NCBI RefSeq assembly: GCF_000702205.1
Contig: NZ_JNKW01000011.1
Span: 1-64,000 of the forward strand
Length of the DNA stretch: 64,000 nucleotides
Reading direction: 5' to 3'
DNA from: Lachnospira multipara LB2003
GTDB lineage: Bacteria > Bacillota > Clostridia > Lachnospirales > Lachnospiraceae
Shown: piece by piece, positions 1 to 64,000 of the stretch
How positions within the stretch are numbered: the stretch's first letter is position 1
Layout of the letters: the number at the start of each line of letters is the position of its first letter
Made by a program: the position numbers and the translations under genes
Notes under the pieces: generated by a model
What the model was told of the DNA's origin: nothing
The model's database searches: none
The model's input: the letters and a program-made list of their open reading frames with translations, nothing else

Positions 1-104
1 TGGGCGGACACTTCTGCATACTCTTTCTGTTCCGCAGATACCATTTGCAGATAGTCCTCAATATGAAGTTGTCTGTCCTTAAATCCATCATTGGTTACGT
101 TCAT
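1..104 (-). CDS. Group II intron reverse transcriptase/maturase, N-terminal fragment
   Basis: An open frame starts with ATG at 104 behind a TTTAGGAGA ribosome site and continues to the window edge (about 34 codons, starting MNVTNDGFKDRQLHIEDYL). The segment is hydrophilic and holds no catalytic motif, so identity rests on its position inside the intron RNA, where group II introns encode their reverse transcriptase/maturase (domain IV). The protein would splice the RNA and copy it into DNA targets. It is truncated by the window edge, not evidently by mutation. Another mobile-element protein is possible but less likely given the RNA landmarks upstream. Confidence 0.6.
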   Translation of the reverse strand, partial: MNVTNDGFKDRQLHIEDYLQMVSAEQKEYAEVSA

Positions 105-506
105 TTACTCACATCTCCTAAAGTTCAGTCCTTCCCACCGTGTTTGCAACCACAATGGTACTATGACCTCTGCTGACTTCTTGCCATTCGTTGTTACTAC
201 AAGTTTCATACTCTGTTTCCACTTGCTGACAAGACCTCCCTTGGTACCACACGTTTCTTTCTCTCCATCTATCTGCCACATTTACCATAGTTAATTCCGA
301 GTAGTTATTGGACTTTAGTTTGTACAGCAACCTTATCCTTAATTATGGCCTAATGTGATTTCTGTTCGTCAGACCAGAGATTTGCCATCCGACTTCCTTC
401 AGATTCCACCTCACGATGGACACCTTTGTCCTTGGCTGTATCCTTCCCACTACTAGGGCGGATTAGGGACTTTCACCCATTAGAAAACGTGCGCCGCAAG
501 GCGCAC
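1..506 (-). mobile_element. Group II intron, 5' part (runs off the left edge)
   Basis: Read on the minus strand, the segment starts with GTGCGCC at 506, matching the GUGYG 5' end of bacterial group II introns. It continues with domain I-like blocks I recognise from this intron type, such as GGGTGAAAGTCCC, GGTGTCCATCGTGAGGTGGAATCTGAAGGAAG (given here only as landmark words: GGTGTCC, GTGGAATCTGAAGG) and GGTCTGACGAACAGAAATC. About 400 non-coding bases precede the start of the intron-encoded protein at 104. The intron begins four bases past the T-run of a terminator hairpin (512-543). The 3' half, with domains V and VI, is outside the window, so intron class and activity cannot be judged. The sequence is less AT-rich than its surroundings, which fits an acquired element. 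Confidence 0.78.
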
Positions 507-507
507 T

Positions 508-543
508 GTAGAAAGCCTCAGAAACATAGTGTTCCTGAGGCTT
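508..543 (-). terminator. Rho-independent terminator interrupted by the intron
   Basis: AAGCCTCAG (513-521) pairs with CTGAGGCTT (535-543), with a further 4-bp AACA/TGTT stem and a 3-base loop. On the minus strand it is followed by TTTCTACA and then the intron start. It lies just downstream of the small gene at 593-799 and would end its transcript. Confidence 0.7.
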
Positions 544-592
544 ATAATCTCTTTATATCAGAATGTCTTAAATTGTGTTGTTCCTGTTAAAA

Positions 593-799
593 CTAGTTAT
601 CGATCCAATCTGCTATTTTATTTCCAACCTTTTTCCCGATTTTCTTAGCACCAGCTCCAACTTCCGAAGCTACCTTCTTAGTTTTAACATCAATTTCATG
701 CTCTTTAATGTAGTTCTCTGCTTTATCAGCTGCGTTGTTTGTAACATCTACGGCCTTACCAACTCCATTTAAAAATTTCTCTTTGTTAATTAGTGTCAT
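593..799 (-). CDS. Small helical protein of unknown function (68 aa)
   Basis: The start at 799 (MTLINKEKFLNGV) is chosen because TAAGGAGG lies just upstream; an upstream in-frame start at 817 lacks a site. The product is short, soluble and Lys/Ala/Val/Gly-rich. Its alternating pattern (VGKAVDVTNNAADKAENYI, then VASEVGAGAKKIGKKVGNKI) suggests amphipathic helices. It resembles small YtxH-like or stress-associated proteins in style only; I do not recognise a family. It is a single gene ended by the terminator at 508-543. Coding potential is supported by the ribosome site and the terminator. Confidence 0.6.
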   Translation of the reverse strand: MTLINKEKFLNGVGKAVDVTNNAADKAENYIKEHEIDVKTKKVASEVGAGAKKIGKKVGNKIADWIDN

Positions 800-858
800 A
801 AAACCCTCCTTAAGCACGTATTCACGCTCTTTTCTTAATAATTAGTATAACACTTAAA

Positions 859-1584
859 TTATTTATATTCAATTACAGCATTTACTTTATCTTCTGTCTC
901 AAAAATAACCACAAATCCTGTTTCTTTCTGATAAAGTTTCACGTGTACATCTGTATCCTTCAAGATTTCTTTTTTGTATTCAACTCTAACATAATCAAAA
1001 TGTCGGCTATAATAGTCTTTTTCTGGCAAAATTTCATTAGCAATATCAATATAGCTAATATTGTGCATATGGCCGTTATAATCCATGTCTCGACGTTTTA
1101 ATCGATATTCAAAAGTGGACAACGGACTTCCTAAATCCACCTCTTCCAATGAAATCTTATTAATCTCCTCGTCAAAAACAGATTCATTCTCAGACTGATA
1201 CTTTTCTACAAATTCAGGCATAATTCTCATAGGACGACGTTTTTCTAAGTCCATATAAATCCAACGAGATGTGCCAATTGCCACAATCTCACCATTTTTG
1301 TCGTACAATCTGAAATCTCTATAAGCAAAAAGCTTATCTGCTTTTCTTGACCAAGTCACAGCATTTATTTCCTCATCATAATCAGGACGGCGAATTACCT
1401 GGATTTTCCAGTCTAAAACAGCCCAAGCTGCTTTATTTACAGGTATTTCCTTAACTCCATAGCCCACAGAAGCAGAGTGAAGCGAGCCAATATCCTCCAT
1501 AATTGTCATAATAGTTTTAGTAGTTGCTAAATTCCCAACTCCGATATCTTCAACGCCTATTCTATAATTACTTTCAAATTTCAT
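859..1584 (-). CDS. Acyl-ACP thioesterase (FatA/FatB-like)
   Basis: This 241-residue protein has the double hot-dog layout of the acyl-ACP thioesterase family. The N-terminal half contains GVGNLATTKTIMTIMEDIGSLHS and WAVLDWKIQVIRRP, and the C-terminal half has the typical RRDMDYNGHMHNISYIDIANE segment, with the Asn/His pair expected at the active site. The family hydrolyses acyl-ACP to free fatty acid and ACP in the cytosol, ending fatty acid elongation. Length is normal for bacterial members. The start has AGGAAGG upstream. It is transcribed away from the partition region and is probably monocistronic. Confidence 0.88.
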   Translation of the reverse strand: MKFESNYRIGVEDIGVGNLATTKTIMTIMEDIGSLHSASVGYGVKEIPVNKAAWAVLDWKIQVIRRPDYDEEINAVTWSRKADKLFAYRDFRLYDKNGEIVAIGTSRWIYMDLEKRRPMRIMPEFVEKYQSENESVFDEEINKISLEEVDLGSPLSTFEYRLKRRDMDYNGHMHNISYIDIANEILPEKDYYSRHFDYVRVEYKKEILKDTDVHVKLYQKETGFVVIFETEDKVNAVIEYK

Positions 1585-1781
1585 TTATTTACCTTCCTGC
1601 AAAATACTTCTAAAACTAACTTCATCAGCATTCCCTATTTCTTCTAATGCTGTATTCATCAGCATTTCCTATTGTATCACAAACTAACACCTAAAAATAA
1701 AAGAATTACAAAAAATCTTTACCTCTACAAATATGTATTACACTAATATGTAAACACTAAATTGTATAAAAATTGGAATTT

Positions 1782-1797
1782 AGTTCCACGTGAAACA
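1782..1797 (+). promoter_or_regulatory. parS: Chromosomal-type parS site
   Basis: AGTTCCACGTGAAACA matches the Firmicute chromosomal parS consensus TGTTNCACGTGAAACA at 15 of 16 positions, the only mismatch being the first base. It is the single copy I see in the window and lies about 0.9 kb before parA. In known systems this site loads ParB and, through it, SMC. Confidence 0.75.
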
Positions 1798-1847
1798 ATA
1801 ACAAACAAATGTTTATATATGAATTCTAATTTATGTAATACAAACAA

Positions 1848-2509
1848 TGAACTGAGTTCAATCTATTATAATTCATCACTTTTAAGTTTCCACATATAAT
1901 TACAATTATATAATATGGTGTTGAACTCAGTTCACAAATCCAATAGGGCGAATATTCAGAATTCTCTTTGCTACTCCCCTTATGAACTCAGTTCAATCCT
2001 AAAGTATTATATATACTTAAGCAGGAGTCTTATAGGATCTGGAAACAAAATTTATTTGAACTCAGTTCATTTGTATAAAAAGGGTTAATAAATATCTAAT
2101 ATTACAAGATTATCAAAACTTGAACTGAGTTCAACATGATTATTTACTTCAATAATGGAACTAGGTTCAACATAACCATATGATTTAATGCTGGAACTGA
2201 GTTCAACTGATCATCTAATTCAATGATGGAACTGAGTTCAACATGATTATATGATTTAATATTGGAACTGAGTTCATTATTATCATATACTTTAATGTTG
2301 AACTGAGTTCAATAAATCCATACCGTAAAAGTTGCACAGAGTAAATAGGTTAATACTATATAATATGAACTGAGTTCAAAATTGTAAATTAAAAGCTGAT
2401 ATTTCGAGACAATTACACAGATTATCAATAAACTATTAAGAAAAACAAAAGTGATAACTGGAATCCAAATATAATTAAGCCCAGAAAAAATATAATTGAA
2501 CTCAGTTCA
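1848..2509. repeat. Array of 12 GAACTGAGTTC palindromes (candidate plasmid-type partition sites)
   Basis: The 13-bp near-palindrome TGAACTGAGTTCA, or its complement with C in the centre, begins at 1848, 1922, 1983, 2057, 2121, 2157 (degenerate, GGAACTAGGTTCA), 2193, 2228, 2264, 2299, 2366 and 2497. The copies at 2193, 2228 and 2264 begin GG instead of TG. The six core copies from 2121 to 2299 are 36, 36, 35, 36 and 35 bp apart, and the bases between them are semi-conserved (CATGATTATATGATTTAAT-like). The outer copies lie 60-130 bp apart. Position directly before parAB and the helical pitch fit ParB-binding or parA-operator sites. Confidence 0.8.
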
Positions 2510-2569
2510 AAATCACAAAATTGCAACTCAAAATCACTAAATTGCAGCTCAAAATCACAAAATTGCAGC
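2507..2569 (+). repeat. Three 21-bp direct repeats before the parA promoter
   Basis: Units at 2507-2527, 2528-2548 and 2549-2569 share AAAATCACAAAATTGCA with one or two substitutions. The first unit overlaps the last bases of the final GAACTCAGTTC palindrome. They end about 100 bp before the -10 box of parA, so they may be a second binding site for partition or control. Confidence 0.75.
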
Positions 2570-2671
2570 CAGAAAGATATTTTTTTAAAAAATAAGGCTC
2601 ATTTTTCAAAAAAAGTCTAAAATTTTATGTTTTTTTTAAGATAATAGCTAGGATAATTATTAGAAAAGATG

Positions 2672-2706
2672 TATAATGAAATTACAAATTAAATAGGGAG
2701 GTTAAA
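2672..2706 (+). promoter_or_regulatory. parAB promoter -10 and ribosome site
   Basis: A perfect TATAAT lies at 2672-2677, 30 bp before the parA start, with no clear -35 box. GGGAGG at about 2696-2701 is the ribosome site. The weak -35 fits activation or autoregulation by the repeats upstream. Confidence 0.5.
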
Positions 2707-2707
2707 A

Positions 2708-3535
2708 ATGTCTCAAGTTATAAGCTTAATTAATGAAAAAGGTGGCGTTGGAAAGTCAACTTCATCTATAACTATAGCTCAGATACTCGCTATATCAGGC
2801 TATAAAACATTACTAATAGACTTGGATCCTCAGATGAACACAACCAAGATGTTTGGTTTAGCTGAAGGAATTGATAATGAGAATTATGAACAGCTGTTCT
2901 GTAATAAGTTTGATTCAGCAGAAGAACTAGAAGATTTTATAGTTGAAACTGAATACGAGAATATATCTTTATTAGCAGCTTCAAGAGAACTTAACAATCT
3001 AATTTATGTTATATATGACCAGATGAAAGAGAAAAACGTTGAACTTCATCTACGTCACAATTTATCGCTTCTTAAAGAAATCTATGATTATATCATTATT
3101 GACAACTCACCATTTAAATCATATTTAACAACATGTGCAATGTGTGCCAGTGATAAAATAATCACACCTATTTGTGTTGATAATTTCTCATATGATGGTT
3201 TAATGTCATTAATTGATTCAGTAGACGCTCTTAATGATAAATACAACTTAAATATTGAATTTGCAGGTATTTTCATGACAAGAGTAGCAGGAAGAACAAC
3301 TCTCTTTAAGCAGATGTTTGAATCATACGAGAACATGTTTGGAGATAAATTCTTACCACCATACATTAGAAATTGTATCGCAGTAAATGAGTCAAATACT
3401 ACATTTGAACCACTTTTAACATACGATAAGAGATGTAGTGCATCACAGGATTACATTGAACTTGTTAATTACTTAGGTTTAATGGATAACAAGCACTATA
3501 GAGAATTAGCAAAATACTTGAAAGGAGAAAAATAA
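2708..3535 (+). CDS. parA: ParA-type partition ATPase
   Basis: This 275-residue P-loop ATPase carries the deviant Walker A of ParA/MinD proteins, KGGVGKST at residues 11-18. Walker A' follows with LLIDLDPQMNTT, and Walker B with YDYIIIDNSP. It lacks an N-terminal helix-turn-helix, so it resembles the short (type Ib or chromosomal Soj-like) ParA proteins. ParA forms ATP-dependent patches on the nucleoid that move ParB-bound replicon copies apart. The stop overlaps the parB start (TAATG at 3533-3537), so the two are translationally coupled. The repeat-rich region upstream is the expected centromere. Confidence 0.92.
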   Translation: MSQVISLINEKGGVGKSTSSITIAQILAISGYKTLLIDLDPQMNTTKMFGLAEGIDNENYEQLFCNKFDSAEELEDFIVETEYENISLLAASRELNNLIYVIYDQMKEKNVELHLRHNLSLLKEIYDYIIIDNSPFKSYLTTCAMCASDKIITPICVDNFSYDGLMSLIDSVDALNDKYNLNIEFAGIFMTRVAGRTTLFKQMFESYENMFGDKFLPPYIRNCIAVNESNTTFEPLLTYDKRCSASQDYIELVNYLGLMDNKHYRELAKYLKGEK

Positions 3536-4728
3536 TGGCTAAAAAATCATTTAGCGCAGGCGCAACAAAATCTGGTGTTTTGGGCAATGGCGGAGAAAAA
3601 ATGAAAGATTTACAGGCTAGAAATCAATACAATTTTAAGTTCATCCCAAAAGAACAAATAAAAGCAAATCCAAAGAATGTTAAATATAGCCAAGATGGAA
3701 TTGAGGCCCTTAAAGAAAGTATCTTAGTTAACGGCTTACGTCACAACCTTTCAGTTCTCTACGATCTAGATACTGATACATATAGACTTGTTTCTGGTGA
3801 ACGTAGATTCCACGCAATTTCTTCAATGTCAGATAAGGAATACAACACACTTTTCCCAACAGGTATTCCATGTAAGGTTGAAAAACAGACAACAAGTGAG
3901 ATAGACGAAGAAATTATGCTTATTTCTGCTAACCACGATGTCAGAGAAGCATCAATGGAAGTAAAGAGATGGGAAGTTAGCAGACTTAAAGAACTTTATG
4001 AAGCAAAAAAACTAAAAGGCGAAATTACTAATATCAACGCTGAAATTGCAAAACAGCTAAACATTAGTGAACGTCAGGCTAGAAAATACACAACAGCTGA
4101 GAAACTTATTCCAGAATTAAGTGAACTTCTTAATTCCAATGGAATCGATCTTAACCAGGCTGATAAATTCGGTAAGCTTGATGAAGACGCTCAGTTATCA
4201 ATTTTAAACCTTATCAAAAATAACGGTAAAATCGATAATGAAGAATACAAATCCATCAAGAAATTATCTGAAGAAAAGGAAGCTGCAGCTAAGGAATATC
4301 AAGAAAAACTAGAAGCAGCAACCAAGGAATTAGAGGAAAAAAATCAAAAACTTGCCTTACTTGAAAGCAAACTTGATGAGATTCACCAAACACCTCAGCC
4401 TGAAAAAAGCAAGGAAGATCTTGAAGATGAATTAAAATTCGTTACACAAGCAAAGGATAAAGCTGAAAAAGAGCGCGCAAGACTTGAAACAAACCTTGAA
4501 AAGCTAAAGCAGCAACAAAAAGAAAAAGAGCAGCGTAAAACTGTAATAAGTGATACAGAACTTAAGAGAATTTCGTCAATTGCTAAAACAGAACAAGCTC
4601 TAAATTTACTTGAAAATAATTTTGATGTACTTAAAAATAATAAAGCAGTAATAAAAAATGATGCTGATTTACGTTTAAGAATTGAATTATTAAAGAGCAG
4701 AATGGACGATCTTCTAAATAACCTCTAA
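3535..4728 (+). CDS. parB: ParB-type partition protein with long coiled coil
   Basis: The 397-residue protein begins with a ParB/Sulfiredoxin fold. It includes the CTP-binding box GERRFHA (residues 88-94) and a helix-turn-helix near NAEIAKQLNISERQARKY (about 168-184). Residues about 245-345 are a highly charged Glu/Lys/Gln coiled coil, longer than in standard ParB, followed by a short C-terminal domain that may dimerise. ParB binds centromere sites and stimulates ParA. Candidate sites here are the single parS at 1782 and the GAACTGAGTTC array; the sequence alone does not say which it reads. GGAG precedes the start inside the end of parA. Confidence 0.9.
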   Translation: MAKKSFSAGATKSGVLGNGGEKMKDLQARNQYNFKFIPKEQIKANPKNVKYSQDGIEALKESILVNGLRHNLSVLYDLDTDTYRLVSGERRFHAISSMSDKEYNTLFPTGIPCKVEKQTTSEIDEEIMLISANHDVREASMEVKRWEVSRLKELYEAKKLKGEITNINAEIAKQLNISERQARKYTTAEKLIPELSELLNSNGIDLNQADKFGKLDEDAQLSILNLIKNNGKIDNEEYKSIKKLSEEKEAAAKEYQEKLEAATKELEEKNQKLALLESKLDEIHQTPQPEKSKEDLEDELKFVTQAKDKAEKERARLETNLEKLKQQQKEKEQRKTVISDTELKRISSIAKTEQALNLLENNFDVLKNNKAVIKNDADLRLRIELLKSRMDDLLNNL

Positions 4729-5476
4729 TTTGCCCATATAAGCCTTTTCTTAATTAGCTATATAAGTTATCCTAAAATTAATAAAAACGCGAATACGGTC
4801 AAATTAAAGCTGTAAAATTTATAGAGTCTTTTATAAAAATAAAGTTATCCACATCAGATTACATAATAATAAAATATTTTGTTAACTGATGTGGATAATT
4901 ATTATAAGTATGAACAGAAGATGTAGAAGTAGAGTTATTATTATTTATTATTATTATATGTCTTCTTATAAATGCATCGATATAACGATATATTCTTTAA
5001 TTTTTTCATCTATTTTATATACTTTCCTATATAACATAATCATTAATTATAAACATTAATTGCTAAATGAAAATCTGTTAATCCCAGTATTTATCTATAT
5101 TTGAAGATTTTTCCTGGGTAATTTTGTTTCTTGTGGAATGTTGAAAATATTATTGTGTGGTTTATTAATTTTTTAACACGTCGAAATCATTTTTTTTAAG
5201 AAGAATTTTTTTAAGATGATGAATAAAACTTAAAAATTTAAGTATAAAAGTTTCTAAAAAAAGACGAAAATTTTTTAAAAATTGTCGAAAACTTTCCAAA
5301 GGATAAAATCAAAAATCAAAATATAATTGCCAATGAAGATAGAATAGTAGTAATTTTCGCGTATTTTTTAAATAATTAAAAGAAGATTTAACAAAATAGG
5401 AGAAGTTAATTATTATAGACTGTTATTTCTGGTAAAAAAATGAATTTGATTGTACGAAAAGAAGACTGCTTATTTA
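4729..5476. other. AT-rich non-coding stretch between parB and the reverse-strand initiator candidate
   Basis: There is no credible gene in 748 bp. It holds the inverted DnaA-box pair (4845-4898), a run of TTATTA triplets near 4931-4960 and long A/T tracts with scattered AAAATTTT segments. The composition would melt easily, as expected near a replication origin. Confidence 0.6.
4845..4898. promoter_or_regulatory. Inverted pair of DnaA boxes in a 13-bp hairpin
   Basis: TTATCCACA (4845-4853), a perfect DnaA box, and its complement TGTGGATAA (4890-4898) are the outer parts of the inverted repeat TTATCCACATCAG / CTGATGTGGATAA with a 28-base loop. No T-run follows, so an origin element is more likely than a terminator, though it could also end parAB transcripts. 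Confidence 0.65.
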
Positions 5477-6658
5477 TTAGGCAGCCTGGATAGATGTATT
5501 AAATTTACCTCTTAATAAAGAATTTATCAGAGCTCCCACATCTTTTATATCGTTCTGACGATTGTTAAGATAGTAGGTTTTGTAAATAGTCTGGATAGAT
5601 TCTATTACATAATCAAATGAATAATGAACGGCAATTCTTGCAATATTTAGAATTTCCTTAGGACTAAATTTGAGTAATTTAAATCCAGAGTTATTAGTTT
5701 CATTTTTAAAGAATTCATCGTATTTCGGATCGTATTCTCCTGATGTATTAACAATTGGAATATTTTTATTAAAATCCATGATGAAATCAGTAAACATATT
5801 TACATATTCATCAGTAAGTTTTTCCTTTTGTTTTTTAGCTAAGAATTTTTCATTCATTGTAAACTTAATTATTTTGTCTTCGATATTAACCTTGAAAATA
5901 TCAGTTGGGTTTTTTAGAGAATCTTTGATAATACAAGGCTTGCAATAGTCTGGTAAGTTTTTCTTAATCTCTGAAATTTTAACAGAGTCAATACTTACAA
6001 TTCCGTTGTATTTAACATTATCAAGATTTATAAGTTCGCGAAGATAGATTCTTAGCGCAACTAAGGAATTTATAGAAATTAAATTATCGAGCAATTCCTT
6101 TGACAACACAATAAAACCACGACCTCCCTTGTTAGCAGGAAGATAGTAGTTTTCATAATTGTTAATGATTACAGTTGCTGTGTTACTTGCAGTTTTTACA
6201 TAATCTATGTAAGAATACGTGCTAAGAAGTTCTAAATTATTCCAAATGGTTTTTGGATTACAATTTAGGATCTTTGCAAGATTAGCAACATCAATATTAT
6301 TAATAATTCCATGTCTATCTGGATGATAGAAGTGGAGTAGTAGTAGTAATTTGATGCCATTTGCTTTAAGCATAGGTTTATAACCATAGCGATTTTTTTC
6401 GTTATGGTAAATTGTTTCGTTCACGATCTTTGTTGTGAAAGATTTATATGGACAGTTGTTACAGTTATTGCAGCTTTCTTTGTACTTTGAACTGTTGGCT
6501 GGAAAAGCTGAAACTATTGCTTTGTTAATACAACCACTACATCTAGTATTAGTATAGTCAATTGCCTGAACCTCTTTAGTTACAACTTCGCTATAGTTTT
6601 TCTGAATACCAAGAGCTGGAATTAAAACGATTTTTCCAATATTAGCAAACTTATCCAA
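5477..6658 (-). CDS. Cys-rich winged-helix protein, candidate iteron-binding replication initiator
   Basis: The 393-residue protein starts at a TTG (6658) behind AGGGGGTG; no ATG with a ribosome site is nearby. Residues about 37-70 contain C-x2-C, then C-x2-C-x2-C spacings (CSGC and CNNCNNC), suggesting a metal-binding ribbon. A winged-helix pattern follows (VANLAKILNCNPKTIWNNLELLS). The C-terminal half is helical, with another possible DNA-binding domain. I do not recognise the family. Iterons begin about 65 bp upstream of the start and run in one direction, the usual layout of an initiator binding its own promoter-origin. The initiator role is therefore an inference from context. A plasmid regulator is the alternative. 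Confidence 0.6.
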   Translation of the reverse strand: MDKFANIGKIVLIPALGIQKNYSEVVTKEVQAIDYTNTRCSGCINKAIVSAFPANSSKYKESCNNCNNCPYKSFTTKIVNETIYHNEKNRYGYKPMLKANGIKLLLLLHFYHPDRHGIINNIDVANLAKILNCNPKTIWNNLELLSTYSYIDYVKTASNTATVIINNYENYYLPANKGGRGFIVLSKELLDNLISINSLVALRIYLRELINLDNVKYNGIVSIDSVKISEIKKNLPDYCKPCIIKDSLKNPTDIFKVNIEDKIIKFTMNEKFLAKKQKEKLTDEYVNMFTDFIMDFNKNIPIVNTSGEYDPKYDEFFKNETNNSGFKLLKFSPKEILNIARIAVHYSFDYVIESIQTIYKTYYLNNRQNDIKDVGALINSLLRGKFNTSIQAA

Positions 6659-6723
6659 GATCTTTCACCCCCTTTTTCATTTGTGAGTTTATCAATATCT
6701 TGTGTTTTTATCAAATTAACGAA

Positions 6724-7174
6724 AATACTTTGTAATTGTCTACAAATCAGAATTTTGGGGATTTTTTGAGAAAAATTTACTCTAGAATTATCTACATTGT
6801 GCATAATTTACTCCAAAATTGTCTACGTTTTTTCTGAAAATTTTTTTTGTAGAGAAAATTGTGCAAAAATCGCCAAATTTACTCTAAAATTATCTACATT
6901 TAGCTTTTTTATGTCGAGATTTTTATGCAAATTTTTTTAAAACCCCCTATTTATCTAAAAAATGTAGACATGAAAAAAATGGACATCAAAAAAAGACGAC
7001 AAAATTTTCTAGTAATTTTTATGAAAAAATTGTCAAAAGTAAAAAAAATATTGTGGATTTATGCGTAAAATTCACCAAAATACGCTGATTTTATCTACAT
7101 AAAAAATATTTACTCCAAAAATGTCTACATTTGATTTTTACAATTTTAAAAATTACTCTAAATTTGTCTACATT
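6724..7174 (+). repeat. Iterons, 23-bp direct repeats (candidate replication origin)
   Basis: Seven copies share the core ACTCYAAAATTRTCTACAT. Clear copies lie at 6776-6798, 6807-6829, 6878-6900, 7109-7131 and 7152-7174; degenerate ones at 6724-6746 and 7079-7101. Spacings of 30-31 bp (6776 to 6807, 7079 to 7109) are close to three helical turns. All clear copies point the same way. They lie upstream of the reverse-strand gene at 5477-6658. Confidence 0.8.
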
Positions 7175-7822
7175 TTTAGAGTAAAAAATAAATTAAGTAA
7201 ATTTAAACAAAATAAAATGACTATTAATTTTCAAAAAAGTCAGATTTTATGCCTGTTTCAGAAAGAATATTCGAGTAAAATTTTAGATAAAGACGACAAA
7301 ATGCTGTTGAAGCCTTTATTTTGGGGATTTCTGAAAAAGTAATTTACAATTTTTAAAAATTATTTTTAAATAGCTACTTTTGTTTAGAATTAAAAAATGT
7401 AGACATAAGTGGGGGAGTAGTAGAAATAAAATTTGAAGTAATTTTGAGAATTTATAAATTATGTAGATAGGTGGCATCTGTATTTAAAATTTTTGGTAGC
7501 TAGGGTCAACAAAATCAAAAATGAAAAAGTTAAATAAATTTAGAACTAATCTAAAACAAGAAAAAACAAATGAAAAAGGCAACAAAAATAGAAGATTATT
7601 GGCTTTCAAAAAAGAAGAATTACCCATATGCTAAAAAAAGAAAAGAAAAAGATTATAACAGGGAGACAAATTTTAGAAATCGTTGCCTTTATGAATAAAA
7701 AAATTCTTCTATGGGCAATTCCAGGAAAATACCTTGAATTTACAAGCAGAAAATCCCGAGGCTTTCCCCTAATACAAGCATACATCATTCCTCGCAGCCC
7801 AGTACTCAATGAACTCAACAGT

Positions 7823-7911
7823 AAATCACCACAATAACAGCAAACCAACACAATAACAGTAAACCACCACAATAACAGCAAATCACCACAATAACAGCAA
7901 ATCACCACAAC
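7823..7911 (+). repeat. 19-bp tandem repeat, 4.7 copies
   Basis: Units AAATCACCACAATAACAGC begin at 7823, 7842, 7861 and 7880, with a 13-base partial unit at 7899. Units differ at one to three positions. The unit length is not a multiple of three, so this is not a coding repeat. It ends directly at the terminator of the gene to the right. Confidence 0.85.
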
Positions 7912-7935
7912 AAAAAACCCCGCCAGTAGGCGGGG
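7912..7935 (-). terminator. Terminator of the Rep_3-like gene
   Basis: CCCCGCC (7918-7924) pairs with GGCGGGG (7929-7935) around an AGTA loop. On the minus strand the hairpin is followed by six T residues. A T-run on the other side may make it bidirectional. Confidence 0.85.
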
Positions 7936-7941
7936 ATCTTT

Positions 7942-9333
7942 TTAAACTGAAGTTGTTAATTTGTCTTTTTTGTCGAATTGGAGATCTTCGAGTTCGGCGT
8001 CGGATAGTGGTAGGAATTTTAAGATAAATACGCCATTTTTTAGTTCGAAACTTTCGATGGCGATTTTGTTATCTACGAATTCTTGTAAGCTATCCTGGAT
8101 GAGCTGAAGATTCTTCTTCTTATTCTTTAATTTGAAACGAACGATTTTCTGGAAGTAAGTGTAGCTGTATTCGCCGACTTTATTTTCCTGGTTTGCAATC
8201 TGTTCTTGTTTCATTGCGTAGCAAATAATCTTTGAAAGATTATTTTGTAGGACATCGTATGAAGCAGAAGTAATAGAGATAAGCTTTTTCTTAATTATGG
8301 CATTACTTAAAACTTCGCCGAACTGAGCAATAGCATATGGTCTTTCAGCATCTTCCTTTATGACAATATTATCGAAAAGGTTGAAGAAAATCTTGCTGCC
8401 ATCTGATTCATAGAAAAAGTTGTATTCTACAAGCTTTCTGCATGAGTTTGAAATTTTTGTAAGTACATTCTTTCCAACGTGATAATTTACAACTTCCTTA
8501 CCAAGAGTATTCAAATCCACGATTACAGATTTTTCTCTTGAGAACTCCTGCATGTTGATGTTAGATATGAATGCATTAACAAGTTTAAGGTCGTTAGTAT
8601 CCATAGCCTTTGGTGGATTTAGTTTGCCGGAGTTAACATGAACTTCAAGAAGTTCTTTGCCATTTTCATCTGTTATAATTTCTTGCAAAATATTCTCAGA
8701 TGCTTCGTTCATCATAAGTGTAAATGATGACGGACTAAAAAGTGGCTTGTCAACAAGTTCTGCAGGGAACTGTCTTAAATAAGAATCAATGTTTCCAGCA
8801 AGCTCTTGATCAATATATTTCCAAGCACTTATTATAAGATCATTCTTAAGTGAGTTATAAATTGACTTATCTGTAAATGATGATATACCTGGAAATTTTA
8901 TAAGTAAGCTGTTGGAATCACTTTTCCAAGCTGTGGCTTCTTCTTTCTTCTCTTCGATGATTTCTGGGATATCCTTATCACCAAAAATATCTGAGTATTT
9001 TTCAATGGCAATTGTCTTAGCCATCTGAATGTCATTAGCAAGTGGATGCTTAGGATCATCAATGTTCATTGTCTCAATGTCATTCATGTAATTTTTATAC
9101 CAACGAGCTCTTTTCTGTAATCTTGACTTTTTTATTTTATTTATAATTGGAATTAAATCATCTCGGCTAGTCTTGCCTTCTAAATGTTCCATCAAAGCTT
9201 CATCAATTAGCTCAGCAACATTATCAGCAGTAAATCCTTTATAGACTGATTTTTTCTTGTTGAAATAATCAATGATCAGCGGATCAATATGGCCACCTAA
9301 TTCTTCGATGAATCGTCTTGAATATTGTTCCAT
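7942..9333 (-). CDS. Rep_3-like replication initiator candidate
   Basis: The start at 9333 (MEQYSRRFIEELGG) is chosen for its GGGGGT site; a longer frame begins at a TTG at 9423 but would add an unlikely hydrophobic leader encoded by origin-like sequence. The 463-residue product is soluble. Its C-terminal two thirds resemble the paired winged helices of Rep_3 initiators. The clues are a LKLVNAFISN start, a segment like KIFFNLFDNIVIKEDAERPYA, then a stretch where initiators usually read strand-turn-LxSxxSxxxY (ISITSASYDVLQNNLSKIICYAM). The call rests on pattern and position: three DnaA boxes lie upstream and iterons downstream. The N-terminal 180 residues match nothing I know. Confidence 0.5.
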   Translation of the reverse strand: MEQYSRRFIEELGGHIDPLIIDYFNKKKSVYKGFTADNVAELIDEALMEHLEGKTSRDDLIPIINKIKKSRLQKRARWYKNYMNDIETMNIDDPKHPLANDIQMAKTIAIEKYSDIFGDKDIPEIIEEKKEEATAWKSDSNSLLIKFPGISSFTDKSIYNSLKNDLIISAWKYIDQELAGNIDSYLRQFPAELVDKPLFSPSSFTLMMNEASENILQEIITDENGKELLEVHVNSGKLNPPKAMDTNDLKLVNAFISNINMQEFSREKSVIVDLNTLGKEVVNYHVGKNVLTKISNSCRKLVEYNFFYESDGSKIFFNLFDNIVIKEDAERPYAIAQFGEVLSNAIIKKKLISITSASYDVLQNNLSKIICYAMKQEQIANQENKVGEYSYTYFQKIVRFKLKNKKKNLQLIQDSLQEFVDNKIAIESFELKNGVFILKFLPLSDAELEDLQFDKKDKLTTSV

Positions 9334-9425
9334 AGGTACCCCCGTCTTTTTATTGCGATTGTTATATTTTACAAATAAAAACGCAGTTATAATTATATGA
9401 AAAATCACTGATAAAATCAACAAAA

Positions 9426-9480
9426 TTATTCACATCAAAACAGTGCAAATGTGCATAAATACTGGGCTTAATGTGGATAA
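9426..9480. promoter_or_regulatory. Cluster of three DnaA boxes
   Basis: TTATTCACA (9426-9434), TGTGCATAA (9450-9458, minus-strand box TTATGCACA) and TGTGGATAA (9472-9480, minus-strand box TTATCCACA) all match the DnaA consensus TTATNCACA within 55 bp. They lie 93-147 bp upstream of the Rep_3-like gene. The rest of the 354-bp gap up to the recombinase is AT-rich and otherwise plain apart from the inverted repeat at 9637-9663. Confidence 0.7.
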
Positions 9481-9636
9481 ATTAAATTAATTTTTTTATT
9501 AATTCCGAAATTAGTTCCGAAAATTTTCTTAAAAAAATAATTATAAACAAGCATCCCAATCTACCCCTCCTTTTTAATTATGTTTGTTTGAAGTTTATTT
9601 TTTGATGAAGTGGTGGGTTGGTTTTTTTAAAAGTGT

Positions 9637-9663
9637 TTGACATATGTCGTCAATGTATGTCAA
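9637..9663 (+). promoter_or_regulatory. Inverted repeat overlapping the recombinase promoter
   Basis: TTGACATA (9637-9644) and TATGTCAA (9656-9663) form an 8-bp inverted repeat, and GACATATGTC (9639-9648) is itself a perfect palindrome. TTGACA could serve as a -35 box, with a poor -10 (CAAAAT, 9661). The site lies 25 bp before the recombinase start and looks like an operator. Confidence 0.5.
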
Positions 9664-9687
9664 AATAAGTGTACAGGAGGGTTTAAG

Positions 9688-10629
9688 ATGAAAAAGAATA
9701 ATACAAAGAAGACAACAATTAGTTCTATTTTTACTGATAAAATCTGGGTTTATTTTGAAACTAACCTAGCTACAAGAACAAGGAAAGAATATTGGAATGT
9801 TGTAAAATACTTTACAAAATGCGTAGGACACGACCCTTACGAGCTTAGCTTAGATGATGCTAAGAAATTCTATGAGGATCTTATAAATAAGATACAGAAA
9901 GAAAAACTATCCTACTCCACTGCTGTTATGCGTTATTCCGTAATGCGTTCAATGTGTGACTTTATAGAGAATTACAGAATTTCTCACGGAGAACAATACA
10001 CTAATTATTTCAAAGAATTCTCAATTCCAGAGCAGGATAAGATTTTTAAATCAAGAGATTTGCCAAGCCTTACAGTAATTGATAAGGTTCTTAAAAAAGC
10101 GTTAGAGTGTGATGATTACAAGGCGTTTACAATTTTTTCACTAAGCCTTAAATTAGGACTTACAAATAGTGAAATATGTAATCTTAAATTTGAAAATATT
10201 GCTATTGTGGATGAAGAAAACCTTGCCATAGAGTTAAAAGCCACTAAAGGCACAACAAGAATTCTTAGCTTAGATAAAGATATATCTGAAATTCTTGATA
10301 AATACATTAATATCTATCAAGTAAGTTCCGGCTATCTATTCCTAAATAATCGAAAAAATCCAATAAAGATGCGTGATACAGAACGTCTTCTCTTAAAATA
10401 CATTGACATGTTAAATGAGCAAGGGGAAGAAATAAAGCCATTTACAATGCAAAGTCTACGTCATGTTGCCTTAACAGCAATGCTTAGCGGAGGGGCTACA
10501 AAGGAAGCTGTTGCCAAATTTACAGGCATTACAACAAAGTGGATGAACAGATATGAGAAAGTTGTCAAAAAATACGAGGTGGACAATACAAACCATTTAA
10601 GTGTATTATCAATTAAATCAAGTTTATAG
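9688..10629 (+). CDS. Tyrosine recombinase/integrase with degenerate active site
   Basis: The start at 9688 follows ACAGGAGGG; an earlier TTG frame start lacks one. The 313-residue protein has a SAM-like core-binding half (about 15-115) and a catalytic half. Conserved Lys187, Arg258 (in QSLRHVALT) and Tyr289 (in NRYEKV) are present. The first catalytic Arg of the usual GLRxxE box is Thr159 here (GLTNSEI). The His of HxLRH is Gln255, and the box III His/Trp is Ile281. Tyrosine recombinases cut and rejoin DNA; on a secondary replicon they often resolve multimers. With these changes activity is doubtful, unless compensated elsewhere. It may be an accessory DNA-binding protein. The thioesterase gene follows after 20 bp. 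Confidence 0.8.
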   Translation: MKKNNTKKTTISSIFTDKIWVYFETNLATRTRKEYWNVVKYFTKCVGHDPYELSLDDAKKFYEDLINKIQKEKLSYSTAVMRYSVMRSMCDFIENYRISHGEQYTNYFKEFSIPEQDKIFKSRDLPSLTVIDKVLKKALECDDYKAFTIFSLSLKLGLTNSEICNLKFENIAIVDEENLAIELKATKGTTRILSLDKDISEILDKYINIYQVSSGYLFLNNRKNPIKMRDTERLLLKYIDMLNEQGEEIKPFTMQSLRHVALTAMLSGGATKEAVAKFTGITTKWMNRYEKVVKKYEVDNTNHLSVLSIKSSL

Positions 10630-10649
10630 ATTAAAGAAAGGATACTAAC

Positions 10650-11135
10650 ATGAGCAATCAAGAAGCTAACATGAACAATCAAGAAGCTAACATGCGCAAT
10701 CAAAAAGCAAATTACACATACACACACAGAGTTCAATACTATGAAACAGACCAGATGGGCATTGTACATCACAGTAATTACATTAGATGGTTTGAAGAAG
10801 CGAGATCATACGTATTAACACAGATTGGCATGGGATATGAGACAATGGAAGAAAAAGGCATCATAAGCCCTGTGCTATCTGTTAGCGCTATATATAAGAC
10901 TATGACTCATTATTACGATGAGGTTAATATTAATTTAGAAGTTACAAAATACAACGGCATTAAGCTTAGCCTAAAATATATTGTAACAGATGCTAAGACA
11001 GGAGAGGTTAGATGTGAAGGAAAAAGCGAGCATTGTTTCCTTGATAAAAGTGGACATCCAATCTCTTTAAAAAGAAACTATCCTGAAATTCATGAAATAC
11101 TAGATAAACTTAATCACCCATCAATTTTAGAATAG
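10650..11135 (+). CDS. Acyl-CoA thioesterase, YbgC/4HBT hot-dog family
   Basis: The 161-residue protein has the 4HBT signature YYETDQMGIVHHSNYIRWFEEAR, with the catalytic Asp and the HHSNY segment. Members hydrolyse acyl-CoA esters in the cytosol. Residues 1-20 are an unusual threefold repeat (SNQEANM, NNQEANM, RNQKAN) encoded by near-identical 21-base units, each beginning with ATG; true translation could start at 10650, 10671 or 10692. The first ATG has GAAAGGA at a normal distance and is used here. The protein proper starts near residue 21 (YTYTHRVQYYE). It probably shares a transcript with the recombinase 20 bp upstream. Confidence 0.88.
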   Translation: MSNQEANMNNQEANMRNQKANYTYTHRVQYYETDQMGIVHHSNYIRWFEEARSYVLTQIGMGYETMEEKGIISPVLSVSAIYKTMTHYYDEVNINLEVTKYNGIKLSLKYIVTDAKTGEVRCEGKSEHCFLDKSGHPISLKRNYPEIHEILDKLNHPSILE

Positions 11136-11454
11136 TGCAGTTTCTACCTTTAATTATTTTAGAATTAAATCCCTTGCAAATAGGACAAGCGTAATTAAAT
11201 TCTCTAGTTGGAACATAATCCTTATTACAGTCAAGGCAAGTTGCTACAACTTCCTGGCTTACTAATGTCAAAGTGGCATTAGAAAGGATTGTGTTCTTTT
11301 TTGCTGCCTCAAAGGCATTTAATAAAAGCTCATCCACACAACCTGTCATTTTTCCAACGGATACTACAATCTCAGATACAGTGCTTAAATTGTTATCTTT
11401 AGCCGCTCTAATGGCTTCATCCACAATTTTTATACAGTAACTCATTTCATGCAT
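11110..11454 (-). CDS. hypA: Hydrogenase nickel metallochaperone HypA
   Basis: The start at 11454 gives the obligatory MHEMSYC N-terminus, where His2 binds nickel, and has TTGGAGGTTA upstream; a longer frame to 11490 has no such support. The 114-residue product carries the zinc site C73-x2-C76 and C90-x2-C93. HypA delivers nickel to the hydrogenase large subunit, usually together with the GTPase HypB. It faces away from the ech operon, and its 3' end overlaps the 3' end of the thioesterase gene by 26 bp in convergent orientation. Confidence 0.93.
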   Translation of the reverse strand: MHEMSYCIKIVDEAIRAAKDNNLSTVSEIVVSVGKMTGCVDELLLNAFEAAKKNTILSNATLTLVSQEVVATCLDCNKDYVPTREFNYACPICKGFNSKIIKGRNCTILKLMGD

Positions 11455-11589
11455 TATTAATAACCTCCAAATAAATCCAAAAAAAATCAAAATTTAATTC
11501 AATAATAAATTCAAAAATAAATCCAAAAAAGATTTTAGCAAACCTTTTTAAAAATACAATAAAAATGCACTATTTAATCCAAAAAGAAT

Positions 11590-11618
11590 TTGAAAATAGT
11601 ATATCAAAAGATTATAAT
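11590..11618 (+). promoter_or_regulatory. Promoter of the ech operon
   Basis: TTGAAA (11590-11595) and TATAAT (11613-11618) are 17 bp apart, about 120 bp before echA. The 5' leader contains no obvious riboswitch or hairpin that I can identify. Confidence 0.6.
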
Positions 11619-11738
11619 GTAGAATGCATTGGTCTATAAAATTACATGAAAGTTCATTATTAAAAAACAAGACAACATGCACATTTACCAAAGCTTTAGT
11701 GTAATTTTATGTGCCAAATACTATTTACGGGGGTGCTT

Positions 11739-13667
11739 ATGGCAGTAATACCTTTTTTAATTATTTTCCCATTAGTTATATCCCTAATTATGTATTGCAC
11801 TAGAGTTAACAAAGTCCGCAATTTAATTGCATACATAAGTTCAGTTGTAATTATGGCATCTGTACTTGTATTAGTGGTTCTTTGGTGCAAGAAAGGGATG
11901 GAACCAATAACCTTATATTATGAAACAGAAGTGGTGGATAAGGTTATATTATTGGCAGAATTTTTACTAATGATTATAGTAACTTACCTATCATTTAAGT
12001 ATAAAAGAGCATGGGTGAGCTTATTATCAATTTGTCCAACTTTGTTGATAGCATACTATGAACTTTTTGGACCTGAAAGACAACAATTTGCAGGACACAT
12101 TTATATTGATCACCTATCAATTCTTATGTGCATAATTGTTGGTTTAATCGGTGGTTTGATTGTAATTTATGCAGTAGGTTATATGCATGGATATCATCAT
12201 TCACCACATCATAGTAACGTAGAAGATAGAAGATATTACTTCTTCTCATTATTATTTATATTCCTTGGAGCAATGTTTGGTTTCGTTTTATCAGAAAATC
12301 TCCTTTGGATTGATTTCTTCTGGGAAATGACAAGTATTTGCTCATTCCTATTAATTGGCTACACAAGAGAGCCAGAGGCAATTAAAAATTCTTTTAGAGC
12401 ACTTTGGATGAACTTACTTGGTGGATGTGCCCTAGCAATAGCTATTGTTTACTTTGGAACAAAGCTAGGATGTGTTGATTTACATATGTTAGTTAGCACA
12501 GCAATCCTTGGAAGTAAGCCTGCTAGCCTTGCAGTTTCACTAATTGCAATTGCAGCACTTACAAAAGCTGCTCAGTTACCATTTTCTACTTGGCTTATTG
12601 GCGCCATGGTTGCACCAACACCAAGCTCAGCTCTTCTCCACTCAGCTACAATGGTAAAAGCAGGAATCTATATTTTACTTAGATTAGCTCCAGCTATGTC
12701 AGAAACACAGACAGGAACAATGATAGCCCTTGTTGGCGGTTTTACTTTCTTACTTACATCATTTATGGCAATCGCACAGTCAGATGGAAAGAAAGTACTT
12801 GCCTTCTCAACAATTTCTAACCTAGGACTAATGGTTGCATGTGCAGGTGTAGGTACACCTGAAACAGTTTGGGCAGCAATATTCCTTATGATGTTCCATG
12901 CAATTTCAAAATCCCTATTATTCCAGGACGTAGGTGCTACAGAAAATGCTCTAGGTTCAAGAGATGTAGAAGATATGCATGGCCTACTTTACATGCTACC
13001 TAAGTTAGCAATTTTTATGTTTATTGGTATTGCCGGAATGTTCCTTGCACCATTTGGTATGTTAATTTCAAAATGGGCAGCACTTAAGGCATCAGTAGAC
13101 GAGAGAAATATAATACTAGTATTCTTTATTATATTTGGTTCAGCAACAACAAGCTTTTACTGGACAAAGTGGATGGGAAAAATCATTAGCCACAGCCACT
13201 TAAACGGAAGACAAATCAAAGATAAAACAAAGAAAAATGAGATGATTTCATTAACAATTCACGCAGTCTTAATGATTGCATTATGTGCATTGTTCCCACT
13301 ATTATCTGAAGTTTTTGTAAATCCTTTAGTTAATCAGATGTTTGGATCATCACAAAATGTTTTATCAGATAAGATTTTATTTACATTAATTATAATTATT
13401 TTAGTAGTATTTGCAGTACCATTCCTTGCTTACCAAAGCGGAAAGCATCAGACTCAGGAATTAAAGCTTTCATACATGAATGGTGTTAATACAGGAGATA
13501 ACAGAGCCTTTACAGATTCCTTTGGAGAAGATAAAACTCTATGGTTATCTAACTTCTATTTCCATAAGATTATTGGATCTAGAAAGCTTATGTTCCCATC
13601 ACAGATTCTTACATTAGCAGTAATTATTGTGATGATGTGCATGATTATAGGAGGTGCACTGTTATGA
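11739..13667 (+). CDS. echA: Ech hydrogenase subunit A (NuoL/MrpA-like membrane subunit)
   Basis: The start at 11739 (MAVIPFLIIFPLVISL) is behind GGGGGTG; the frame opens earlier without a site. The 642-residue protein has about 16 membrane helices and the antiporter-like core shared with NuoL/ND5. Key parts are FFWEMTSICSFLLIGY, AALTKAAQLPFSTWLIGAMVAPTPSSALLHSATMVKAGIY (described here in pieces: KAAQLPFSTWL, then SALLHSATMVKAG) and the later FHAISKSLLF. The conserved Lys and His of the pump channel are present. It is the main ion-translocating subunit of a group 4 energy-converting [NiFe] hydrogenase that oxidises ferredoxin and reduces protons. Its stop overlaps the echB start (ATGA). Confidence 0.92.
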   Translation: MAVIPFLIIFPLVISLIMYCTRVNKVRNLIAYISSVVIMASVLVLVVLWCKKGMEPITLYYETEVVDKVILLAEFLLMIIVTYLSFKYKRAWVSLLSICPTLLIAYYELFGPERQQFAGHIYIDHLSILMCIIVGLIGGLIVIYAVGYMHGYHHSPHHSNVEDRRYYFFSLLFIFLGAMFGFVLSENLLWIDFFWEMTSICSFLLIGYTREPEAIKNSFRALWMNLLGGCALAIAIVYFGTKLGCVDLHMLVSTAILGSKPASLAVSLIAIAALTKAAQLPFSTWLIGAMVAPTPSSALLHSATMVKAGIYILLRLAPAMSETQTGTMIALVGGFTFLLTSFMAIAQSDGKKVLAFSTISNLGLMVACAGVGTPETVWAAIFLMMFHAISKSLLFQDVGATENALGSRDVEDMHGLLYMLPKLAIFMFIGIAGMFLAPFGMLISKWAALKASVDERNIILVFFIIFGSATTSFYWTKWMGKIISHSHLNGRQIKDKTKKNEMISLTIHAVLMIALCALFPLLSEVFVNPLVNQMFGSSQNVLSDKILFTLIIIILVVFAVPFLAYQSGKHQTQELKLSYMNGVNTGDNRAFTDSFGEDKTLWLSNFYFHKIIGSRKLMFPSQILTLAVIIVMMCMIIGGALL

Positions 13668-14527
13668 TAAAAGTAATACTTACTATATGCTACATCCTTC
13701 TAGCACCATTGATTGGTGGTTTACTAGATGGATTAGATAGAAAAATTTCAGCAAGAATGCAACGAAGAGTTGGACCTCCACTTCTTCAGCCATTCTACGA
13801 TGTTTCAAAGCTTCTTAGAAAAAAGCCAACTGCAGTAGCAAATTCTCAGAATTTCCTACTAATCTCATATATGGTACTTATGATATTAACAGGTGCTTTT
13901 TTCTTTGCAGGAACTGACTTACTTATGTGCTTTTTCGTAATGAGTACAGCAGCAACATTCCTTTATTTTGCAGGTGTTGTAACAAGTTCTCCTTATGCAT
14001 CAATTGGTGCCCAAAGAGAATTACTTGCAATGATGGTTTACGAACCAGCAGTACTTTTCTCATGCGTAGGTTTCTACCTTGCAACAGGAAGCTTTAATGT
14101 TAGCGAAATTGCAATGAGCAATAAAAGTGCAATAATTTATCTACCTGGATTCTTTGTTGCATTTGTATTTATTCTTACAATTAAGATGAGAAAGTCGCCA
14201 TTTGACCTTGCAACTTCTCATCATCCAAATCAGGAAATTGTAAAGGGAATTACAACAGATATAGGAACAAGAAATCTTGCTATTTTTACAATTACAGAAT
14301 GGTATGAAAATGTATTCCTTATGGCTGTAGTAGGTCTTTTTATTGCTAATAAAAATTTAATCAGCATAATTGGCGCGGTAATAGTAATTTTATTGGTGTA
14401 TTTCCTTGAGATATTAATTGATAATACATCAGCAAGAGTTAAGTGGCAGACAATGCTAAAAACTACATGGATTGTAACTATCCTTTTTGCTGGTGTTAAC
14501 TTAATCATTCTAATGATTGTAAAATAG
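13664..14527 (+). CDS. echB: Ech hydrogenase subunit B (NuoH-like membrane subunit)
   Basis: The start at 13664 (MIKVILTICYILLAPLIGGLLDG) overlaps the echA stop and has AGGAGGTG upstream. The 287-residue protein is a NuoH/HycD homologue. It shows the conserved GLLDGLDRKISARMQRRVGPP loop and QPFYDVSKLLRKKP, then the QRELLAMMVYEPA and RKSPFDLATSHHPNQEIVKG segments, which contain the acidic residues of the quinone-like cavity. About eight membrane helices are visible. It connects the soluble hydrogenase module to the antiporter subunit. Confidence 0.93.
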   Translation: MIKVILTICYILLAPLIGGLLDGLDRKISARMQRRVGPPLLQPFYDVSKLLRKKPTAVANSQNFLLISYMVLMILTGAFFFAGTDLLMCFFVMSTAATFLYFAGVVTSSPYASIGAQRELLAMMVYEPAVLFSCVGFYLATGSFNVSEIAMSNKSAIIYLPGFFVAFVFILTIKMRKSPFDLATSHHPNQEIVKGITTDIGTRNLAIFTITEWYENVFLMAVVGLFIANKNLISIIGAVIVILLVYFLEILIDNTSARVKWQTMLKTTWIVTILFAGVNLIILMIVK

Positions 14528-14538
14528 TGGAGGTTAAT

Positions 14539-14982
14539 ATGGGTAAAGTTAGTAAATCACCTTGGCTTCTACATTACGACGGATCAAGCTGTAATGGTTG
14601 TGATATTGAAGTATTAGCATGTCTTACACCTGTTTATGATGCCGAAAGACTTGGAGTTATGAATACAGGTGACCCTATGCAGGCTGATATTTTGGTTATA
14701 ACTGGTGGAATTAATTCACAAAACCAGGCTACTGTAAAGCAGCTATACGACCAAATGGCAGATCCTAAGGTTGTAGTTGCAATAGGTGTCTGTGCCTGTA
14801 CAGGTGGCGTTTTTAAGGAATGCTATAACATTCTTGGTGGAGTTGATACTACAATTCCTGTAGATGTTTATGTACCTGGATGTGCTGCAAGACCACAGGC
14901 AATTATAGACGGAATTATAAAAGGCGTTGAAATTTATAATGAAAGAGCCGCCAAACTAGAGAGTAAAGGAGGAAACCAGTAA
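14539..14982 (+). CDS. echC: Ech hydrogenase small subunit C ([4Fe-4S] protein)
   Basis: The ATG at 14539 is used, with GTGGAGG upstream; a GTG at 14527 would include the ribosome site in the gene. The 147-residue protein carries the proximal-cluster pattern C18-x2-C21 (SSCNGCDIE), then GVCACTGG and VYVPGCAARP, as in NuoB and small subunits of group 4 hydrogenases. It passes electrons between the [NiFe] site in EchE and the ferredoxin-like EchF. Its stop overlaps the echD start (TAATG). Confidence 0.94.
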   Translation: MGKVSKSPWLLHYDGSSCNGCDIEVLACLTPVYDAERLGVMNTGDPMQADILVITGGINSQNQATVKQLYDQMADPKVVVAIGVCACTGGVFKECYNILGGVDTTIPVDVYVPGCAARPQAIIDGIIKGVEIYNERAAKLESKGGNQ

Positions 14983-15389
14983 TGGATGAAGTTAAAGAAT
15001 TAAAAACCAACGACAAAATGCGTCAGTTATCTAAATTAGAAGAAATTCCAGCTAGTGACCTTCTTGAGAGATGTCTTGAATTAAAAAGAGCAGGTCTAAG
15101 ATTTTCTCAGGCCTGTGCAGCTTATTACGAAGATAAGTTCCATCTTACATATACATTTTCAAACTATGACACATTAGAGATTATTTCTTTAAGAGTTGTT
15201 ATAGATCCAGAAGAGGAAATTCATAGTATAACAGAATTTATACCTGCAGCAATTTTCTATGAAAATGAAATGAAAGAAATCTTCGGAGTTAAGATTAAAT
15301 TAATCACTAATGACTTAAATAACAAATTATATAGAATTAATGTGGAAGCACCTCTAGGTGTTGCACCACAAGAGGGAGGAAAAGAGTAA
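14982..15389 (+). CDS. echD: Ech hydrogenase subunit D (NuoC-like)
   Basis: This 135-residue soluble protein matches the 30-kDa NuoC-type subunit of group 4 hydrogenases. The clues are its position between the small and large subunits, and the segment EFIPAAIFYENEMKEIFGVKI, where NuoC proteins have a conserved ExxxFG-like motif. It has a structural role, bridging the small and large subunits. AAAGGAGG lies before the start inside echC, and its own stop overlaps the echE start. Similar length to other EchD proteins. Confidence 0.9.
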   Translation: MDEVKELKTNDKMRQLSKLEEIPASDLLERCLELKRAGLRFSQACAAYYEDKFHLTYTFSNYDTLEIISLRVVIDPEEEIHSITEFIPAAIFYENEMKEIFGVKIKLITNDLNNKLYRINVEAPLGVAPQEGGKE

Positions 15390-16471
15390 TGGGTAAAAGA
15401 AGTGTTATTCCTTTCGGACCTCAACATCCAGTCCTACCTGAACCAATTCATCTTGATTTAGTAGTTGAAGATGAAAGAGTAATTGAGGCTATCCCTTCAA
15501 TAGGCTTTATTCATAGAGGACTAGAGGGTCTTGTAAAGAAAAAAGATTTTAATACAATGACATATATTGTTGAGAGAACATGTGGTATCTGTAGTTTCCA
15601 GCATGGAATGGGATACTGCGAAACTCTTGAACATATTATGGACGTGGAAGTTCCAGATAGAGCTAAACTTCTTAGAACAATTTGGGCAGAGCTTAATAGA
15701 ATGCATTCACACCTATTATGGCTTGGCTTACTAGCAGATGGTTTTGGCTATGAAAACCTATTCTACCAGTGCTGGAGAATTAGAGAAAAAGTCCTAGATC
15801 TTCACGAATTAACAGCAGGTGCAAGACTTATTTTTTCTGTAAATAAAGTTGGTGGCGTTCTACGTGACATTGATGAAGATAAGCAAAAAATAATTCTAAA
15901 TACAATTTCTGAAGTTGAAAAAGAATTATTAGTTATTGAGAAGACATTCTTTAATGACTATACAGTTCAATCAAGACTAAAGGGCGTTGGTATCCTAACT
16001 AAGGAAAAAGCTCACGAACTTGGTTGTGTTGGTCCTTTTGCTAGAGCTTCAGGATTAAATGTAGATTTAAGAAAGCTTAATTATGCAGGTTATGGCATGA
16101 TTGATTTAGAGCCAATAACAAGTAATGACTGTGATTCTTACGCAAGATGTTACGTAAGATTAAAGGAAATTTATCAGTCAATTGATATTATTAGACAGGC
16201 AATTTCTAAATTACCAGCTGATAAGACAATTAGCGTGCCAGTTAAGGGTAATCCTAATGGCGAATTTATTACACGTCTAGAACAGCCAAGAGGTGAAGCT
16301 TTCTATTATGTTAAAGCTAATGGAACACCATACCTTGACAGAATGAGAGTTAGAACTCCTACTTTTGCCAATGTACTTGGTTTATGCGAAATGCTAAAAA
16401 ATACAGAACTTGCAGATGTTGGATTACTTGTTCTTACAATTGATCCATGCATTAGCTGTACAGAAAGATAG
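15389..16471 (+). CDS. echE: Ech [NiFe]-hydrogenase large subunit E
   Basis: The 360-residue catalytic subunit has both nickel-binding motifs: C65-x2-C68 in RTCGICSF and C354-x2-C357 in DPCISCTER at the very C-terminus. The chain ends three residues after the last nickel ligand. There is therefore no C-terminal extension to be cleaved during maturation, as reported for other Ech/Coo-type subunits, and no maturation protease gene is found nearby. It reduces protons to hydrogen with electrons from ferredoxin via EchF and EchC. GAGGGAGG precedes the start. Confidence 0.95.
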   Translation: MGKRSVIPFGPQHPVLPEPIHLDLVVEDERVIEAIPSIGFIHRGLEGLVKKKDFNTMTYIVERTCGICSFQHGMGYCETLEHIMDVEVPDRAKLLRTIWAELNRMHSHLLWLGLLADGFGYENLFYQCWRIREKVLDLHELTAGARLIFSVNKVGGVLRDIDEDKQKIILNTISEVEKELLVIEKTFFNDYTVQSRLKGVGILTKEKAHELGCVGPFARASGLNVDLRKLNYAGYGMIDLEPITSNDCDSYARCYVRLKEIYQSIDIIRQAISKLPADKTISVPVKGNPNGEFITRLEQPRGEAFYYVKANGTPYLDRMRVRTPTFANVLGLCEMLKNTELADVGLLVLTIDPCISCTER

Positions 16472-16487
16472 GAAAGGAGTGCCAAAC

Positions 16488-16964
16488 ATGGGAATTTTAC
16501 AATATGCGCCACAAGCGCTTAAAAATCTATTCTTACCACCAGTCACTACATCCTATCCATTTGAACCTGCTACTTATCCAGAGGGCAGTAGAGGACATGT
16601 AGATATTGATATTGATAACTGCATTTCCTGCGGAATGTGCACAAGAGCATGTCCAAGTAATGCCCTTAGCGTAGATAAGATGAAGGGGACATGGACAATC
16701 AACAGATTTGACTGTGTAGCATGCGGTTTTTGCGTAGAAAAATGTCCAAAGAAGTGCCTATCTATGGTAATTGGATATGAAACACCAAATAATACTAAGT
16801 CAGAGGCCGTTTATCAAAAATCACCAGAAGTCTTAGAGCGTGAAGCAAAGCAAAGAGCTGAAATAGCAGCGAAAGCTGCCGCAGCCGCTAAAGCAAAGGC
16901 TGAAGCTGCAGCAAAAGCTAAGGCTAATGCTAATTCACCATCTGAAACAGAACCTAAGGCTTAA
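16488..16964 (+). CDS. echF: Ech hydrogenase ferredoxin-like subunit F
   Basis: The start at 16488 (MGILQYAPQALKNLF) follows GGAAAGGAG. Two [4Fe-4S] motifs are clear: C45-x2-C48-x2-C51-x3-C55 (CISCGMCTRACP) and C76-x2-C79-x2-C82-x3-C86 (CVACGFCVEKCP). It accepts electrons from reduced ferredoxin. Residues about 120-158 form an unusual Ala/Lys/Glu-rich helical tail (AKAAAAAKAKAEAAAKAKA) not needed for cluster binding; I know no role for it. It is the last ech gene; a hairpin at 17021-17051 separates it from hypF. Confidence 0.93.
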   Translation: MGILQYAPQALKNLFLPPVTTSYPFEPATYPEGSRGHVDIDIDNCISCGMCTRACPSNALSVDKMKGTWTINRFDCVACGFCVEKCPKKCLSMVIGYETPNNTKSEAVYQKSPEVLEREAKQRAEIAAKAAAAAKAKAEAAAKAKANANSPSETEPKA

Positions 16965-17020
16965 AGAAATAAGCTAACTAGCTATAATAATGCAATGTGT
17001 GTTATTAAAATAAATTAAAT

Positions 17021-17051
17021 TTAAGCTAAGGAATTTACTTCCTTAGCTTAA
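17021..17051 (+). terminator. Hairpin between echF and hypF
   Basis: TTAAGCTAAGGAA (17021-17033) pairs perfectly with TTCCTTAGCTTAA (17039-17051) around a five-base loop. Only ATATTT follows, so it may be a leaky terminator or an mRNA-stability element that lowers hyp expression relative to ech. It ends about nine bases before the hypF ribosome site. Confidence 0.55.
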
Positions 17052-17069
17052 TATTTAAGGAGGAAAAAG

Positions 17070-19406
17070 ATGCATACTGTTTATATCATTTATGTAAAAG
17101 GACTTGTACAAGGTGTGGGTTTTAGGCCATACGTATGCCAATTAGGACAAAAGCTAAATGCAAAGGGCTGTGTTTCAAATATAGGCGGTCAAGTTTTAAT
17201 AAAAGTATATGATGATAAAGACAAAGCAAATGCCTTAATTTCTTCTCTTAAAAAACTAACATATGACAATGATATCTTACCGGGATCTAATGTTAAATCC
17301 ATTAGTTTAAAGATTAAAGAGGAAGAAACAATAGATGAAAAAGATTTTTTTATAGACTATTCATCAAGCCTAGAAGGAGATATACGCTTTATACCTGTGG
17401 ATTATTGTACCTGTAACAAGTGCCAAAAAGAACTCTTAGATCCACAAAATAGAAGATATAAATATCCCTTTATTAGCTGTGTTTCCTGTGGACCAAGAAT
17501 ATCAATTATAGAGGATATTCCCTATGACAGAGACAATATTACATTAAAGGAATTCCCTATGTGTAAGGCCTGTGAAGATGAATACACTAAAGTAGGCGAT
17601 AGACGTCATTTTGCCCAAACCATTGGCTGTAATGATTGTGGTCCAAAGCTTATGTATAAAGAAAAGGATTCACAAATTTTTTATAAAGACGAAGCCCTAA
17701 ACTTAAGCATAAAGGCTTTAAAAATGGGTAAAATCCTAGCAATAAAAGATATAGGCGGATATCATTTTGTATGTGATGCAAGAAATGTAGCATCCATTAA
17801 AAAATTAAGACAGATTAAAAAAAGACAGAATAAGCCTTTTGCAGTAATGTTTAAATCTGTAGAAGACATTAAAGATTATGCATTTGTTAATGAAAAAGAA
17901 AAAGAACTTTTAGAAAGCAATGCAAGACCAATTGTACTTTTAAGAAAGAAAGAAACAGGTAAACTACCTGAAATTATAGATGATGACTCAAGTTATTTAG
18001 GTGCAATGTTGCCAGTAAATCCACTACAGATTCTACTTATGATGGAATTTGACGCACTTATTATGACAAGCGGCAACCTAAGTAAAGAGCCAATTATAAA
18101 GGATGACGAAAGAGCATTAAAGCTACTTGATTTAGGATTAATTGATGGATGCCTTTATAATAACAGAAAAATCACAAATTCCCTTGATGATTCAATTATG
18201 AAGGTAACACAAATAGATGATAGATATATTACACAAATAATTAGAAGAGCTAGGGGCTTTGTACCAACAGCAATTAGAATAAATAAGACATTAAAAGAAG
18301 AATGCTTTGCAGCTGGGGGAGATTTAAAGTCAGTTTTTGCCCTAGCTAGGAAAAATTATGTAACACTAAGTGGACACTTTGGAGACTTAATAGATTTAGG
18401 AGCATTTAAAGAAAGAAATTTATCCATAACTAGATTTATGAATTTATTAAACATAAATCCAAAGGAATTTATATGCGATAAACACAGTGGCTATTTATCA
18501 AATAAAGAATGTCATGAATTTGCAGCTAAAAATAACAGTCCAATAAAAACTATACAACATCACCATGCCCACATAGCCTCTGTTATGGCAGAGCATAATC
18601 TAGAAAAAACCATAGGAATTGCACTAGATGGAACAGGCCTTGGAAATGATGGCTGTATTTGGGGTGGTGAATTTCTATACTGTAAGGACAATGATTTTGT
18701 AAGAATGGGACATTTAGATTACATAAGCCTTATAGGAGGAGATTTGGCTACAACTGATATAGATAAATCAGCAGCTGTAAGCATAATGCAGTGTATAGAT
18801 AAAGGAATAATTGATAAGGACACACTAGATAAACATAAATTCTTAAGGGAATTTTTTAATAGTCCTGTAGAGAGTTTACTAAGAAGTGCTCTAGATAATA
18901 ATATTAATAGCTATAGAACTTCATCTTGTGGCAGACTTTTTGATATTATTTCAGTAATTCTAGGAATAAAAAATAAAAACACCTATGAGGGAGAAGCCCC
19001 GATTAAACTAGAGGAATGTGCCTATAAATACTATGAAAAAATAGGACATGAATTACCTCCTCCTTTAATAGCTGTAATAGTAAAGGAAACTAATAATGAA
19101 ATAATACTAGACACTCTTAACTTGATTGGAGATATTTATAATCTCTATATGGCAGGAGGTAACGTTAATGAGCTTGCCTTTGAATTTATTAATTCATTAG
19201 CAACAGCCCTTGTTAATATATGTCTATTAATTTCAAAAAAGACAGATTGTATGGATGTATCCCTATCTGGTGGCTGTTTTAATAACAGCTTATTAGTTAC
19301 AATTATCTACACTAAATTAAAGAACTTAGGCTTTAATATTTACACTAATAATCAAGTACCTTGCGGTGATGGCGGAATTGCACTAGGTCAAGTGTACTTA
19401 GCTTAA
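17070..19406 (+). CDS. hypF: Carbamoyltransferase HypF (hydrogenase CN ligand synthesis)
   Basis: The 778-residue protein has the full HypF order. An acylphosphatase domain comes first (residues about 1-95, GLVQGVGFRPYV). Next are two C-x2-C-x18-C-x2-C zinc fingers (CTCNKCQKELL with CVSCGPR, and CKACEDEY with CNDCGP). A YrdC-like domain follows (KQNKPFAVMFKS-type region), and the C-terminal carbamoyltransferase domain contains the HHHAHIASVMAEHN motif. HypF uses carbamoyl phosphate and ATP to pass a carbamoyl group to the HypE C-terminal Cys, which becomes the cyanide ligand. AAGGAGG precedes the start. Confidence 0.95.
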   Translation: MHTVYIIYVKGLVQGVGFRPYVCQLGQKLNAKGCVSNIGGQVLIKVYDDKDKANALISSLKKLTYDNDILPGSNVKSISLKIKEEETIDEKDFFIDYSSSLEGDIRFIPVDYCTCNKCQKELLDPQNRRYKYPFISCVSCGPRISIIEDIPYDRDNITLKEFPMCKACEDEYTKVGDRRHFAQTIGCNDCGPKLMYKEKDSQIFYKDEALNLSIKALKMGKILAIKDIGGYHFVCDARNVASIKKLRQIKKRQNKPFAVMFKSVEDIKDYAFVNEKEKELLESNARPIVLLRKKETGKLPEIIDDDSSYLGAMLPVNPLQILLMMEFDALIMTSGNLSKEPIIKDDERALKLLDLGLIDGCLYNNRKITNSLDDSIMKVTQIDDRYITQIIRRARGFVPTAIRINKTLKEECFAAGGDLKSVFALARKNYVTLSGHFGDLIDLGAFKERNLSITRFMNLLNINPKEFICDKHSGYLSNKECHEFAAKNNSPIKTIQHHHAHIASVMAEHNLEKTIGIALDGTGLGNDGCIWGGEFLYCKDNDFVRMGHLDYISLIGGDLATTDIDKSAAVSIMQCIDKGIIDKDTLDKHKFLREFFNSPVESLLRSALDNNINSYRTSSCGRLFDIISVILGIKNKNTYEGEAPIKLEECAYKYYEKIGHELPPPLIAVIVKETNNEIILDTLNLIGDIYNLYMAGGNVNELAFEFINSLATALVNICLLISKKTDCMDVSLSGGCFNNSLLVTIIYTKLKNLGFNIYTNNQVPCGDGGIALGQVYLA

Positions 19407-19443
19407 ATTAAATTTAGAATTAATAAGAAGAAGGAAAAATTAT

Positions 19444-19680
19444 ATGTGTGTTGCATTACCAGGAATAATTACAAAAATAAATGATAATAATACAGCTACA
19501 GTGGATTTTAATGGTAATACCGTTAATGCCCACCTTGGCTTATGTGATGTAGAAATCGGAGATAGCGTGCTTGTTCATGCTGGTTGTATTATTCAGAAAG
19601 TATCTAAATCAGAAGCTGACGAGATAAGAGATATTTTTGCAGAAATTAATGAATTAGGAGATTTGACTAATGCAAACTAA
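19444..19680 (+). CDS. hypC: Hydrogenase maturation chaperone HypC
   Basis: This 78-residue protein has the invariant N-terminus MCVALPG, in which Cys2 carries the Fe(CN)2CO unit together with HypD. The SH3-like barrel (TATVDFNGNTVNAHLGL, VLVHAGCIIQ) is typical. It is followed by hypD with an 11-bp overlap, so the two partners are translated together. The ribosome site is GAAGGA. Confidence 0.95.
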   Translation: MCVALPGIITKINDNNTATVDFNGNTVNAHLGLCDVEIGDSVLVHAGCIIQKVSKSEADEIRDIFAEINELGDLTNAN

Positions 19681-20761
19681 TAGGGATTTAGATATTAAAG
19701 AAGAAATTAAAAAATACGTCACATTCCTAAAAGAATACAACGGAGAGACCCTACGTCTTATGGAGGTTTGTGGAAGCCATACAGCCGCCATATCAAAATC
19801 AGGAATTAAAAAAATCATATCACCTAAAATCAAATTGATTTCAGGTCCTGGCTGTCCTGTATGTGTTAGTCCATCTGCTTTTGTAGATAGATTAATTGAA
19901 CTTGGAAAAAAAGGAGCACATATTGTTAGCTTTGGAGATATGATGCGAATACCAGGGTCTACTAGCACCCTAAATGAAGAAAAGGGAAAGGGGTTACTAG
20001 CAAGCTATGTTTACTCACCCCTTGATATTATTGAAATGGCAAAAAAAGAACCGGAAAGGGAATTTATTTTTGCCGCAGTAGGTTTTGAAACAACCATTCC
20101 TACATATACACTTTTACTTGATAGAATAATAGAAGAGAATATAACTAACATAAAAATTCTAACAGCGCTAAAAACCATGCCAGAAGCCATTGATTTTTTA
20201 TGTATGAACAAATGCGACATTGATGGTTTTATAGCTCCAGGACATGTAAGCGTTATTACAGGAAGCGATGCTTTTAATGAGGTTTCATCTAAGTATAAAA
20301 TGCCTATGGCAGTTACAGGCTTTAGCCCATATGAATTAGTACTTGGAATCTATGCACTTACCAATACCTGCATAAATAAAGAAAAATATATATCTATGGG
20401 AAAAAGTCTTGTAGGAAACTACTACAAAAGCGTTGTAGAAACTAATGGTAACCAAAAGGCCCAAAGACAAATAGATAAATACTTTAGAAAAGGAGATGCA
20501 ATCTGGCGTGGAATGGGAAATATCCCAAATTCTGGACTTTATCTAAAGGATGAATATTTAAAATACGATGCCGGTAGCCAAAATCTAAATGACGATAAGA
20601 AGATAAATAAGGCTTGTCGCTGTAGTGATGTTTTAATGGGTAAAATTTCTTCAAAGGAATGTCCATTATTTAAGAAAATATGTAACCCTCTAACTCCTCA
20701 AGGAGCTTGTATGGTTTCATCTGAGGGAAGCTGCTATCAAGCATTTAAAAATAACGACTAA
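19670..20761 (+). CDS. hypD: Hydrogenase maturation protein HypD
   Basis: The 363-residue protein carries the HypD signatures LMEVCGSHTAAISKSGI, SGPGCPVCV and GFETTIP. C-terminal cysteines (CRCSDVLMGK, CPLF, CMVSSEGSC) hold the [4Fe-4S] cluster. HypD, with HypC, is the scaffold on which the Fe(CN)2CO group is assembled. The start codon at 19670 overlaps the hypC end and is preceded by TTAGGAG. Length is normal. Confidence 0.95.
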   Translation: MQTNRDLDIKEEIKKYVTFLKEYNGETLRLMEVCGSHTAAISKSGIKKIISPKIKLISGPGCPVCVSPSAFVDRLIELGKKGAHIVSFGDMMRIPGSTSTLNEEKGKGLLASYVYSPLDIIEMAKKEPEREFIFAAVGFETTIPTYTLLLDRIIEENITNIKILTALKTMPEAIDFLCMNKCDIDGFIAPGHVSVITGSDAFNEVSSKYKMPMAVTGFSPYELVLGIYALTNTCINKEKYISMGKSLVGNYYKSVVETNGNQKAQRQIDKYFRKGDAIWRGMGNIPNSGLYLKDEYLKYDAGSQNLNDDKKINKACRCSDVLMGKISSKECPLFKKICNPLTPQGACMVSSEGSCYQAFKNND

Positions 20762-20792
20762 TTTAAGGAGGACTGTTACGGCAGTAAAGACT

Positions 20793-21785
20793 ATGATAAT
20801 AAATATGGCACATGGAAGTGGTGGAGCTTTTACATCACAATTAATAGACGAAATATTTGTAAAGGAATTTGATAACGAAACAGTTAAGGAGCTAGAAGAC
20901 TGCGCTATTGTTGATGGATCTAAAAAAATAGCAATGACAACAGATAGCTTTGTTGTAAATCCAATAATTTTTCCAGGTGGAGATATTGGTAGACTATGTA
21001 TTTGCGGTACAGTTAACGATCTTTTAATGAGAGGCGCCACACCAAAATATATTACTTGCGGTTTTATTATTGAAGAAGGTGCAGACTCTGATGTCTTAAG
21101 AAAAATCGTAAAATCCATGGCAGCTACAGCTAAGGAAGCCGGTGTAAAAATAGTAGCCGGAGATACCAAGGTAATTGAAGGTAATGGCGGAATTATGATA
21201 AATACAGCTGGTGTAGGTTTTGTTGACACTGATCTTAATATTAGCTCTAAGAATCTAGAAGAAGGAGATGTTATTATTCTTAGCGGAAATCTAGGAGATC
21301 ACCATGCCACAATTCTTGGAAGCCGTATGAATATAACTAATAACATTAAAAGCGACAATGCCCCACTAAATGAAATTGTAGAAAATCTACTAAAGGAAAA
21401 GATAACAATTCATACAATGCGAGATGTTACAAGAGGCGGCCTCTCCACTGTACTTACTGAAATTTCAAGAAGTTCTAATCTAGACATAAGATTAGAAGAA
21501 GATAAAATCCCTGTTAGCAATGAAGTTAGAGATTTTTGCGGACTTCTAGGCCTAGACCCTCTATATATGGGAAATGAAGGCAAATGCGTAATAATTCTTC
21601 CAAAAGAAGAAAAAGAAAAAGCCCTCTCAATTATAAGAAATTCAAAATATGGCGAAAATGCTTGTATAATCGGAGAAGTTATGGCAAAGGAAGAAGATAA
21701 AGCATTAGTTTATATAGAAACTGAAATTGGCGGAAGACGAATTCTTGACGTACTTCAAGGCGAAGGCCTCCCAAGAATATGTTAA
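20793..21785 (+). CDS. hypE: Carbamoyl dehydratase HypE
   Basis: The 330-residue AIR-synthase-like protein has the opening MAHGSGG motif, an ATP-binding PurM fold (GDTKVIEGNGG, MRDVTRGGLSTVL) and the essential C-terminal PRIC, whose Cys is carbamoylated by HypF and dehydrated to the cyanide. The start is uncertain. The strong AAGGAGG (20765-20771) is 21 bases before the ATG at 20793, but six bases before an in-frame ACG at 20778 that would add TAVKT. ATG at 20793 is kept as the conservative choice. It is the last gene of the hyp set; hypB is absent. Confidence 0.93.
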   Translation: MIINMAHGSGGAFTSQLIDEIFVKEFDNETVKELEDCAIVDGSKKIAMTTDSFVVNPIIFPGGDIGRLCICGTVNDLLMRGATPKYITCGFIIEEGADSDVLRKIVKSMAATAKEAGVKIVAGDTKVIEGNGGIMINTAGVGFVDTDLNISSKNLEEGDVIILSGNLGDHHATILGSRMNITNNIKSDNAPLNEIVENLLKEKITIHTMRDVTRGGLSTVLTEISRSSNLDIRLEEDKIPVSNEVRDFCGLLGLDPLYMGNEGKCVIILPKEEKEKALSIIRNSKYGENACIIGEVMAKEEDKALVYIETEIGGRRILDVLQGEGLPRIC

Positions 21786-21813
21786 ATAGAATATGTTAAT
21801 TCTATATTTTTTT
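21786..21813 (+). terminator. Terminator of the hyp genes
   Basis: ATAGAAT (21786-21792) pairs with ATTCTAT (21799-21805), and ATTTTTTT follows. It lies directly after the hypE stop. Confidence 0.7.
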
Positions 21814-21864
21814 GAAAGATTAATGCTAGACTAAAAAATAACTTTAACCTTTCTAATATAGTAA

Positions 21865-21893
21865 TTGAATAACTTAAACACTCGTGCTATAAT
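21865..21893 (+). promoter_or_regulatory. Promoter of the chemoreceptor operon
   Basis: TTGAAT (21865-21870) and TATAAT (21888-21893) are 17 bp apart, and TGC before the -10 makes an extended box. It lies about 57 bp before the gene start. Confidence 0.7.
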
Positions 21894-21949
21894 AAAGTTA
21901 CTAAATTTTGTGAAAAATTAAATATCATAAATAGGAGGTACTTTAGTTT

Positions 21950-23968
21950 ATGAGCACACAACAAAGTGAAAAACGCGTAGTGCGAATACGAGACAAGTTC
22001 TTGCTTTCCATTATGCCTGCAATAATCATTTTTATTATCTTGATTATTGTCATAGCTGGCCTTTTATCTGAACGAATGATCAAGAAATTATCAGAAGATG
22101 CCCTAGACTCATCCGTTAGTACACAATCTGATAATATTAATAGTTGGATGAATGAAAACCTAGAAAATTTCTCCACTATAAAAAACACAATTGAAGCAAT
22201 GCAACCAAATGCAGACGAACTTCAAAAACTATTAGACGCTTTTTACGGTTACAACAAATACGCACCAGAAGGTGTTTACATTGGTACACTAAGCGGCGAT
22301 CTAATTAAGGCAACAGAATCTATGAAAAACAACGCTGATGTAACACAAACAACCTGGTTTAAGGAAGGTTTAACAAGAGTAAATCTTAATTACACTAATG
22401 CCTATAAAGATTTTAAAGGAGACATGATTATTTCTGCAGCAGGTCTTATTAATGACGGCTCAGACAATCTTAAAGTATTAGCAGCTGATGTTCCTCTAGA
22501 TCAAATAAGTATTATTGTAAACTCTGGCGTTAAAATGGAAAATGCTTATTCCTTCCTTGTTGATACCAATGATAATACAGTGCTTGCTCATCCTGACAGC
22601 CAAATTGTTTCAACAAAACTTGATTCAAGTTCGGATGCCTTCCTTGGAGAAGTCGCTAAAAAAATAAACGAACGTGACTACAACAGAACAAAAATTAACA
22701 ATAATCTTGTTTGCTTTAAACAGATTTCAGGAACTAATTGGGTTTTGGTATCATACATTAAAGAATCTGTTATTTTAAGTCAAGTTTATAGCTTAATTAA
22801 TAAGTTAGTAGTTATTGCTGTTGTAGCTATCTTACTTACATCTGCAGTAATTATCTACATTGTAACAGTTCTTATTAAGCCTATTTCTAAGATTTCTGAT
22901 GGAGTTACAGCAATGGCTGATGGCGACTTTACTATTAAGATTAACAATAATAGTAATGATGAAATCGGAAGAATGAGCGATAAAGTAAATCAATTTATTA
23001 AGATTATGCGTAACATGCTACAATCCGTTGCTGACGAATCAGCCAAATTACAGGATGAATCAAGAACTAGTGATGTTGTTGCCAAATCCATGTATCAGGC
23101 TTCAGAAAAACAGTCAAAGGCAATGCAAAATCTTAATTCAACTGTAGATGAACTTGCAACAGCAGTTAATGAAATTGCCATAAATGCACAAACCCTTACA
23201 GAAGTTGTTTCTGTAACAAGAGCTAACTCAACAAAGGCTAATGAAGCAATGCAGGAATCTGTTGAAATCTCTAAACAGGGTAAAACAGATATGGAAAAAT
23301 TATCAGATGCTATGGGTCAAATCGAGAATTCAATCAAAGAGCTTGTTACATCAATTAATAAAGTTGGTGATGCATCTGAGCGAATTACAGGCATCGTAGC
23401 ATTAATTGGAGAAATTGCAGAAGAGACAAATCTTCTTTCTCTTAATGCAAGTATTGAAGCTGCTAGAGCTGGTGAGGCTGGAAAGGGCTTCTCAGTAGTA
23501 GCAAGTGAAATTGGTAAACTAGCTCAAAATTCAGCAGAAAATGCACAAAACATTGCTAAACTCATCGAAGAAATTAGAGATTCAATAACTAATGTAGTTG
23601 ACCAGGCTAACGAAAGTGCTACAAGCATTAAGGCTAACACAGACTTAATTGATGTTGCCATGGAAACCTTTGACAAAATTTATGAAAACATCGCTAATTC
23701 AAGCGACTTAGTCTCAGAAATGATAGATGGTGTAACTAAGGTTGATGATGTTGCAACTAATGTAGCTGCGATTTCTGAAGAACAGGCTGCTTCAGCTGAT
23801 GAAATCTTAGAGACATCTAAACAAATGGTAGAACAGGCTGATAACATTACAAGAAATAGTGAAGATGTAGCAGCTAACTCTAATGAACTTGCACAAACTT
23901 CTAATACCTTAACTGAATATGTTTCGAAGTTTAAACTTGGAAGTCCATCAGACGATGATGAGGATTAG
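21950..23968 (+). CDS. Methyl-accepting chemotaxis protein
   Basis: The 672-residue receptor has one membrane helix near residues 19-42 and an extracytoplasmic sensory region of about 235 residues with a Cache-like pattern ([36 protein letters not shown]). A second helix lies near 282-308, followed by a HAMP domain. The cytoplasmic rod carries the conserved tip [19 protein letters not shown]. It senses an external ligand and controls CheA; no che genes are present here. It is co-transcribed with the sugar-binding lipoprotein that follows after 11 bp, suggesting that this protein delivers the ligand. AGGAGGT lies 12 bp before the start. Confidence 0.92.
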
Positions 23969-23979
23969 GAGGTGTGGTT

Positions 23980-24981
23980 ATGAGTAAATTTAAAAAGCAA
24001 ATTAAAAAATTAATATCAATAACATTAGTAGCCACATTAATTTTTGGAACTCTTTCATTAATAGGATGTGGTGGTTCATCAAAATCTGCTGGTGGAAAAA
24101 ACTTCTTTTTCACAATAAGAGATATAGATGATGCATTTAGAGCGACACTACAGCAAAGCCTTGAATCAGCTGCTAAATCAAAAGGAGCAACTATTACAAC
24201 TAAATATTGCGGATTAAAATCTGATCAACAAGTAGCAGATATTAAAGAAGCAGCTGCTTCTGGAAAATATAGTGCAATTATATGTGTACCTACAGATTCA
24301 TCAACAGCCCTACAGCTTGAACTTGCAGCAGGTGATTTACCGGTTATTTTCTTAAATAATAAGCCTGATGATTCTGTACTTAAGCCAAATAAATATGTAT
24401 ACGTTGCATCTGATGAATATCAGGCAGGCAGATTTCAGGCAGAATATATGTATGATCTTCTAGGCAAGCCAAAGGAAATCAATGCAATTATACTTATGGG
24501 TGAAAGAAATCATTCAGGTACAATAGGTCGAACAGAAGCTGTTAAAAACTTCTTTAAAGACAATGGAGTAACTCTAAACATTGTATTTAATGATTATGCA
24601 AATTGGTCAGATGAAGAAGCTGATGATTACATGAAATTATTCTTTAAAACAGGTCAGAAAGTAGATGTTATCTTCTGTAATAACGATACAATGGCACTTG
24701 GTGTTATAAAAGCACTTAAAGAAGCCGGGTTTAACACAAGTCAAATACCAGTAGCTGGTGTAGATGCAACAAAGGAAGGATGCCAGTCAATTGCAAACAA
24801 TGAGCTTAATTTCACTGTTTATCAAAATGGTGCTAAGCAAGGTGAAAAAGCTATTGAAGTGGCAATAGCACTTGCTGACAAAAAAGATACATCAAAGATT
24901 GAAGGAATAAATGAAACTAAGAAATGTTTCTTTGTTGATTTTGAAAAAGTAACAAAATCTAATGTATCAAGTTATCAGTAA
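23980..24981 (+). CDS. Sugar-binding lipoprotein (periplasmic binding protein type 1)
   Basis: The start at 23980 follows AGGAGGTG. The 333-residue product has a lipoprotein signal: a basic start, a hydrophobic core and the lipobox LIGC with Cys30 as the lipid anchor. The rest is a ribose/galactose-binding-protein fold (two Rossmann-like lobes), with typical segments such as AIICVPTDSSTALQLELAA, VYVASDEYQAGRFQAEYM and VIFCNNDTMALGVIKALKEAG. The gene has no ABC permease or ATPase around it. Its partner appears to be the chemoreceptor directly upstream, like Trg/Tar partners in enteric bacteria. The ligand is probably a sugar but is not visible from sequence. Confidence 0.9.
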   Translation: MSKFKKQIKKLISITLVATLIFGTLSLIGCGGSSKSAGGKNFFFTIRDIDDAFRATLQQSLESAAKSKGATITTKYCGLKSDQQVADIKEAAASGKYSAIICVPTDSSTALQLELAAGDLPVIFLNNKPDDSVLKPNKYVYVASDEYQAGRFQAEYMYDLLGKPKEINAIILMGERNHSGTIGRTEAVKNFFKDNGVTLNIVFNDYANWSDEEADDYMKLFFKTGQKVDVIFCNNDTMALGVIKALKEAGFNTSQIPVAGVDATKEGCQSIANNELNFTVYQNGAKQGEKAIEVAIALADKKDTSKIEGINETKKCFFVDFEKVTKSNVSSYQ

Positions 24982-25004
24982 TAATAAATTAAAGTCTAAA
25001 TATC

Positions 25005-25052
25005 ACCCGCCAAATTTAGTTTACGCTAACATTTGGCGGGTATTTATTTATA
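25005..25052 (+). terminator. Terminator after the binding-protein gene
   Basis: ACCCGCCAAAT (25005-25015) pairs with ATTTGGCGGGT (25031-25041), and ATTTATTTATAT follows. Confidence 0.8.
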
Positions 25053-25070
25053 TATATTCTAATATTTCCC

Positions 25071-25099
25071 TTTACAATTTGGCATAAAAAAGCTAAAAT
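25071..25099 (+). promoter_or_regulatory. Promoter of the thrS T-box leader
   Basis: TTTACA (25071-25076) and TAAAAT (25094-25099) are 17 bp apart, and the T-box structure begins a few bases downstream. Confidence 0.65.
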
Positions 25100-25109
25100 A
25101 AGTTTGTCA

Positions 25110-25497
25110 ATTTTGACATAAATCGTTGAAGAGAAGAGTAGATTAAGCAGAGGTTCCAGAGAAGGATACATGTCTTAGACTTGGTGGAAGTATCCTAACT
25201 TAAACTTAATTGAAGACCAGCTCTGAGAGGCTCTAATCAAGCCCGGTGATTCCGTTATAATCATTAAATGAGAGGCCGAAGTTAGGCTTTGGGATAACTG
25301 ATTAGAAGATTTAACTTTAATCAATAACTTTCCTAGATAACACTTTGGCAAGCAGGGTGGAACCGCGTAAAATTAAATTATACGTCCCGTGCATTAGAAA
25401 AACTAATAATTAAGACTATTAAGAAGGAACCTTTTGATTTCTATTAACATATAAAGTTTTATTTAATTTGTTTATTCTAATGTACGGGCTTTTTTTA
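25110..25497 (+). promoter_or_regulatory. T-box riboswitch of thrS
   Basis: The conserved T-box sequence AGGGTGGAACCGCG lies at 25354-25367. A terminator follows: CCCGTGCATTAGAA (25386-25399) pairs with TTCTAATGTACGGG (25475-25488), one G-U pair, then a T-run. The apical part of Stem I is closed by GGATAC / GTATCC. In its lower part, AGTAG on the 5' side faces GAAGACCAG on the 3' side, which makes ACC at 25216-25218 the likely specifier codon (threonine). Uncharged tRNA-Thr would bind and let transcription pass into thrS. Confidence 0.92.
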
Positions 25498-25560
25498 TCG
25501 TCCCGGCTTTTTAAAGCGAAAGCTTTAGACTAGATTTTAATTATTTTAAGGAGGCCATTT

Positions 25561-27354
25561 ATGGTTAAAGAGGAGTATTTAGAGGTTTACCGCCATTCCC
25601 TTGCTCATGTACTTGCTAAGGCAGTAATGGAAATTTTCGGTAAGGAAAATGTTCAGATTGCAATTGGACCTCAGATTGCAGATGGTTTTTATTATGATTT
25701 CATCTTACCTAGAACTGTAACTAAGGAAGATTACAAGACTATCGAAAATAAGATGACAGAAATCTTAAAAAGAAAAGAAGACTTCACAGTTAAGGAAGTA
25801 TCTAAGGAAGAAGCTTTAAAGCTTTTTGCTGATCAGAAATTTAAGGTTGAATTAATCAATGACTTACCAGAAGGTGAGAAGATTACAGTATATAACACAG
25901 GTGATGATTTCTATGATCTATGTCGTGGACCTCATGTACCTAATTCACAGGAATTATTATCTGCTTCATTTGAAATTAAGTCTGTTTCAGGTGCTTACTG
26001 GAGAGGTGACGAACATAGAGATATGCTTCAGAGAATCTATGTTTATGCATTCCCTGATAAGCAGCAGCTTAAGGAACATAAGAAGTTAATTCAGGAAGCT
26101 CTAGAAAGAGATCATAAGAAGATTGGTCCAGCTCTTGATTTATTTATGTTTGATGAAACAGCTCCTGGTATGCCTTACTGGTTACCAAGAGGTTGGAAGA
26201 TGTTTAATGCCTTACTTGACTACTGGAGAGGCATCCATGATAAGAAGGGTTACGAAGAAATCGCAGCTCCTGTTGTAAACTCAACAGTACTTTGGAAGAC
26301 ATCAGGTCACTGGGCTCACTATAAGAACAACATGTTCCTTATGTATAACGAAGATGCTGATGACGATACAGATCCAGATGATATCTTTAAGTTTGCTCTT
26401 AAGCCAATGAACTGTCCTAACGCTATGATGGTTTATAAAAGAAAGCAGCATTCTTATAAGGATCTTCCAATTCGTTACAACGAAACAGACCTTGTACACC
26501 GTAAGGAAAAGTCTGGTCAGTTAAATGGTTTATTTAGAGTTCAGTTATTCCGTCAGGATGACTGCCACTTATTTGTAACAGAAGACCAGATTGGTTCTGA
26601 AATTAAGAACATCATGTCTATTGCTAATGATATCTACAACACATTTGGTTTAACATACAGAGTTGAATTATCAACAAGACCAGATGATTTCATGGGTGAT
26701 ATCAATGTATGGAACAAGGCTGAAGAAAGCTTAAAGAATGTATTAAATGAAATGTTTGGTGAAGGCGGATACGAAATCAACGAAGGTGATGGCGCATTCT
26801 ACGGTCCTAAGATTGACTTAAAGATGAAGGATTGCCTTGGTAGAGAATGGCAGACTGGTACTATCCAGCTTGACTTCCAGCTTCCAAAGAACTTCGAACT
26901 TAAGTATGTTGCAGCTGATGGTTCAATGAAGCAGCCTGTAGTATTACATAGAGCTATCTTTGGTTCATTCGAAAGATTCTTTGGTATTATTACAGAAAAC
27001 TTCAAGGGTGCATTCCCATTCTGGTTATCTCCATACCAGGTTGGTGTTGTTCCAATCTTACCTGAACATAACGAATATGCTAAGGAAGTTGCTGACTTAC
27101 TTGATAAGGCTGGTGTTAGAGTTGAAGCTAATTACTCAGACAACAACATGAATTCTAAGATTAAGACATTTAAGAACTTCAAGGATCCATATATCATCGT
27201 TATTGGTGATAAGGAAGTTGCTGAAAGAACAGTTTCAATCAACATTAGAGGAACTAACAAGAAGCTTAACAACGTTCCACTTGAGAAGTTCATTGAAATG
27301 TGTAAGAAGATGAATGAGACTCACTGCCTTGATGTAATTGACACACTTGAATAG
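25561..27354 (+). CDS. thrS: Threonyl-tRNA synthetase lacking the TGS domain
   Basis: The 597-residue enzyme begins directly with the editing domain (YRHSLAHVLAKAVMEIFG, with HxxxH-type metal site, and YDLCRGPHVP). Class II motifs follow: motif 1 in the SGHW region, motif 2 (PIRYNETDLVHRKEKSGQLNGLFRV pattern: LPIRYNE, GLFRVQLFRQDD) and motif 3 (HRAIFGSFERF). The anticodon-binding domain ends the chain. The usual N-terminal TGS domain (about 60 residues) is missing; GGAGG and the T-box leader immediately upstream leave no room for it. It charges tRNA-Thr in the cytosol. Whether it is the only copy in the genome cannot be seen here. Confidence 0.96.
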   Translation: MVKEEYLEVYRHSLAHVLAKAVMEIFGKENVQIAIGPQIADGFYYDFILPRTVTKEDYKTIENKMTEILKRKEDFTVKEVSKEEALKLFADQKFKVELINDLPEGEKITVYNTGDDFYDLCRGPHVPNSQELLSASFEIKSVSGAYWRGDEHRDMLQRIYVYAFPDKQQLKEHKKLIQEALERDHKKIGPALDLFMFDETAPGMPYWLPRGWKMFNALLDYWRGIHDKKGYEEIAAPVVNSTVLWKTSGHWAHYKNNMFLMYNEDADDDTDPDDIFKFALKPMNCPNAMMVYKRKQHSYKDLPIRYNETDLVHRKEKSGQLNGLFRVQLFRQDDCHLFVTEDQIGSEIKNIMSIANDIYNTFGLTYRVELSTRPDDFMGDINVWNKAEESLKNVLNEMFGEGGYEINEGDGAFYGPKIDLKMKDCLGREWQTGTIQLDFQLPKNFELKYVAADGSMKQPVVLHRAIFGSFERFFGIITENFKGAFPFWLSPYQVGVVPILPEHNEYAKEVADLLDKAGVRVEANYSDNNMNSKIKTFKNFKDPYIIVIGDKEVAERTVSINIRGTNKKLNNVPLEKFIEMCKKMNETHCLDVIDTLE

Positions 27355-27387
27355 GTTTTAGGATACTAAAATAAATATAATACTTAT

Positions 27388-27470
27388 AAAGCTATCATAT
27401 ACAAAAAACTAGGAAACCGAAATTATAACTTTAGTTTCTTAGCTATTTGTAGGATGATAGCTTTTTTCTT
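27388..27470 (+). terminator. Terminator of thrS
   Basis: AAAGCTATCAT (27388-27398) pairs with ATGATAGCTTT (27454-27464), and a T-run follows. The loop itself has a CTAGGAAAC / GTTTCTTAG stem. Confidence 0.8.
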
Positions 27471-27491
27471 TATAATTACGAAAAATCATGC

Positions 27492-27497
27492 TATAAT
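27492..27497 (+). promoter_or_regulatory. Extended -10 promoter of the GGDEF gene
   Basis: TGCTATAAT gives an extended -10 box with TATAAT at 27492-27497, 36 bp before the start codon. The -35 region is poor (TTTATA). Confidence 0.55.
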
Positions 27498-27532
27498 ACC
27501 AATAGAAATTCGTTAATAACAAGGAATAAAAA

Positions 27533-28624
27533 ATGAAAAAACACAGTTTACGAGAGCAAATTAAAAGCGTTACTAATTTGAACGACAGAATTTATCTTTT
27601 TGTTGTCTTAATTAGTATTATATTAACATTACTAACTACAATAGTAACTCTAGCTGAAAACTCAAGTCCTCATGCTGGACTTTCTGTTTTTTTTGCTTTT
27701 TTTATAGTTAGTATAATTGGTTACATAAGCATTAAATATAACAAGATGAAGATAGGAAAGCTAATTTTTTCATACATTTTTGGATGTGTTCTTCTACCTT
27801 GTGTTTACCTTTATTGTGAGGGAATTAACTCTGGTGCTCCTCTTTACCTACTTACTAGTTATTTTATTATTGGACTTCTTCTTACAGGTAAGAGCGCTAT
27901 TATATGTTATGTTGTAACATTAACACTTCATATGATTCTAATATGGATACCTTACTTTCATCCTAACAGCTTTAATATTGAACCATTATCATTAGAAGCG
28001 CGTTATTTTGACAATGCTATAGCAATTGTATTGGTGGGTTTTGCTCTTTTTACATTATCAATTGTTTCCCTTGACTCTTATAGAAAGGAACATGATAGTA
28101 ATAAGGAATTACTCACAAAATTAAAAAACATGTCTGAACATGATGAATTATCAGGTCTTTATAATAGACGCTATTTATACAGGCGTTTAGAAGAACTTTA
28201 CTCAAATAATAACGACGAAATTAATAGCTATTATATAGCCATGTATGATCTTGATAATTTTAAAACTATTAATGATACTTATGGACATTTATTTGGTGAT
28301 AAGATTATTGTATATTTTTCTGATATTTTAAAAAGAAATATTAATGAAGAGGCAGGAGAGCTTGCAAGCAGATTTGGTGGTGAGGAATTTATCTGCATTT
28401 ATAAGGCTTCAACCCTTGATAAAGCCTATGCCAAAGCTGAAAGTATAAGATTAAATCTTCAGCTAAGTGAATGGAGTGAAGATAAGAATTTAACTACAAC
28501 TGTAAGTACTGGCTTGGTTCCATGTAAGAAATTTAGCAATACAAAACAGTGTTTAAAGGAAGTTGATGACCTTTTATATAAGGCAAAAGAATCAGGTAAA
28601 AATCAGGTTTATTATAATAAATAA
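27533..28624 (+). CDS. Membrane diguanylate cyclase (GGDEF protein)
   Basis: The N-terminal 180 residues contain six hydrophobic helices in three pairs with no known ligand-binding motif. They lead into a GGDEF domain beginning DELSGLYNRRYL (about residue 202). The active-site loop reads RFGGEEF, a functional variant of GGDEF, and the metal-binding DLDNFKTINDTYGH segment is intact. No inhibitory RxxD is evident just before GGEEF. The product makes cyclic di-GMP from two GTP at the membrane. The ribosome site is AAGGAAT. It is a single-gene unit between two terminators. Confidence 0.9.
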   Translation: MKKHSLREQIKSVTNLNDRIYLFVVLISIILTLLTTIVTLAENSSPHAGLSVFFAFFIVSIIGYISIKYNKMKIGKLIFSYIFGCVLLPCVYLYCEGINSGAPLYLLTSYFIIGLLLTGKSAIICYVVTLTLHMILIWIPYFHPNSFNIEPLSLEARYFDNAIAIVLVGFALFTLSIVSLDSYRKEHDSNKELLTKLKNMSEHDELSGLYNRRYLYRRLEELYSNNNDEINSYYIAMYDLDNFKTINDTYGHLFGDKIIVYFSDILKRNINEEAGELASRFGGEEFICIYKASTLDKAYAKAESIRLNLQLSEWSEDKNLTTTVSTGLVPCKKFSNTKQCLKEVDDLLYKAKESGKNQVYYNK

Positions 28625-28672
28625 GTTAATAAATCAAACAAGACCAAAATTTATATTATATTAATGGATAAA

Positions 28673-28716
28673 AGTGAGAATTTATGCTAGCATAGATTCT
28701 CACTGATATTTTTTAA
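28673..28716 (+). terminator. Terminator after the GGDEF gene
   Basis: AGTGAGAAT (28673-28681) pairs with ATTCTCACT (28696-28704), with an inner TATG/CATA stem, and GATATTTTTT follows. Confidence 0.75.
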
Positions 28717-28738
28717 ATTATAGTTATGAGGTAACAAA

Positions 28739-30148
28739 ATGAAAACTGATTATTTAAAGGCTCTGCGTGATGGTGAGCCCCTTAATTTTAGAGACAGGAT
28801 TTTTCTTATCTTAAAATTATCTGGTCCAGCTATGTTAGCTCAGATTTCATCAATCATTATGCAATATATCGATGCATCTATGGTTGGTAGATTAGGTGCT
28901 AATGACTCTGCATCCATTGGACTTGTTTCGTCTAGTACATGGGTTGTAGGGGGAATTATGATTTCCTTAGTTGAAGGTTTTAGCGTTCAAATAGCCCATT
29001 CAATTGGAGCAAAAGATAATAAAAGAGCAAGAAACCTAGTAAAGACTGGCTTAATAGTTAATATGCTTATTGCTTTTTTAATTACAATTTTCCTTGTGTC
29101 TGTTTCTTACGCATTACCTATTTGGCTTGGTGGTGCTGAAGAAATTAGAAGAAACGCAACAAATTACTTATTTATATATAGCCTATTTACACCTGTATTT
29201 ATGCTAAATTTCCTAACTTGTTCAATGATACAAGCAAGTGGAAATATGAAGGTTCCAAGTATATGCGATACAATTATGTTTATACTTGATATGATTTTTA
29301 ATTTCTTCTTCATATTCCCAACAGCAACATATAAGATTTTTGGCTTTAAATTAACTATCTTTGGTGCTGGCCTAGGTGTTAGTGGTGCTGCCCTTGGAAC
29401 TGGTATGTCTTATGTAGTTGTAACAATTTTTCTTATTATCTATCTATTGTTTAAATCAGACATTCTCCATTTACGAAAAAATGAGAGAATCCACATTAAG
29501 ATAGATGATTTAAAGAAAGCCTTTAAGATATCTCTACCTCTTGCTTTTGAAAGAGGTATAACAAGTGGTGCTAGTGTTGCGGTTACAAGAATTATTGCAC
29601 CTCTTGGCTCAGTATCAGTTGCTGCTAATTCCTTTGCTGTTACGGCAGAAGCTCTTTGTTACATGCCAGGATATGGTGTACAATCTGCAGCAACTACTAT
29701 TATTGGACAATCCATTGGTGCCAAAAGAACTGATCAAACTAAAAAACTTGGTCTTATTTCCATTGGAACAGGTATGATTATTATGGCATTTACAGGAATT
29801 CTTATGTTTTTCTTTGCACCATACATGATTGGAATACTAACTCCAGACCCAGAAATTAGAGCCCTTGGTACAACAATTCTTCGAATTGAAAGTTTTGCAG
29901 AACCATTCTTTGGTGCAAGTATAGTAGGCTCTGGTGTGTTTAGAGGTGCTGGAGATACCCTTGCCCCAAGCCTTATGTGCTTATTTAGCTTATGGTGTGT
30001 AAGAGTTCCATTATCAATTATTCTTGTAAAATCCTACGGATTAAAGGGTGTTTGGATTGCCATGGCAACTGAATTAACAGTTAGAGGTATTATTTTCCTA
30101 ATTAGATTCTTTAGAGGCAAATGGGAGAATAAATTACTAAATAAATAA
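28739..30148 (+). CDS. MATE family efflux transporter
   Basis: The 469-residue protein has twelve membrane helices in two homologous halves. MATE landmarks include LSGPAMLAQISSIIMQYIDASMVGRLG near the N-terminus and PGYGVQSAATTIIGQSIGAKR in the second half, where a Gly/Gln-rich loop is typical. These transporters export cationic compounds or other small molecules by exchange with sodium or protons. The substrate cannot be inferred. The gene stands alone between terminators, and GAGGTAAC before the start serves as the ribosome site. Confidence 0.9.
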   Translation: MKTDYLKALRDGEPLNFRDRIFLILKLSGPAMLAQISSIIMQYIDASMVGRLGANDSASIGLVSSSTWVVGGIMISLVEGFSVQIAHSIGAKDNKRARNLVKTGLIVNMLIAFLITIFLVSVSYALPIWLGGAEEIRRNATNYLFIYSLFTPVFMLNFLTCSMIQASGNMKVPSICDTIMFILDMIFNFFFIFPTATYKIFGFKLTIFGAGLGVSGAALGTGMSYVVVTIFLIIYLLFKSDILHLRKNERIHIKIDDLKKAFKISLPLAFERGITSGASVAVTRIIAPLGSVSVAANSFAVTAEALCYMPGYGVQSAATTIIGQSIGAKRTDQTKKLGLISIGTGMIIMAFTGILMFFFAPYMIGILTPDPEIRALGTTILRIESFAEPFFGASIVGSGVFRGAGDTLAPSLMCLFSLWCVRVPLSIILVKSYGLKGVWIAMATELTVRGIIFLIRFFRGKWENKLLNK

Positions 30149-30171
30149 TAACTTTTAGTACTAATATAAAG

Positions 30172-30215
30172 AAAATGGCGTAGTTTACAAACAATATGCA
30201 AACTACGCCATTTTT
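30172..30215. terminator. Bidirectional terminator between MATE and DegV genes
   Basis: AAAATGGCGTAGTTT (30172-30186) pairs with AAACTACGCCATTTT (30200-30214). A-rich and T-rich flanks on the two sides suit both converging genes. Confidence 0.85.
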
Positions 30216-30226
30216 ATTATTTATTT

Positions 30227-31111
30227 TTATTGTTTAATTCTTTCATTACCCCAGAAGAATACAGCAACTGTACCTGGACCTGTATGAACACTAATTGTAC
30301 CACCGATTAAATTAATTGGGATTTCCTTAACAGCTGGGAAAGCTTCAAGTAGGGCATCCCTTGTTTCAATGGCAGATTTCATATCACTTGTACTAATCCA
30401 TATCTTATCAGAATAGTTCTCACCATTAGGATTAGCCTCGATAATCTTACTTATAACCCTTTTTATTACCTTTTTCTTAGTTCTAATCTTTTCTCTTACC
30501 TGTAGAGAGCCATCGTAAGCTACTTCCATAAAAGGACAGATATTTAATAGGTTTCCAATTGTTCCAGAAGTTTTTGAAATTCTTCCACCCTTAATAAAGA
30601 ATGTAAGATCATTAGAATAAAACCAACTTTGTAACTTTAATCTATTCTCAAGGGCAAAATCCTTAATCTCATCAATTGTCTTACCCTCATCTCTTAAATC
30701 AGCAAGCTTGTCCATAAATAAACCATAGCCTGATGAAGCACCCAAAGAATCAATTATATAAATCTTTCTGTCTGGATATTTATCCGATAATTCATCAGCA
30801 GCAATATTAGCTGAATTAATTGTTCCTGAAATTCCTGAAGATAAAGTTACATGTAAGATGTCCTTACCTTCCTTTAAAAACTTCTCAAAATACTCTGTAT
30901 ATTCTGTAACATTAACCTGAGAGCTATGTGCCTCTGCACCATTTAACATTTTTTTGAAAAGTTCTTCCTGTGTTATTGTAACACCAATATTATCATCTAA
31001 CTCTACACCATCAACACTTAGGTGAAAGAAAACTCTCTCTATATTTCTTTTTGTAAACCATTCGCTATTAACATCAACTGTTGAACAACAACTTAAAACG
31101 AAATCTGACAT
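30227..31111 (-). CDS. DegV family fatty-acid-binding protein
   Basis: The start at 31111 gives MSDFVLSCCSTVDVN, the typical DegV opening, and has GGAGG upstream; the frame opens seven codons earlier. The 294-residue protein shows the family blocks HVTLSSGISGTINSA and IYIIDSLGASSGYG. The C-terminal IPINLIGGTISVHTGPGTVAVFFWG segment is also present. DegV (FakB-like) proteins bind one fatty acid in a deep pocket; some present it to the kinase FakA for phosphorylation. No fakA is nearby, so the partner and ligand remain open. Confidence 0.9.
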   Translation of the reverse strand: MSDFVLSCCSTVDVNSEWFTKRNIERVFFHLSVDGVELDDNIGVTITQEELFKKMLNGAEAHSSQVNVTEYTEYFEKFLKEGKDILHVTLSSGISGTINSANIAADELSDKYPDRKIYIIDSLGASSGYGLFMDKLADLRDEGKTIDEIKDFALENRLKLQSWFYSNDLTFFIKGGRISKTSGTIGNLLNICPFMEVAYDGSLQVREKIRTKKKVIKRVISKIIEANPNGENYSDKIWISTSDMKSAIETRDALLEAFPAVKEIPINLIGGTISVHTGPGTVAVFFWGNERIKQ

Positions 31112-31277
31112 TTCCCTAAAAACCTCCATCATTTTTTATTTAACTTATTCTATCATCTTTATATAATAGAGGCAAATATTGATAATAGTTTTTATAGAAT
31201 ATGTTTATCAATAAAATTCTTCTCATTAATACAAAAATAAAGTAAAATATACATTGTTATAAAGTAGGAGCTAGATT

Positions 31278-33995
31278 ATGAGACATAAAAGATTTTTAAA
31301 ACGACTTATTTTTATACCAATCACTATAATAGGAATAATTGCCATTGTAATAATTGGACATTTTATTCTAAATAAAAATAAGATTGAAGTTGTTAATGCC
31401 AGTTCAATAACTGAATTAGCATTGAACAAAAAAGACTTTAAATCCGGTGTCTTAAATGAAAATCTAAAAGAAAAAAAGGACACCAATTATATTTATATTA
31501 AAAAGCTTTATGAAATTGGAGAGCAAAGCTTTAGATTAAGTTCTGATAATAGTATTCGTCTACAAATCAAAGAATACACTAAAGACAAGGACTATATTGG
31601 GACTATTGATATGGGGGATCACGATTTATATACAAAATCTGACGAATGTTACTATATAACATTTACAGCTTATAAAGACATGAATGGTCAGGTTAAATCT
31701 ACTAATTATAAGGAATTAATCTCAGATATTAATTCTCTAATAACTCTAACAAGTATAGATACAGATTCTCTAGATAATTTACCAGCTACTAATTCAACTT
31801 ATATTAACAAAGGAAGCCTTTCAAATAAAGCCAACTACAAAACAGGAAGATATCTGTCATGGGGTGGTTCATATAGCAATGAAAAGGGAAGTTATTGCAC
31901 AAGGGATTTCTATATGGTAGACCCACAAACAACTTATTTTATTAATATTAATGATTCAAGAGTTAGCCTTACAGTTAATGAATATGATAAAGATGGAAAA
32001 TGGCTTTATTACAAAGATTCTCTAACTAATGGCAAAGAATATACGCCAACAGATAATAAAGTAGCCTACATTGGAATTACAATACGAAGTATTGAATGGA
32101 GCGTTGATCCAATGGATTTACTAAAAGCCAACCTAATTATTGATTTTGGAAGAGATTTCTACATTGATAACTTAGAAAAAGAAGATATTGAAAATGTAGA
32201 TTTTTCCGATATAAATAATTACAGCTCTGGACTTTTTTATAAGGGAAATATAGGAGTGGATAAAAACTGCCTTAGGTTAAATTATTATTTAAATGTTAAA
32301 CAAACAAAGTACATGGTTGAATCTATGGATCATTATTTAAAAATGTATATTCAGGAATTTGATAATAACAATAGCCTTATTAATTCTTGTTCAAAAGAAA
32401 ATGGTGAAAGTTTTTCTCCAAAGGAAAATACCTCCTATGTAGCTATTTATCTAAAGTGTGAGAATGATGTAAATTTTTCTTACTATAAAAATGACTTTAA
32501 TATGAAAAAAGCTATTAACTTATCCGAATTTATTCCTTATAATTACAATAAGGAGATGGCGGATTTAAGTGCTAAGGATATAGTAAATAATATTAATGTG
32601 GGATGGAACTTAGGAAATTCCCTTGATTCACACTACGGGGACCCATTTACCGGGCCTCACCTAAATCAAGAAACCGCATGGGGCAATATTACCGTATCTA
32701 AGGACTTAATCGATTACGTGAAACAACAAGGCTTTAATACTATAAGAATCCCTGTTACATGGGTTAATAACACTTATAGAGATGATAATGGGCATTTAAA
32801 AGTTTATACAGAATGGCTTGAGCGTGTGTCAGAAGTTGTGGCTTACGCTTATGCTAATGATATGTATGTAATAATTAATACCCATCACGAACAGCCAATT
32901 ATTTATGCCGGAACAACGGATGATAAATTTAATCAGGTTTGTAGTGATGCAAGAGATTTATGGAAGGAAATAGCCACATACTTTAAGGATTATGATGAAA
33001 AGTTGATTTTTGAGAGTTACAACGAAGTAGACAATGTTGAGAGAAGCTGGAATTTTAGTGAAAAAGCAGCAAGTCAAGTAAATACTCTTAATCAGATTTT
33101 TGTTGATACCGTAAGAGAAACTGGAGCTAATAATGCTAAGAGAGTTCTTATGATACCAACTTTACTTGATGGGTCTGAAAAAAGTTATTTAGATGCATTT
33201 GTTATGCCAAAGGATAGCGCTTCTGGAAAAATTATCCTAACGGTGCATAATTACTCAACATTACTTACAACAGACATTAATGCAACATTTGCGACTCTTA
33301 AAGATTATGCAGATAAATTAAATGTTCCTATTGTAATTGGTGAATTTGGAAGTTCCAAGAAAACATTCCTTCCCCTAGAGCTAAGGAATGTTCACGCAAG
33401 TAACTACGTTAAATGTGCTGCCAATTACGGTATTAAATGTATATACTGGGACAATGGCGCAGTTAATGACTATGCCATTGTTAACAGAAAGGATTTTTCC
33501 CTTTCTGAAACAGATATTATAACTGCCTTAATTAATCCAAGTGCATATGAGTTTAAGGATAGTCAACTTCTTAATAACTTTGACAACTTCCTTTATATGA
33601 CACTAAACCAGGGCAATGGGGAATTAAAGGAAGATAAATATTGGGGAAGTATTGTTACTGGTTCTATGGAAAAAGGTATAGAAATATCTGATGGTACAAA
33701 TTACATATCCTTAAATCTATACGCTGTTGATGAATTTGAGAATCTTAAAATTCACTATGTACATTTTTATGATTCTGATATGAATCTTATTGAGAACAAC
33801 AACGACGGATATGGATATAAAAATAAGACCTTTAAGGTTCCAGATAATGCTAAATATCTGCGAATAGGAATTAATAATAGTAGCAAGGCAACAAAGCAGA
33901 ATGAGTACGCAAGCGGACTTGACTCTGGAAAAATATCATTATCATTAGCTTTTATAAACACCAATGATAAAAAAACTATAAACAAATATAAATAA
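31278..33995 (+). CDS. Membrane-anchored GH5 glycoside hydrolase with repeated accessory modules
   Basis: The 905-residue protein starts with a basic stretch and one membrane helix (about 10-31), so it is anchored outside the cell. Three related modules of about 100-140 residues follow (about 40-150, 165-310 and 313-420), each with a pattern like TxYFxxIxDxRxxLxxxEYDKDGK and an Ile/Gly-rich strand (VAYIGITIRS). A GH5 (endoglucanase-like) domain spans about 435-775 with acid/base Glu583 (SYNEVDN) and nucleophile Glu689 (VIGEFGS). A C-terminal module (about 785-900) ends the chain. It lies directly before the polysaccharide operon and is homologous to the 1193-residue protein at 56296-59877. 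Likely a beta-glycan hydrolase acting on the cell's own or a plant polysaccharide. Confidence 0.88.
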   Translation: MRHKRFLKRLIFIPITIIGIIAIVIIGHFILNKNKIEVVNASSITELALNKKDFKSGVLNENLKEKKDTNYIYIKKLYEIGEQSFRLSSDNSIRLQIKEYTKDKDYIGTIDMGDHDLYTKSDECYYITFTAYKDMNGQVKSTNYKELISDINSLITLTSIDTDSLDNLPATNSTYINKGSLSNKANYKTGRYLSWGGSYSNEKGSYCTRDFYMVDPQTTYFININDSRVSLTVNEYDKDGKWLYYKDSLTNGKEYTPTDNKVAYIGITIRSIEWSVDPMDLLKANLIIDFGRDFYIDNLEKEDIENVDFSDINNYSSGLFYKGNIGVDKNCLRLNYYLNVKQTKYMVESMDHYLKMYIQEFDNNNSLINSCSKENGESFSPKENTSYVAIYLKCENDVNFSYYKNDFNMKKAINLSEFIPYNYNKEMADLSAKDIVNNINVGWNLGNSLDSHYGDPFTGPHLNQETAWGNITVSKDLIDYVKQQGFNTIRIPVTWVNNTYRDDNGHLKVYTEWLERVSEVVAYAYANDMYVIINTHHEQPIIYAGTTDDKFNQVCSDARDLWKEIATYFKDYDEKLIFESYNEVDNVERSWNFSEKAASQVNTLNQIFVDTVRETGANNAKRVLMIPTLLDGSEKSYLDAFVMPKDSASGKIILTVHNYSTLLTTDINATFATLKDYADKLNVPIVIGEFGSSKKTFLPLELRNVHASNYVKCAANYGIKCIYWDNGAVNDYAIVNRKDFSLSETDIITALINPSAYEFKDSQLLNNFDNFLYMTLNQGNGELKEDKYWGSIVTGSMEKGIEISDGTNYISLNLYAVDEFENLKIHYVHFYDSDMNLIENNNDGYGYKNKTFKVPDNAKYLRIGINNSSKATKQNEYASGLDSGKISLSLAFINTNDKKTINKYK

Positions 33996-34018
33996 AGACT
34001 TAAATTTAGTCTTGTTTT
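33995..34018 (+). terminator. Possible terminator after the GH5 gene
   Basis: AAGACT (33995-34000) pairs with AGTCTT (34008-34013), and GTTTT follows. It is a short hairpin overlapping the stop codon, so it may be leaky. Confidence 0.5.
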
Positions 34019-34026
34019 AACATAAC

Positions 34027-34148
34027 TATAATGCTAAAATTAGTCTGTTTTTTGTTGCAATTACGAAGTAATTGCAATGTAGCCTTGCGCTGCCGAAGGC
34101 ATTATAATCGCAAGGTTCTAATTTTGTTGCAATGCGTAGTAATTGCAA
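34027..34148 (+). promoter_or_regulatory. Hairpin-rich leader of the exopolysaccharide operon
   Basis: A TATAAT box (34027-34032) is followed by three stem-loops. TTGCAATTAC / GTAATTGCAA is perfect, 34055-34077. CCTTGCG / CGCAAGG lies at 34083-34089 and 34109-34115. TTGCAAT / ATTGCAA lies at 34127-34133 and 34142-34148. The first and third share arms and could pair with each other in alternative ways. No T-runs follow. The arrangement suggests an RNA control element, for example an antitermination or anchoring site for a NusG-like factor. Confidence 0.5.
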
Positions 34149-34174
34149 AAATTTAACTGAGGATGGGAACGACA

Positions 34175-35575
34175 ATGGGACGTAAAAATTCAGGTGCTAA
34201 CACCAATGTCATTTATATATTAAGTGACATATTTTTCGGTTTGCTATCTTATATAATTGCTGCAACGATCAATTATATTTTTCTTAATGAAAATGCACTT
34301 TTTACTGAAGTTTGGGCCATAAGTGCAAGTATAATAGCAGTTTATGTTATAAGTAGTAAAGAATCTAGAGTTTATAATATGACAACATTTTTTTATGCTG
34401 ACAGATTCTTTTTACTAATTAGCAAATCCTATGTAATAAGTTTAGTGATATCCATTTTATTACCCTACTTAACAAGGGATAGACGAATATTTGAGAATTC
34501 ATTTTTCTTATTATTTTTCGCAACAATTTATTATGTAATGCTTTTTATAAGCACAATGATAAATAGAGCCTTATCTAAAAAGACAAGCTTTATGGCTCAA
34601 AGAGCTATAATGATTGGAGAAACTAATGAATACAACAAATTCATTAGTTTCCTAAATAAGGGTGGATTAAATACCAAGATTCTTGGATTTGTATCATTTG
34701 ATCCTAGTGTATGCGCTCATGATAATTATCTAGGTAACGTTAATGACTTGGTTGATATTATTCAAAAAAACACTGTTGATCAAGTATTTATTATGAGTAA
34801 ACACGAAGAAAATATTGACACAATTCAGGAAATTATGGATATATGTAGAGTAATGGGTGTAACCACAAGACTTATTCTTAATATGTACAACTCTAGTGCA
34901 GTTGGTCGCTACGTAAGTAGTATTGGTACATATCCTGTTATGACATATCATGCTGTAACACTTAATATGTCCACAAGAATTCTAAAAAGAATAATAGATG
35001 TATTGGGAAGCTTAATTCTTCTAATTGTATCATCACCAATTATTCTTATTACAGCTATTGCTATAAAGTTAGATTCTAAGGGACCTGTTTTCTTTAAGCA
35101 AAAAAGAGTTGGAAAAAATGGACGTATTTTTTACATGTACAAATTAAGAAGTATGTGTAATGACGCAGAAGCTAAGAAAAAGGAGCTTCTAAAGAATAAC
35201 CAAATGGCTAATGACCTTATGTTTAAAATGAGCGATGATCCTCGAATTACTAAGGTTGGTAAATTTATTAGAAAAACAAGTATTGATGAATTACCACAGC
35301 TATTTAATGTCTTAAAGGGAGACATGAGTTTAGTAGGAACTAGACCACCAACAATAGATGAAGTAAAGCAATATGACAAGCGTCATTGGAAGCGTCTTGT
35401 TATTTGGCCAGGAATTACTGGTAACTGGCAGGTTAACGGACGTAGTAAAATAACTGACTTTGAAAAGGTCGTAGATTTAGATGTGGATTATATAGATAAC
35501 TGGAGTATCTGGTTAGATATTAAAATTCTACTAAAAACAGTTAAGACTGTTTTATTTAAAAATGATGCTTATTAG
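34175..35575 (+). CDS. Polyprenyl-phosphate sugar phosphotransferase (initiating enzyme)
   Basis: The start at 34175 (MGRKNSGANTN) is preferred because the ATG at 34163 touches the GAGG ribosome site. The 466-residue protein has four N-terminal membrane helices and a Rossmann-like CoA-binding-type middle (MIGETNEYNKF). The C-terminal PglC/WbaP-type catalytic domain includes MSTRILKRIIDVLGS, KSKGPVFFKQKRVGKNG-like, MYKLRSM, DELPQLFNVLKGDMSLVGTRPP and the final WPGITGNWQVNGRS. It transfers a sugar-1-phosphate to undecaprenyl phosphate and so starts exopolysaccharide repeat-unit assembly. It is the first gene of a long operon. Confidence 0.92.
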   Translation: MGRKNSGANTNVIYILSDIFFGLLSYIIAATINYIFLNENALFTEVWAISASIIAVYVISSKESRVYNMTTFFYADRFFLLISKSYVISLVISILLPYLTRDRRIFENSFFLLFFATIYYVMLFISTMINRALSKKTSFMAQRAIMIGETNEYNKFISFLNKGGLNTKILGFVSFDPSVCAHDNYLGNVNDLVDIIQKNTVDQVFIMSKHEENIDTIQEIMDICRVMGVTTRLILNMYNSSAVGRYVSSIGTYPVMTYHAVTLNMSTRILKRIIDVLGSLILLIVSSPIILITAIAIKLDSKGPVFFKQKRVGKNGRIFYMYKLRSMCNDAEAKKKELLKNNQMANDLMFKMSDDPRITKVGKFIRKTSIDELPQLFNVLKGDMSLVGTRPPTIDEVKQYDKRHWKRLVIWPGITGNWQVNGRSKITDFEKVVDLDVDYIDNWSIWLDIKILLKTVKTVLFKNDAY

Positions 35576-35583
35576 GAGGGAAT

Positions 35584-36039
35584 ATGAAAATTTTATTTGT
35601 TGCCTCTTCAGGAGGTCATTTAGAAGAAATTTCCTGTCTATATCCTATTGCTTGCAAATACGATAGTGCCCTTGTTACAGAAAACGGCGGACAAGAAAAA
35701 ACACTTTGGGGGGATAAAACCTATTTTGTCCCACAAATAAATAGAAAACAAGCTAATTTTCCTATAGCCTTTTTAAAGCTATTTATTAAGGCTAGGAAAA
35801 TTATTAATAAAGAAAAACCAGATGTTATAATATCAACTGGAGCACTAATGACATATCCATTTTGTGTTATTGGTAAGAAGAAAAAAGCAAAGATCATTTA
35901 TATTGAATCCTTTGCACGAATAGACTCAGCTTCCCTAACGGGTAAGTTAATGAAGAATAAAGCGGATTTATTCTGTGTACAATGGAAGGAAGGACTTGAG
36001 TTTTTCCCAAATGCAGAATATATCGGCGGGATTTTTTAG
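35584..36039 (+). CDS. PssD/Alg14-like glycosyltransferase subunit
   Basis: This 151-residue protein matches the Alg14/PssD half of a two-part glycosyltransferase, with SSGGHLEEISCLYP near the N-terminus and KPDVIISTGALMTYPFCVIGK in the middle. In known pairs this subunit anchors the catalytic partner at the membrane. The gene for the partner (PssE/Alg13-like) follows after nine bases. Together they would add the second sugar to the lipid-linked precursor. The ribosome site is TTAGGAGGG. Confidence 0.88.
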   Translation: MKILFVASSGGHLEEISCLYPIACKYDSALVTENGGQEKTLWGDKTYFVPQINRKQANFPIAFLKLFIKARKIINKEKPDVIISTGALMTYPFCVIGKKKKAKIIYIESFARIDSASLTGKLMKNKADLFCVQWKEGLEFFPNAEYIGGIF

Positions 36040-36048
36040 GAGGCTATT

Positions 36049-36540
36049 ATGATATTTATTTCACTAGGAACACAAAAATTCCAATTTAACAGACTATTGC
36101 AGCTTATGGACGACTTGAAATTAAATGGTCTAATTAAAGAAGAAATTTTTGCTCAGATAGGAAATAGCGATTATGTACCTAAATCCTTTGAATATGCTAC
36201 ATTCCTATCTGCTAAAGAGTTTGATGAAAAATTAACATCCTGTTCATGTCTTGTAACTCATAGCGGCGTAGGTACAATTTTAAAAGCTATTAATAATAAT
36301 AAGCCAATAATTGTTATGCCAAGACTATCAAAATACAAGGAACATGTTGATGATCATCAAGTTGAGATTGCGAAGGCATTCGCTAAGAAAAATTTTGTTT
36401 TAATGTATACTCCTGAAACAGATATGGTTAATTTAATATCTGAAGCTAAGACGCATACATTTGATAAATATATTTCAAGCAAAAAACAGGTAATTGAAAG
36501 AATCGAGAATTACCTAGAATCTTTAGAAAATAATTTATAA
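36049..36540 (+). CDS. PssE/Alg13-like glycosyltransferase catalytic subunit
   Basis: The 163-residue protein resembles the GT28 C-terminal domain: it opens MIFISLGTQKFQFNRLLQ and has the nucleotide-sugar-binding stretch CLVTHSGVGTILKAINNNKPIIVMPR (in pieces: THSGVGT and NKPIIVMPR), followed by HQVEIAKAF. It needs the PssD-like protein encoded directly upstream. The donor sugar is probably a UDP-hexose, but this is inferred from the family. AGGAGGC precedes the start. Confidence 0.88.
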   Translation: MIFISLGTQKFQFNRLLQLMDDLKLNGLIKEEIFAQIGNSDYVPKSFEYATFLSAKEFDEKLTSCSCLVTHSGVGTILKAINNNKPIIVMPRLSKYKEHVDDHQVEIAKAFAKKNFVLMYTPETDMVNLISEAKTHTFDKYISSKKQVIERIENYLESLENNL

Positions 36541-36554
36541 GAAAGGGAAAATTT

Positions 36555-37991
36555 ATGTTAAAGATTATTATTGCTAATTTTCACTTAGAAAAGATCCTAT
36601 GGATTATCAAGAAAAACATAGGCTACATGGTTTTTGTAGGTCTTGTTGCTGCACTTTTATTTGGAGGATATGCCTATGCTACACGTTCATCAGTATATCA
36701 GGCAAAGCTATCTTTCTATGCTTATTCTGATCCAAACTACGTATCAGATACATCAGTAAATATCACTTATAGTGAAGTAAACCAGGCAAAAAACCTTATT
36801 TCAAGTTACACTCAGATTTTAAAGAGTGATACTTTTATTGAGGCTTTAAAAGAAGAGACTGGCCTTAATTACTCTACTTCATACTTAAAGAGTATTATTT
36901 CAACAAGTGCTGTAAGTGATACTGCAGTATTTTATGTTTATGTACTTGATAGTAACCCAGTAAATGCTCAAAAAATCGCCAATGCAATTGGAGAATTAGC
37001 TCCTGACATGATTGTAAGTCTAGTTAAAGCCGGTGGAGTTCAGGTTCTTGATTCTGCTAAGCTTCCAACTACACCTTATAAGCAGACTAATGTAGGCTTT
37101 ACAGCTATTCTTGGATTCCTATTTGGTTGTGTTGCTGCATTTGTTGTATTTATTATTAAGGGATTACTTAATACAACAATCCGTAGAAAATATGAAATTG
37201 AAGATATGTTCTCAATTCCAATTCTTGGTGATGTACCAGAAATAGAAGAAGATAAAACTAATGGTGCTATTAATACAGACGGCAAAAATCCTAAGTTCTT
37301 ATCAGAAGACAGTTCTTTTGCAATGAATGAAGCATACAACGCAATTAGAACTAAGCTTTTATATACAGGAATGGATCAGAAGTGCCCAATTTATGGTATT
37401 ACTAGTGCTGATTCAGGAGAAGGTAAATCTCTTAACTCAATTAACCTTTCAATTAGCTATTCACACCTTGGTAAAAAGGTATTACTTATTGATGGTGATT
37501 TAAGAAAAAGCGGTGTTCAAAGAGCTCTTAAAAAGAATGTACGTCACGGCTTAAGCCAGTATCTTGGTGGTATTAACAAAGACTTTGAATTATATAACTA
37601 TAATGAAAACTTAGATATTTTATTTGCTGGAGAAATACCTCCAAATCCAATGGAACTTCTCTCAAGCGATAAGTGTCTTCATATGCTTGAACAATTACAA
37701 GAAGAATATGATGTAATCTTTATTGATTTCCCACCAGTTGGTGAAGTTGCTGATGCACTTGCACTTGCTAATACTGTTACATCTTATATTCTTGTTGTAA
37801 GAGAGAACTTAACTAAGTTTGATAAGGAAGAATCTATTATTAGATCATTAGAGCCACTTGGCGCTGATATCTGCGGCTTTATCTATAATGGCATTGCTAC
37901 AGATTCAAGAGAATATAAATACAATACTAAAAAATATGGTGAAGAATACGGATATGGATTCCGTTATAACACTAATAAAGAAGATAAATAA
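36555..37991 (+). CDS. Fused chain-length regulator and BY-type tyrosine kinase
   Basis: Residues 1-220 are a Wzz-type chain-length domain with membrane helices near 25-45 and 175-200 and the Pro-rich segment before the second (AKLPTTPYKQT). Residues 240-450 are a BY-kinase domain with Walker A ADSGEGKS, Walker A' VLLIDGDLRKS and Walker B VIFIDFPP. A Tyr-rich tail follows (YKYNTKKYGEEYGYGFRY), the usual autophosphorylation site. Most Firmicutes split these into CpsC- and CpsD-like proteins; here they are one 478-residue chain, as in Gram-negative Wzc. It controls polymer length and export with the polymerase and flippase encoded downstream. Confidence 0.92.
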   Translation: MLKIIIANFHLEKILWIIKKNIGYMVFVGLVAALLFGGYAYATRSSVYQAKLSFYAYSDPNYVSDTSVNITYSEVNQAKNLISSYTQILKSDTFIEALKEETGLNYSTSYLKSIISTSAVSDTAVFYVYVLDSNPVNAQKIANAIGELAPDMIVSLVKAGGVQVLDSAKLPTTPYKQTNVGFTAILGFLFGCVAAFVVFIIKGLLNTTIRRKYEIEDMFSIPILGDVPEIEEDKTNGAINTDGKNPKFLSEDSSFAMNEAYNAIRTKLLYTGMDQKCPIYGITSADSGEGKSLNSINLSISYSHLGKKVLLIDGDLRKSGVQRALKKNVRHGLSQYLGGINKDFELYNYNENLDILFAGEIPPNPMELLSSDKCLHMLEQLQEEYDVIFIDFPPVGEVADALALANTVTSYILVVRENLTKFDKEESIIRSLEPLGADICGFIYNGIATDSREYKYNTKKYGEEYGYGFRYNTNKEDK

Positions 37992-38002
37992 GAGGTTAAA
38001 AA

Positions 38003-38989
38003 ATGAAGGTTAGCGTAATTGTACCAGTTTACAATACATCTAAATACTTAAGGCGTTGCGCCGATCATTTAGTTAACCAGACACTAGATGAAATTGAAAT
38101 AATATTTATTAACGACGGTTCAACAGATAACTCCCTTAGTATTCTTAATGAATACAAGGAAAAATATCCATCAAAGGTTTTTGTATATTCAAAAGAAAAT
38201 GGTGGACAAGCAACTGCAAGAAATCTTGGAATTAAGGTTGCCACAGGAGATTATATTGGTTTTGCTGATTCAGATGATTTTGTTGAAACTAATATGTTTA
38301 AGACAATGTATGATGAAGCAATAGCTAAAGATGCGGACTACGTTGAATGTTATTTTCATTTCATAGAAGAATTTCCAAATGGTGAAACCAAAGAGTTGCC
38401 AAGAAGAGGCGATGTAAGAGAATACACATCTAATAAAGATATGTTTATTAATCCACAGGTCTCTCCTTGGAATAAGCTCTATAAGGCATCAATCCTAAAG
38501 GATAACAATATTATATTTCCTGAAGGATTGATTTATGAGGATACATCATTTTTTATAAAGACTCTTCCATTCATTGAGAGGAGTGCCTTTATTTCTGATC
38601 CTTTTGTACATTATTTTTTAAGATCAGGATCAACTATGAATTCAAGAAGCGAAGCCTCTCAAAAAAAGACAGGAGATATAATTCCTGTCTTAGGGGATAT
38701 TCTTGAATTTTACAAAAGTAACAATTTCTATGATGAGTATAAGTATGAATTAGAATACTTTATCTCTAAAATTTTGCTTTGTAGTAATATTAGCAGAATC
38801 GGAAGGGTTACAATTAGACCTCTGTGGAGGGAATTAATTAAAAATACCTTTAGTACCCTTAAGGAATGGTTTCCTAATTACAGCAACAATCCATACTATA
38901 AGGGTAAATTAAAACTATACATTAAGCTTATTAAACCCTGGAATGCTAGAATTATTAGCCTACCTCTAGGAAGGCTTATGAGAGGATAA
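38003..38989 (+). CDS. Glycosyltransferase family 2
   Basis: The 328-residue protein has the GT2 fold: MKVSVIVPVYNTSKYLRRC, IIFINDGSTDNS and the DxD metal site in GFADSDDFVE. The C-terminal 100 residues include IYEDTSFFIKTLPFI, with the acceptor-side acidic residues. It adds one sugar of the exopolysaccharide repeat unit at the inner face of the membrane. Donor and linkage cannot be read from sequence. It sits in the middle of the operon, 11 bp after the kinase. Confidence 0.9.
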   Translation: MKVSVIVPVYNTSKYLRRCADHLVNQTLDEIEIIFINDGSTDNSLSILNEYKEKYPSKVFVYSKENGGQATARNLGIKVATGDYIGFADSDDFVETNMFKTMYDEAIAKDADYVECYFHFIEEFPNGETKELPRRGDVREYTSNKDMFINPQVSPWNKLYKASILKDNNIIFPEGLIYEDTSFFIKTLPFIERSAFISDPFVHYFLRSGSTMNSRSEASQKKTGDIIPVLGDILEFYKSNNFYDEYKYELEYFISKILLCSNISRIGRVTIRPLWRELIKNTFSTLKEWFPNYSNNPYYKGKLKLYIKLIKPWNARIISLPLGRLMRG

Positions 38990-38992
38990 ACA

Positions 38993-39922
38993 ATGAAAAT
39001 TTCAGTAGCAATGGCTTCTTATAACGGAGCCGATTTTATACTTGAACAATTAGACTCAATTATAAATCAAACTAGAAAAGTTGATGAAATCATTATTTGC
39101 GATGATGGTTCTAGTGATAATACCTTTGATGTAGTAACAGATTACATTAAAAATAATCAGTTAGAAAATCTAATCACTCTAGTTAAAAATGAGAAGAACC
39201 TAGGATATGCATCAAATTTTTTTAAGGCAATTAGCATGACTACAGGAGATTACATCTTCTTTAGTGATCAGGATGATATCTGGGTTAAGGATAAGGTTTC
39301 TAACATGATAGAGGTTATGGAAGGCAATGAAAAAATTGACCTTCTATGCTCTGAATTTGAGACTTTTATCTCATCTGATGATGCACCAAGACCATCTCAT
39401 GAGGCTACCAAAAGCTTTACTAATAACAAGGAAACAGTGAAGCTTTCCTTTAATCCAAGCAATATATTTATTGGATGTGAAGGTTGCTGTATGTTAATTA
39501 GAAAGTCATTTTTTGATAAAGTAAAGGAATACTGGTATCCAGGTTTTGCACATGATGAGTTTTTCTGGAAAATGGCTCTTTGCCGTGACGGATTATATTT
39601 TTATCATGGTGTTACTCTAAGAAGACGACTACATTCTAATAATGTTACAATGCATAAAATGCGCGACCTAAATAAGCGTATTAAATTCTTAGAGGACCTT
39701 AAAAAAAGTCACGAGCAAACTCTTAAGTTTGTAAAGGATACAGACAATGACATTAACAAAGTTATTTTACTTAAGAGAAATATTAAAGCAACAGCTCTTA
39801 GAATTGAGATTTTAAGAGATAAGAAACTATTAAACACAATTCCTCTTATTTTTAAATACAGGGATTGTTATCACAGTAGGAAATCCATACCTGTTGAATT
39901 AATGATGGGTATTAAAGGATAG
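38993..39922 (+). CDS. Glycosyltransferase family 2 (rhamnosyltransferase-like)
   Basis: The 309-residue protein opens MKISVAMASYNGADFILEQLDSI and has IIICDDGSSDNT and FFSDQDDIW, the pattern of the GT2 branch that includes rhamnosyltransferases. The start is three bases after the previous stop, with AGAGGAT as ribosome site, so the two transferases are coupled. It probably adds another sugar of the repeat unit. Specificity for rhamnose is only a family-based suggestion. Confidence 0.88.
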   Translation: MKISVAMASYNGADFILEQLDSIINQTRKVDEIIICDDGSSDNTFDVVTDYIKNNQLENLITLVKNEKNLGYASNFFKAISMTTGDYIFFSDQDDIWVKDKVSNMIEVMEGNEKIDLLCSEFETFISSDDAPRPSHEATKSFTNNKETVKLSFNPSNIFIGCEGCCMLIRKSFFDKVKEYWYPGFAHDEFFWKMALCRDGLYFYHGVTLRRRLHSNNVTMHKMRDLNKRIKFLEDLKKSHEQTLKFVKDTDNDINKVILLKRNIKATALRIEILRDKKLLNTIPLIFKYRDCYHSRKSIPVELMMGIKG

Positions 39923-39939
39923 CCAAATTAGGGAGTAAT

Positions 39940-41343
39940 ATGGAAACTAATAAGAACTTTAACGCGCCTATTATTGGTAACGAACAAAAAAGTAAATATG
40001 TTAAAGATCAACGTGATGTTAAAATCTTTAGTTTTATATCATGGATGTTTTTATTCTCGTTATATGTACTTCCTCAGTATTTTGGTGTACATATTGGAAT
40101 CGATTTTACAATGCAGCGTATCTTCTTACTTATTATTCTTTTTGTAATCTTTACATCAAGGAATCATGTAAGAGCATACTTTGCCATGATTCCTACTATA
40201 AGGGGCTCGATTTTTATAGGATTATACCTTTTTGTAACTGCCTATACACTTGTTCTTCGTGCTGATATAAGTGCTTTTATTAACCCATTCATTGAATTCT
40301 TGATTTTTTATACATTAATTTATTTAATCAGAGAATTCTATGGAGTAGAATATTGTTTTAAATGGATTGTTCGCTTTATCTACATCCTATTAATTATGGG
40401 TGTTATTGAATATATAAACGGAGAATCCTTATTTGCCAAATTAGAAACTCTAAAGGGTCTATATACTGGCGTATTCATTCGTTCCGGCAGTTATAGAATT
40501 ATGGGACCTGCCATTCATTCACTTGGTTATGGTCTTATGCTTGTAACAATGACTCCTTTTGTATTATTTGATTATAAGAACAATGAAATCAATATTTTTG
40601 GAAGAAAATTTCTATTTTTCCTTTTAATAGTAAATGTCTTCCTATGTGGTTCAAGATCAACACTATCAATATTTTTTGTAGAGGTTATTGTACTTTTCTT
40701 CTTCCAATCATCTGAAAGAAAGAAAAAGAACATCTCTATACTAATACCAACTCTTATTGTCTTTACTTTACTTGTTATTCTTACTAAAAATCATGGTTTT
40801 GGCAGATATGTGTTATTACAGATTACAAGTATTATTGATGAGGCTTTTGGAACTAATTATTCCATTCAGTATGGCGCAGATCCAGCTCTTTTGCAGTCAT
40901 CAAACTACAGAGCTCAGCTCTCATCTATTTTTAAACTTAGTTGGTTAAACCCATTAGTTGGTATAGGTCGTAAGCGTTCCTTTGCCGCAGAAATCAATGG
41001 GTCTTATGTTTACTCAGTAGATAATTATTATATCTGCGAATATATTAGATATGCTTATCCAGGTCTTTTTAGCTACTTACTTATTATCTTCTCATTCCTA
41101 AAGGATATGATTGTAAAGATAGTTAAAACAAAGGATCCTTATTGCGTAGCATTATTTGTTGGTAGTGCCTGTGCATTTATTAACCTTTACTGGATTGATT
41201 CATTAATGAATCTAAAATATATCTATATACTTCTTGCTTTATTTGTATGCAGGGATTACTATAAGCATCAATTAAATGAAGCAACACCTAAAGAAGATGA
41301 TAGCCAAAAATCAAAATATATTAAAAAATCTGTTTTAAGATAG
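39940..41343 (+). CDS. Polysaccharide polymerase (Wzy/O-antigen ligase-like)
   Basis: The 467-residue membrane protein has about eleven helices. It carries the Wzy/WaaL-like SRSTLSIFFVEVIVLFF segment and a large outer loop (about residues 270-360, GRKRSFAAEINGSYVYSVDNYY) that carries the polar residues typical of such polymerases. It would join lipid-linked repeat units outside the membrane after flipping. Identification is by topology and operon position, since polymerase sequences diverge strongly. Confidence 0.82.
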   Translation: METNKNFNAPIIGNEQKSKYVKDQRDVKIFSFISWMFLFSLYVLPQYFGVHIGIDFTMQRIFLLIILFVIFTSRNHVRAYFAMIPTIRGSIFIGLYLFVTAYTLVLRADISAFINPFIEFLIFYTLIYLIREFYGVEYCFKWIVRFIYILLIMGVIEYINGESLFAKLETLKGLYTGVFIRSGSYRIMGPAIHSLGYGLMLVTMTPFVLFDYKNNEINIFGRKFLFFLLIVNVFLCGSRSTLSIFFVEVIVLFFFQSSERKKKNISILIPTLIVFTLLVILTKNHGFGRYVLLQITSIIDEAFGTNYSIQYGADPALLQSSNYRAQLSSIFKLSWLNPLVGIGRKRSFAAEINGSYVYSVDNYYICEYIRYAYPGLFSYLLIIFSFLKDMIVKIVKTKDPYCVALFVGSACAFINLYWIDSLMNLKYIYILLALFVCRDYYKHQLNEATPKEDDSQKSKYIKKSVLR

Positions 41344-41356
41344 CTGGGAGGAAAAA

Positions 41357-42199
41357 ATGAGTAATTTAGATACAATTCCTAAGAAAATACATTATTGTTG
41401 GTTTGGTGGCAAGCCACTACCTAAGGACTTACAAGACTGCCTTGATACATGGAGTAAACTAGAGGGCTATGAAATCAAGCGTTGGGATGAATCAAATTGT
41501 TCTTTTGATGAGAACGAATTTGTTAGAAAAACCTATGCCGAAAAAAAGCTTGGCTTTATTGGTGATTACTATAGACTAAAGGCAGTTTATGAAGAGGGCG
41601 GTATATACCTTGATACTGACGTTAAGGTATATAAAAGCTTTGATAAATTACTAAAGTATCCTTGCTTTATTAACTTCATCTTTGATGATTCAGTTGGTAC
41701 AGCTATCATTGGTTCTAAGCCAGGAAATAAGTATATCAAAGACTTACTTGATATGTATGATAATACAGTATTTGGTAAGACTCCTAATGGTAAGCAACTA
41801 GACTATGTTGACGGAAAATACATAGCATATGGTTACCCAACAAGTAATTACTACCACACATACCACATTTTAAAAACATATCCAGAATTCAAGCTTAATA
41901 ACAAATTCCAGGATATGAAGGATTTTGTAATTTTCCCTAAGGAACTCTTTGAAATTGGTACACTTACAGGAAAGCACTATGCAATCCACTTAAATGCTGG
42001 TGAATGGAGAACTAAGGATGATAATGAGGGTAAGGGACTTAAGGCATCAATTAAGAATACTCTTAAGAAGCATCCTAAGATTTATGATAGAATACAGATT
42101 ATGGTTAGAACAAAACGTTATAAGGAATTAAAGAAAAAAATTCCATTCTACCCATACTATCTTGCACAAAAGAACAACACTAAATTACCTACTTTATAA
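41357..42199 (+). CDS. Glycosyltransferase family 32-like (capsular/OCH1 type)
   Basis: The 280-residue protein opens IPKKIHYCWFGGKPLPKDLQ, contains FIGDYYRLKAVYEEGGIYLDTDVKV with the DxD motif, and ends with an amphipathic basic tail. This is the Gly_transf_sug pattern. It transfers a hexose, often galactose or mannose, to the growing repeat unit. It is the third or fourth side enzyme of the operon; GGGAGG precedes the start. Confidence 0.9.
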   Translation: MSNLDTIPKKIHYCWFGGKPLPKDLQDCLDTWSKLEGYEIKRWDESNCSFDENEFVRKTYAEKKLGFIGDYYRLKAVYEEGGIYLDTDVKVYKSFDKLLKYPCFINFIFDDSVGTAIIGSKPGNKYIKDLLDMYDNTVFGKTPNGKQLDYVDGKYIAYGYPTSNYYHTYHILKTYPEFKLNNKFQDMKDFVIFPKELFEIGTLTGKHYAIHLNAGEWRTKDDNEGKGLKASIKNTLKKHPKIYDRIQIMVRTKRYKELKKKIPFYPYYLAQKNNTKLPTL

Positions 42200-42218
42200 T
42201 TAAATTGGGAGGTCGCCT

Positions 42219-42917
42219 ATGAATACTAGCTTTAATGCTCAATTTACAACTCTTTTTCAAAGGATATTTAAAGAACAAACAAGCAACGTTTCATTTGGCA
42301 GGTTAATAATTGCTGTCCTTATATTAGCTGTTATTATTCACGCTATCTGCATATACTTAAAAATAAAGCATATAAAGCTTATTAATCCATTAAAGGAATT
42401 CATAACTATATGCATTTGCGGTTATATCTGTGTGTTACTTAGCATTACATTTTTTAACCGAGAGCCAGGCAGTAGAGGCGATATTAACCTTAGTTTAGAA
42501 CTAACCTCTATACTTTTAAAGACTATTAAACAAAGCATTACTAGCGGTCAAATTTTAAAATTTACAGACCTGCTTTTCTTTAATCTTAGTATACAAGGTC
42601 AGTTAGGATTTTTTATTTACTACATCCTAAATATACTTTTATTTATCCCTTGGGGATTTATATTAAGTTTTGCATACTATAAAGAAAATATGCTAAAACG
42701 CTTTTACATGCCAACTATTTATTCTATAATCACTAGTGGTTGTATTGAAATAGGTCAGCTAATTACAAAGCGTGGCTACTTTGAAGTTGAAGATTTAATT
42801 ACTAACATAGCAGGTGGCATAATTGGAGCAATTCTTGCAATTCTTATTATGTTAATAATTAGACTTGTCAAAAAAATATATAAATTAAATGGAGGAGAAA
42901 ATGACAGTAAAATTTAA
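42219..42917 (+). CDS. VanZ-like membrane protein
   Basis: The 232-residue protein has five membrane helices. It carries the VanZ block SGCIEIGQLITKRGYFEVEDLITNIAGG (in pieces: CIEIGQL, FEVEDLITNIAGG). VanZ-domain proteins are found in glycopeptide resistance and in many cell-envelope loci, but no enzymatic reaction is established. It overlaps the following gene by 17 bp. Its presence inside the polysaccharide operon suggests an envelope role. Confidence 0.85.
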   Translation: MNTSFNAQFTTLFQRIFKEQTSNVSFGRLIIAVLILAVIIHAICIYLKIKHIKLINPLKEFITICICGYICVLLSITFFNREPGSRGDINLSLELTSILLKTIKQSITSGQILKFTDLLFFNLSIQGQLGFFIYYILNILLFIPWGFILSFAYYKENMLKRFYMPTIYSIITSGCIEIGQLITKRGYFEVEDLITNIAGGIIGAILAILIMLIIRLVKKIYKLNGGENDSKI

Positions 42918-44997
42918 AGCTAAGCTAAAATTAAAAGATAAGATTGTCATAGGAATTGGCGTACTCATATGTTTATTACTTGTCATTATCATCGTTAGTG
43001 ATAGAGCTAATCAAAGTAAAGAGCAGACTAAATTAAATGAGATGAATGAAGCTACAGATGAAGCTCAAAATAAAAACGTCACCCTAGATGATATCTACAT
43101 AAACGAAGTTAATCAGACAGGTTATGTAGAACTATATAATTCAAGCAATGACAGTAAGAACTTATCTGGATTATCAATTTATTTAAATGATAACAAAATA
43201 TATACTTTTTCAGATGGAGCTAAGATTTCAGGAAAGAGCTTATATACTGTAGACACAGGCGTATCCCTTGGTGCGGATGCTCATTCAATTATCTCTATTG
43301 GTGATGATACTATGTCATCATATGATGGTTTTATTGGACGCTACATCTTAATTCCTCAGCTAAATGCTGGAGAAAGCTTTGGTTATACAGATACTTCCTT
43401 CACTGAAACAGCTCTTATGAGCCAATCAAAAAACGCAAATAATGTAAAGGCATCAACTAACGATTTTTCAAAAGACATTGCCTTTTCAACATATGGCGGT
43501 TTTTATGATTCTGAATTTACACTTAATTTAACAACAGCAGCTAATAAGACAATTTATTACACAACTGATGGTAGTATCCCAACTAGCAATTCTACTAAAT
43601 ATGAAACAGGAATTCGAATAACTAATCTTAGCGGTTCAGATATTCCTCTTTCACTTGAAGTAGCAAAGCAAAATAATGATAACTATACTCCAACTAGCTC
43701 AAGCCGTGGTACGGTTATTCGCGCAATTGCTGTTGATGAAAATGGCAACTCATCAGCTGTATATACACAGACTTACTACATAGGTCAAAAACAAAGCAGT
43801 GATGTAAAAAATATACCATCAATTTCAATTACAATTGACCCTAATGATTTTTCTAACTACTTTAATGGTATTTATGTTAAGGGTACAACTTATGAACAGG
43901 CAGTAGCAAGAGGCCAGTCTACATCTGAAGCTGCCAACTACTTTAATGGTGATAATAAAAACGTTACAGTAGAATTTTTTGAAAAGAGTAAAGATAAGAC
44001 ATACGAAGGTAATCTTAATCTTAGTATTGTTAATGACTATTCAATTTCAAGCTCTCAAAAGAGTTTAATGTTAACATCAGCAGAAACTGTTAACTATCCA
44101 GGAAGCACAATTAATAACTTCTTTGATAATAGCAGCAATGCCTTAACAATAACAACTAATCTTACAGATAATACTTATAAAATCAGAGAATATCTAACAT
44201 CTAAGTTATTAGCTAATAATAATGTAACAGATTATAACCTAACACCGGTTACTGTATTTATTAATGGAGAATACTGGGGTCTTTACTGCCTTAGAGCTCC
44301 AATGAATGAAAGCTATATTGCTAAAAAATATAATTTAGATGAAAGTAATGTTGTAGTTTCAACATCAACAGGAGAAACTCCAAATGCTGATCATAATTCC
44401 TACGGCGCTGAATATTCTAGTTTAACAAGAAGAATTGGAATTACAGATATGAGCGTAACAGAAAACTATAAAGAAGTTTGTGAAGAAATTGATATTGATA
44501 GCTATATTAACTTTATGGCAACTAACATATATTTAAGCAACGCATATGTGGATTCTGATACTAAATATGTATGGAAGACAATTAATGCTGTTGATGATAA
44601 CTATGGCAATGGAAAGTGGCATTACATCTACACTCCACTTGATGGCACAATTAACAATGACAACTCAGGCGGACTTGCAACACCTACAATTAATACTTAC
44701 TTAATAAGTGCATATTCAGCAGACACAATGTTTACATCTTTACTTAATAATGCTGAATTTAAGGCAAAGCTTAATGATGCAATTAAGAATTTAGCTAATA
44801 ACACATTTAATGAAGATAATGTAAAGACTAACCTTGATTTAATATCTAATAGCCTAGAAAAACCAACAGATTACAGCTACAAGAGATTTATTTCAAGCTC
44901 ATCAATATCTTCAAGCTATACAAGTCAAAAAGAAGTTATTACTGATTTCTTTAAGGAAAGAGCTGAATATATTATAAAATATACAAGCGAATTATAA
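42901..44997 (+). CDS. CotH-like protein with lamin-tail and chitobiase-type domains
   Basis: The start at 42901 follows TGGAGGAGAAA. The 698-residue protein has an N-terminal membrane anchor (about 13-35). A lamin-tail-like domain follows (about 60-165, YINEVNQTGYVELYNSS), and then a CHB_HEX_C-type beta domain (about 200-290, NKTIYYTTDGSIPT). The C-terminal CotH-type kinase-like fold (about 300-690) includes EYWGLYCLRAPMNESYIAKKY and KWHYIYTPLDGT. CotH proteins phosphorylate spore-coat proteins or act in surface and cellulosome-like contexts. The outside location means that its substrate could be a surface protein or polysaccharide-associated factor; this is inference. Confidence 0.85.
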   Translation: MTVKFKAKLKLKDKIVIGIGVLICLLLVIIIVSDRANQSKEQTKLNEMNEATDEAQNKNVTLDDIYINEVNQTGYVELYNSSNDSKNLSGLSIYLNDNKIYTFSDGAKISGKSLYTVDTGVSLGADAHSIISIGDDTMSSYDGFIGRYILIPQLNAGESFGYTDTSFTETALMSQSKNANNVKASTNDFSKDIAFSTYGGFYDSEFTLNLTTAANKTIYYTTDGSIPTSNSTKYETGIRITNLSGSDIPLSLEVAKQNNDNYTPTSSSRGTVIRAIAVDENGNSSAVYTQTYYIGQKQSSDVKNIPSISITIDPNDFSNYFNGIYVKGTTYEQAVARGQSTSEAANYFNGDNKNVTVEFFEKSKDKTYEGNLNLSIVNDYSISSSQKSLMLTSAETVNYPGSTINNFFDNSSNALTITTNLTDNTYKIREYLTSKLLANNNVTDYNLTPVTVFINGEYWGLYCLRAPMNESYIAKKYNLDESNVVVSTSTGETPNADHNSYGAEYSSLTRRIGITDMSVTENYKEVCEEIDIDSYINFMATNIYLSNAYVDSDTKYVWKTINAVDDNYGNGKWHYIYTPLDGTINNDNSGGLATPTINTYLISAYSADTMFTSLLNNAEFKAKLNDAIKNLANNTFNEDNVKTNLDLISNSLEKPTDYSYKRFISSSSISSSYTSQKEVITDFFKERAEYIIKYTSEL

Positions 44998-45019
44998 TTT
45001 ATGAAGGGGATTTATAATC

Positions 45020-46198
45020 ATGAATAACACAATTAATATTAATTTCTTACGAGATCTTATTCTTTCACAGCTACATAATGAAGAGATTAATAGTGTTCCA
45101 GAGGACGTTAACATCGATGATTTATGCAGATTAGCAAGCTTACATCAAATGGAATATATCCTACTTGCACCATTACTTAAATTAGATATTGATAATGCTA
45201 AGAAGGAAAGTATCAGTGCAAGACTATCAAGGGATACATTTATTGACTTAGGTCAAAGACAACAAATTAAGAATATTACAACAACCTTTGAAAGTTACGG
45301 ATTAGACTATCTTCTTATGAAGGGTTCTATCCTAAAGGAAGTTTATCCAAAATCAGTTATGCGTCAAATGGGTGATATCGATTTAATGATTTATGACACA
45401 ACAATGAATAGATCAAGAGAACTATTTAAATTCATGGGTTATAATCTCGAACATTCAGTAAAGATACATGATGTCTATAAAAAAGAACCATTTTGGATAG
45501 TTGAAGCCCATTGGTCATTATTCGATAAAAACGTTGATAAGAATATTTACGATTATTATCAGGAAAGAAGGGCTACACTAAAGGAAGGCACAAAAGCAAC
45601 TTATGAGCTTTCAATTGAAGATTTCTATGTATATATGATTGCACATATGGCAAAGCACTTCTATGAGAATGGATGTGGTATTAGAAACTTAGTAGATATT
45701 TATGTTTATCTTGAACACTATAAGAATCAGTTAAACTACGACAAGCTTGTAGCTGAACTTGAAAAATGTGGACTTTCAACCTTTGAATACCAGTCAAGAC
45801 GACTAGCATATGACTGGTTAGAGAAAAAGGAACTTGATGAAATGGAATTAAGCCTATTCTATTTTATGCTAGATTGTGGTGTTTATGGTAAAGGAGAAAA
45901 TGGTTTCTGGAGCCAATTTGCAAAACAAGCTAACGCAGACGAATCAATAGATAAGGTTATAACTGGAAAGTGGTATTTATTCCCACCAATTAGTTATATG
46001 AAAGAATTCTACCCTAAAGTCGCTAAATACCCAATTCTTCTTCCATGGTATTGGCTTGTTCGTGGTGTAAGAGGACTTACACATAAAGAACGAAGAAGAC
46101 GTAGAGTAGAATTAACTAAGATAGACCAGACAGAAGCTAAGACTATTGTAGACCTATATAAGAACATGGGACTAGATTTTACAAGAACAGAAGAATAA
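45020..46198 (+). CDS. Nucleotidyltransferase-fold protein (NTP_transf_5), lasso-locus type
   Basis: The 392-residue protein carries the NTP_transf_5 core YLLMKGSILKEVYP followed by RQMGDIDLMI, with the two acidic residues of the polymerase-beta-like nucleotidyltransferase site. Genes of this family occur in paeninodin-type lasso peptide clusters, where their reaction is not well defined. The position 1.6 kb before the kinase and cyclase genes, on the same strand, fits that role. The region in between is taken by a flippase gene. It could instead serve the polysaccharide pathway. Confidence 0.85.
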   Translation: MNNTININFLRDLILSQLHNEEINSVPEDVNIDDLCRLASLHQMEYILLAPLLKLDIDNAKKESISARLSRDTFIDLGQRQQIKNITTTFESYGLDYLLMKGSILKEVYPKSVMRQMGDIDLMIYDTTMNRSRELFKFMGYNLEHSVKIHDVYKKEPFWIVEAHWSLFDKNVDKNIYDYYQERRATLKEGTKATYELSIEDFYVYMIAHMAKHFYENGCGIRNLVDIYVYLEHYKNQLNYDKLVAELEKCGLSTFEYQSRRLAYDWLEKKELDEMELSLFYFMLDCGVYGKGENGFWSQFAKQANADESIDKVITGKWYLFPPISYMKEFYPKVAKYPILLPWYWLVRGVRGLTHKERRRRRVELTKIDQTEAKTIVDLYKNMGLDFTRTEE

Positions 46199-46218
46199 AT
46201 TCAAATATAATTGGAGCG

Positions 46219-46256
46219 TTTAACTCAGTCGGAGCTTGTTCTCCGACTGAGTTAAA
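46219..46256 (+). promoter_or_regulatory. Perfect 16-bp hairpin between nucleotidyltransferase and flippase genes
   Basis: TTTAACTCAGTCGGAG (46219-46234) pairs exactly with CTCCGACTGAGTTAAA (46241-46256) around CTTGTT. TCTTTCC follows, not a good T-run. It could be an intra-operon mRNA stabiliser or a weak terminator. Confidence 0.7.
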
Positions 46257-46291
46257 TCTTTCCAATTATTATTTTACAAATTGGAGGATTT

Positions 46292-47815
46292 ATGAGCGAT
46301 AATAGTAGAACAAAACAATCAGCTAAAAATATGACCCTCGGGTTTTTATCACAATTTGTGACATTAGTGCTTAGTTTTGTATCAAGAACAGTTTTCATTA
46401 GATTTTTAGGAGCAGAATACTTAGGAATTAACAGTGTTTTCTCTGATGTATTAAATTTACTTTCCATGGCCGACTTAGGCTTTAATACAGCAATGGCTTA
46501 CTCTTTTTACAAGCCCCTTGCTACAAAGGATGAGAAAAAACTGTCTGCCCTTATTACATTTTACAGCAATGTATACCGCGTAATTGCCGTAAGTATCACA
46601 GTAATTGGTGTAGCCCTTGTCCCTTTTTTAAGATACATTGTAAAAACTGAAAAGGACATACCAAACCTTGAAATTTACTACTTGTTCTCACTTGCAGGAG
46701 TTGTAATCTCATATTTATTTGTATATAAGACAACTATCCTAACAGCAGACCAGAGAGATTACGAACTAACATCAATTAACATATTTACAAACACTGGAAA
46801 AACCATACTTCAAATTATTTCTCTTATTCTATGGCACAATTATATTCTATACCTTCTTATAGGTATAATTATGCAGCTTATTCGTAATTTAATTGCCACA
46901 AGAAAAGCAGAAAAACACTACCCATATATAAAAAATAAAGAACCATTAGATAAAGACGAGAAAAAAGAGATCTATAAAAATATGAGATCTGTATTTATTT
47001 ACAAAATAAGTAATACCTTATTTACAGGTACAGATAATATTATTATTTCCTCAATTGTTGGTATTACAATTGTTGGTTATTACTCAAATTATCTTATGCT
47101 AAGTAAGAAATTACTTCTTGTAATCCAGATTGTATTCTCAGCACTTACAGCAAGTGTTGGTAATGTAATAGCCAAGGAAAACCCTCAGAAAAGATACGAG
47201 GTATTTAATTCAATTCAATCCCTTGCCTTTACAGTAAGTGGGGTTATTACCTGCGGATTTTTACTAGTGGTTAACGATTTTATTACCGTTTGGCTAGGAA
47301 GTGAGTTTGTCCTTGATTTCCCAACAGTAATTGCAATTACACTAAACACTTATTTTTCTTGTATATTGCTTCCATTGTGGGTTTACAGAGATGCAACAGG
47401 TCTATACATGAAGACAAAATACATCTCCTTTGCAGGAGCCGTTCTAAATATAGTTCTTTCAATTGTACTTGGTTTGTGGCTTGGCCTTGCAGGTATTTTA
47501 TTTGCAACAGTAATAGCACAGCTAAGCTCATATTTTGTATATGAACCAGTTGTATTATTTAAGGATTTCTTTGAAAAAAAAGCAACAGAATACTACATAG
47601 CAATTGCTAAAAACCTAAGTATAGCTGTGGTTACATCCCTTGTTTTAGGCTATATTCTTAGATTCTTTACAGTTACTAATTGGATTAGCCTTATTATAGA
47701 AATTATATTTGTAGGACTAGTAGTTGCCCTAGTATATATATTCTTCTATAGAAAAACCGAAGGTTTTAAGATGCTTTCAAACAAAGTCTTACGCTTTTTT
47801 AAGAAGAATAAATAA
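46292..47815 (+). CDS. Polysaccharide flippase (Wzx/MATE superfamily)
   Basis: The 507-residue protein has about 14 membrane helices and typical Wzx features (KNMTLGFLSQFVTLVLSFVSRTVFIRFLG opening in pieces: FLSQFVTLVLSF and FIRFLGAEYLGINSVF). It would move lipid-linked repeat units across the membrane to the polymerase. It lies between lasso-type genes, so the polysaccharide operon and the lasso genes are physically mixed. GGAGG precedes the start. Confidence 0.9.
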   Translation: MSDNSRTKQSAKNMTLGFLSQFVTLVLSFVSRTVFIRFLGAEYLGINSVFSDVLNLLSMADLGFNTAMAYSFYKPLATKDEKKLSALITFYSNVYRVIAVSITVIGVALVPFLRYIVKTEKDIPNLEIYYLFSLAGVVISYLFVYKTTILTADQRDYELTSINIFTNTGKTILQIISLILWHNYILYLLIGIIMQLIRNLIATRKAEKHYPYIKNKEPLDKDEKKEIYKNMRSVFIYKISNTLFTGTDNIIISSIVGITIVGYYSNYLMLSKKLLLVIQIVFSALTASVGNVIAKENPQKRYEVFNSIQSLAFTVSGVITCGFLLVVNDFITVWLGSEFVLDFPTVIAITLNTYFSCILLPLWVYRDATGLYMKTKYISFAGAVLNIVLSIVLGLWLGLAGILFATVIAQLSSYFVYEPVVLFKDFFEKKATEYYIAIAKNLSIAVVTSLVLGYILRFFTVTNWISLIIEIIFVGLVVALVYIFFYRKTEGFKMLSNKVLRFFKKNK

Positions 47816-47836
47816 AGTTTATTAATGGAGGATACA

Positions 47837-48760
47837 ATGTATTGGTATAAATTATATGGAAAAAACGTAATGTCTGAATTCGAACTTTATCAGTGCGTTA
47901 CAATTGACCCCCTAACAAAGGAAGAAGCTGACATCATTATTACAAATGAAAACCTTCCTGAAGAAGTTTTAAACTCCCTTCCAAAGGATACAATGCTAGC
48001 TTCAAAAATCGACCGTAAATTCACTTACTTCACTAACACTTGGGGTTTATTTGGAATAAGAGATGGTAAATATATAACTGCTTATAAAAGGGAAGGTGCA
48101 ACAGAAGAAAACCTTCATCCATTTATATTAGGTTACGCAATTGCCTTCCTTTTCTGGCAGAATAACATGCACTCAATACACTGTAGTTGCATAAGAATTA
48201 ACGGAAAAGCCCTACTTTTCTCAGGAGTTAGTGGAAGTGGTAAATCAACTCTTACAACTAAGTTCCTTGATGAACAAAATGCATCTTTAATCTCTGATGA
48301 TGTAGTTGTGGTAAATATAGAAGATGGCAAGCTTTTAGCTTATCCTGCCTTCCCACAGCAAAAACTTTGCAGAGATGCTGTACAAAGAAACGGCAGAAAT
48401 GAAGATGATTTAAGATATATCGATGAAACAAAGGATAAGTTTGCCCTAAATAGAAGCGAAGGTTTCCTTTTAGAACCAGCCGAATGCCTTGGAATGGTGG
48501 TATTAGACCATACTGATAAGGTAACTAATGTGGAATATGAAGCAATTACAGGAAATGATAAGATTTCTGCAGTATATACTAACTGGTTTTTATTCCCTGC
48601 AATGCGCGAATTAAGCACAGATCTAATTGACTTCCAGAGAAGTTTACGTATTGCTTCAAAGCTTGATATTCTCCATATTACAAGACCAGATAATGTGGAT
48701 AGTACTAGCGATCAGGTAAAAATTATAAACGACTTTTTTAAGTTAGGACTAGACTTATAA
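47837..48760 (+). CDS. HPr-kinase-like protein of lasso peptide locus
   Basis: The start at 47837 (MYWYKLYGKNV) follows TGGAGG; a frame start four codons earlier overlaps that site. The 307-residue protein has a P-loop GVSGSGKSTL and ISDDVVVVNIEDGKL, as in the C-terminal domain of HPr kinase. The N-terminal region is unlike true HprK. In the paeninodin cluster a homologue phosphorylates the C-terminal Ser of the precursor. One of the three precursors here (51168-51302) does end with Ser. It is followed after 22 bp by the cyclase gene. Confidence 0.88.
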   Translation: MYWYKLYGKNVMSEFELYQCVTIDPLTKEEADIIITNENLPEEVLNSLPKDTMLASKIDRKFTYFTNTWGLFGIRDGKYITAYKREGATEENLHPFILGYAIAFLFWQNNMHSIHCSCIRINGKALLFSGVSGSGKSTLTTKFLDEQNASLISDDVVVVNIEDGKLLAYPAFPQQKLCRDAVQRNGRNEDDLRYIDETKDKFALNRSEGFLLEPAECLGMVVLDHTDKVTNVEYEAITGNDKISAVYTNWFLFPAMRELSTDLIDFQRSLRIASKLDILHITRPDNVDSTSDQVKIINDFFKLGLDL

Positions 48761-48782
48761 GAAAGGAGTCTAATGGCAAGAT

Positions 48783-50735
48783 ATGGGTGCAATTTCAGGC
48801 ATAATAAACACAAATACAGACCTAGAAAATAGAGACGATTACTGCAAAAAAATCACTTCTACTCTAGCGCCATACAAAATAGATAGTATATTAACTAACG
48901 AAACAAACAATGCTTTTTTTGTATATGCAAATCAAGTATTTACTAAAGAAGATAATTACAACATAGGTGCATACTATCATAAAGAAACTAATAATTTTAT
49001 GATAGCTGACTGTATGATAGATAACAGAGATTCCCTATTTTTAAAAATAGATCCTAGCTATCTTCATAATAAGCCTAAGGCTCAAGTATCAGATCAAGAG
49101 CTACTATATGCAGCTTATCTAAGCTTTGGTACAAAATTTACTGATTATGTATGCGGTATTTTTAGTTTTGTTATTTATAACGACAAGAAGAAAGAATGTC
49201 TAATTTTTACAGATCATACATCAACAAGAACAATTCATTATATGATAGATAATGGAATTATTTATTTTGCTACTCTTTTTGAAACAATAAAAAAATGCGT
49301 AAATAAGCCGTTAGAATTAAACGAAGAGTGGTTAAGTTTTGCAGATGCTCTACCAAATCCAGATTTAATCTATAGAGTAGAACAGTCTCCATATATTGGA
49401 ATTTACACCGTTGAGGCAGGTCACTATGTTAGTATTAAGAATAATGAGATAAAAGCTCACTGTTACTACAATCCCTCAAAGGTAAAGCTTCATCTAAAGC
49501 TAAAGACTGATGAAGAATACAAGAATTTTTTTATTAATTTATTAGACACCTGCACAACATCCTTACTTCGTTCCAATAAAAACACAGGCTGTACCTTAAG
49601 TAGTGGCCTTGATTCAAGCGCAGTAGCTTGTCTTGCAGCAAGAGCCTTAGAAAAAAGAGGAGAAACACTTCATTCCTACACATCAGTACCGCTAAAGGAC
49701 TTTAATGCTGCCACATTAAATACAAAGGGTGTATATGAAATAGAAGATGAATCCTTTGGCCCTATAGCCATTAAAGAAAAATATAAAAACCTTAGTATTA
49801 ACCTTGTGGATTGCAAAGGAAAAACTGCTTTTACAGGCATGAGAAATACCATAAAACTAAATGAATTACCACATAAATCCTTAGTAAATTACACATGGAT
49901 GAGTGAAATCTATGATTTAGCAAGTAAAAACGACTGTAAGATTATGTTAAAGGGTCAATATGGTAACTCCACAATTTCCAATGGAAAAATTTTATCAAGA
50001 GTTTACCAGGAACTTTTAAGCTTTAAATTTATATCAGCAATAAAGCTGTCTAAGGAATTTATACGCGTAAATAAAATACCTAAGAAGCTATTTATAAAGA
50101 ACTTCATTAACTCATATAAGGCTAAATTTAAGCTTGATTTGTCTGAGCTTGATAAATTCTATTTACGCAAAGATTTAATTGATAAATATCATATACGTAA
50201 AGAGTTAAAGAAAAACTTTACTAAAGAAGGTGGCACATATATAGACTCTAAGGCACAGTTTAGAAGATATGTATATGACACAAGAATATTACAGCATCTA
50301 GGCCTATTTGATACAAGATTGTCCCTAATATATGGCGTCGTTATTAGAGACCCAGCAAAGGACAAACGAATGATTGATTTTGTATTTAACGCTCCTAACA
50401 GCTGTATGGTTCATAATGGCGTTGAAAGAAGAATGATTAGAGAATATATGAAGGGCATTATTCCAGATGAAATTCTAGAGGTTACTAATAGACGTGGAAG
50501 ACAAAGCTCTGATTACGCATATAGAGTAAATAACGCCTTTAATTTAGGAATAAAAAAAGAAATTTTAACAGCGCTAGAAAACAAAAAATTGTACGATTAT
50601 TTAGATGCTAGTAAAATAGAGCTTCTTAAAAAACGCATAGAAAACTCAAATAAACTAGATGAAGATGAGATACAAAATATACTCTGTATATGCAGTTTAT
50701 CTGTGTTTTTACAGATACATTATGGAAACTGTTAA
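48783..50735 (+). CDS. Lasso peptide macrolactam synthetase (Asn-synthetase-like)
   Basis: The 650-residue protein has an N-terminal class II glutaminase fold in which the catalytic Cys2 is replaced by Gly (MGAISGIIN), so it cannot use glutamine. The C-terminal ATP-pyrophosphatase domain has the PP-loop SSGLDSSAVACLAARALE and KGQYGNSTISNGK. This is the plan of lasso cyclases such as McjC, which adenylate an Asp or Glu side chain and close it onto the N-terminal amine of the core. AAAGGAG lies 14 bp before the ATG. The precursor genes follow 200 bp later with their own promoter. Confidence 0.88.
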   Translation: MGAISGIINTNTDLENRDDYCKKITSTLAPYKIDSILTNETNNAFFVYANQVFTKEDNYNIGAYYHKETNNFMIADCMIDNRDSLFLKIDPSYLHNKPKAQVSDQELLYAAYLSFGTKFTDYVCGIFSFVIYNDKKKECLIFTDHTSTRTIHYMIDNGIIYFATLFETIKKCVNKPLELNEEWLSFADALPNPDLIYRVEQSPYIGIYTVEAGHYVSIKNNEIKAHCYYNPSKVKLHLKLKTDEEYKNFFINLLDTCTTSLLRSNKNTGCTLSSGLDSSAVACLAARALEKRGETLHSYTSVPLKDFNAATLNTKGVYEIEDESFGPIAIKEKYKNLSINLVDCKGKTAFTGMRNTIKLNELPHKSLVNYTWMSEIYDLASKNDCKIMLKGQYGNSTISNGKILSRVYQELLSFKFISAIKLSKEFIRVNKIPKKLFIKNFINSYKAKFKLDLSELDKFYLRKDLIDKYHIRKELKKNFTKEGGTYIDSKAQFRRYVYDTRILQHLGLFDTRLSLIYGVVIRDPAKDKRMIDFVFNAPNSCMVHNGVERRMIREYMKGIIPDEILEVTNRRGRQSSDYAYRVNNAFNLGIKKEILTALENKKLYDYLDASKIELLKKRIENSNKLDEDEIQNILCICSLSVFLQIHYGNC

Positions 50736-50860
50736 AGAACTTTTTAGGAAACTATGAGTGGAAACTTAGTTCCCTTATATGGTTTCAAACTCAGAATTTG
50801 CAATATCTTCTTGGATACTGTTATAAATTTTAGAATTTTCTTACAAAGTTGTTAGATTAC

Positions 50861-50888
50861 TTTACAATTTTAATTTTAAAGCTATAAT
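50861..50888 (+). promoter_or_regulatory. Promoter of the lasso precursor genes
   Basis: TTTACA (50861-50866) and TATAAT (50883-50888) are 16 bp apart, 43 bp before the first precursor ATG. It gives the small genes their own transcript, as needed for high precursor levels. Confidence 0.7.
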
Positions 50889-50930
50889 AAAGGAGAATTA
50901 ATTAATAAATCTTTAAGGAGGATATGAAAA

Positions 50931-51077
50931 ATGAGAACATGGACAAAGCCAGAAGTTGAAGTATTAGCTATTGCTGAAACAGCACAGGGAAAGGTAATCA
51001 AGGCTTCATTTGATGCTATCAGAACAGATGTAAATGGTAACTTATGGGTAAGCTTCCCATCAGGTGCAGAAGAATAA
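50931..51077 (+). CDS. Lasso peptide precursor 1 (48 aa)
   Basis: ATG at 50931 lies nine bases after AAGGAGG. The product begins MRTWTKPEVEVLAIAETA. The leader has W4-x2-P7, a hydrophobic stretch and T17-A18, like the YxxP...T leader read by the B1 protein. The core begins near QGKVIKASFD and ends SGAEE. A ring closed between Gly20 and Asp28 would have nine residues; cutting after A18 would make Gln19 the first residue and a ten-residue ring, less usual. Residues 33-42 (DVNGNLWVSF) would form the loop and tail. Confidence 0.82.
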   Translation: MRTWTKPEVEVLAIAETAQGKVIKASFDAIRTDVNGNLWVSFPSGAEE

Positions 51078-51079
51078 TT

Positions 51080-51146
51080 AACTTACAGATATGTTAGAAA
51101 GCTTTACAATTAATATATTTATGATATATTAATCTAGTAAGTTTTT
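51080..51146 (+). terminator. Partial terminator between precursors 1 and 2
   Basis: AACTTAC (51080-51086) pairs with GTAAGTT (51137-51143), with an inner TTAATATAT / ATATATTAA stem (51110-51118 and 51124-51132), and TTTTT follows. The same stretch also reads as TTTACA-16-TATATT (51103-51130), a possible extra promoter. Confidence 0.55.
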
Positions 51147-51167
51147 TAGCAAGGAGGAAGTTATATT

Positions 51168-51302
51168 ATGAAAACTTGGATAACACCTGCAGTAGAAGAG
51201 CTAGAAATTGTAGAAACAGCACAGGGAAAGAACATTAAGCCTTCATTCGATGAATTAAGAGTTGATGCTAATGGAAACCTTTGGGCTAGTTTTCAGTCAT
51301 AA
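51168..51302 (+). CDS. Lasso peptide precursor 2 (44 aa, C-terminal Ser)
   Basis: ATG at 51168 lies after AAGGAGG. The product begins MKTWITPAVEELEIVETA, the same leader plan as precursor 1, with W4, P7, T17 and A18 in register. The core starts QGKNIKPSFD and ends LWASFQS. Relative to precursor 1, the frame Q-G-K-x-I-K-x-S-F-D and the tail N-G-N-L-W-x-S-F are kept, and the rest varies. The last residue is Ser44, the position phosphorylated in paeninodin by the kinase homologue encoded upstream. Ring closure is likely on Asp28. Confidence 0.85.
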   Translation: MKTWITPAVEELEIVETAQGKNIKPSFDELRVDANGNLWASFQS

Positions 51303-51340
51303 GTTTTAGTATTTAACTTCGTAGTAAAGGAGATTCAATT

Positions 51341-51550
51341 ATGAAAAATTGGAAGACACCTGCAATCGAAGAATACGAGATCAGAGATACAGCTTGCACA
51401 CGTGGTTATTATGATTATTCAACACCTACACCATGCAATAACAATCAGTACTATGCTGTTGATGTTAGTGGTTGGGCAGAGGATGTCAGTGGTGACAATT
51501 GCTCTGGTTTCAATATTTATGGTTTCTTTGGTAAGGGTTGGATTTGGTAA
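51341..51550 (+). CDS. Lasso-type precursor 3 with long aromatic core (69 aa)
   Basis: AAAGGAG precedes the start. The leader (MKNWKTPAIEEYEIRDTA) has W4, P7, T17 and A18 at exactly the same positions as in precursors 1 and 2. The remaining 51 residues are unrelated: C19-T-R-G-Y-Y-D25 opens the core, followed by a Tyr/Asn/Gly/Trp-rich region with Cys32 and Cys54 and the end FFGKGWIW. If cut after A18, a seven-residue ring C19-D25 is possible. The tail would be much longer than in known lasso peptides (15-24 residues in total), so another modification or a further cleavage is likely. Confidence 0.8.
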   Translation: MKNWKTPAIEEYEIRDTACTRGYYDYSTPTPCNNNQYYAVDVSGWAEDVSGDNCSGFNIYGFFGKGWIW

Positions 51551-51589
51551 TTTCTATAAATTGTTATAGACTTTTTATCATTTAGAAAC

Positions 51590-51628
51590 TATAATAATAA
51601 GGGCTTTTTATAAGCCCTTATTTTTTTT
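51590..51628 (+). terminator. Terminator after the precursor genes
   Basis: AAGGGCTT (51599-51606) pairs with AAGCCCTT (51612-51619), and nine T residues follow, apart from one A. The ABC exporter gene begins 28 bp after the T-run, so exporter transcription depends on read-through or on the weak TATAAT at 51590. Confidence 0.8.
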
Positions 51629-51655
51629 ACATTATATAAGTTCTAGGAGGAAATA

Positions 51656-53329
51656 GTGAATAAGATTATCTCTAAACTTAGCCAAATAAAGAATAAAAAA
51701 GAATATTTTCATTGGCTTTTTATTTATTCTAAGCCATATATTCCAAAAATTCTTTTGGTAATGTTTTTTAATATTATGGCTACTGTTATTTCCATCCTTA
51801 TGGCCCTATTATCTAAGAAGATAATAGATAGTGCCCAGGGTGGTAATATTATTCTTTGGGCCATTGGAATTTACCTTTTAATGATTTTTGTAAATGTTGC
51901 CTTTACAATAGCTAATGGAGTGGTATCCATTATGCTTAATGAGCGTTTTTCTTTTGGAATTAGAAAACAAGTTTACGAAAAAATTATTAATGCACATTGG
52001 ATGGATATTAAAAAATATCACACAGGGGATTTAATGACTCGATTTACAAGTGATGCTGGAAATGTTGCAGATGGAATAGTTAATACAATCCCAACTATTA
52101 TTGAGCTTTTATTTGAGTTAATTGCAACATTTGCTACACTTTTTTATTACGAGCCATTACTTGCTATTTTTGCAATTATATTAGCTCCTATAGCTGCTCT
52201 TATAAGCTATGCATTTGCTCATAAGATGCACAAATACCAGAAGAAAGTACAGGAGTCAGAATCTGCATATAGATCCTTTGTACAAGAAAGCTTAGCTAAC
52301 TTACTTATAGTTAAGGCCTTTACTATTGAAGATCATTCCGTAGATAAGCTTACAAATCTTCGTGATGAAAGATTTAAGTGGGTTTTAAAAAGAGCCGGAG
52401 TTGGTATGGCTAGTTCATCAGTACTTAATATGGCATTCCAGTTTGGTTATATAGCTGCCTTTGCCTTTGGTGCAATTCAGTTATCTAATAACTCAATTAC
52501 ATATGGTACTATGTCTGTTTTCCTTACTTTAGTTAATAGAATTCAGGCACCTATTATTAGCCTTGCTAGCCAATTACCTAAAATTGTCTCTATATTCACA
52601 TCTGCAGGACGTATAATAGAGCTTGAAGAGATTCAAACTGAAGAAAAGCAAATGACTAATATAGAATCCAATACAGTTGGTGTAAAATTACAGGATGTAT
52701 CCTTTGGATATAACCCAAAAGACATTGTTCTTGACAATGTAAATCTTGACATTAAACCAGGTGAATTTGTTGGTATTGTTGGAGAATCCGGTATTGGTAA
52801 GACAACCCTTGTAAGGCTTATTATGAGCTTTATGAACCAGAATAATGGTCTTATTACATTCTACAATGAAAAAGACCAGCATGAGGCTGCTAACGCCTCT
52901 ACAAGAGAGTTTATATCCTACGTACCACAGGGAAATACACTATTTAGTGGAACAATCCTTGAAAATATCAAAATGGGCAATATGAACGCTACAGATGAAG
53001 AAATTCAGACCGCCATTAATATGGCTGCAGCCGATTCCTTTATTAATGACTTACCAATGGGAGTTAATACTGTGATTGGTGAGAGAGGACACGGTATTTC
53101 AGAGGGACAAGCTCAAAGAGTTGCTATTGCTAGAGCTCTTATTAGAAAGGCTCCTTTCCTTGTTCTTGATGAAGCCACATCAGCTCTTGATGAGAATACA
53201 GAAATCAAGGTATTAGAAGGTATAAAGAAACTAAATCCAAGACCTACATGCCTTTTAATTACACATAGAAGAAGTGTTCTTGATTACTGTGATAGAGAAA
53301 TTAAGATTGATAACGGACATATTTACTAG
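51656..53329 (+). CDS. ABC exporter (lasso D protein)
   Basis: The GTG start at 51656 follows CTAGGAGG. The 557-residue half-transporter has six membrane helices (about 28-305). Its ATPase domain shows Walker A GESGIGKTT, Q-loop YVPQGNTLFSG, signature SEGQAQRVA and Walker B FLVLDEATSALDE. It carries no N-terminal C39 peptidase, which fits a locus where cleavage is done by the B2 protein. It would export the mature lasso peptide and give self-protection. It works as a homodimer, as there is no partner gene. Confidence 0.9.
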   Translation: MNKIISKLSQIKNKKEYFHWLFIYSKPYIPKILLVMFFNIMATVISILMALLSKKIIDSAQGGNIILWAIGIYLLMIFVNVAFTIANGVVSIMLNERFSFGIRKQVYEKIINAHWMDIKKYHTGDLMTRFTSDAGNVADGIVNTIPTIIELLFELIATFATLFYYEPLLAIFAIILAPIAALISYAFAHKMHKYQKKVQESESAYRSFVQESLANLLIVKAFTIEDHSVDKLTNLRDERFKWVLKRAGVGMASSSVLNMAFQFGYIAAFAFGAIQLSNNSITYGTMSVFLTLVNRIQAPIISLASQLPKIVSIFTSAGRIIELEEIQTEEKQMTNIESNTVGVKLQDVSFGYNPKDIVLDNVNLDIKPGEFVGIVGESGIGKTTLVRLIMSFMNQNNGLITFYNEKDQHEAANASTREFISYVPQGNTLFSGTILENIKMGNMNATDEEIQTAINMAAADSFINDLPMGVNTVIGERGHGISEGQAQRVAIARALIRKAPFLVLDEATSALDENTEIKVLEGIKKLNPRPTCLLITHRRSVLDYCDREIKIDNGHIY

Positions 53330-53353
53330 ATTCCTATTAATCTCGTAATAATA

Positions 53354-53404
53354 AAAAGACTAAATTAGATTTAAATTTAATAATCTAATTTAGTCTTTTA
53401 TTTA
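53354..53404. terminator. Bidirectional terminator between exporter and B2 gene
   Basis: AAAAGACTAAATTAGATT (53354-53371) pairs perfectly, 18 bp, with AATCTAATTTAGTCTTTT (53382-53399). A- and T-rich flanks serve both converging genes. Confidence 0.88.
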
Positions 53405-53456
53405 GTCTTTTTTCTTGAAAATTTCTTAAACTACTTGTTTCTTAATGCTTCTTAAA

Positions 53457-53909
53457 CTACTTATAAAAACAAGCAACAGTAGTATATTCGTGTCCATCTC
53501 CACCTGTTACATATAGCTGACCACATCTTAGCCATGCATGAGCTATCATCTTCTTATTCTCATCAAGGCCAACTCCAAGATACATTGTAGTATGGATATT
53601 TCTTGATTTTAGAAGATATTGGGCTGTCCAGGCACGACATAAGCACTTCATTTCCCAAGGGGCTTTATTGGTCGTTCTAGCAACTCTATCGCTTACATGC
53701 ATTGCAATCTTTAAATTCTCTACTGATTCTGTATCAGCAGATTCCTTGCCTCTTTCTCCAAATTTTATCTCTAGCTTTTTCATTGGAGATTTCTTAATAC
53801 AGTGAAAATAATAGGCAGATACAATAACTGCCTGTATTGTCATGAATTTTTCATGGTTTTTAAATACAAAGTTAAATACTAATTTAATTGTTTTTTTTAT
53901 TTTTCCCAT
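53457..53909 (-). CDS. Lasso peptide leader peptidase (B2, transglutaminase-like)
   Basis: The start at 53909 (MGKIKKTIKLVFN) follows GGAAGG; an earlier frame start lacks a site. The 150-residue protein has the B2 pattern: Cys89 in KCLCRAWTAQYLL, His124 in IAHAWLRCG and Asp138 in VTGGDGHEY, which are the papain-like catalytic triad. It removes the leader from the precursor when bound to B1. Unlike the rest of the locus it is on the minus strand, converging on the exporter and divergent from the B1 gene. A second Cys (Cys91) next to the catalytic one is unusual. Confidence 0.88.
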   Translation of the reverse strand: MGKIKKTIKLVFNFVFKNHEKFMTIQAVIVSAYYFHCIKKSPMKKLEIKFGERGKESADTESVENLKIAMHVSDRVARTTNKAPWEMKCLCRAWTAQYLLKSRNIHTTMYLGVGLDENKKMIAHAWLRCGQLYVTGGDGHEYTTVACFYK

Positions 53910-54016
53910 TTGATATAACCTTCCAAACATGATAAAATCTACTTAATTCTAACATAAAACAAAATATTTTTCATTAGCCGGACATAAAAAATGATAATAA
54001 TTTATCAATTTATTAA

Positions 54017-54044
54017 TTGACTTTTTTTAATTTTATAGTATTAT
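54017..54044 (+). promoter_or_regulatory. Promoter of the B1 gene
   Basis: TTGACT (54017-54022) and TATTAT (54039-54044) are 16 bp apart, 47 bp before the B1 start. TATGCTAGAAT downstream offers a second possible -10. Confidence 0.5.
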
Positions 54045-54090
54045 ATTTTATGCTAGAATTTTTTTACGGATATAAATATGAGGAGGCTCT

Positions 54091-54366
54091 ATGGATAAAG
54101 AAACAAGAATCCATTTAATAAAGAAACTCGAGGTTGCTGAATTAGATGGCGACAAAGCTATGATCGATTTTGAAACAGGAAAGTACTTTCTTTTAAAAGG
54201 TGCTGCTAACGATATTTGGGATATTATTCAAGAAGATATTACAGTTGGCGATATTATTAATAAATTAAGAGCTATGTTTGATGTTTCAGAAGAGGAATGT
54301 ACAGAAGCTACTATTAGCTTTTTAGAGAATTTAAAGACTTTAGGTTTTATTGAAGCAATTAACTAA
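54091..54366 (+). CDS. PqqD-like leader recognition protein (lasso B1)
   Basis: The 91-residue protein is a PqqD/RRE-type winged helix (YFLLKGAANDIWDIIQEDITVGDIINKL, given in pieces: YFLLKGAANDIW and TVGDIINKL). Such proteins bind the leader of RiPP precursors and present it to B2 and the cyclase. W4 and P7 of the three precursors are the expected contacts. GAGGAGG precedes the start. It closes the lasso locus. Confidence 0.88.
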   Translation: MDKETRIHLIKKLEVAELDGDKAMIDFETGKYFLLKGAANDIWDIIQEDITVGDIINKLRAMFDVSEEECTEATISFLENLKTLGFIEAIN

Positions 54367-54379
54367 ATAGTAAAATTTA

Positions 54380-54406
54380 GGGAGATGTTATTACATCTCC
54401 CTTTTA
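54380..54406 (+). terminator. Terminator of the B1 gene
   Basis: GGGAGATG (54380-54387) pairs with CATCTCCC (54394-54401), and TTTTATT follows. Confidence 0.85.
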
Positions 54407-54451
54407 TTGTATCTTTTATTATATCTTTTATTGTATCTTTTATTTATTATC
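54402..54451 (+). repeat. 12-bp tandem repeat at the convergent junction
   Basis: TTTTATTGTATC at 54402-54413, TTTTATTATATC at 54414-54425 and TTTTATTGTATC at 54426-54437 are tandem, and a partial fourth unit follows. On the minus strand the A-rich units lie after the kinase stop codon. Probably a neutral slippage repeat. Confidence 0.75.
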
Positions 54452-54479
54452 ATTAGACTTTAGTTGACTGTTAGTGTTA

Positions 54480-55274
54480 CTAATTAACTAGTGGGAGCTC
54501 TATAAAGAACTTACTTCCCACTCCTAATTCACTTTCGCATCTAACTCTGCCTTTGTGATGCTCAACTATGGTTTTTACAATGGCTAAGCCAAGGCCACTT
54601 CCTGTAACTGTTTCAGGAGTTCTTGCGCTTGAAACTGTATATGACCTATTAAAAATCTTAGGTATATCAGCCTTTGGAATTCCAAGACCTGTATCATACA
54701 CAACTATAACGATTTTATTATGATCATTATAGGCTTTTAAGCCTATTGTAGCGCCTTCCTTAGAATATTTATAAGCATTAGTAAATAAATTATCAAGTGT
54801 TCTTGTAAAGCTCTCTATATCAATCATAGAAGCCTTATTTTCTAAATCATCTAGATTAAGTTCTAATTTCCTAGTCTTATATTTTTTATCATCTTCTAAA
54901 TAGTAGTAGTACTCCATAAGAAAATTATACATATTGACTTTCTCAAACTTATATTTGTGACTTGGATTATCAAGGGATGTTAAATAAAAAAGGTCCTGTA
55001 TTAAGTTCTCTAGGTTTCTGCTTCTTCTATCAAGAAGTGAAACTATATTATGAAACTCATCAACGCTTGGCATTTCATCCCCTTCAAAGGTTCCAAGATA
55101 ATCTATAGCATTTCTTATTGCAGTCATTGGAGCACGTAAATCATGAGAAATATTGGCCACCATTTCTTTACGCATATTTCTTTCTTCTGAAATCTCTTTA
55201 TTTGCCTTGGCAAGCTTAATTGTCAAATCTCTGACCTCAGATATCTGTGGCTTTTTAAAAGTGTTTTTTTTCAT
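54480..55274 (-). CDS. Soluble sensor histidine kinase
   Basis: The 264-residue protein has no membrane helix and no recognisable sensor domain before the HisKA domain. After 35 residues of coiled coil comes the H-box with His44 (ANISHDLRAPMTAI). The HATPase domain has the N-box (DNLFTNAYKYS), the D-box (VYDTGLGIPK) and the G-boxes (GSGLGLAIVK). It should phosphorylate a response regulator, most simply the one at 59936-60661 on the same strand. The two are separated by the GH5 and glycosyltransferase genes. Input may come through another protein. GGAGGAATT precedes the start. Confidence 0.9.
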   Translation of the reverse strand: MKKNTFKKPQISEVRDLTIKLAKANKEISEERNMRKEMVANISHDLRAPMTAIRNAIDYLGTFEGDEMPSVDEFHNIVSLLDRRSRNLENLIQDLFYLTSLDNPSHKYKFEKVNMYNFLMEYYYYLEDDKKYKTRKLELNLDDLENKASMIDIESFTRTLDNLFTNAYKYSKEGATIGLKAYNDHNKIVIVVYDTGLGIPKADIPKIFNRSYTVSSARTPETVTGSGLGLAIVKTIVEHHKGRVRCESELGVGSKFFIELPLVN

Positions 55275-55337
55275 AATTCCTCCAATCAGCTATTATAAAA
55301 GGAATACTGCTATTATTTTTATTGGAAGAGCTCTCCT

Positions 55338-56276
55338 TTAAGAAAGCTCTCCCTTAATTAAAGCCTTATAAAATGTGCCTTCGCCACTTGTTTCTTTATC
55401 AGTAAATTTATTACTTAATTTATGAATATCTGTCATTTCCTTTAACAGGTTCCACTTTAATTCATCAAAACTTTCACCCATATATGTTGCTAGAACATGA
55501 GCATTTACCTGACTTACAATTGGCATTTTATTAAATTCGTCTTTATAGTAATCCACAGCCATAGTCATAAAAAGCATATTAATAAAATAATCAAGAGCTC
55601 TATCATAATCCTTCCAGTAAGCGTATAAAAGCTCTTTAGTTAGACTAAGAATATTGTTATTTGTTCCACTTTTCATTAACCAGTTATTTATTGTCATTAT
55701 CTCAGGATTAAAGCCAAAATAATAAAATGAATATGCAAAGAAATCCATCTTATCAATATAGTCAAATAACTTAGATCCGCTAAGAAAAACCGTTGAATCA
55801 ATCCAATATCCACCATGTGTTGTAAGCAATTCAAGTCTTACTAAATCTGAGAAAAATGTATAGGAAATAATTCCCTTTTTAAATTTTTCTATGATATGAT
55901 CTGGCATTTTTACATAGTCTGCATAATTATCCATTGTTATGATAGTTATGTTTTTTCCTGGTAAATTTTTCTTAACTGAATCCACGCAAATCTTTACTAG
56001 ATCTGGGGCTTTTTCTAATCCCTGAAACCAACAAATCCATATCTGATCATTGTTATAAACTGGCTCTTTATCTTCCCAATAAGCCTTAGCACTTACCTTA
56101 TCTAAATATTTTCTTTTAAGTCGCTTATAATAAAGCATTCTATGCTTTTGGCCCATCATAACATTGTAATTAAAGTTTAGATGTTCACCCTTATAACGAG
56201 TCTTTAACATAATATTGTCATAGATTGAACCAAGAAGCATTCTGTCTTTTATCTTATTAACTATCCTTTTATTCAT
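55338..56276 (-). CDS. Capsular polysaccharide synthesis glycosyltransferase (Caps_synth type)
   Basis: The 312-residue protein matches capsular polysaccharide synthesis transferases of GT32-like fold. Signs are IWICWFQGLEKAPDLVKICVDSVKKNLPG and YTFFSDLVRLELLTTHGGYWIDSTVFL, where the DxD-like site is WIDS. It lies between the GH5 gene (19 bp upstream) and the kinase gene (63 bp downstream) in one operon. It likely adds a sugar to a surface glycan controlled by this two-component unit. The ribosome site is AAGAAGG. Confidence 0.85.
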   Translation of the reverse strand: MNKRIVNKIKDRMLLGSIYDNIMLKTRYKGEHLNFNYNVMMGQKHRMLYYKRLKRKYLDKVSAKAYWEDKEPVYNNDQIWICWFQGLEKAPDLVKICVDSVKKNLPGKNITIITMDNYADYVKMPDHIIEKFKKGIISYTFFSDLVRLELLTTHGGYWIDSTVFLSGSKLFDYIDKMDFFAYSFYYFGFNPEIMTINNWLMKSGTNNNILSLTKELLYAYWKDYDRALDYFINMLFMTMAVDYYKDEFNKMPIVSQVNAHVLATYMGESFDELKWNLLKEMTDIHKLSNKFTDKETSGEGTFYKALIKGELS

Positions 56277-56295
56277 ATAAAACCTTCTTAAAAAA

Positions 56296-59200
56296 TTATT
56301 CTGCTTTTACATAAGATGACTTATCCTCTGTATTAACAAATCCTATTGTAAGTGATAATAGGCCGCTGTCTAAATACTCTTTAAATTTAGCTTCTTTACA
56401 AGCCATATAGCTATTATTAATACCAACTCTAACATATTTAGCTCCCTCTGGGATTACATATGTTACCATCTTATATCCTGTAGATGAATTATTGGTCTGA
56501 ATTACGTTCATTTTCTCATCATAGAAGTGTACATAATGAACTCTTGCCTGATAATAATCACCAGTAATACTAAGCAATACTGTAAGGTAATCTGAATCCT
56601 CTGGAATGCTTATTCCCTTGCCATTAATGTCTGTTGTTAATGTACCCCAGTATTTATCATCCCTTAATTCACCTGTCTTCTGGTTTAGTGTCTGCCATTT
56701 AAAGCTATCCATTGAATTATAAACTGTCTTATTACTTGTTAGGTAAGAAGTAGCATTCACAAGAGCTGAAAGCATATCTGTATTAGATTTTGAATAATCA
56801 ACTCTGTTAACTAAACCATAATTATTCTGATTTCCATCATCCCAGTATACACACTTAATTCCATATTCGCTAGCACGTGCAACATAATTACTTGCTGCAT
56901 TAACTCTGTATTCTGCTGGCACATATGATGGTTTTGTACCAAATTCACCAATAATAACTGGTGTGTTAATTTTCTTACTAAATTTTGAAAGTGGTTCAAA
57001 TAAGGAATTAATATCCTGGTCAAAAGCTGTACTATAGTCATGAACTTCTACAATTAATCTATCTGCTGTTTGATCTGTTGGAAGAACAAAACTATCAAGG
57101 AAGCTGCTTTCGCGGCCATCAAGTAGGGTAGGAACAACTAATAATCTATTAGTATTGTTTCCACCAAGTCCTCTTACAGTATCTACAAAAATCTGATTTA
57201 AAGTATTCATCTGACTTGCTGCCTTATCGCTATAATTCCAGCTTAGGGCCACATTATCAACCTCATTATAACTTTCAAAAATCAAATGCTCATCGTAATC
57301 ACCAAAATAACTAGCGATCTCACTCCATAAAGCTCTAGCATCTTTACAAACCTGATTAAATTTTTCTTCTGTAGTACCTGCATAAATAATTGGCTGTTCA
57401 TGGTGTGTATTAAGAATTACATACATATCGTTTTTGATTGCATAATCAAGGACTGTTTGAACTCTTTCTAACCATTCCTGTCTAACTTTTAAATTGCCAT
57501 TATCATCTGTATATGTGTTGTAATACCAAGTTACAGGAATTCTGATTGTGTTAAATCCCTGCTCCTTAACATATTCAATTAAGTCTTCAGTAATAACTAT
57601 ATTTCCCCAAGTTGTTTCTTGATTTGGTGCGCCCTTATCAGTTCTGTCACCATAATGAGAATCTAGTGAATTACCTAAATTCCAGCCTACATTCATTGTA
57701 TTCATAAATTCAGTAGCAGTAATAGGGTTCATTGCTGTATTGTGTTCATATTTTTCAAATTTTTCAAGGCTAAGCTTCTGATCTGAATTAAACTGATTTC
57801 TATAATCAGTTTCGCTAAATGAACCTACATTAGACTTAACATAAACACCAATATAATCTGTTTGCTCATCTGCTGTCCACATTTCACCTGACTGATATGA
57901 ATTTGTCTTAACATAACTACCATCATTTTTATATTCCACAATTGTCATTCTTAAATTGTGATTATCAAGATTTACTCTGTACTTGCCCTTATCATTACTT
58001 ACATCAAGATATTTAGAACAAGCAAGGCAGTTAGCACTTACATTAAATCCTGTAGCTGAAAAGCTACCCATATTGTAGTTAGTAAAATCACTAAAGTCAA
58101 ACTGACTTATGTCGACTTTATCAACTCCTGTGCAATAAAATTTTGAGTTAAGATCAATTGTCATACCCACATCAAGAAGGCCTAAACAATCAACGCCCCA
58201 AACACTAGAATTAAAGTTTAATCCTATGTAGCTTGCATTAGAACTTGCAACATATTTGCTTCCATTTGTTAAATGGTCAACGTATCTAATAGCTTTACCA
58301 TCCTTATCAAATTCTGCAATTGAAATAAGAATTCTTGAGTCGTTTACATTAACATAATACTCTTTACCTGGTGTAATACTGTATTTATTTCTTGTACAGT
58401 AAACACCTGAATAATTCTCATAAGACAAGCCCCATGACTTATAATGACCTTGTCTGTAGTTTGAAGAATTACTTAAAGATCCTATATGAACCTCACCTAA
58501 TAATTCCTCTGGATTTTCTTTTATTTCATCTAAATTCACAGTTGTAAATGTAAGCTGCGAAGTTAGAAGATTTTTTAAATCTGTAAGAGTGTTTTCCTTA
58601 GTTTCTTCATCCTTATACTGATACATTGAATATGTAACATATTTTGTATCAGCTAGTTTTGTAAAATAATCCCCGTTTCCTAAATCCACGCATCTAATGA
58701 AGTTAAAATTACTATCATATTCATTAATTTTTAATCGAAGTGTTGAATCACAAATATTGACTTTTTTAGATTCTTCAAAAAATGTGTAATAAGAATTAAG
58801 TCTCATTGTGTCGCTAATATCTGCAATCTTGCCCTTTGAATCAAATCCACCATAAACCCAGTCAAGATTAGCATTTAAAGATTCAAGTGGTAATTCACTT
58901 ACCTTTAATTCTTCTTCCTTTGTTTCTTTTTCTTCTTGCTTTGGCTTATCATCAACATCCGGATCAACTACAACTGGTGTGTCATCATTACCAACAAGAG
59001 CTGTACTGCTTAAAGAAAGAGTATAAACGCCATACTTCATATATGATCTAAACATTCCAAGTGTCAATGTATAATCACTTGCATTATAGGCGCTAAGAAC
59101 CAGGCTTTTTGTGTTTTTGTTAAAAATAAGAGTATCGCCATTTTTAGCCTCAAGGTTATTAATAACATTACCGTTCTTATCCATTTCATTGATTATAAGC

Positions 59201-59877
59201 CTTAAGGAACTCACATTAGTCTTAAATGTGTATGAATAATTTGGATCAACTGTTACTTCGTTTCTAAGATTAATGTAAGATGTGTAGTTAAAAATCTTAG
59301 AGCCGTCAAAGCTAACCAAGCCTCTTCTCCAAAGTCCTGGATTATTAAGGTTAGTATAACTAGCCTCTGTTTTATAGCCTGTTAACTTTTTTTGACTGAT
59401 TGTAAAACCAGATTCAAAAAGCTCTTTATATTTTTCATATGTCATTGCATAGTCTGATGGATTATAAATAGAAATACCACAATAACTTACTCCATCCTCG
59501 ATTATAATTTCTGCACCGTCTGAAATAGTATTATCAAAATCTACAAGCTCAAAATTCTCATCATATTGGGCAAAAACTATAACATAAGATGATTCCGAAC
59601 ATGATATTTTATAGACGTCACCTGCTGTAACCTTTAAGAATTCTTTAGTTGATAGAAATGCACTCCATGTGTCAAATCCACCACCATTTTGGTAAATTCC
59701 CTTTTTCCAGTTCGAAAAATCTGAAAGACTAAAATTTGACAATTTAGTCTCATTAACATTAGTGGTCTCAGAAGCATTAGCGGATATACTTCCTACACTT
59801 AAATACGCCGAAAATACTGTACAAACCGCAGTAGTAACTGCAATCCACTGCCTTAATGTTTTCTTTAACTTTTTCAT
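56296..59877 (-). CDS. Secreted GH5 glycoside hydrolase with five N-terminal modules
   Basis: The 1193-residue protein has a Sec signal peptide (basic start, hydrophobic core, cleavage near SANA-S at about 36). Five modules follow, at roughly 45-160, 165-292, 330-460, 468-595 and 598-705. An acidic linker around 298-325 (DDTPVVVDPDVDDK) lies between the second and third. The GH5 domain spans about 720-1060, with Glu872 (SYNEVDN) as acid/base and Glu978 (IGEFGT) as nucleophile. A C-terminal module completes it. The last three modules, the GH5 and the C-terminal domain align with the 905-residue protein. It is secreted and lacks a membrane anchor or sorting motif. AGGAGGTTT precedes the start. 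Confidence 0.9.
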   Translation of the reverse strand: MKKLKKTLRQWIAVTTAVCTVFSAYLSVGSISANASETTNVNETKLSNFSLSDFSNWKKGIYQNGGGFDTWSAFLSTKEFLKVTAGDVYKISCSESSYVIVFAQYDENFELVDFDNTISDGAEIIIEDGVSYCGISIYNPSDYAMTYEKYKELFESGFTISQKKLTGYKTEASYTNLNNPGLWRRGLVSFDGSKIFNYTSYINLRNEVTVDPNYSYTFKTNVSSLRLIINEMDKNGNVINNLEAKNGDTLIFNKNTKSLVLSAYNASDYTLTLGMFRSYMKYGVYTLSLSSTALVGNDDTPVVVDPDVDDKPKQEEKETKEEELKVSELPLESLNANLDWVYGGFDSKGKIADISDTMRLNSYYTFFEESKKVNICDSTLRLKINEYDSNFNFIRCVDLGNGDYFTKLADTKYVTYSMYQYKDEETKENTLTDLKNLLTSQLTFTTVNLDEIKENPEELLGEVHIGSLSNSSNYRQGHYKSWGLSYENYSGVYCTRNKYSITPGKEYYVNVNDSRILISIAEFDKDGKAIRYVDHLTNGSKYVASSNASYIGLNFNSSVWGVDCLGLLDVGMTIDLNSKFYCTGVDKVDISQFDFSDFTNYNMGSFSATGFNVSANCLACSKYLDVSNDKGKYRVNLDNHNLRMTIVEYKNDGSYVKTNSYQSGEMWTADEQTDYIGVYVKSNVGSFSETDYRNQFNSDQKLSLEKFEKYEHNTAMNPITATEFMNTMNVGWNLGNSLDSHYGDRTDKGAPNQETTWGNIVITEDLIEYVKEQGFNTIRIPVTWYYNTYTDDNGNLKVRQEWLERVQTVLDYAIKNDMYVILNTHHEQPIIYAGTTEEKFNQVCKDARALWSEIASYFGDYDEHLIFESYNEVDNVALSWNYSDKAASQMNTLNQIFVDTVRGLGGNNTNRLLVVPTLLDGRESSFLDSFVLPTDQTADRLIVEVHDYSTAFDQDINSLFEPLSKFSKKINTPVIIGEFGTKPSYVPAEYRVNAASNYVARASEYGIKCVYWDDGNQNNYGLVNRVDYSKSNTDMLSALVNATSYLTSNKTVYNSMDSFKWQTLNQKTGELRDDKYWGTLTTDINGKGISIPEDSDYLTVLLSITGDYYQARVHYVHFYDEKMNVIQTNNSSTGYKMVTYVIPEGAKYVRVGINNSYMACKEAKFKEYLDSGLLSLTIGFVNTEDKSSYVKAE

Positions 59878-59935
59878 GTAGAAAAACCTCCTAGTAAAAA
59901 TAATAAGTCTCGCGTAACAGGTTTATTTACTTCGA

Positions 59936-60661
59936 TTATTTTGCGTGAAATTCATATCCTTTAAATCGCACGCTTGTTATCATATCACAAATATTAAGAT
60001 ATGCATCTAATTTCTTTCTTAATCTTGATATTTGAACCATGATAGTCTGTCTATCTGTATCTGAATAAGTACCAAATAGTTTTTTAGATATTTCTTCAAA
60101 CGTTGTCACCTCCCCGTTATGACTAACTAAAATAGCTAAAATCTCATACTCTCTATTAGACAAACTTATTTCGTCGCCGTCACAATAAACCTTATGTTCA
60201 AGATAATCAACGGATAAATGTCCAAAATTTTCATAAGACCTAACATCCTTAGCCTCCTCCTTAAAGGCTACCCCAGTTGATGTTTTGTTATATTGTCTAA
60301 ATCGTCGTACATTTGCCTGAATTCTGGCATTTATCTCATTTAGACTATAGGGCTTTATTATGAAGTCATCCCCACCAACTTCAAGCCCCCTTATCTTGTC
60401 CTCTTCAAGATCCTTACCTGTTAAGAAAAGAATAGGAATATTAGTTAATTTTCTCATTTCTTCACAACATGTAAATCCGTCCATATCAGACATCATTACA
60501 TCTAAAAGGATACAATCTATATTATTTGCTTTCACTATATCAATAGCATCCACAGCATTTGTAGCTGTAAACACTTTATATTCTTTTTTTTCAAAAAATC
60601 TTTTATTTAATTCTATAACTTCAATATCATCATCAACAAGTAATAAAGTAATATCTTTCAT
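59936..60661 (-). CDS. OmpR-family response regulator
   Basis: The 241-residue regulator has a receiver domain with Asp10/Asp11, phospho-acceptor Asp54 (LLDVMM), Thr81 and Lys103. The winged-helix output domain (LSNREYEILAILVSHNGEVTTFEEI) is of OmpR/PhoB type. It is the first gene of a minus-strand operon with the GH5 protein (58 bp on), the glycosyltransferase and the histidine kinase. It probably controls this operon and perhaps the polysaccharide locus. AAGGAGATTGT precedes the start. Confidence 0.92.
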   Translation of the reverse strand: MKDITLLLVDDDIEVIELNKRFFEKKEYKVFTATNAVDAIDIVKANNIDCILLDVMMSDMDGFTCCEEMRKLTNIPILFLTGKDLEEDKIRGLEVGGDDFIIKPYSLNEINARIQANVRRFRQYNKTSTGVAFKEEAKDVRSYENFGHLSVDYLEHKVYCDGDEISLSNREYEILAILVSHNGEVTTFEEISKKLFGTYSDTDRQTIMVQISRLRKKLDAYLNICDMITSVRFKGYEFHAK

Positions 60662-60808
60662 ACAATCTCCTTATATCAACAACTTTATAATATAGCATCA
60701 TTTAAAATTTTGCAAATTTAATTTTCCTTATCCTTGATAAACTTTCTTGTATATTCTATAATTAGTATATATATTATACGTGAAAAATATAAAAATACCG
60801 AGGAAATT

Positions 60809-61963
60809 ATGGAACAAATAAATGCTAAAATAGATGAAACTATAATTGCTTACCTGATTTTTCTGATAATTGGATATCATATCCTCTTAAACTCAAAAAA
60901 ATCAGTGCTAAGAAATAGGGTGTTAGAATATATTGGAATTGTACATCTATATCTAATATCCTACTTAATTACAATGTTTCGTGTGGTTTTTGATAATGTG
61001 AATATAATACCTGTCATTTATTTTACAGAGATACTTAAGTTTATCTCTGTTGTTGGCATGTCCGGATTTACATTTGTTGTATTTCAGCACTTGCTTAGAA
61101 CAAGGCTTTTTAATACCACAGTAACCGAAGCTATTGCCATGATTCCACTATGTATAACTATACTTCTCTACATAAGCACACCAATAACTAAGCTGACCTT
61201 TAGCGTAAATCCAGATAAATCAATAATTCCCGGTCCACTATATCTATTTCCGTATATATTGTCACTAATATATAACATTTTATGTTCTGTAATTATTATA
61301 AAAGCAATTTATAAAAGCTACAATCCCCAAGAGAGAAGATTTGCAGCAAATCTTTCCATTTTAATAGTTACACCTTTAATAAGCAGATATGTGTCTACTA
61401 GATTCGGTGTTCCAATTCAAGAAATCACACTAGCTATAACCTTCTTAGTTTTTTATTTGGATTTCATAAAAAGGGATGTATCTACTGATAGATTAACAGG
61501 ATTAAACAATCGTAGATTTCTTATTTACGAAGTAAATTCTCTTATGAAAAGAATAGACAGAAAAAAGCTTGTTTTGCTCATGATTGACGCAAATAAGTTT
61601 AAAAGCATCAATGATAATTATGGACATTTAGAAGGGGATGCTGCCCTTAAAAGAATTGGTACAGCAATAGAGCAGTGCACTTATTTTTTAAAGCATTGTA
61701 CTATTTCTAGATATGGCGGTGACGAATTTATTATTTGTTTCCTAGAAAGGCAAAGTAAGGATGGACGACTTATTGCCTTAAACATTGAAAAAACACTAGA
61801 AAAAATAAACAAAAACGACAATGCCAAAAGTAATGTTAATGTCTCTATTGGAATTGCAAAATATGATCCTTCATTTACTAATGCAGAAGACTTTATAAAA
61901 GCAGCAGATGATGCCCTTTATAATGTCAAAAAGGAGAAGTCACTATGGAATACTTTGAATTAG
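60809..61963 (+). CDS. Membrane diguanylate cyclase 1 of a tandem pair
   Basis: The ATG at 60809 (MEQINAKIDET) follows GAGG; an earlier TTG frame start is unlikely. The 384-residue protein has seven or eight membrane helices in its first 215 residues, with a 7TM-type sensor layout. The GGDEF domain (RLTGLNNRRFL, DANKFKSINDNYGH, SRYGGDEF) follows. The intact GGDEF suggests c-di-GMP synthesis. It overlaps the next gene by 19 bp and diverges from the response regulator gene, with 147 bp between. The TATATATTATAC stretch just upstream gives likely promoter boxes. Confidence 0.88.
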   Translation: MEQINAKIDETIIAYLIFLIIGYHILLNSKKSVLRNRVLEYIGIVHLYLISYLITMFRVVFDNVNIIPVIYFTEILKFISVVGMSGFTFVVFQHLLRTRLFNTTVTEAIAMIPLCITILLYISTPITKLTFSVNPDKSIIPGPLYLFPYILSLIYNILCSVIIIKAIYKSYNPQERRFAANLSILIVTPLISRYVSTRFGVPIQEITLAITFLVFYLDFIKRDVSTDRLTGLNNRRFLIYEVNSLMKRIDRKKLVLLMIDANKFKSINDNYGHLEGDAALKRIGTAIEQCTYFLKHCTISRYGGDEFIICFLERQSKDGRLIALNIEKTLEKINKNDNAKSNVNVSIGIAKYDPSFTNAEDFIKAADDALYNVKKEKSLWNTLN

Positions 61964-63066
61964 CTAGTATAGAACATTCCTGCATAGCTATTGTTTTATT
62001 CATAATTGTCTTAATTGACACTTATAGAACTTTTAATCGTTCTATCTTTAGTGTACGATTATGCACATTTTTTATATTAAACATTATATATACCTCCCTT
62101 GAACTTTTAATTACATACTTAGATGAAGTTCATATAGCTAATATTTATCTTCTTTATTTCATTTGTGCAGCCTTACTTGTAACCAAGCTTGCAATTAAGA
62201 CTTATCTTTTCCTATGCACTGAATACGTTATAAAAAGTAGAATCACACGATCCTTTAAGTTGGAATTTTTCTGTTTAATTCCTTCAATATTAACGAGTTT
62301 ACTTGTTATAACATCACCCTTTACAAAATGGATTTTTAAATTTCACGAGGATACTTTTTCTAGAGGACAATTTTTCTTTATTTACCAGACCGTATCCCTT
62401 GTATACGTTGCTGCATGCATAGTTCATGCCTTTATACGTACATTAAGAACAAAGAACATTAATGATAATAAAATGTATATTTCCATTATTGTTTTTTTGA
62501 CAATTCCATACATAATTTCTATCTTTGATGAAAGAGTTTGGACCATTACTGTGGCCCTTGCCGTCCTTTCTTTCTACTTAATTATTCAACACGACAATTT
62601 ATCTAAGGATGCGCTTACTAAACTAAATAGCAGGCAATACCTAAAATACGATATTCTAAAAATGATTTCTGTAAACTGGAAGAGTCGGCTTTGTTTACTT
62701 ATGATTGACGGTGATTACTTTAAAAAAATCAATGATAATTATGGACATCTTGAAGGAGATAAAAGTCTTATAAGAATTGGGGAAGCTATAAGCTATGCCA
62801 CAAGAAACCTTTATAATGTTACCTCTGCAAGATATGGCGGTGATGAATTTGTTGTTTGTTTCTATGAGAATGGCGAAAATACCGCAAGTCACATTGCTAA
62901 TCAAATAAAAGAAAAAGTAGTAGAACTAAATCTTAAGGATGACTCGCCTTATGATTTAACTGTTAGTATTGGAATTGCTTATTATGACAGCTCTATAAAG
63001 AGCGTTGATGATTTTATCAATGCCGCAGATATGAATCTTTATGAGCATAAAAAAGGAAGAACATAA
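61945..63066 (+). CDS. Membrane diguanylate cyclase 2 of a tandem pair
   Basis: The 373-residue protein has the same layout as its neighbour: seven hydrophobic helices in about 220 residues, then a GGDEF domain (ALTKLNSRQYL, DGDYFKKINDNYGH, ARYGGDEF). The shared NDNYGHLEGD segment and RYGGDEF loop show that the two arose by duplication. The start lies inside the 3' end of the first gene behind AAGGAG, so they are translated together and could form heterodimers. The signal sensed is unknown. Confidence 0.88.
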   Translation: MEYFELASIEHSCIAIVLFIIVLIDTYRTFNRSIFSVRLCTFFILNIIYTSLELLITYLDEVHIANIYLLYFICAALLVTKLAIKTYLFLCTEYVIKSRITRSFKLEFFCLIPSILTSLLVITSPFTKWIFKFHEDTFSRGQFFFIYQTVSLVYVAACIVHAFIRTLRTKNINDNKMYISIIVFLTIPYIISIFDERVWTITVALAVLSFYLIIQHDNLSKDALTKLNSRQYLKYDILKMISVNWKSRLCLLMIDGDYFKKINDNYGHLEGDKSLIRIGEAISYATRNLYNVTSARYGGDEFVVCFYENGENTASHIANQIKEKVVELNLKDDSPYDLTVSIGIAYYDSSIKSVDDFINAADMNLYEHKKGRT

Positions 63067-63130
63067 ATAATGGAGGGTATAAATAAAGGCAAGCATAAAT
63101 AAGAGAAAGTATAAATAATACAAAAATAAA

Positions 63131-63177
63131 TTGACCTAGGATTTATTATTAATTTAATAAGTCCTAGGTCAAAAATT
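63131..63177 (+). terminator. Terminator of the GGDEF pair
   Basis: TTGACCTAGGA (63131-63141) pairs with TCCTAGGTCAA (63162-63172), and AAATTTG follows. Suitable for the converging fucO transcript as well. The stretch 63178-63310 shows nothing further. Confidence 0.7.
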
Positions 63178-63310
63178 TGCGAGCATAACTCTTAACTTGT
63201 TATTTTTTTAATTGTGGTGTTCCTCACTAGTTTATGCCGCCATCTATGGTGAGGTTAAAACTATTTTTTCAAATAGTAAATAACAAATTAATCTAAATAG
63301 ATTATTCACT

Positions 63311-64000
63311 CTACAAAAGTGCTCTGTAAAGTGATTCTATTTCTTCAACACTTGGCTGCTTTGGGTTTCCTGGGAAACAAGCATCTGCATGAGCAGATTC
63401 TGCAAGGAAATGTACGTCGCTGTCCTTTACAATATCCTTTAAATCCTTTGGAATTCCCACATCTGCCGATAATTTTGCAACTGCATCAACAGCAGCTTTT
63501 CTATATTCATCTGGCGACATATTCTCTGTACCACTCACACCCATAGCCTTAGCAATATCTCTGAATTTTTCTCCTGTTGCATCTGCATTATATGCCATAA
63601 TTGATGGAAGTAATATTGCATTAGCAACTCCATGTGGTGTGTCATATAATGCACCTAATGGATGTGCCATTGAATGAACAAGACCAAGGCCTACATTAGA
63701 GAAACCCATGCCTGCCACATACTGTCCAAGAGCCATTCCTTCACGGCCTTCTGGCTTATTATCAACTGCATCTCTTAAGTGCTTAGAAATAAGCTCGATT
63801 GCCTTTAAATGGAACATATCAGATAATTCCCAAGCTCCATTTGTAATATAACCTTCAATTGCATGTGTAAGTGCATCCATACCTGTTGCAGCTGTTAAGC
63901 CCTTTGGCATTGATGACATCATATCTGAATCTACAATTGCTACAATTGGAATATCCTTTGGATCTACACATACCATCTTACGATTCTTCTCAGCATCAGT
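63311..64000 (-). CDS. fucO: Lactaldehyde reductase (iron-containing alcohol dehydrogenase), C-terminal part
   Basis: The frame is open to the right edge, so the first 150 or so residues are missing. The visible 230 residues include KNRKMVCVDPKDIP, the iron-binding D and H positions in GMDALTHAIEGY, HSMAHPLGALYDTPHGVANA and the C-terminal EIESLYRALL. They match FucO over the whole length. FucO reduces L-lactaldehyde to 1,2-propanediol with NADH during fucose or rhamnose fermentation. No fuc or rha genes are seen in the window, as the gene is cut at the edge. It ends converging with the GGDEF pair. Confidence 0.92.
   Translation of the reverse strand, partial: TDAEKNRKMVCVDPKDIPIVAIVDSDMMSSMPKGLTAATGMDALTHAIEGYITNGAWELSDMFHLKAIELISKHLRDAVDNKPEGREGMALGQYVAGMGFSNVGLGLVHSMAHPLGALYDTPHGVANAILLPSIMAYNADATGEKFRDIAKAMGVSGTENMSPDEYRKAAVDAVAKLSADVGIPKDLKDIVKDSDVHFLAESAHADACFPGNPKQPSVEEIESLYRALL

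Follow-up and report, generated by a model that had tools for sequence, protein, structure and literature searches.

A probable paeninodin-like lasso peptide cluster embedded among exopolysaccharide genes in Lachnospira multipara, with a proposed processing route

In paeninodin, the terminal Ser is phosphorylated by PadeK (PMC9266682), and pseudomycoidin is reported to carry a phosphate bearing one or two hexoses. A rumen survey of 2020 (PMC7533575) printed two peptides as precursors #1 and #2 of Lachnospira multipara LB2003 (Table 3 of that survey), and these match letter for letter the precursors A1 and A2 treated here; the A2 sequence is also identical to the L. multipara MC2003 precursor in the same table. 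The gene cluster, with two precursors out of the three, was already known from genome sequence, which corrects the apparent novelty of the cluster, whilst no product of the locus was reported in the literature we found.

Setting and gene content of the locus

We analysed a stretch of 64,000 nucleotides from L. multipara LB2003 (contig NZ_JNKW01000011.1, hereafter the window). An earlier note had described a lasso peptide locus at 45020-54366, and every gene that it named was found there at the positions it gave (Table 1). We put the probability at roughly 0.8 that this is a lasso peptide cluster of the paeninodin-like kind, situated inside an exopolysaccharide locus and using the processing route proposed below. 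What the sequences show for this reading is the set of genes and their homology, candidate active-site residues that do not vary, selection acting on the precursors, and an order of genes that is kept. The locus was present in three of the 22 genomes of the genus (its own and two sisters), with protein identities of 56-84 % inside 45020-54366, and because the order of the large genes was kept in both sister genomes it represents more than a chance assembly. Reading the borders of the lasso insertion from an empty site was also attempted with genus-wide searches for the NTP_transf_5 and capsule proteins; since close matches (80-81 %) occurred only in the same two sisters, the boundaries were unreadable from a genome without the insertion.

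Table 1. Features of the locus, in window coordinates
Feature	Position	Strand	Remarks
NTP_transf_5 protein (N)	45020..46198	+	Pfam E 9e-47
Polysaccharide flippase	46292..47815	+	Pfam Polysacc_synt E 3e-11; same place in both sisters
HprK-like precursor kinase (K)	47825..48760	+	P-loop kinase
Lasso macrolactam cyclase (C)	48783..50735	+	No Cys2; NF033535 E 1.3e-48; Pfam Asn_synthase E 2.4e-16
Promoter-like site TTTACA-16-TATAAT	50861..50888	+	Upstream of A1; both hexamers in both sisters
Precursor A1	50931..51077	+	Predicted core from Gly20, ring Gly1-Asp9
Precursor A2	51168..51302	+	Core (from Gly20) and ring (Gly1-Asp9) predicted as for A1; C-terminal Ser
Peptide A3	51341..51550	+	69 aa, three Cys, same leader as A1/A2
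Intrinsic-terminator-like hairpin	51596..51622	+	After A3; 11-pair stem then T run; similar stem in both sisters
ABC exporter (D)	51656..53329	+	Pfam ABC_membrane, ABC_tran
Leader peptidase B2	53457..53930	-	NF033537 60.1 vs cut-off 33 bits
RRE/PqqD-like B1	54091..54366	+	Pfam PqqD E 1e-13, 51.9 vs 23.4 bits
Sensor histidine kinase	54480..55274	-	HisKA, HATPase_c; 70 % identical in sisters

The promoter-like site was the top-scoring of 39 in the region, a count with no excess over shuffled sequence (mean 46.5). The sensor histidine kinase, a conserved neighbour, is a possible regulator of the locus, and a WalK-like sensor kinase has been reported in Lachnospira lasso loci (PMC7533575). The earlier note did not mention the flippase gene that separates NTP_transf_5 from the kinase; this gene more likely belongs to the surrounding exopolysaccharide locus.

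Proposed processing route and its enzymes

On the proposed route, B1 would bind the leader with its WxxPx[V/I/L] motif, the HprK-like kinase would phosphorylate a C-terminal Ser (terminal in A2), B2 would cleave after Thr-Ala-Gln, the cyclase would link Gly1 to the side chain of Asp9, the NTP_transf_5 enzyme may put a hexose on the phosphate, and the ABC exporter would secrete the product. Every chemical step, and with it the conversion of A1 and A2 to lassos, is a predicted one. A1 has no terminal Ser, which counts against this reading, as do the curated cut-offs missed by A1, A2, the cyclase and B1, the PqqA match of A2, a Thr that is not at -2 if Gly is residue 1, and the variable Asp145 of B2.

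The best NCBIfam match of the cyclase was NF033535, yet at 166 bits versus a 525-bit cut-off; its nearest solved chain was 7ylz, a hydroxyamidotransferase (E 5e-7), and it was 56 % identical to the protein of the sister species. Residue 2 is Gly in place of Cys, as previously noted, and because Cys is missing from this position in all 17 cyclases that were compared, Gly2 is ordinary for the group. Scanning contigs with the cyclase as query returned nothing, a negative of little weight because sister loci in the same collection were also missed. The nearest solved structure to B1 was PDB 9x90, the paeninodin-type RRE PbaB1 (E 3e-10), and B1 scored 63.9 bits against the lasso PqqD model NF033536, under the cut-off of 80. 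In B2, C96 and H131 were invariant in 9/9 aligned sequences and Asp145 was not; no match was found among solved chains at E 0.01. The exporter best matched MsbA among NCBIfam models, under the cut-off of that model.

For the kinase, matches to HPr-kinase and PEPCK models were weak and none reached the cut-off (TIGR04352 E 3.8e-8, PEPCK_ATP E 5.5e-6, Hpr_kinase_C E 1.7e-5). Its residues H119, K140, D158 and D159 were invariant in all 18 aligned sequences. We infer that this series corresponds to the published His-Lys-Asp-Asp motif. A2 ends in a terminal Ser, as paeninodin does. The earlier reading of a paeninodin-like lasso cluster, plausibly with phosphorylated products, is supported by this invariant series, the proximity of B1 to PbaB1 and the terminal Ser of A2.

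The NTP_transf_5 enzyme has a putative place in the lasso pathway; by analogy with the nucleotidyltransferase of pseudomycoidin, it may attach hexose to a phosphate. Homologues were found in five of 12 family loci, being 39-40 % identical in L053, L054 and L062 and 22-27 % in L051 and L058, and in L053 the kinase and NTP_transf_5 share one ORF. These loci came from 18 match rows, two of them own or sister, with 12 of the 16 others taken and the weakest (G355, G202, G135:C16 and G191:C36) left out. Against a lasso role, a weaker NTP_transf_5 match also occurred in seven genomes of the genus without a close cyclase, and the flippase parts the gene from the rest of the cluster.

Precursors, the third peptide and the cut site

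All three short precursors were found, and they have a common leader as previously claimed, with W4 and P7 of the W/YxxPx[L/V/I] motif present in A1, A2 and A3; the core pattern, however, is shared by A1 and A2 and not by A3. Residues T17, A18, Q19, G20 and D28 were invariant in seven A1/A2-type precursors. The C-terminal ends are Ser in A2, PSGAEE in A1 and WIW in A3. Against the paeninodin precursor model NF033524 (cut-off 27 bits), A1 scored 23.6 and A2 17.2, both below, and A3 gave no match. A2 passed the Pfam PqqA model PF08042 narrowly (21.3 versus 21.1 bits), in a match confined to leader residues 3-14 with no single stretch over the threshold by itself, and fell below the cut-off of TIGR02107, also PqqA (18.0 versus 20); it passes because the WxxP leader is common to PQQ precursors as well (PMC13381572).

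A3 is absent from the main-text Table 3 of PMC7533575 and had no Pfam or NCBIfam match. Its last 21 residues were identical in three genomes, and codon differences over its last 30 codons were nine synonymous versus two non-synonymous. A contig scan with the A3 alignment, which used two exact heptapeptide patterns and so had limited reach, matched 115 stretches, of which two were confirmed, both of them the sister loci. When 397 family genomes were searched with a profile, four gave matches: its own genome, G002, and two in which the match was weak (E 0.005 and 0.007). One of the weak matches fell on the leader of a different precursor, in G116, and the second had an internal stop. An AlphaFold2 model was uninformative (mean pLDDT 35). 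A hidden core at Gly44-Asp52, a second Gly-x7-Asp conserved in the sisters, was considered; no leader-like Thr precedes it.

A3 could itself be a lasso, with Cys as residue 1 and a ring to Asp7 in the window or Glu8 in the sisters. Its leader and neighbourhood are those of A1 and A2, Cys stands at T+2 (counted from the leader Thr) in each of the three A3 sequences and also in the precursor of L061, where T+8 is acidic but T+11 and T+12 are acidic as well. We nevertheless consider this doubtful, as the position of the acid differs between orthologues (T+8 in the window, T+9 in the sisters) and, should Thr(-3) be the cut site in A1 and A2, the cut in A3 would have to fall one residue earlier. 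A3 probably undergoes the same leader handling as A1 and A2, with a mature form that the lasso pattern does not predict. Tentatively, one RRE and peptidase pair may feed two product classes, namely Gly1-Asp9 lassos (A1, A2) and, from A3, a longer peptide with Cys that is either no lasso or closed in another way, and in which the conserved active portion would be C-terminal, not in the N-terminal ring region. A3 thereby raises the question of what lasso machinery does with a same-leader peptide that has no ring pattern.

In paeninodin, the ring acid is Asp9 with Thr at -2, placing the acid at T+10, and position 1 of a lasso core is usually a small residue. The acid of A1 and A2 is at T+11, not at T+10 as in 12 of 15 NF033524-type precursors, all 15 of which have Gly at T+3 in the same W-13-T leader register. 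This set was drawn from 18 rows after chance ORFs (L121 1493, L129 2400, L141 1340) were removed by hand; L129 and L146 score under the model cut-off, and the set is not independent, since it includes several paralogues. Only if the core starts at Gly20 do A1 and A2 have their acid 7-9 residues from its first residue, and Thr is then not at -2. The alternative is a cut at the usual place after Thr-Ala, with Thr at -2 and a ten-residue ring from Gln1 to Asp10. The NF033524-type precursors lend it some support, because Gly at T+3 together with acid at T+10 means that Gly at T+3 alone is no proof of residue 1, and PMC8498205 describes an engineered analogue, produced in vitro, whose ring has ten residues.

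The Lachnospiraceae precursors make the ten-residue ring improbable. In a fixed leader register, 21 of 33 had the acid at T+11, although the rows are not independent, with the window and its two sisters supplying ten of them. Among these 21, large or polar residues predominated at T+2 (Q 11, N 3, Y 2, F 2, G 1, C 1, V 1) and T+3 was Gly in 18. Eight peptides had an acid at T+10 only, and the four of them with Gly at T+3 would fit eight-residue rings; the other four (W, A, R and N at T+3) favour neither cut site. A family search matched 21/397 genomes at E 0.05 or better; of its loci, L093, L099, L102, L104 and L106 were scanned, only L099 and L106 adding precursors. A chance ORF (L060 2818) was dropped to leave the 33. 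On these residue patterns, a cut at Thr(-3) with a Gly1-Asp9 ring appears the likelier for A1 and A2, and the choice between this cut and ten-residue rings is a question for Lachnospiraceae B2 enzymes generally.

Comparison with known systems

The LPP peptides and the Pba lasso peptide of Paenibacillus alginolyticus (PMC13381572) resemble this locus in the proximity of B1 to PbaB1 and in the polysaccharide-locus setting. It is nonetheless highly improbable that the peptides are linear polyphosphorylated peptides (LPP) in place of lassos: kinase, NTP_transf_5 enzyme, RRE, exporter and exopolysaccharide setting are held in common, but the leaders have WxxP, the LPP motif quoted in PMC13381572 was not seen by eye, and we rejected this reading because the cyclase and B2 are present and the archaeal-type signal peptidase model TIGR02228, searched for an SpI-like leader peptidase, had no match in this genome (0/1; eight of 14 control genomes matched in the same search, four over cut-off).

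Pseudomycoidin (Bacillus pseudomycoides) has the same combination of kinase and nucleotidyltransferase; the nucleotidyltransferase gene of the present locus differs in lying upstream, beyond the flippase, and its activity is putative. With paeninodin (Paenibacillus dendritiformis) the locus shares separate B1 and B2, the cyclase, the HprK-like kinase, the C-terminal Ser (in A2) and the W/YxxP leader. It differs in having three precursors, B2 on the opposite strand and more residues between Thr and the acid than most NF033524-type precursors have. The earlier assignment to the paeninodin type stands for the gene set and is weakened at the precursors, where A1 and A2 miss the curated cut-off and have the longer spacing and A3 has no consistent ring acid. 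The locus also resembles the putative lasso clusters of L. multipara LB2003, MC2003, D15d and ATCC 19207 and L. pectinoschiza M83 (PMC7533575), for which an HprK-like serine kinase, LasB, LasC, LasD and a WalK-like sensor kinase are named.

The lasso locus and its surroundings

The earlier note had read positions 45020-54366 as a paeninodin-type lasso peptide locus. Its gene list was borne out, with agreeing ORFs and Pfam and NCBIfam support for the lasso gene set, and the general reading as a lasso peptide locus was right; a polysaccharide flippase gene was absent from that list. The lasso locus of LB2003 is already known and is not new. The sequences of precursors A1 and A2 are identical to those that Table 3 of PMC7533575 gives for Lachnospira multipara LB2003 #1 and #2, and the A2 sequence is given there for MC2003 too. 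In Lachnospira clusters the same paper names a WalK-like sensor kinase besides a serine kinase of HPr type, and it reports rumen metatranscriptome reads mapped to lasA and lasC of another strain, L. multipara D15d. PMC13289728, a survey from 2026 of the same culture collection, likewise tallies lasso clusters and restates the finding on expression in D15d.

Features of the lasso locus and neighbouring genes
Feature	Position	Strand	Support or remark
GH5 protein	31278-33995		large protein
CotH-kinase protein	42889-44997		directly upstream of NTP_transf_5 gene
NTP_transf_5 protein	45020-46198		Pfam/NCBIfam
Polysaccharide flippase	46292-47815		Pfam/NCBIfam
HprK-like kinase	47825-48760		Pfam/NCBIfam
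Lasso-type cyclase	48783-50735		Pfam/NCBIfam
A1	50931-51077	+	shared leader; between cyclase and exporter genes
A2	51168-51302	+	as A1
A3	51341-51550	+	as A1
ABC exporter	51656-53329		Pfam/NCBIfam
B2 (leader peptidase)	53457-53930	-	Pfam/NCBIfam
B1 (PqqD-like)	54091-54366		Pfam/NCBIfam
GH5 protein	56296-59877		large protein

The lasso genes sit within a polysaccharide locus. Upstream lie genes for a sugar transferase, an Alg14-like protein and glycosyltransferases, then VanZ-like and CotH proteins, with chain-length (Wzz) and Wzy_C matches that were weak and below their cut-offs; downstream are a sensor kinase, a capsule-synthesis protein, a GH5 protein and a response regulator. On either side of the polysaccharide and lasso locus is one of the two GH5 (cellulase family) proteins. 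The CotH-kinase protein carries a chitobiase-C-like domain and also matches lamin-tail weakly.

A close cyclase homologue was found in three of the 22 genus genomes searched, namely LB2003 and two sister genomes, G002 and G003; some cyclase match was present in all 22, mostly weak and of asparagine-synthetase type. Lasso gene order was the same in these three genomes, with protein identities of 56-84 % inside the interval. The lowest value was that of the cyclase (56 %, versus 73-84 % for the other large genes), and the nearby VanZ-like and CotH genes were likewise low (54-57 %). Because G002 and G003 were 97-100 % identical across compared proteins of at least 140 aa, the pair amounts to about one independent comparison. 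In the family, cyclase matches at E 1e-15 or better occurred in 13 of 397 genomes, including LB2003 and G002, and their loci carry more kinases, cyclases and precursors. Two of these, L053 and L056, each combine a pair of cyclase-like genes with two or three kinases and three leader-bearing precursors, with one B1 found per locus; this multiplicity suggests modular loci.

Register and predicted ring size of A1 and A2

Precursors were placed in register by a leader Trp/Tyr fixed at 13 residues before the leader Thr, positions after which are written T+n. Of 33 Lachnospiraceae precursors, 21 had an acid at T+11 and eight had one at T+10 only; the remaining four, with an acid at neither position, were L054 1720, A3 and the two A3 orthologues. 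Searching with the paeninodin precursor model NF033524 yielded 15 precursors, 12 with an acid at T+10, one with T+11 and two without an acid across T+8 to T+12.

The spacing in A1 and A2 therefore implies either Thr at -3 with a Gly1-Asp9 ring, or a ten-residue ring. Residue 1 of known lasso cores is usually small; of the 21 precursors with the acid at T+11, 18 have Gly at T+3, whereas the T+2 residue is in most cases large or polar, and this pattern favours a predicted Thr(-3)/Gly1-Asp9 arrangement. The ten-residue ring is the less favoured alternative. According to PMC10368454, Thr was the penultimate leader residue of every lasso precursor described up to its own Ile case. PMC7533575 assigns Gly +1, Asp 8-9 and Thr -3, but as Gly1 was itself a criterion there, this is not independent evidence.

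Two further features of the precursors were observed. With 21.3 bits the A2 leader lies narrowly above the 21.1-bit cut-off of PqqA, the Pfam model of PQQ precursors, so A2 may be misnamed in automatic annotation. Precursors at L057 10732, L060 7422 and L062 8146 share TAH followed by x-W-x-G and DGGYIGDG and lack Gly at T+3, forming a subfamily spread over three loci.

The third peptide, A3

Each of the three genomes encodes one A3; besides it, G002 has three A1/A2-type precursors, and LB2003 and G003 have two each. A3 (69 aa) has the leader of A1 and A2 (W4, P7, T17), a middle part that differs in sequence and length across the genomes, and a final 21 residues identical in all three. Its last 30 codons showed nine synonymous and two non-synonymous differences from either sister, and its first 19 codons four to five and two, respectively. 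The acid lies at T+8 in LB2003 and at T+9 in the sisters, leaving a fixed lasso ring unsupported. A3 matched no Pfam or NCBIfam family model, and its predicted structure was uninformative. A3 should not be counted among the lassos on present evidence. It is absent from the main-text Table 3 of PMC7533575, and a listing-level search of the open-licence literature recognized no account of it.

A promoter-like site 5' of A1 and a hairpin 3' of A3, both similar in the sisters, would be compatible with a single A1-A2-A3 transcript; the promoter scan overall gave no excess above chance (39 found, 46.5 expected). Elsewhere in the family, a Cys-containing peptide with a lasso-type leader was encoded at L065 1501-1695 (G116:C29), adjoining an ORF that by eye appeared pectinesterase-like; the lasso cluster of that genome (L053) is on another contig, C2.

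Predicted processing and tailoring enzymes

Kinase residues H119, K140, D158 and D159 were invariant in all 18 aligned sequences, as were B2 residues C96 and H131 in all nine; B2 Asp145 was not constant. The best solved-structure match of B1 was 9x90 (E 3e-10), the paeninodin-type PbaB1 with its leader according to PMC13381572. Of 12 family loci that were fetched, 5 carried NTP_transf_5 homologues, and 10 of 22 genus genomes had a match, as against just three with a close cyclase, which weakens a tight link between NTP_transf_5 and lasso genes. HprK-like and NTP_transf_5 domains were also found in a single 653-aa ORF (L053 32-1993), an arrangement that fits the two acting in succession on one substrate. 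Among known systems, PadeK reportedly phosphorylates the C-terminal Ser (PMC9266682), and the pseudomycoidin nucleotidyltransferase reportedly puts one or two hexoses on the phosphorylated peptide (PMC8498205).
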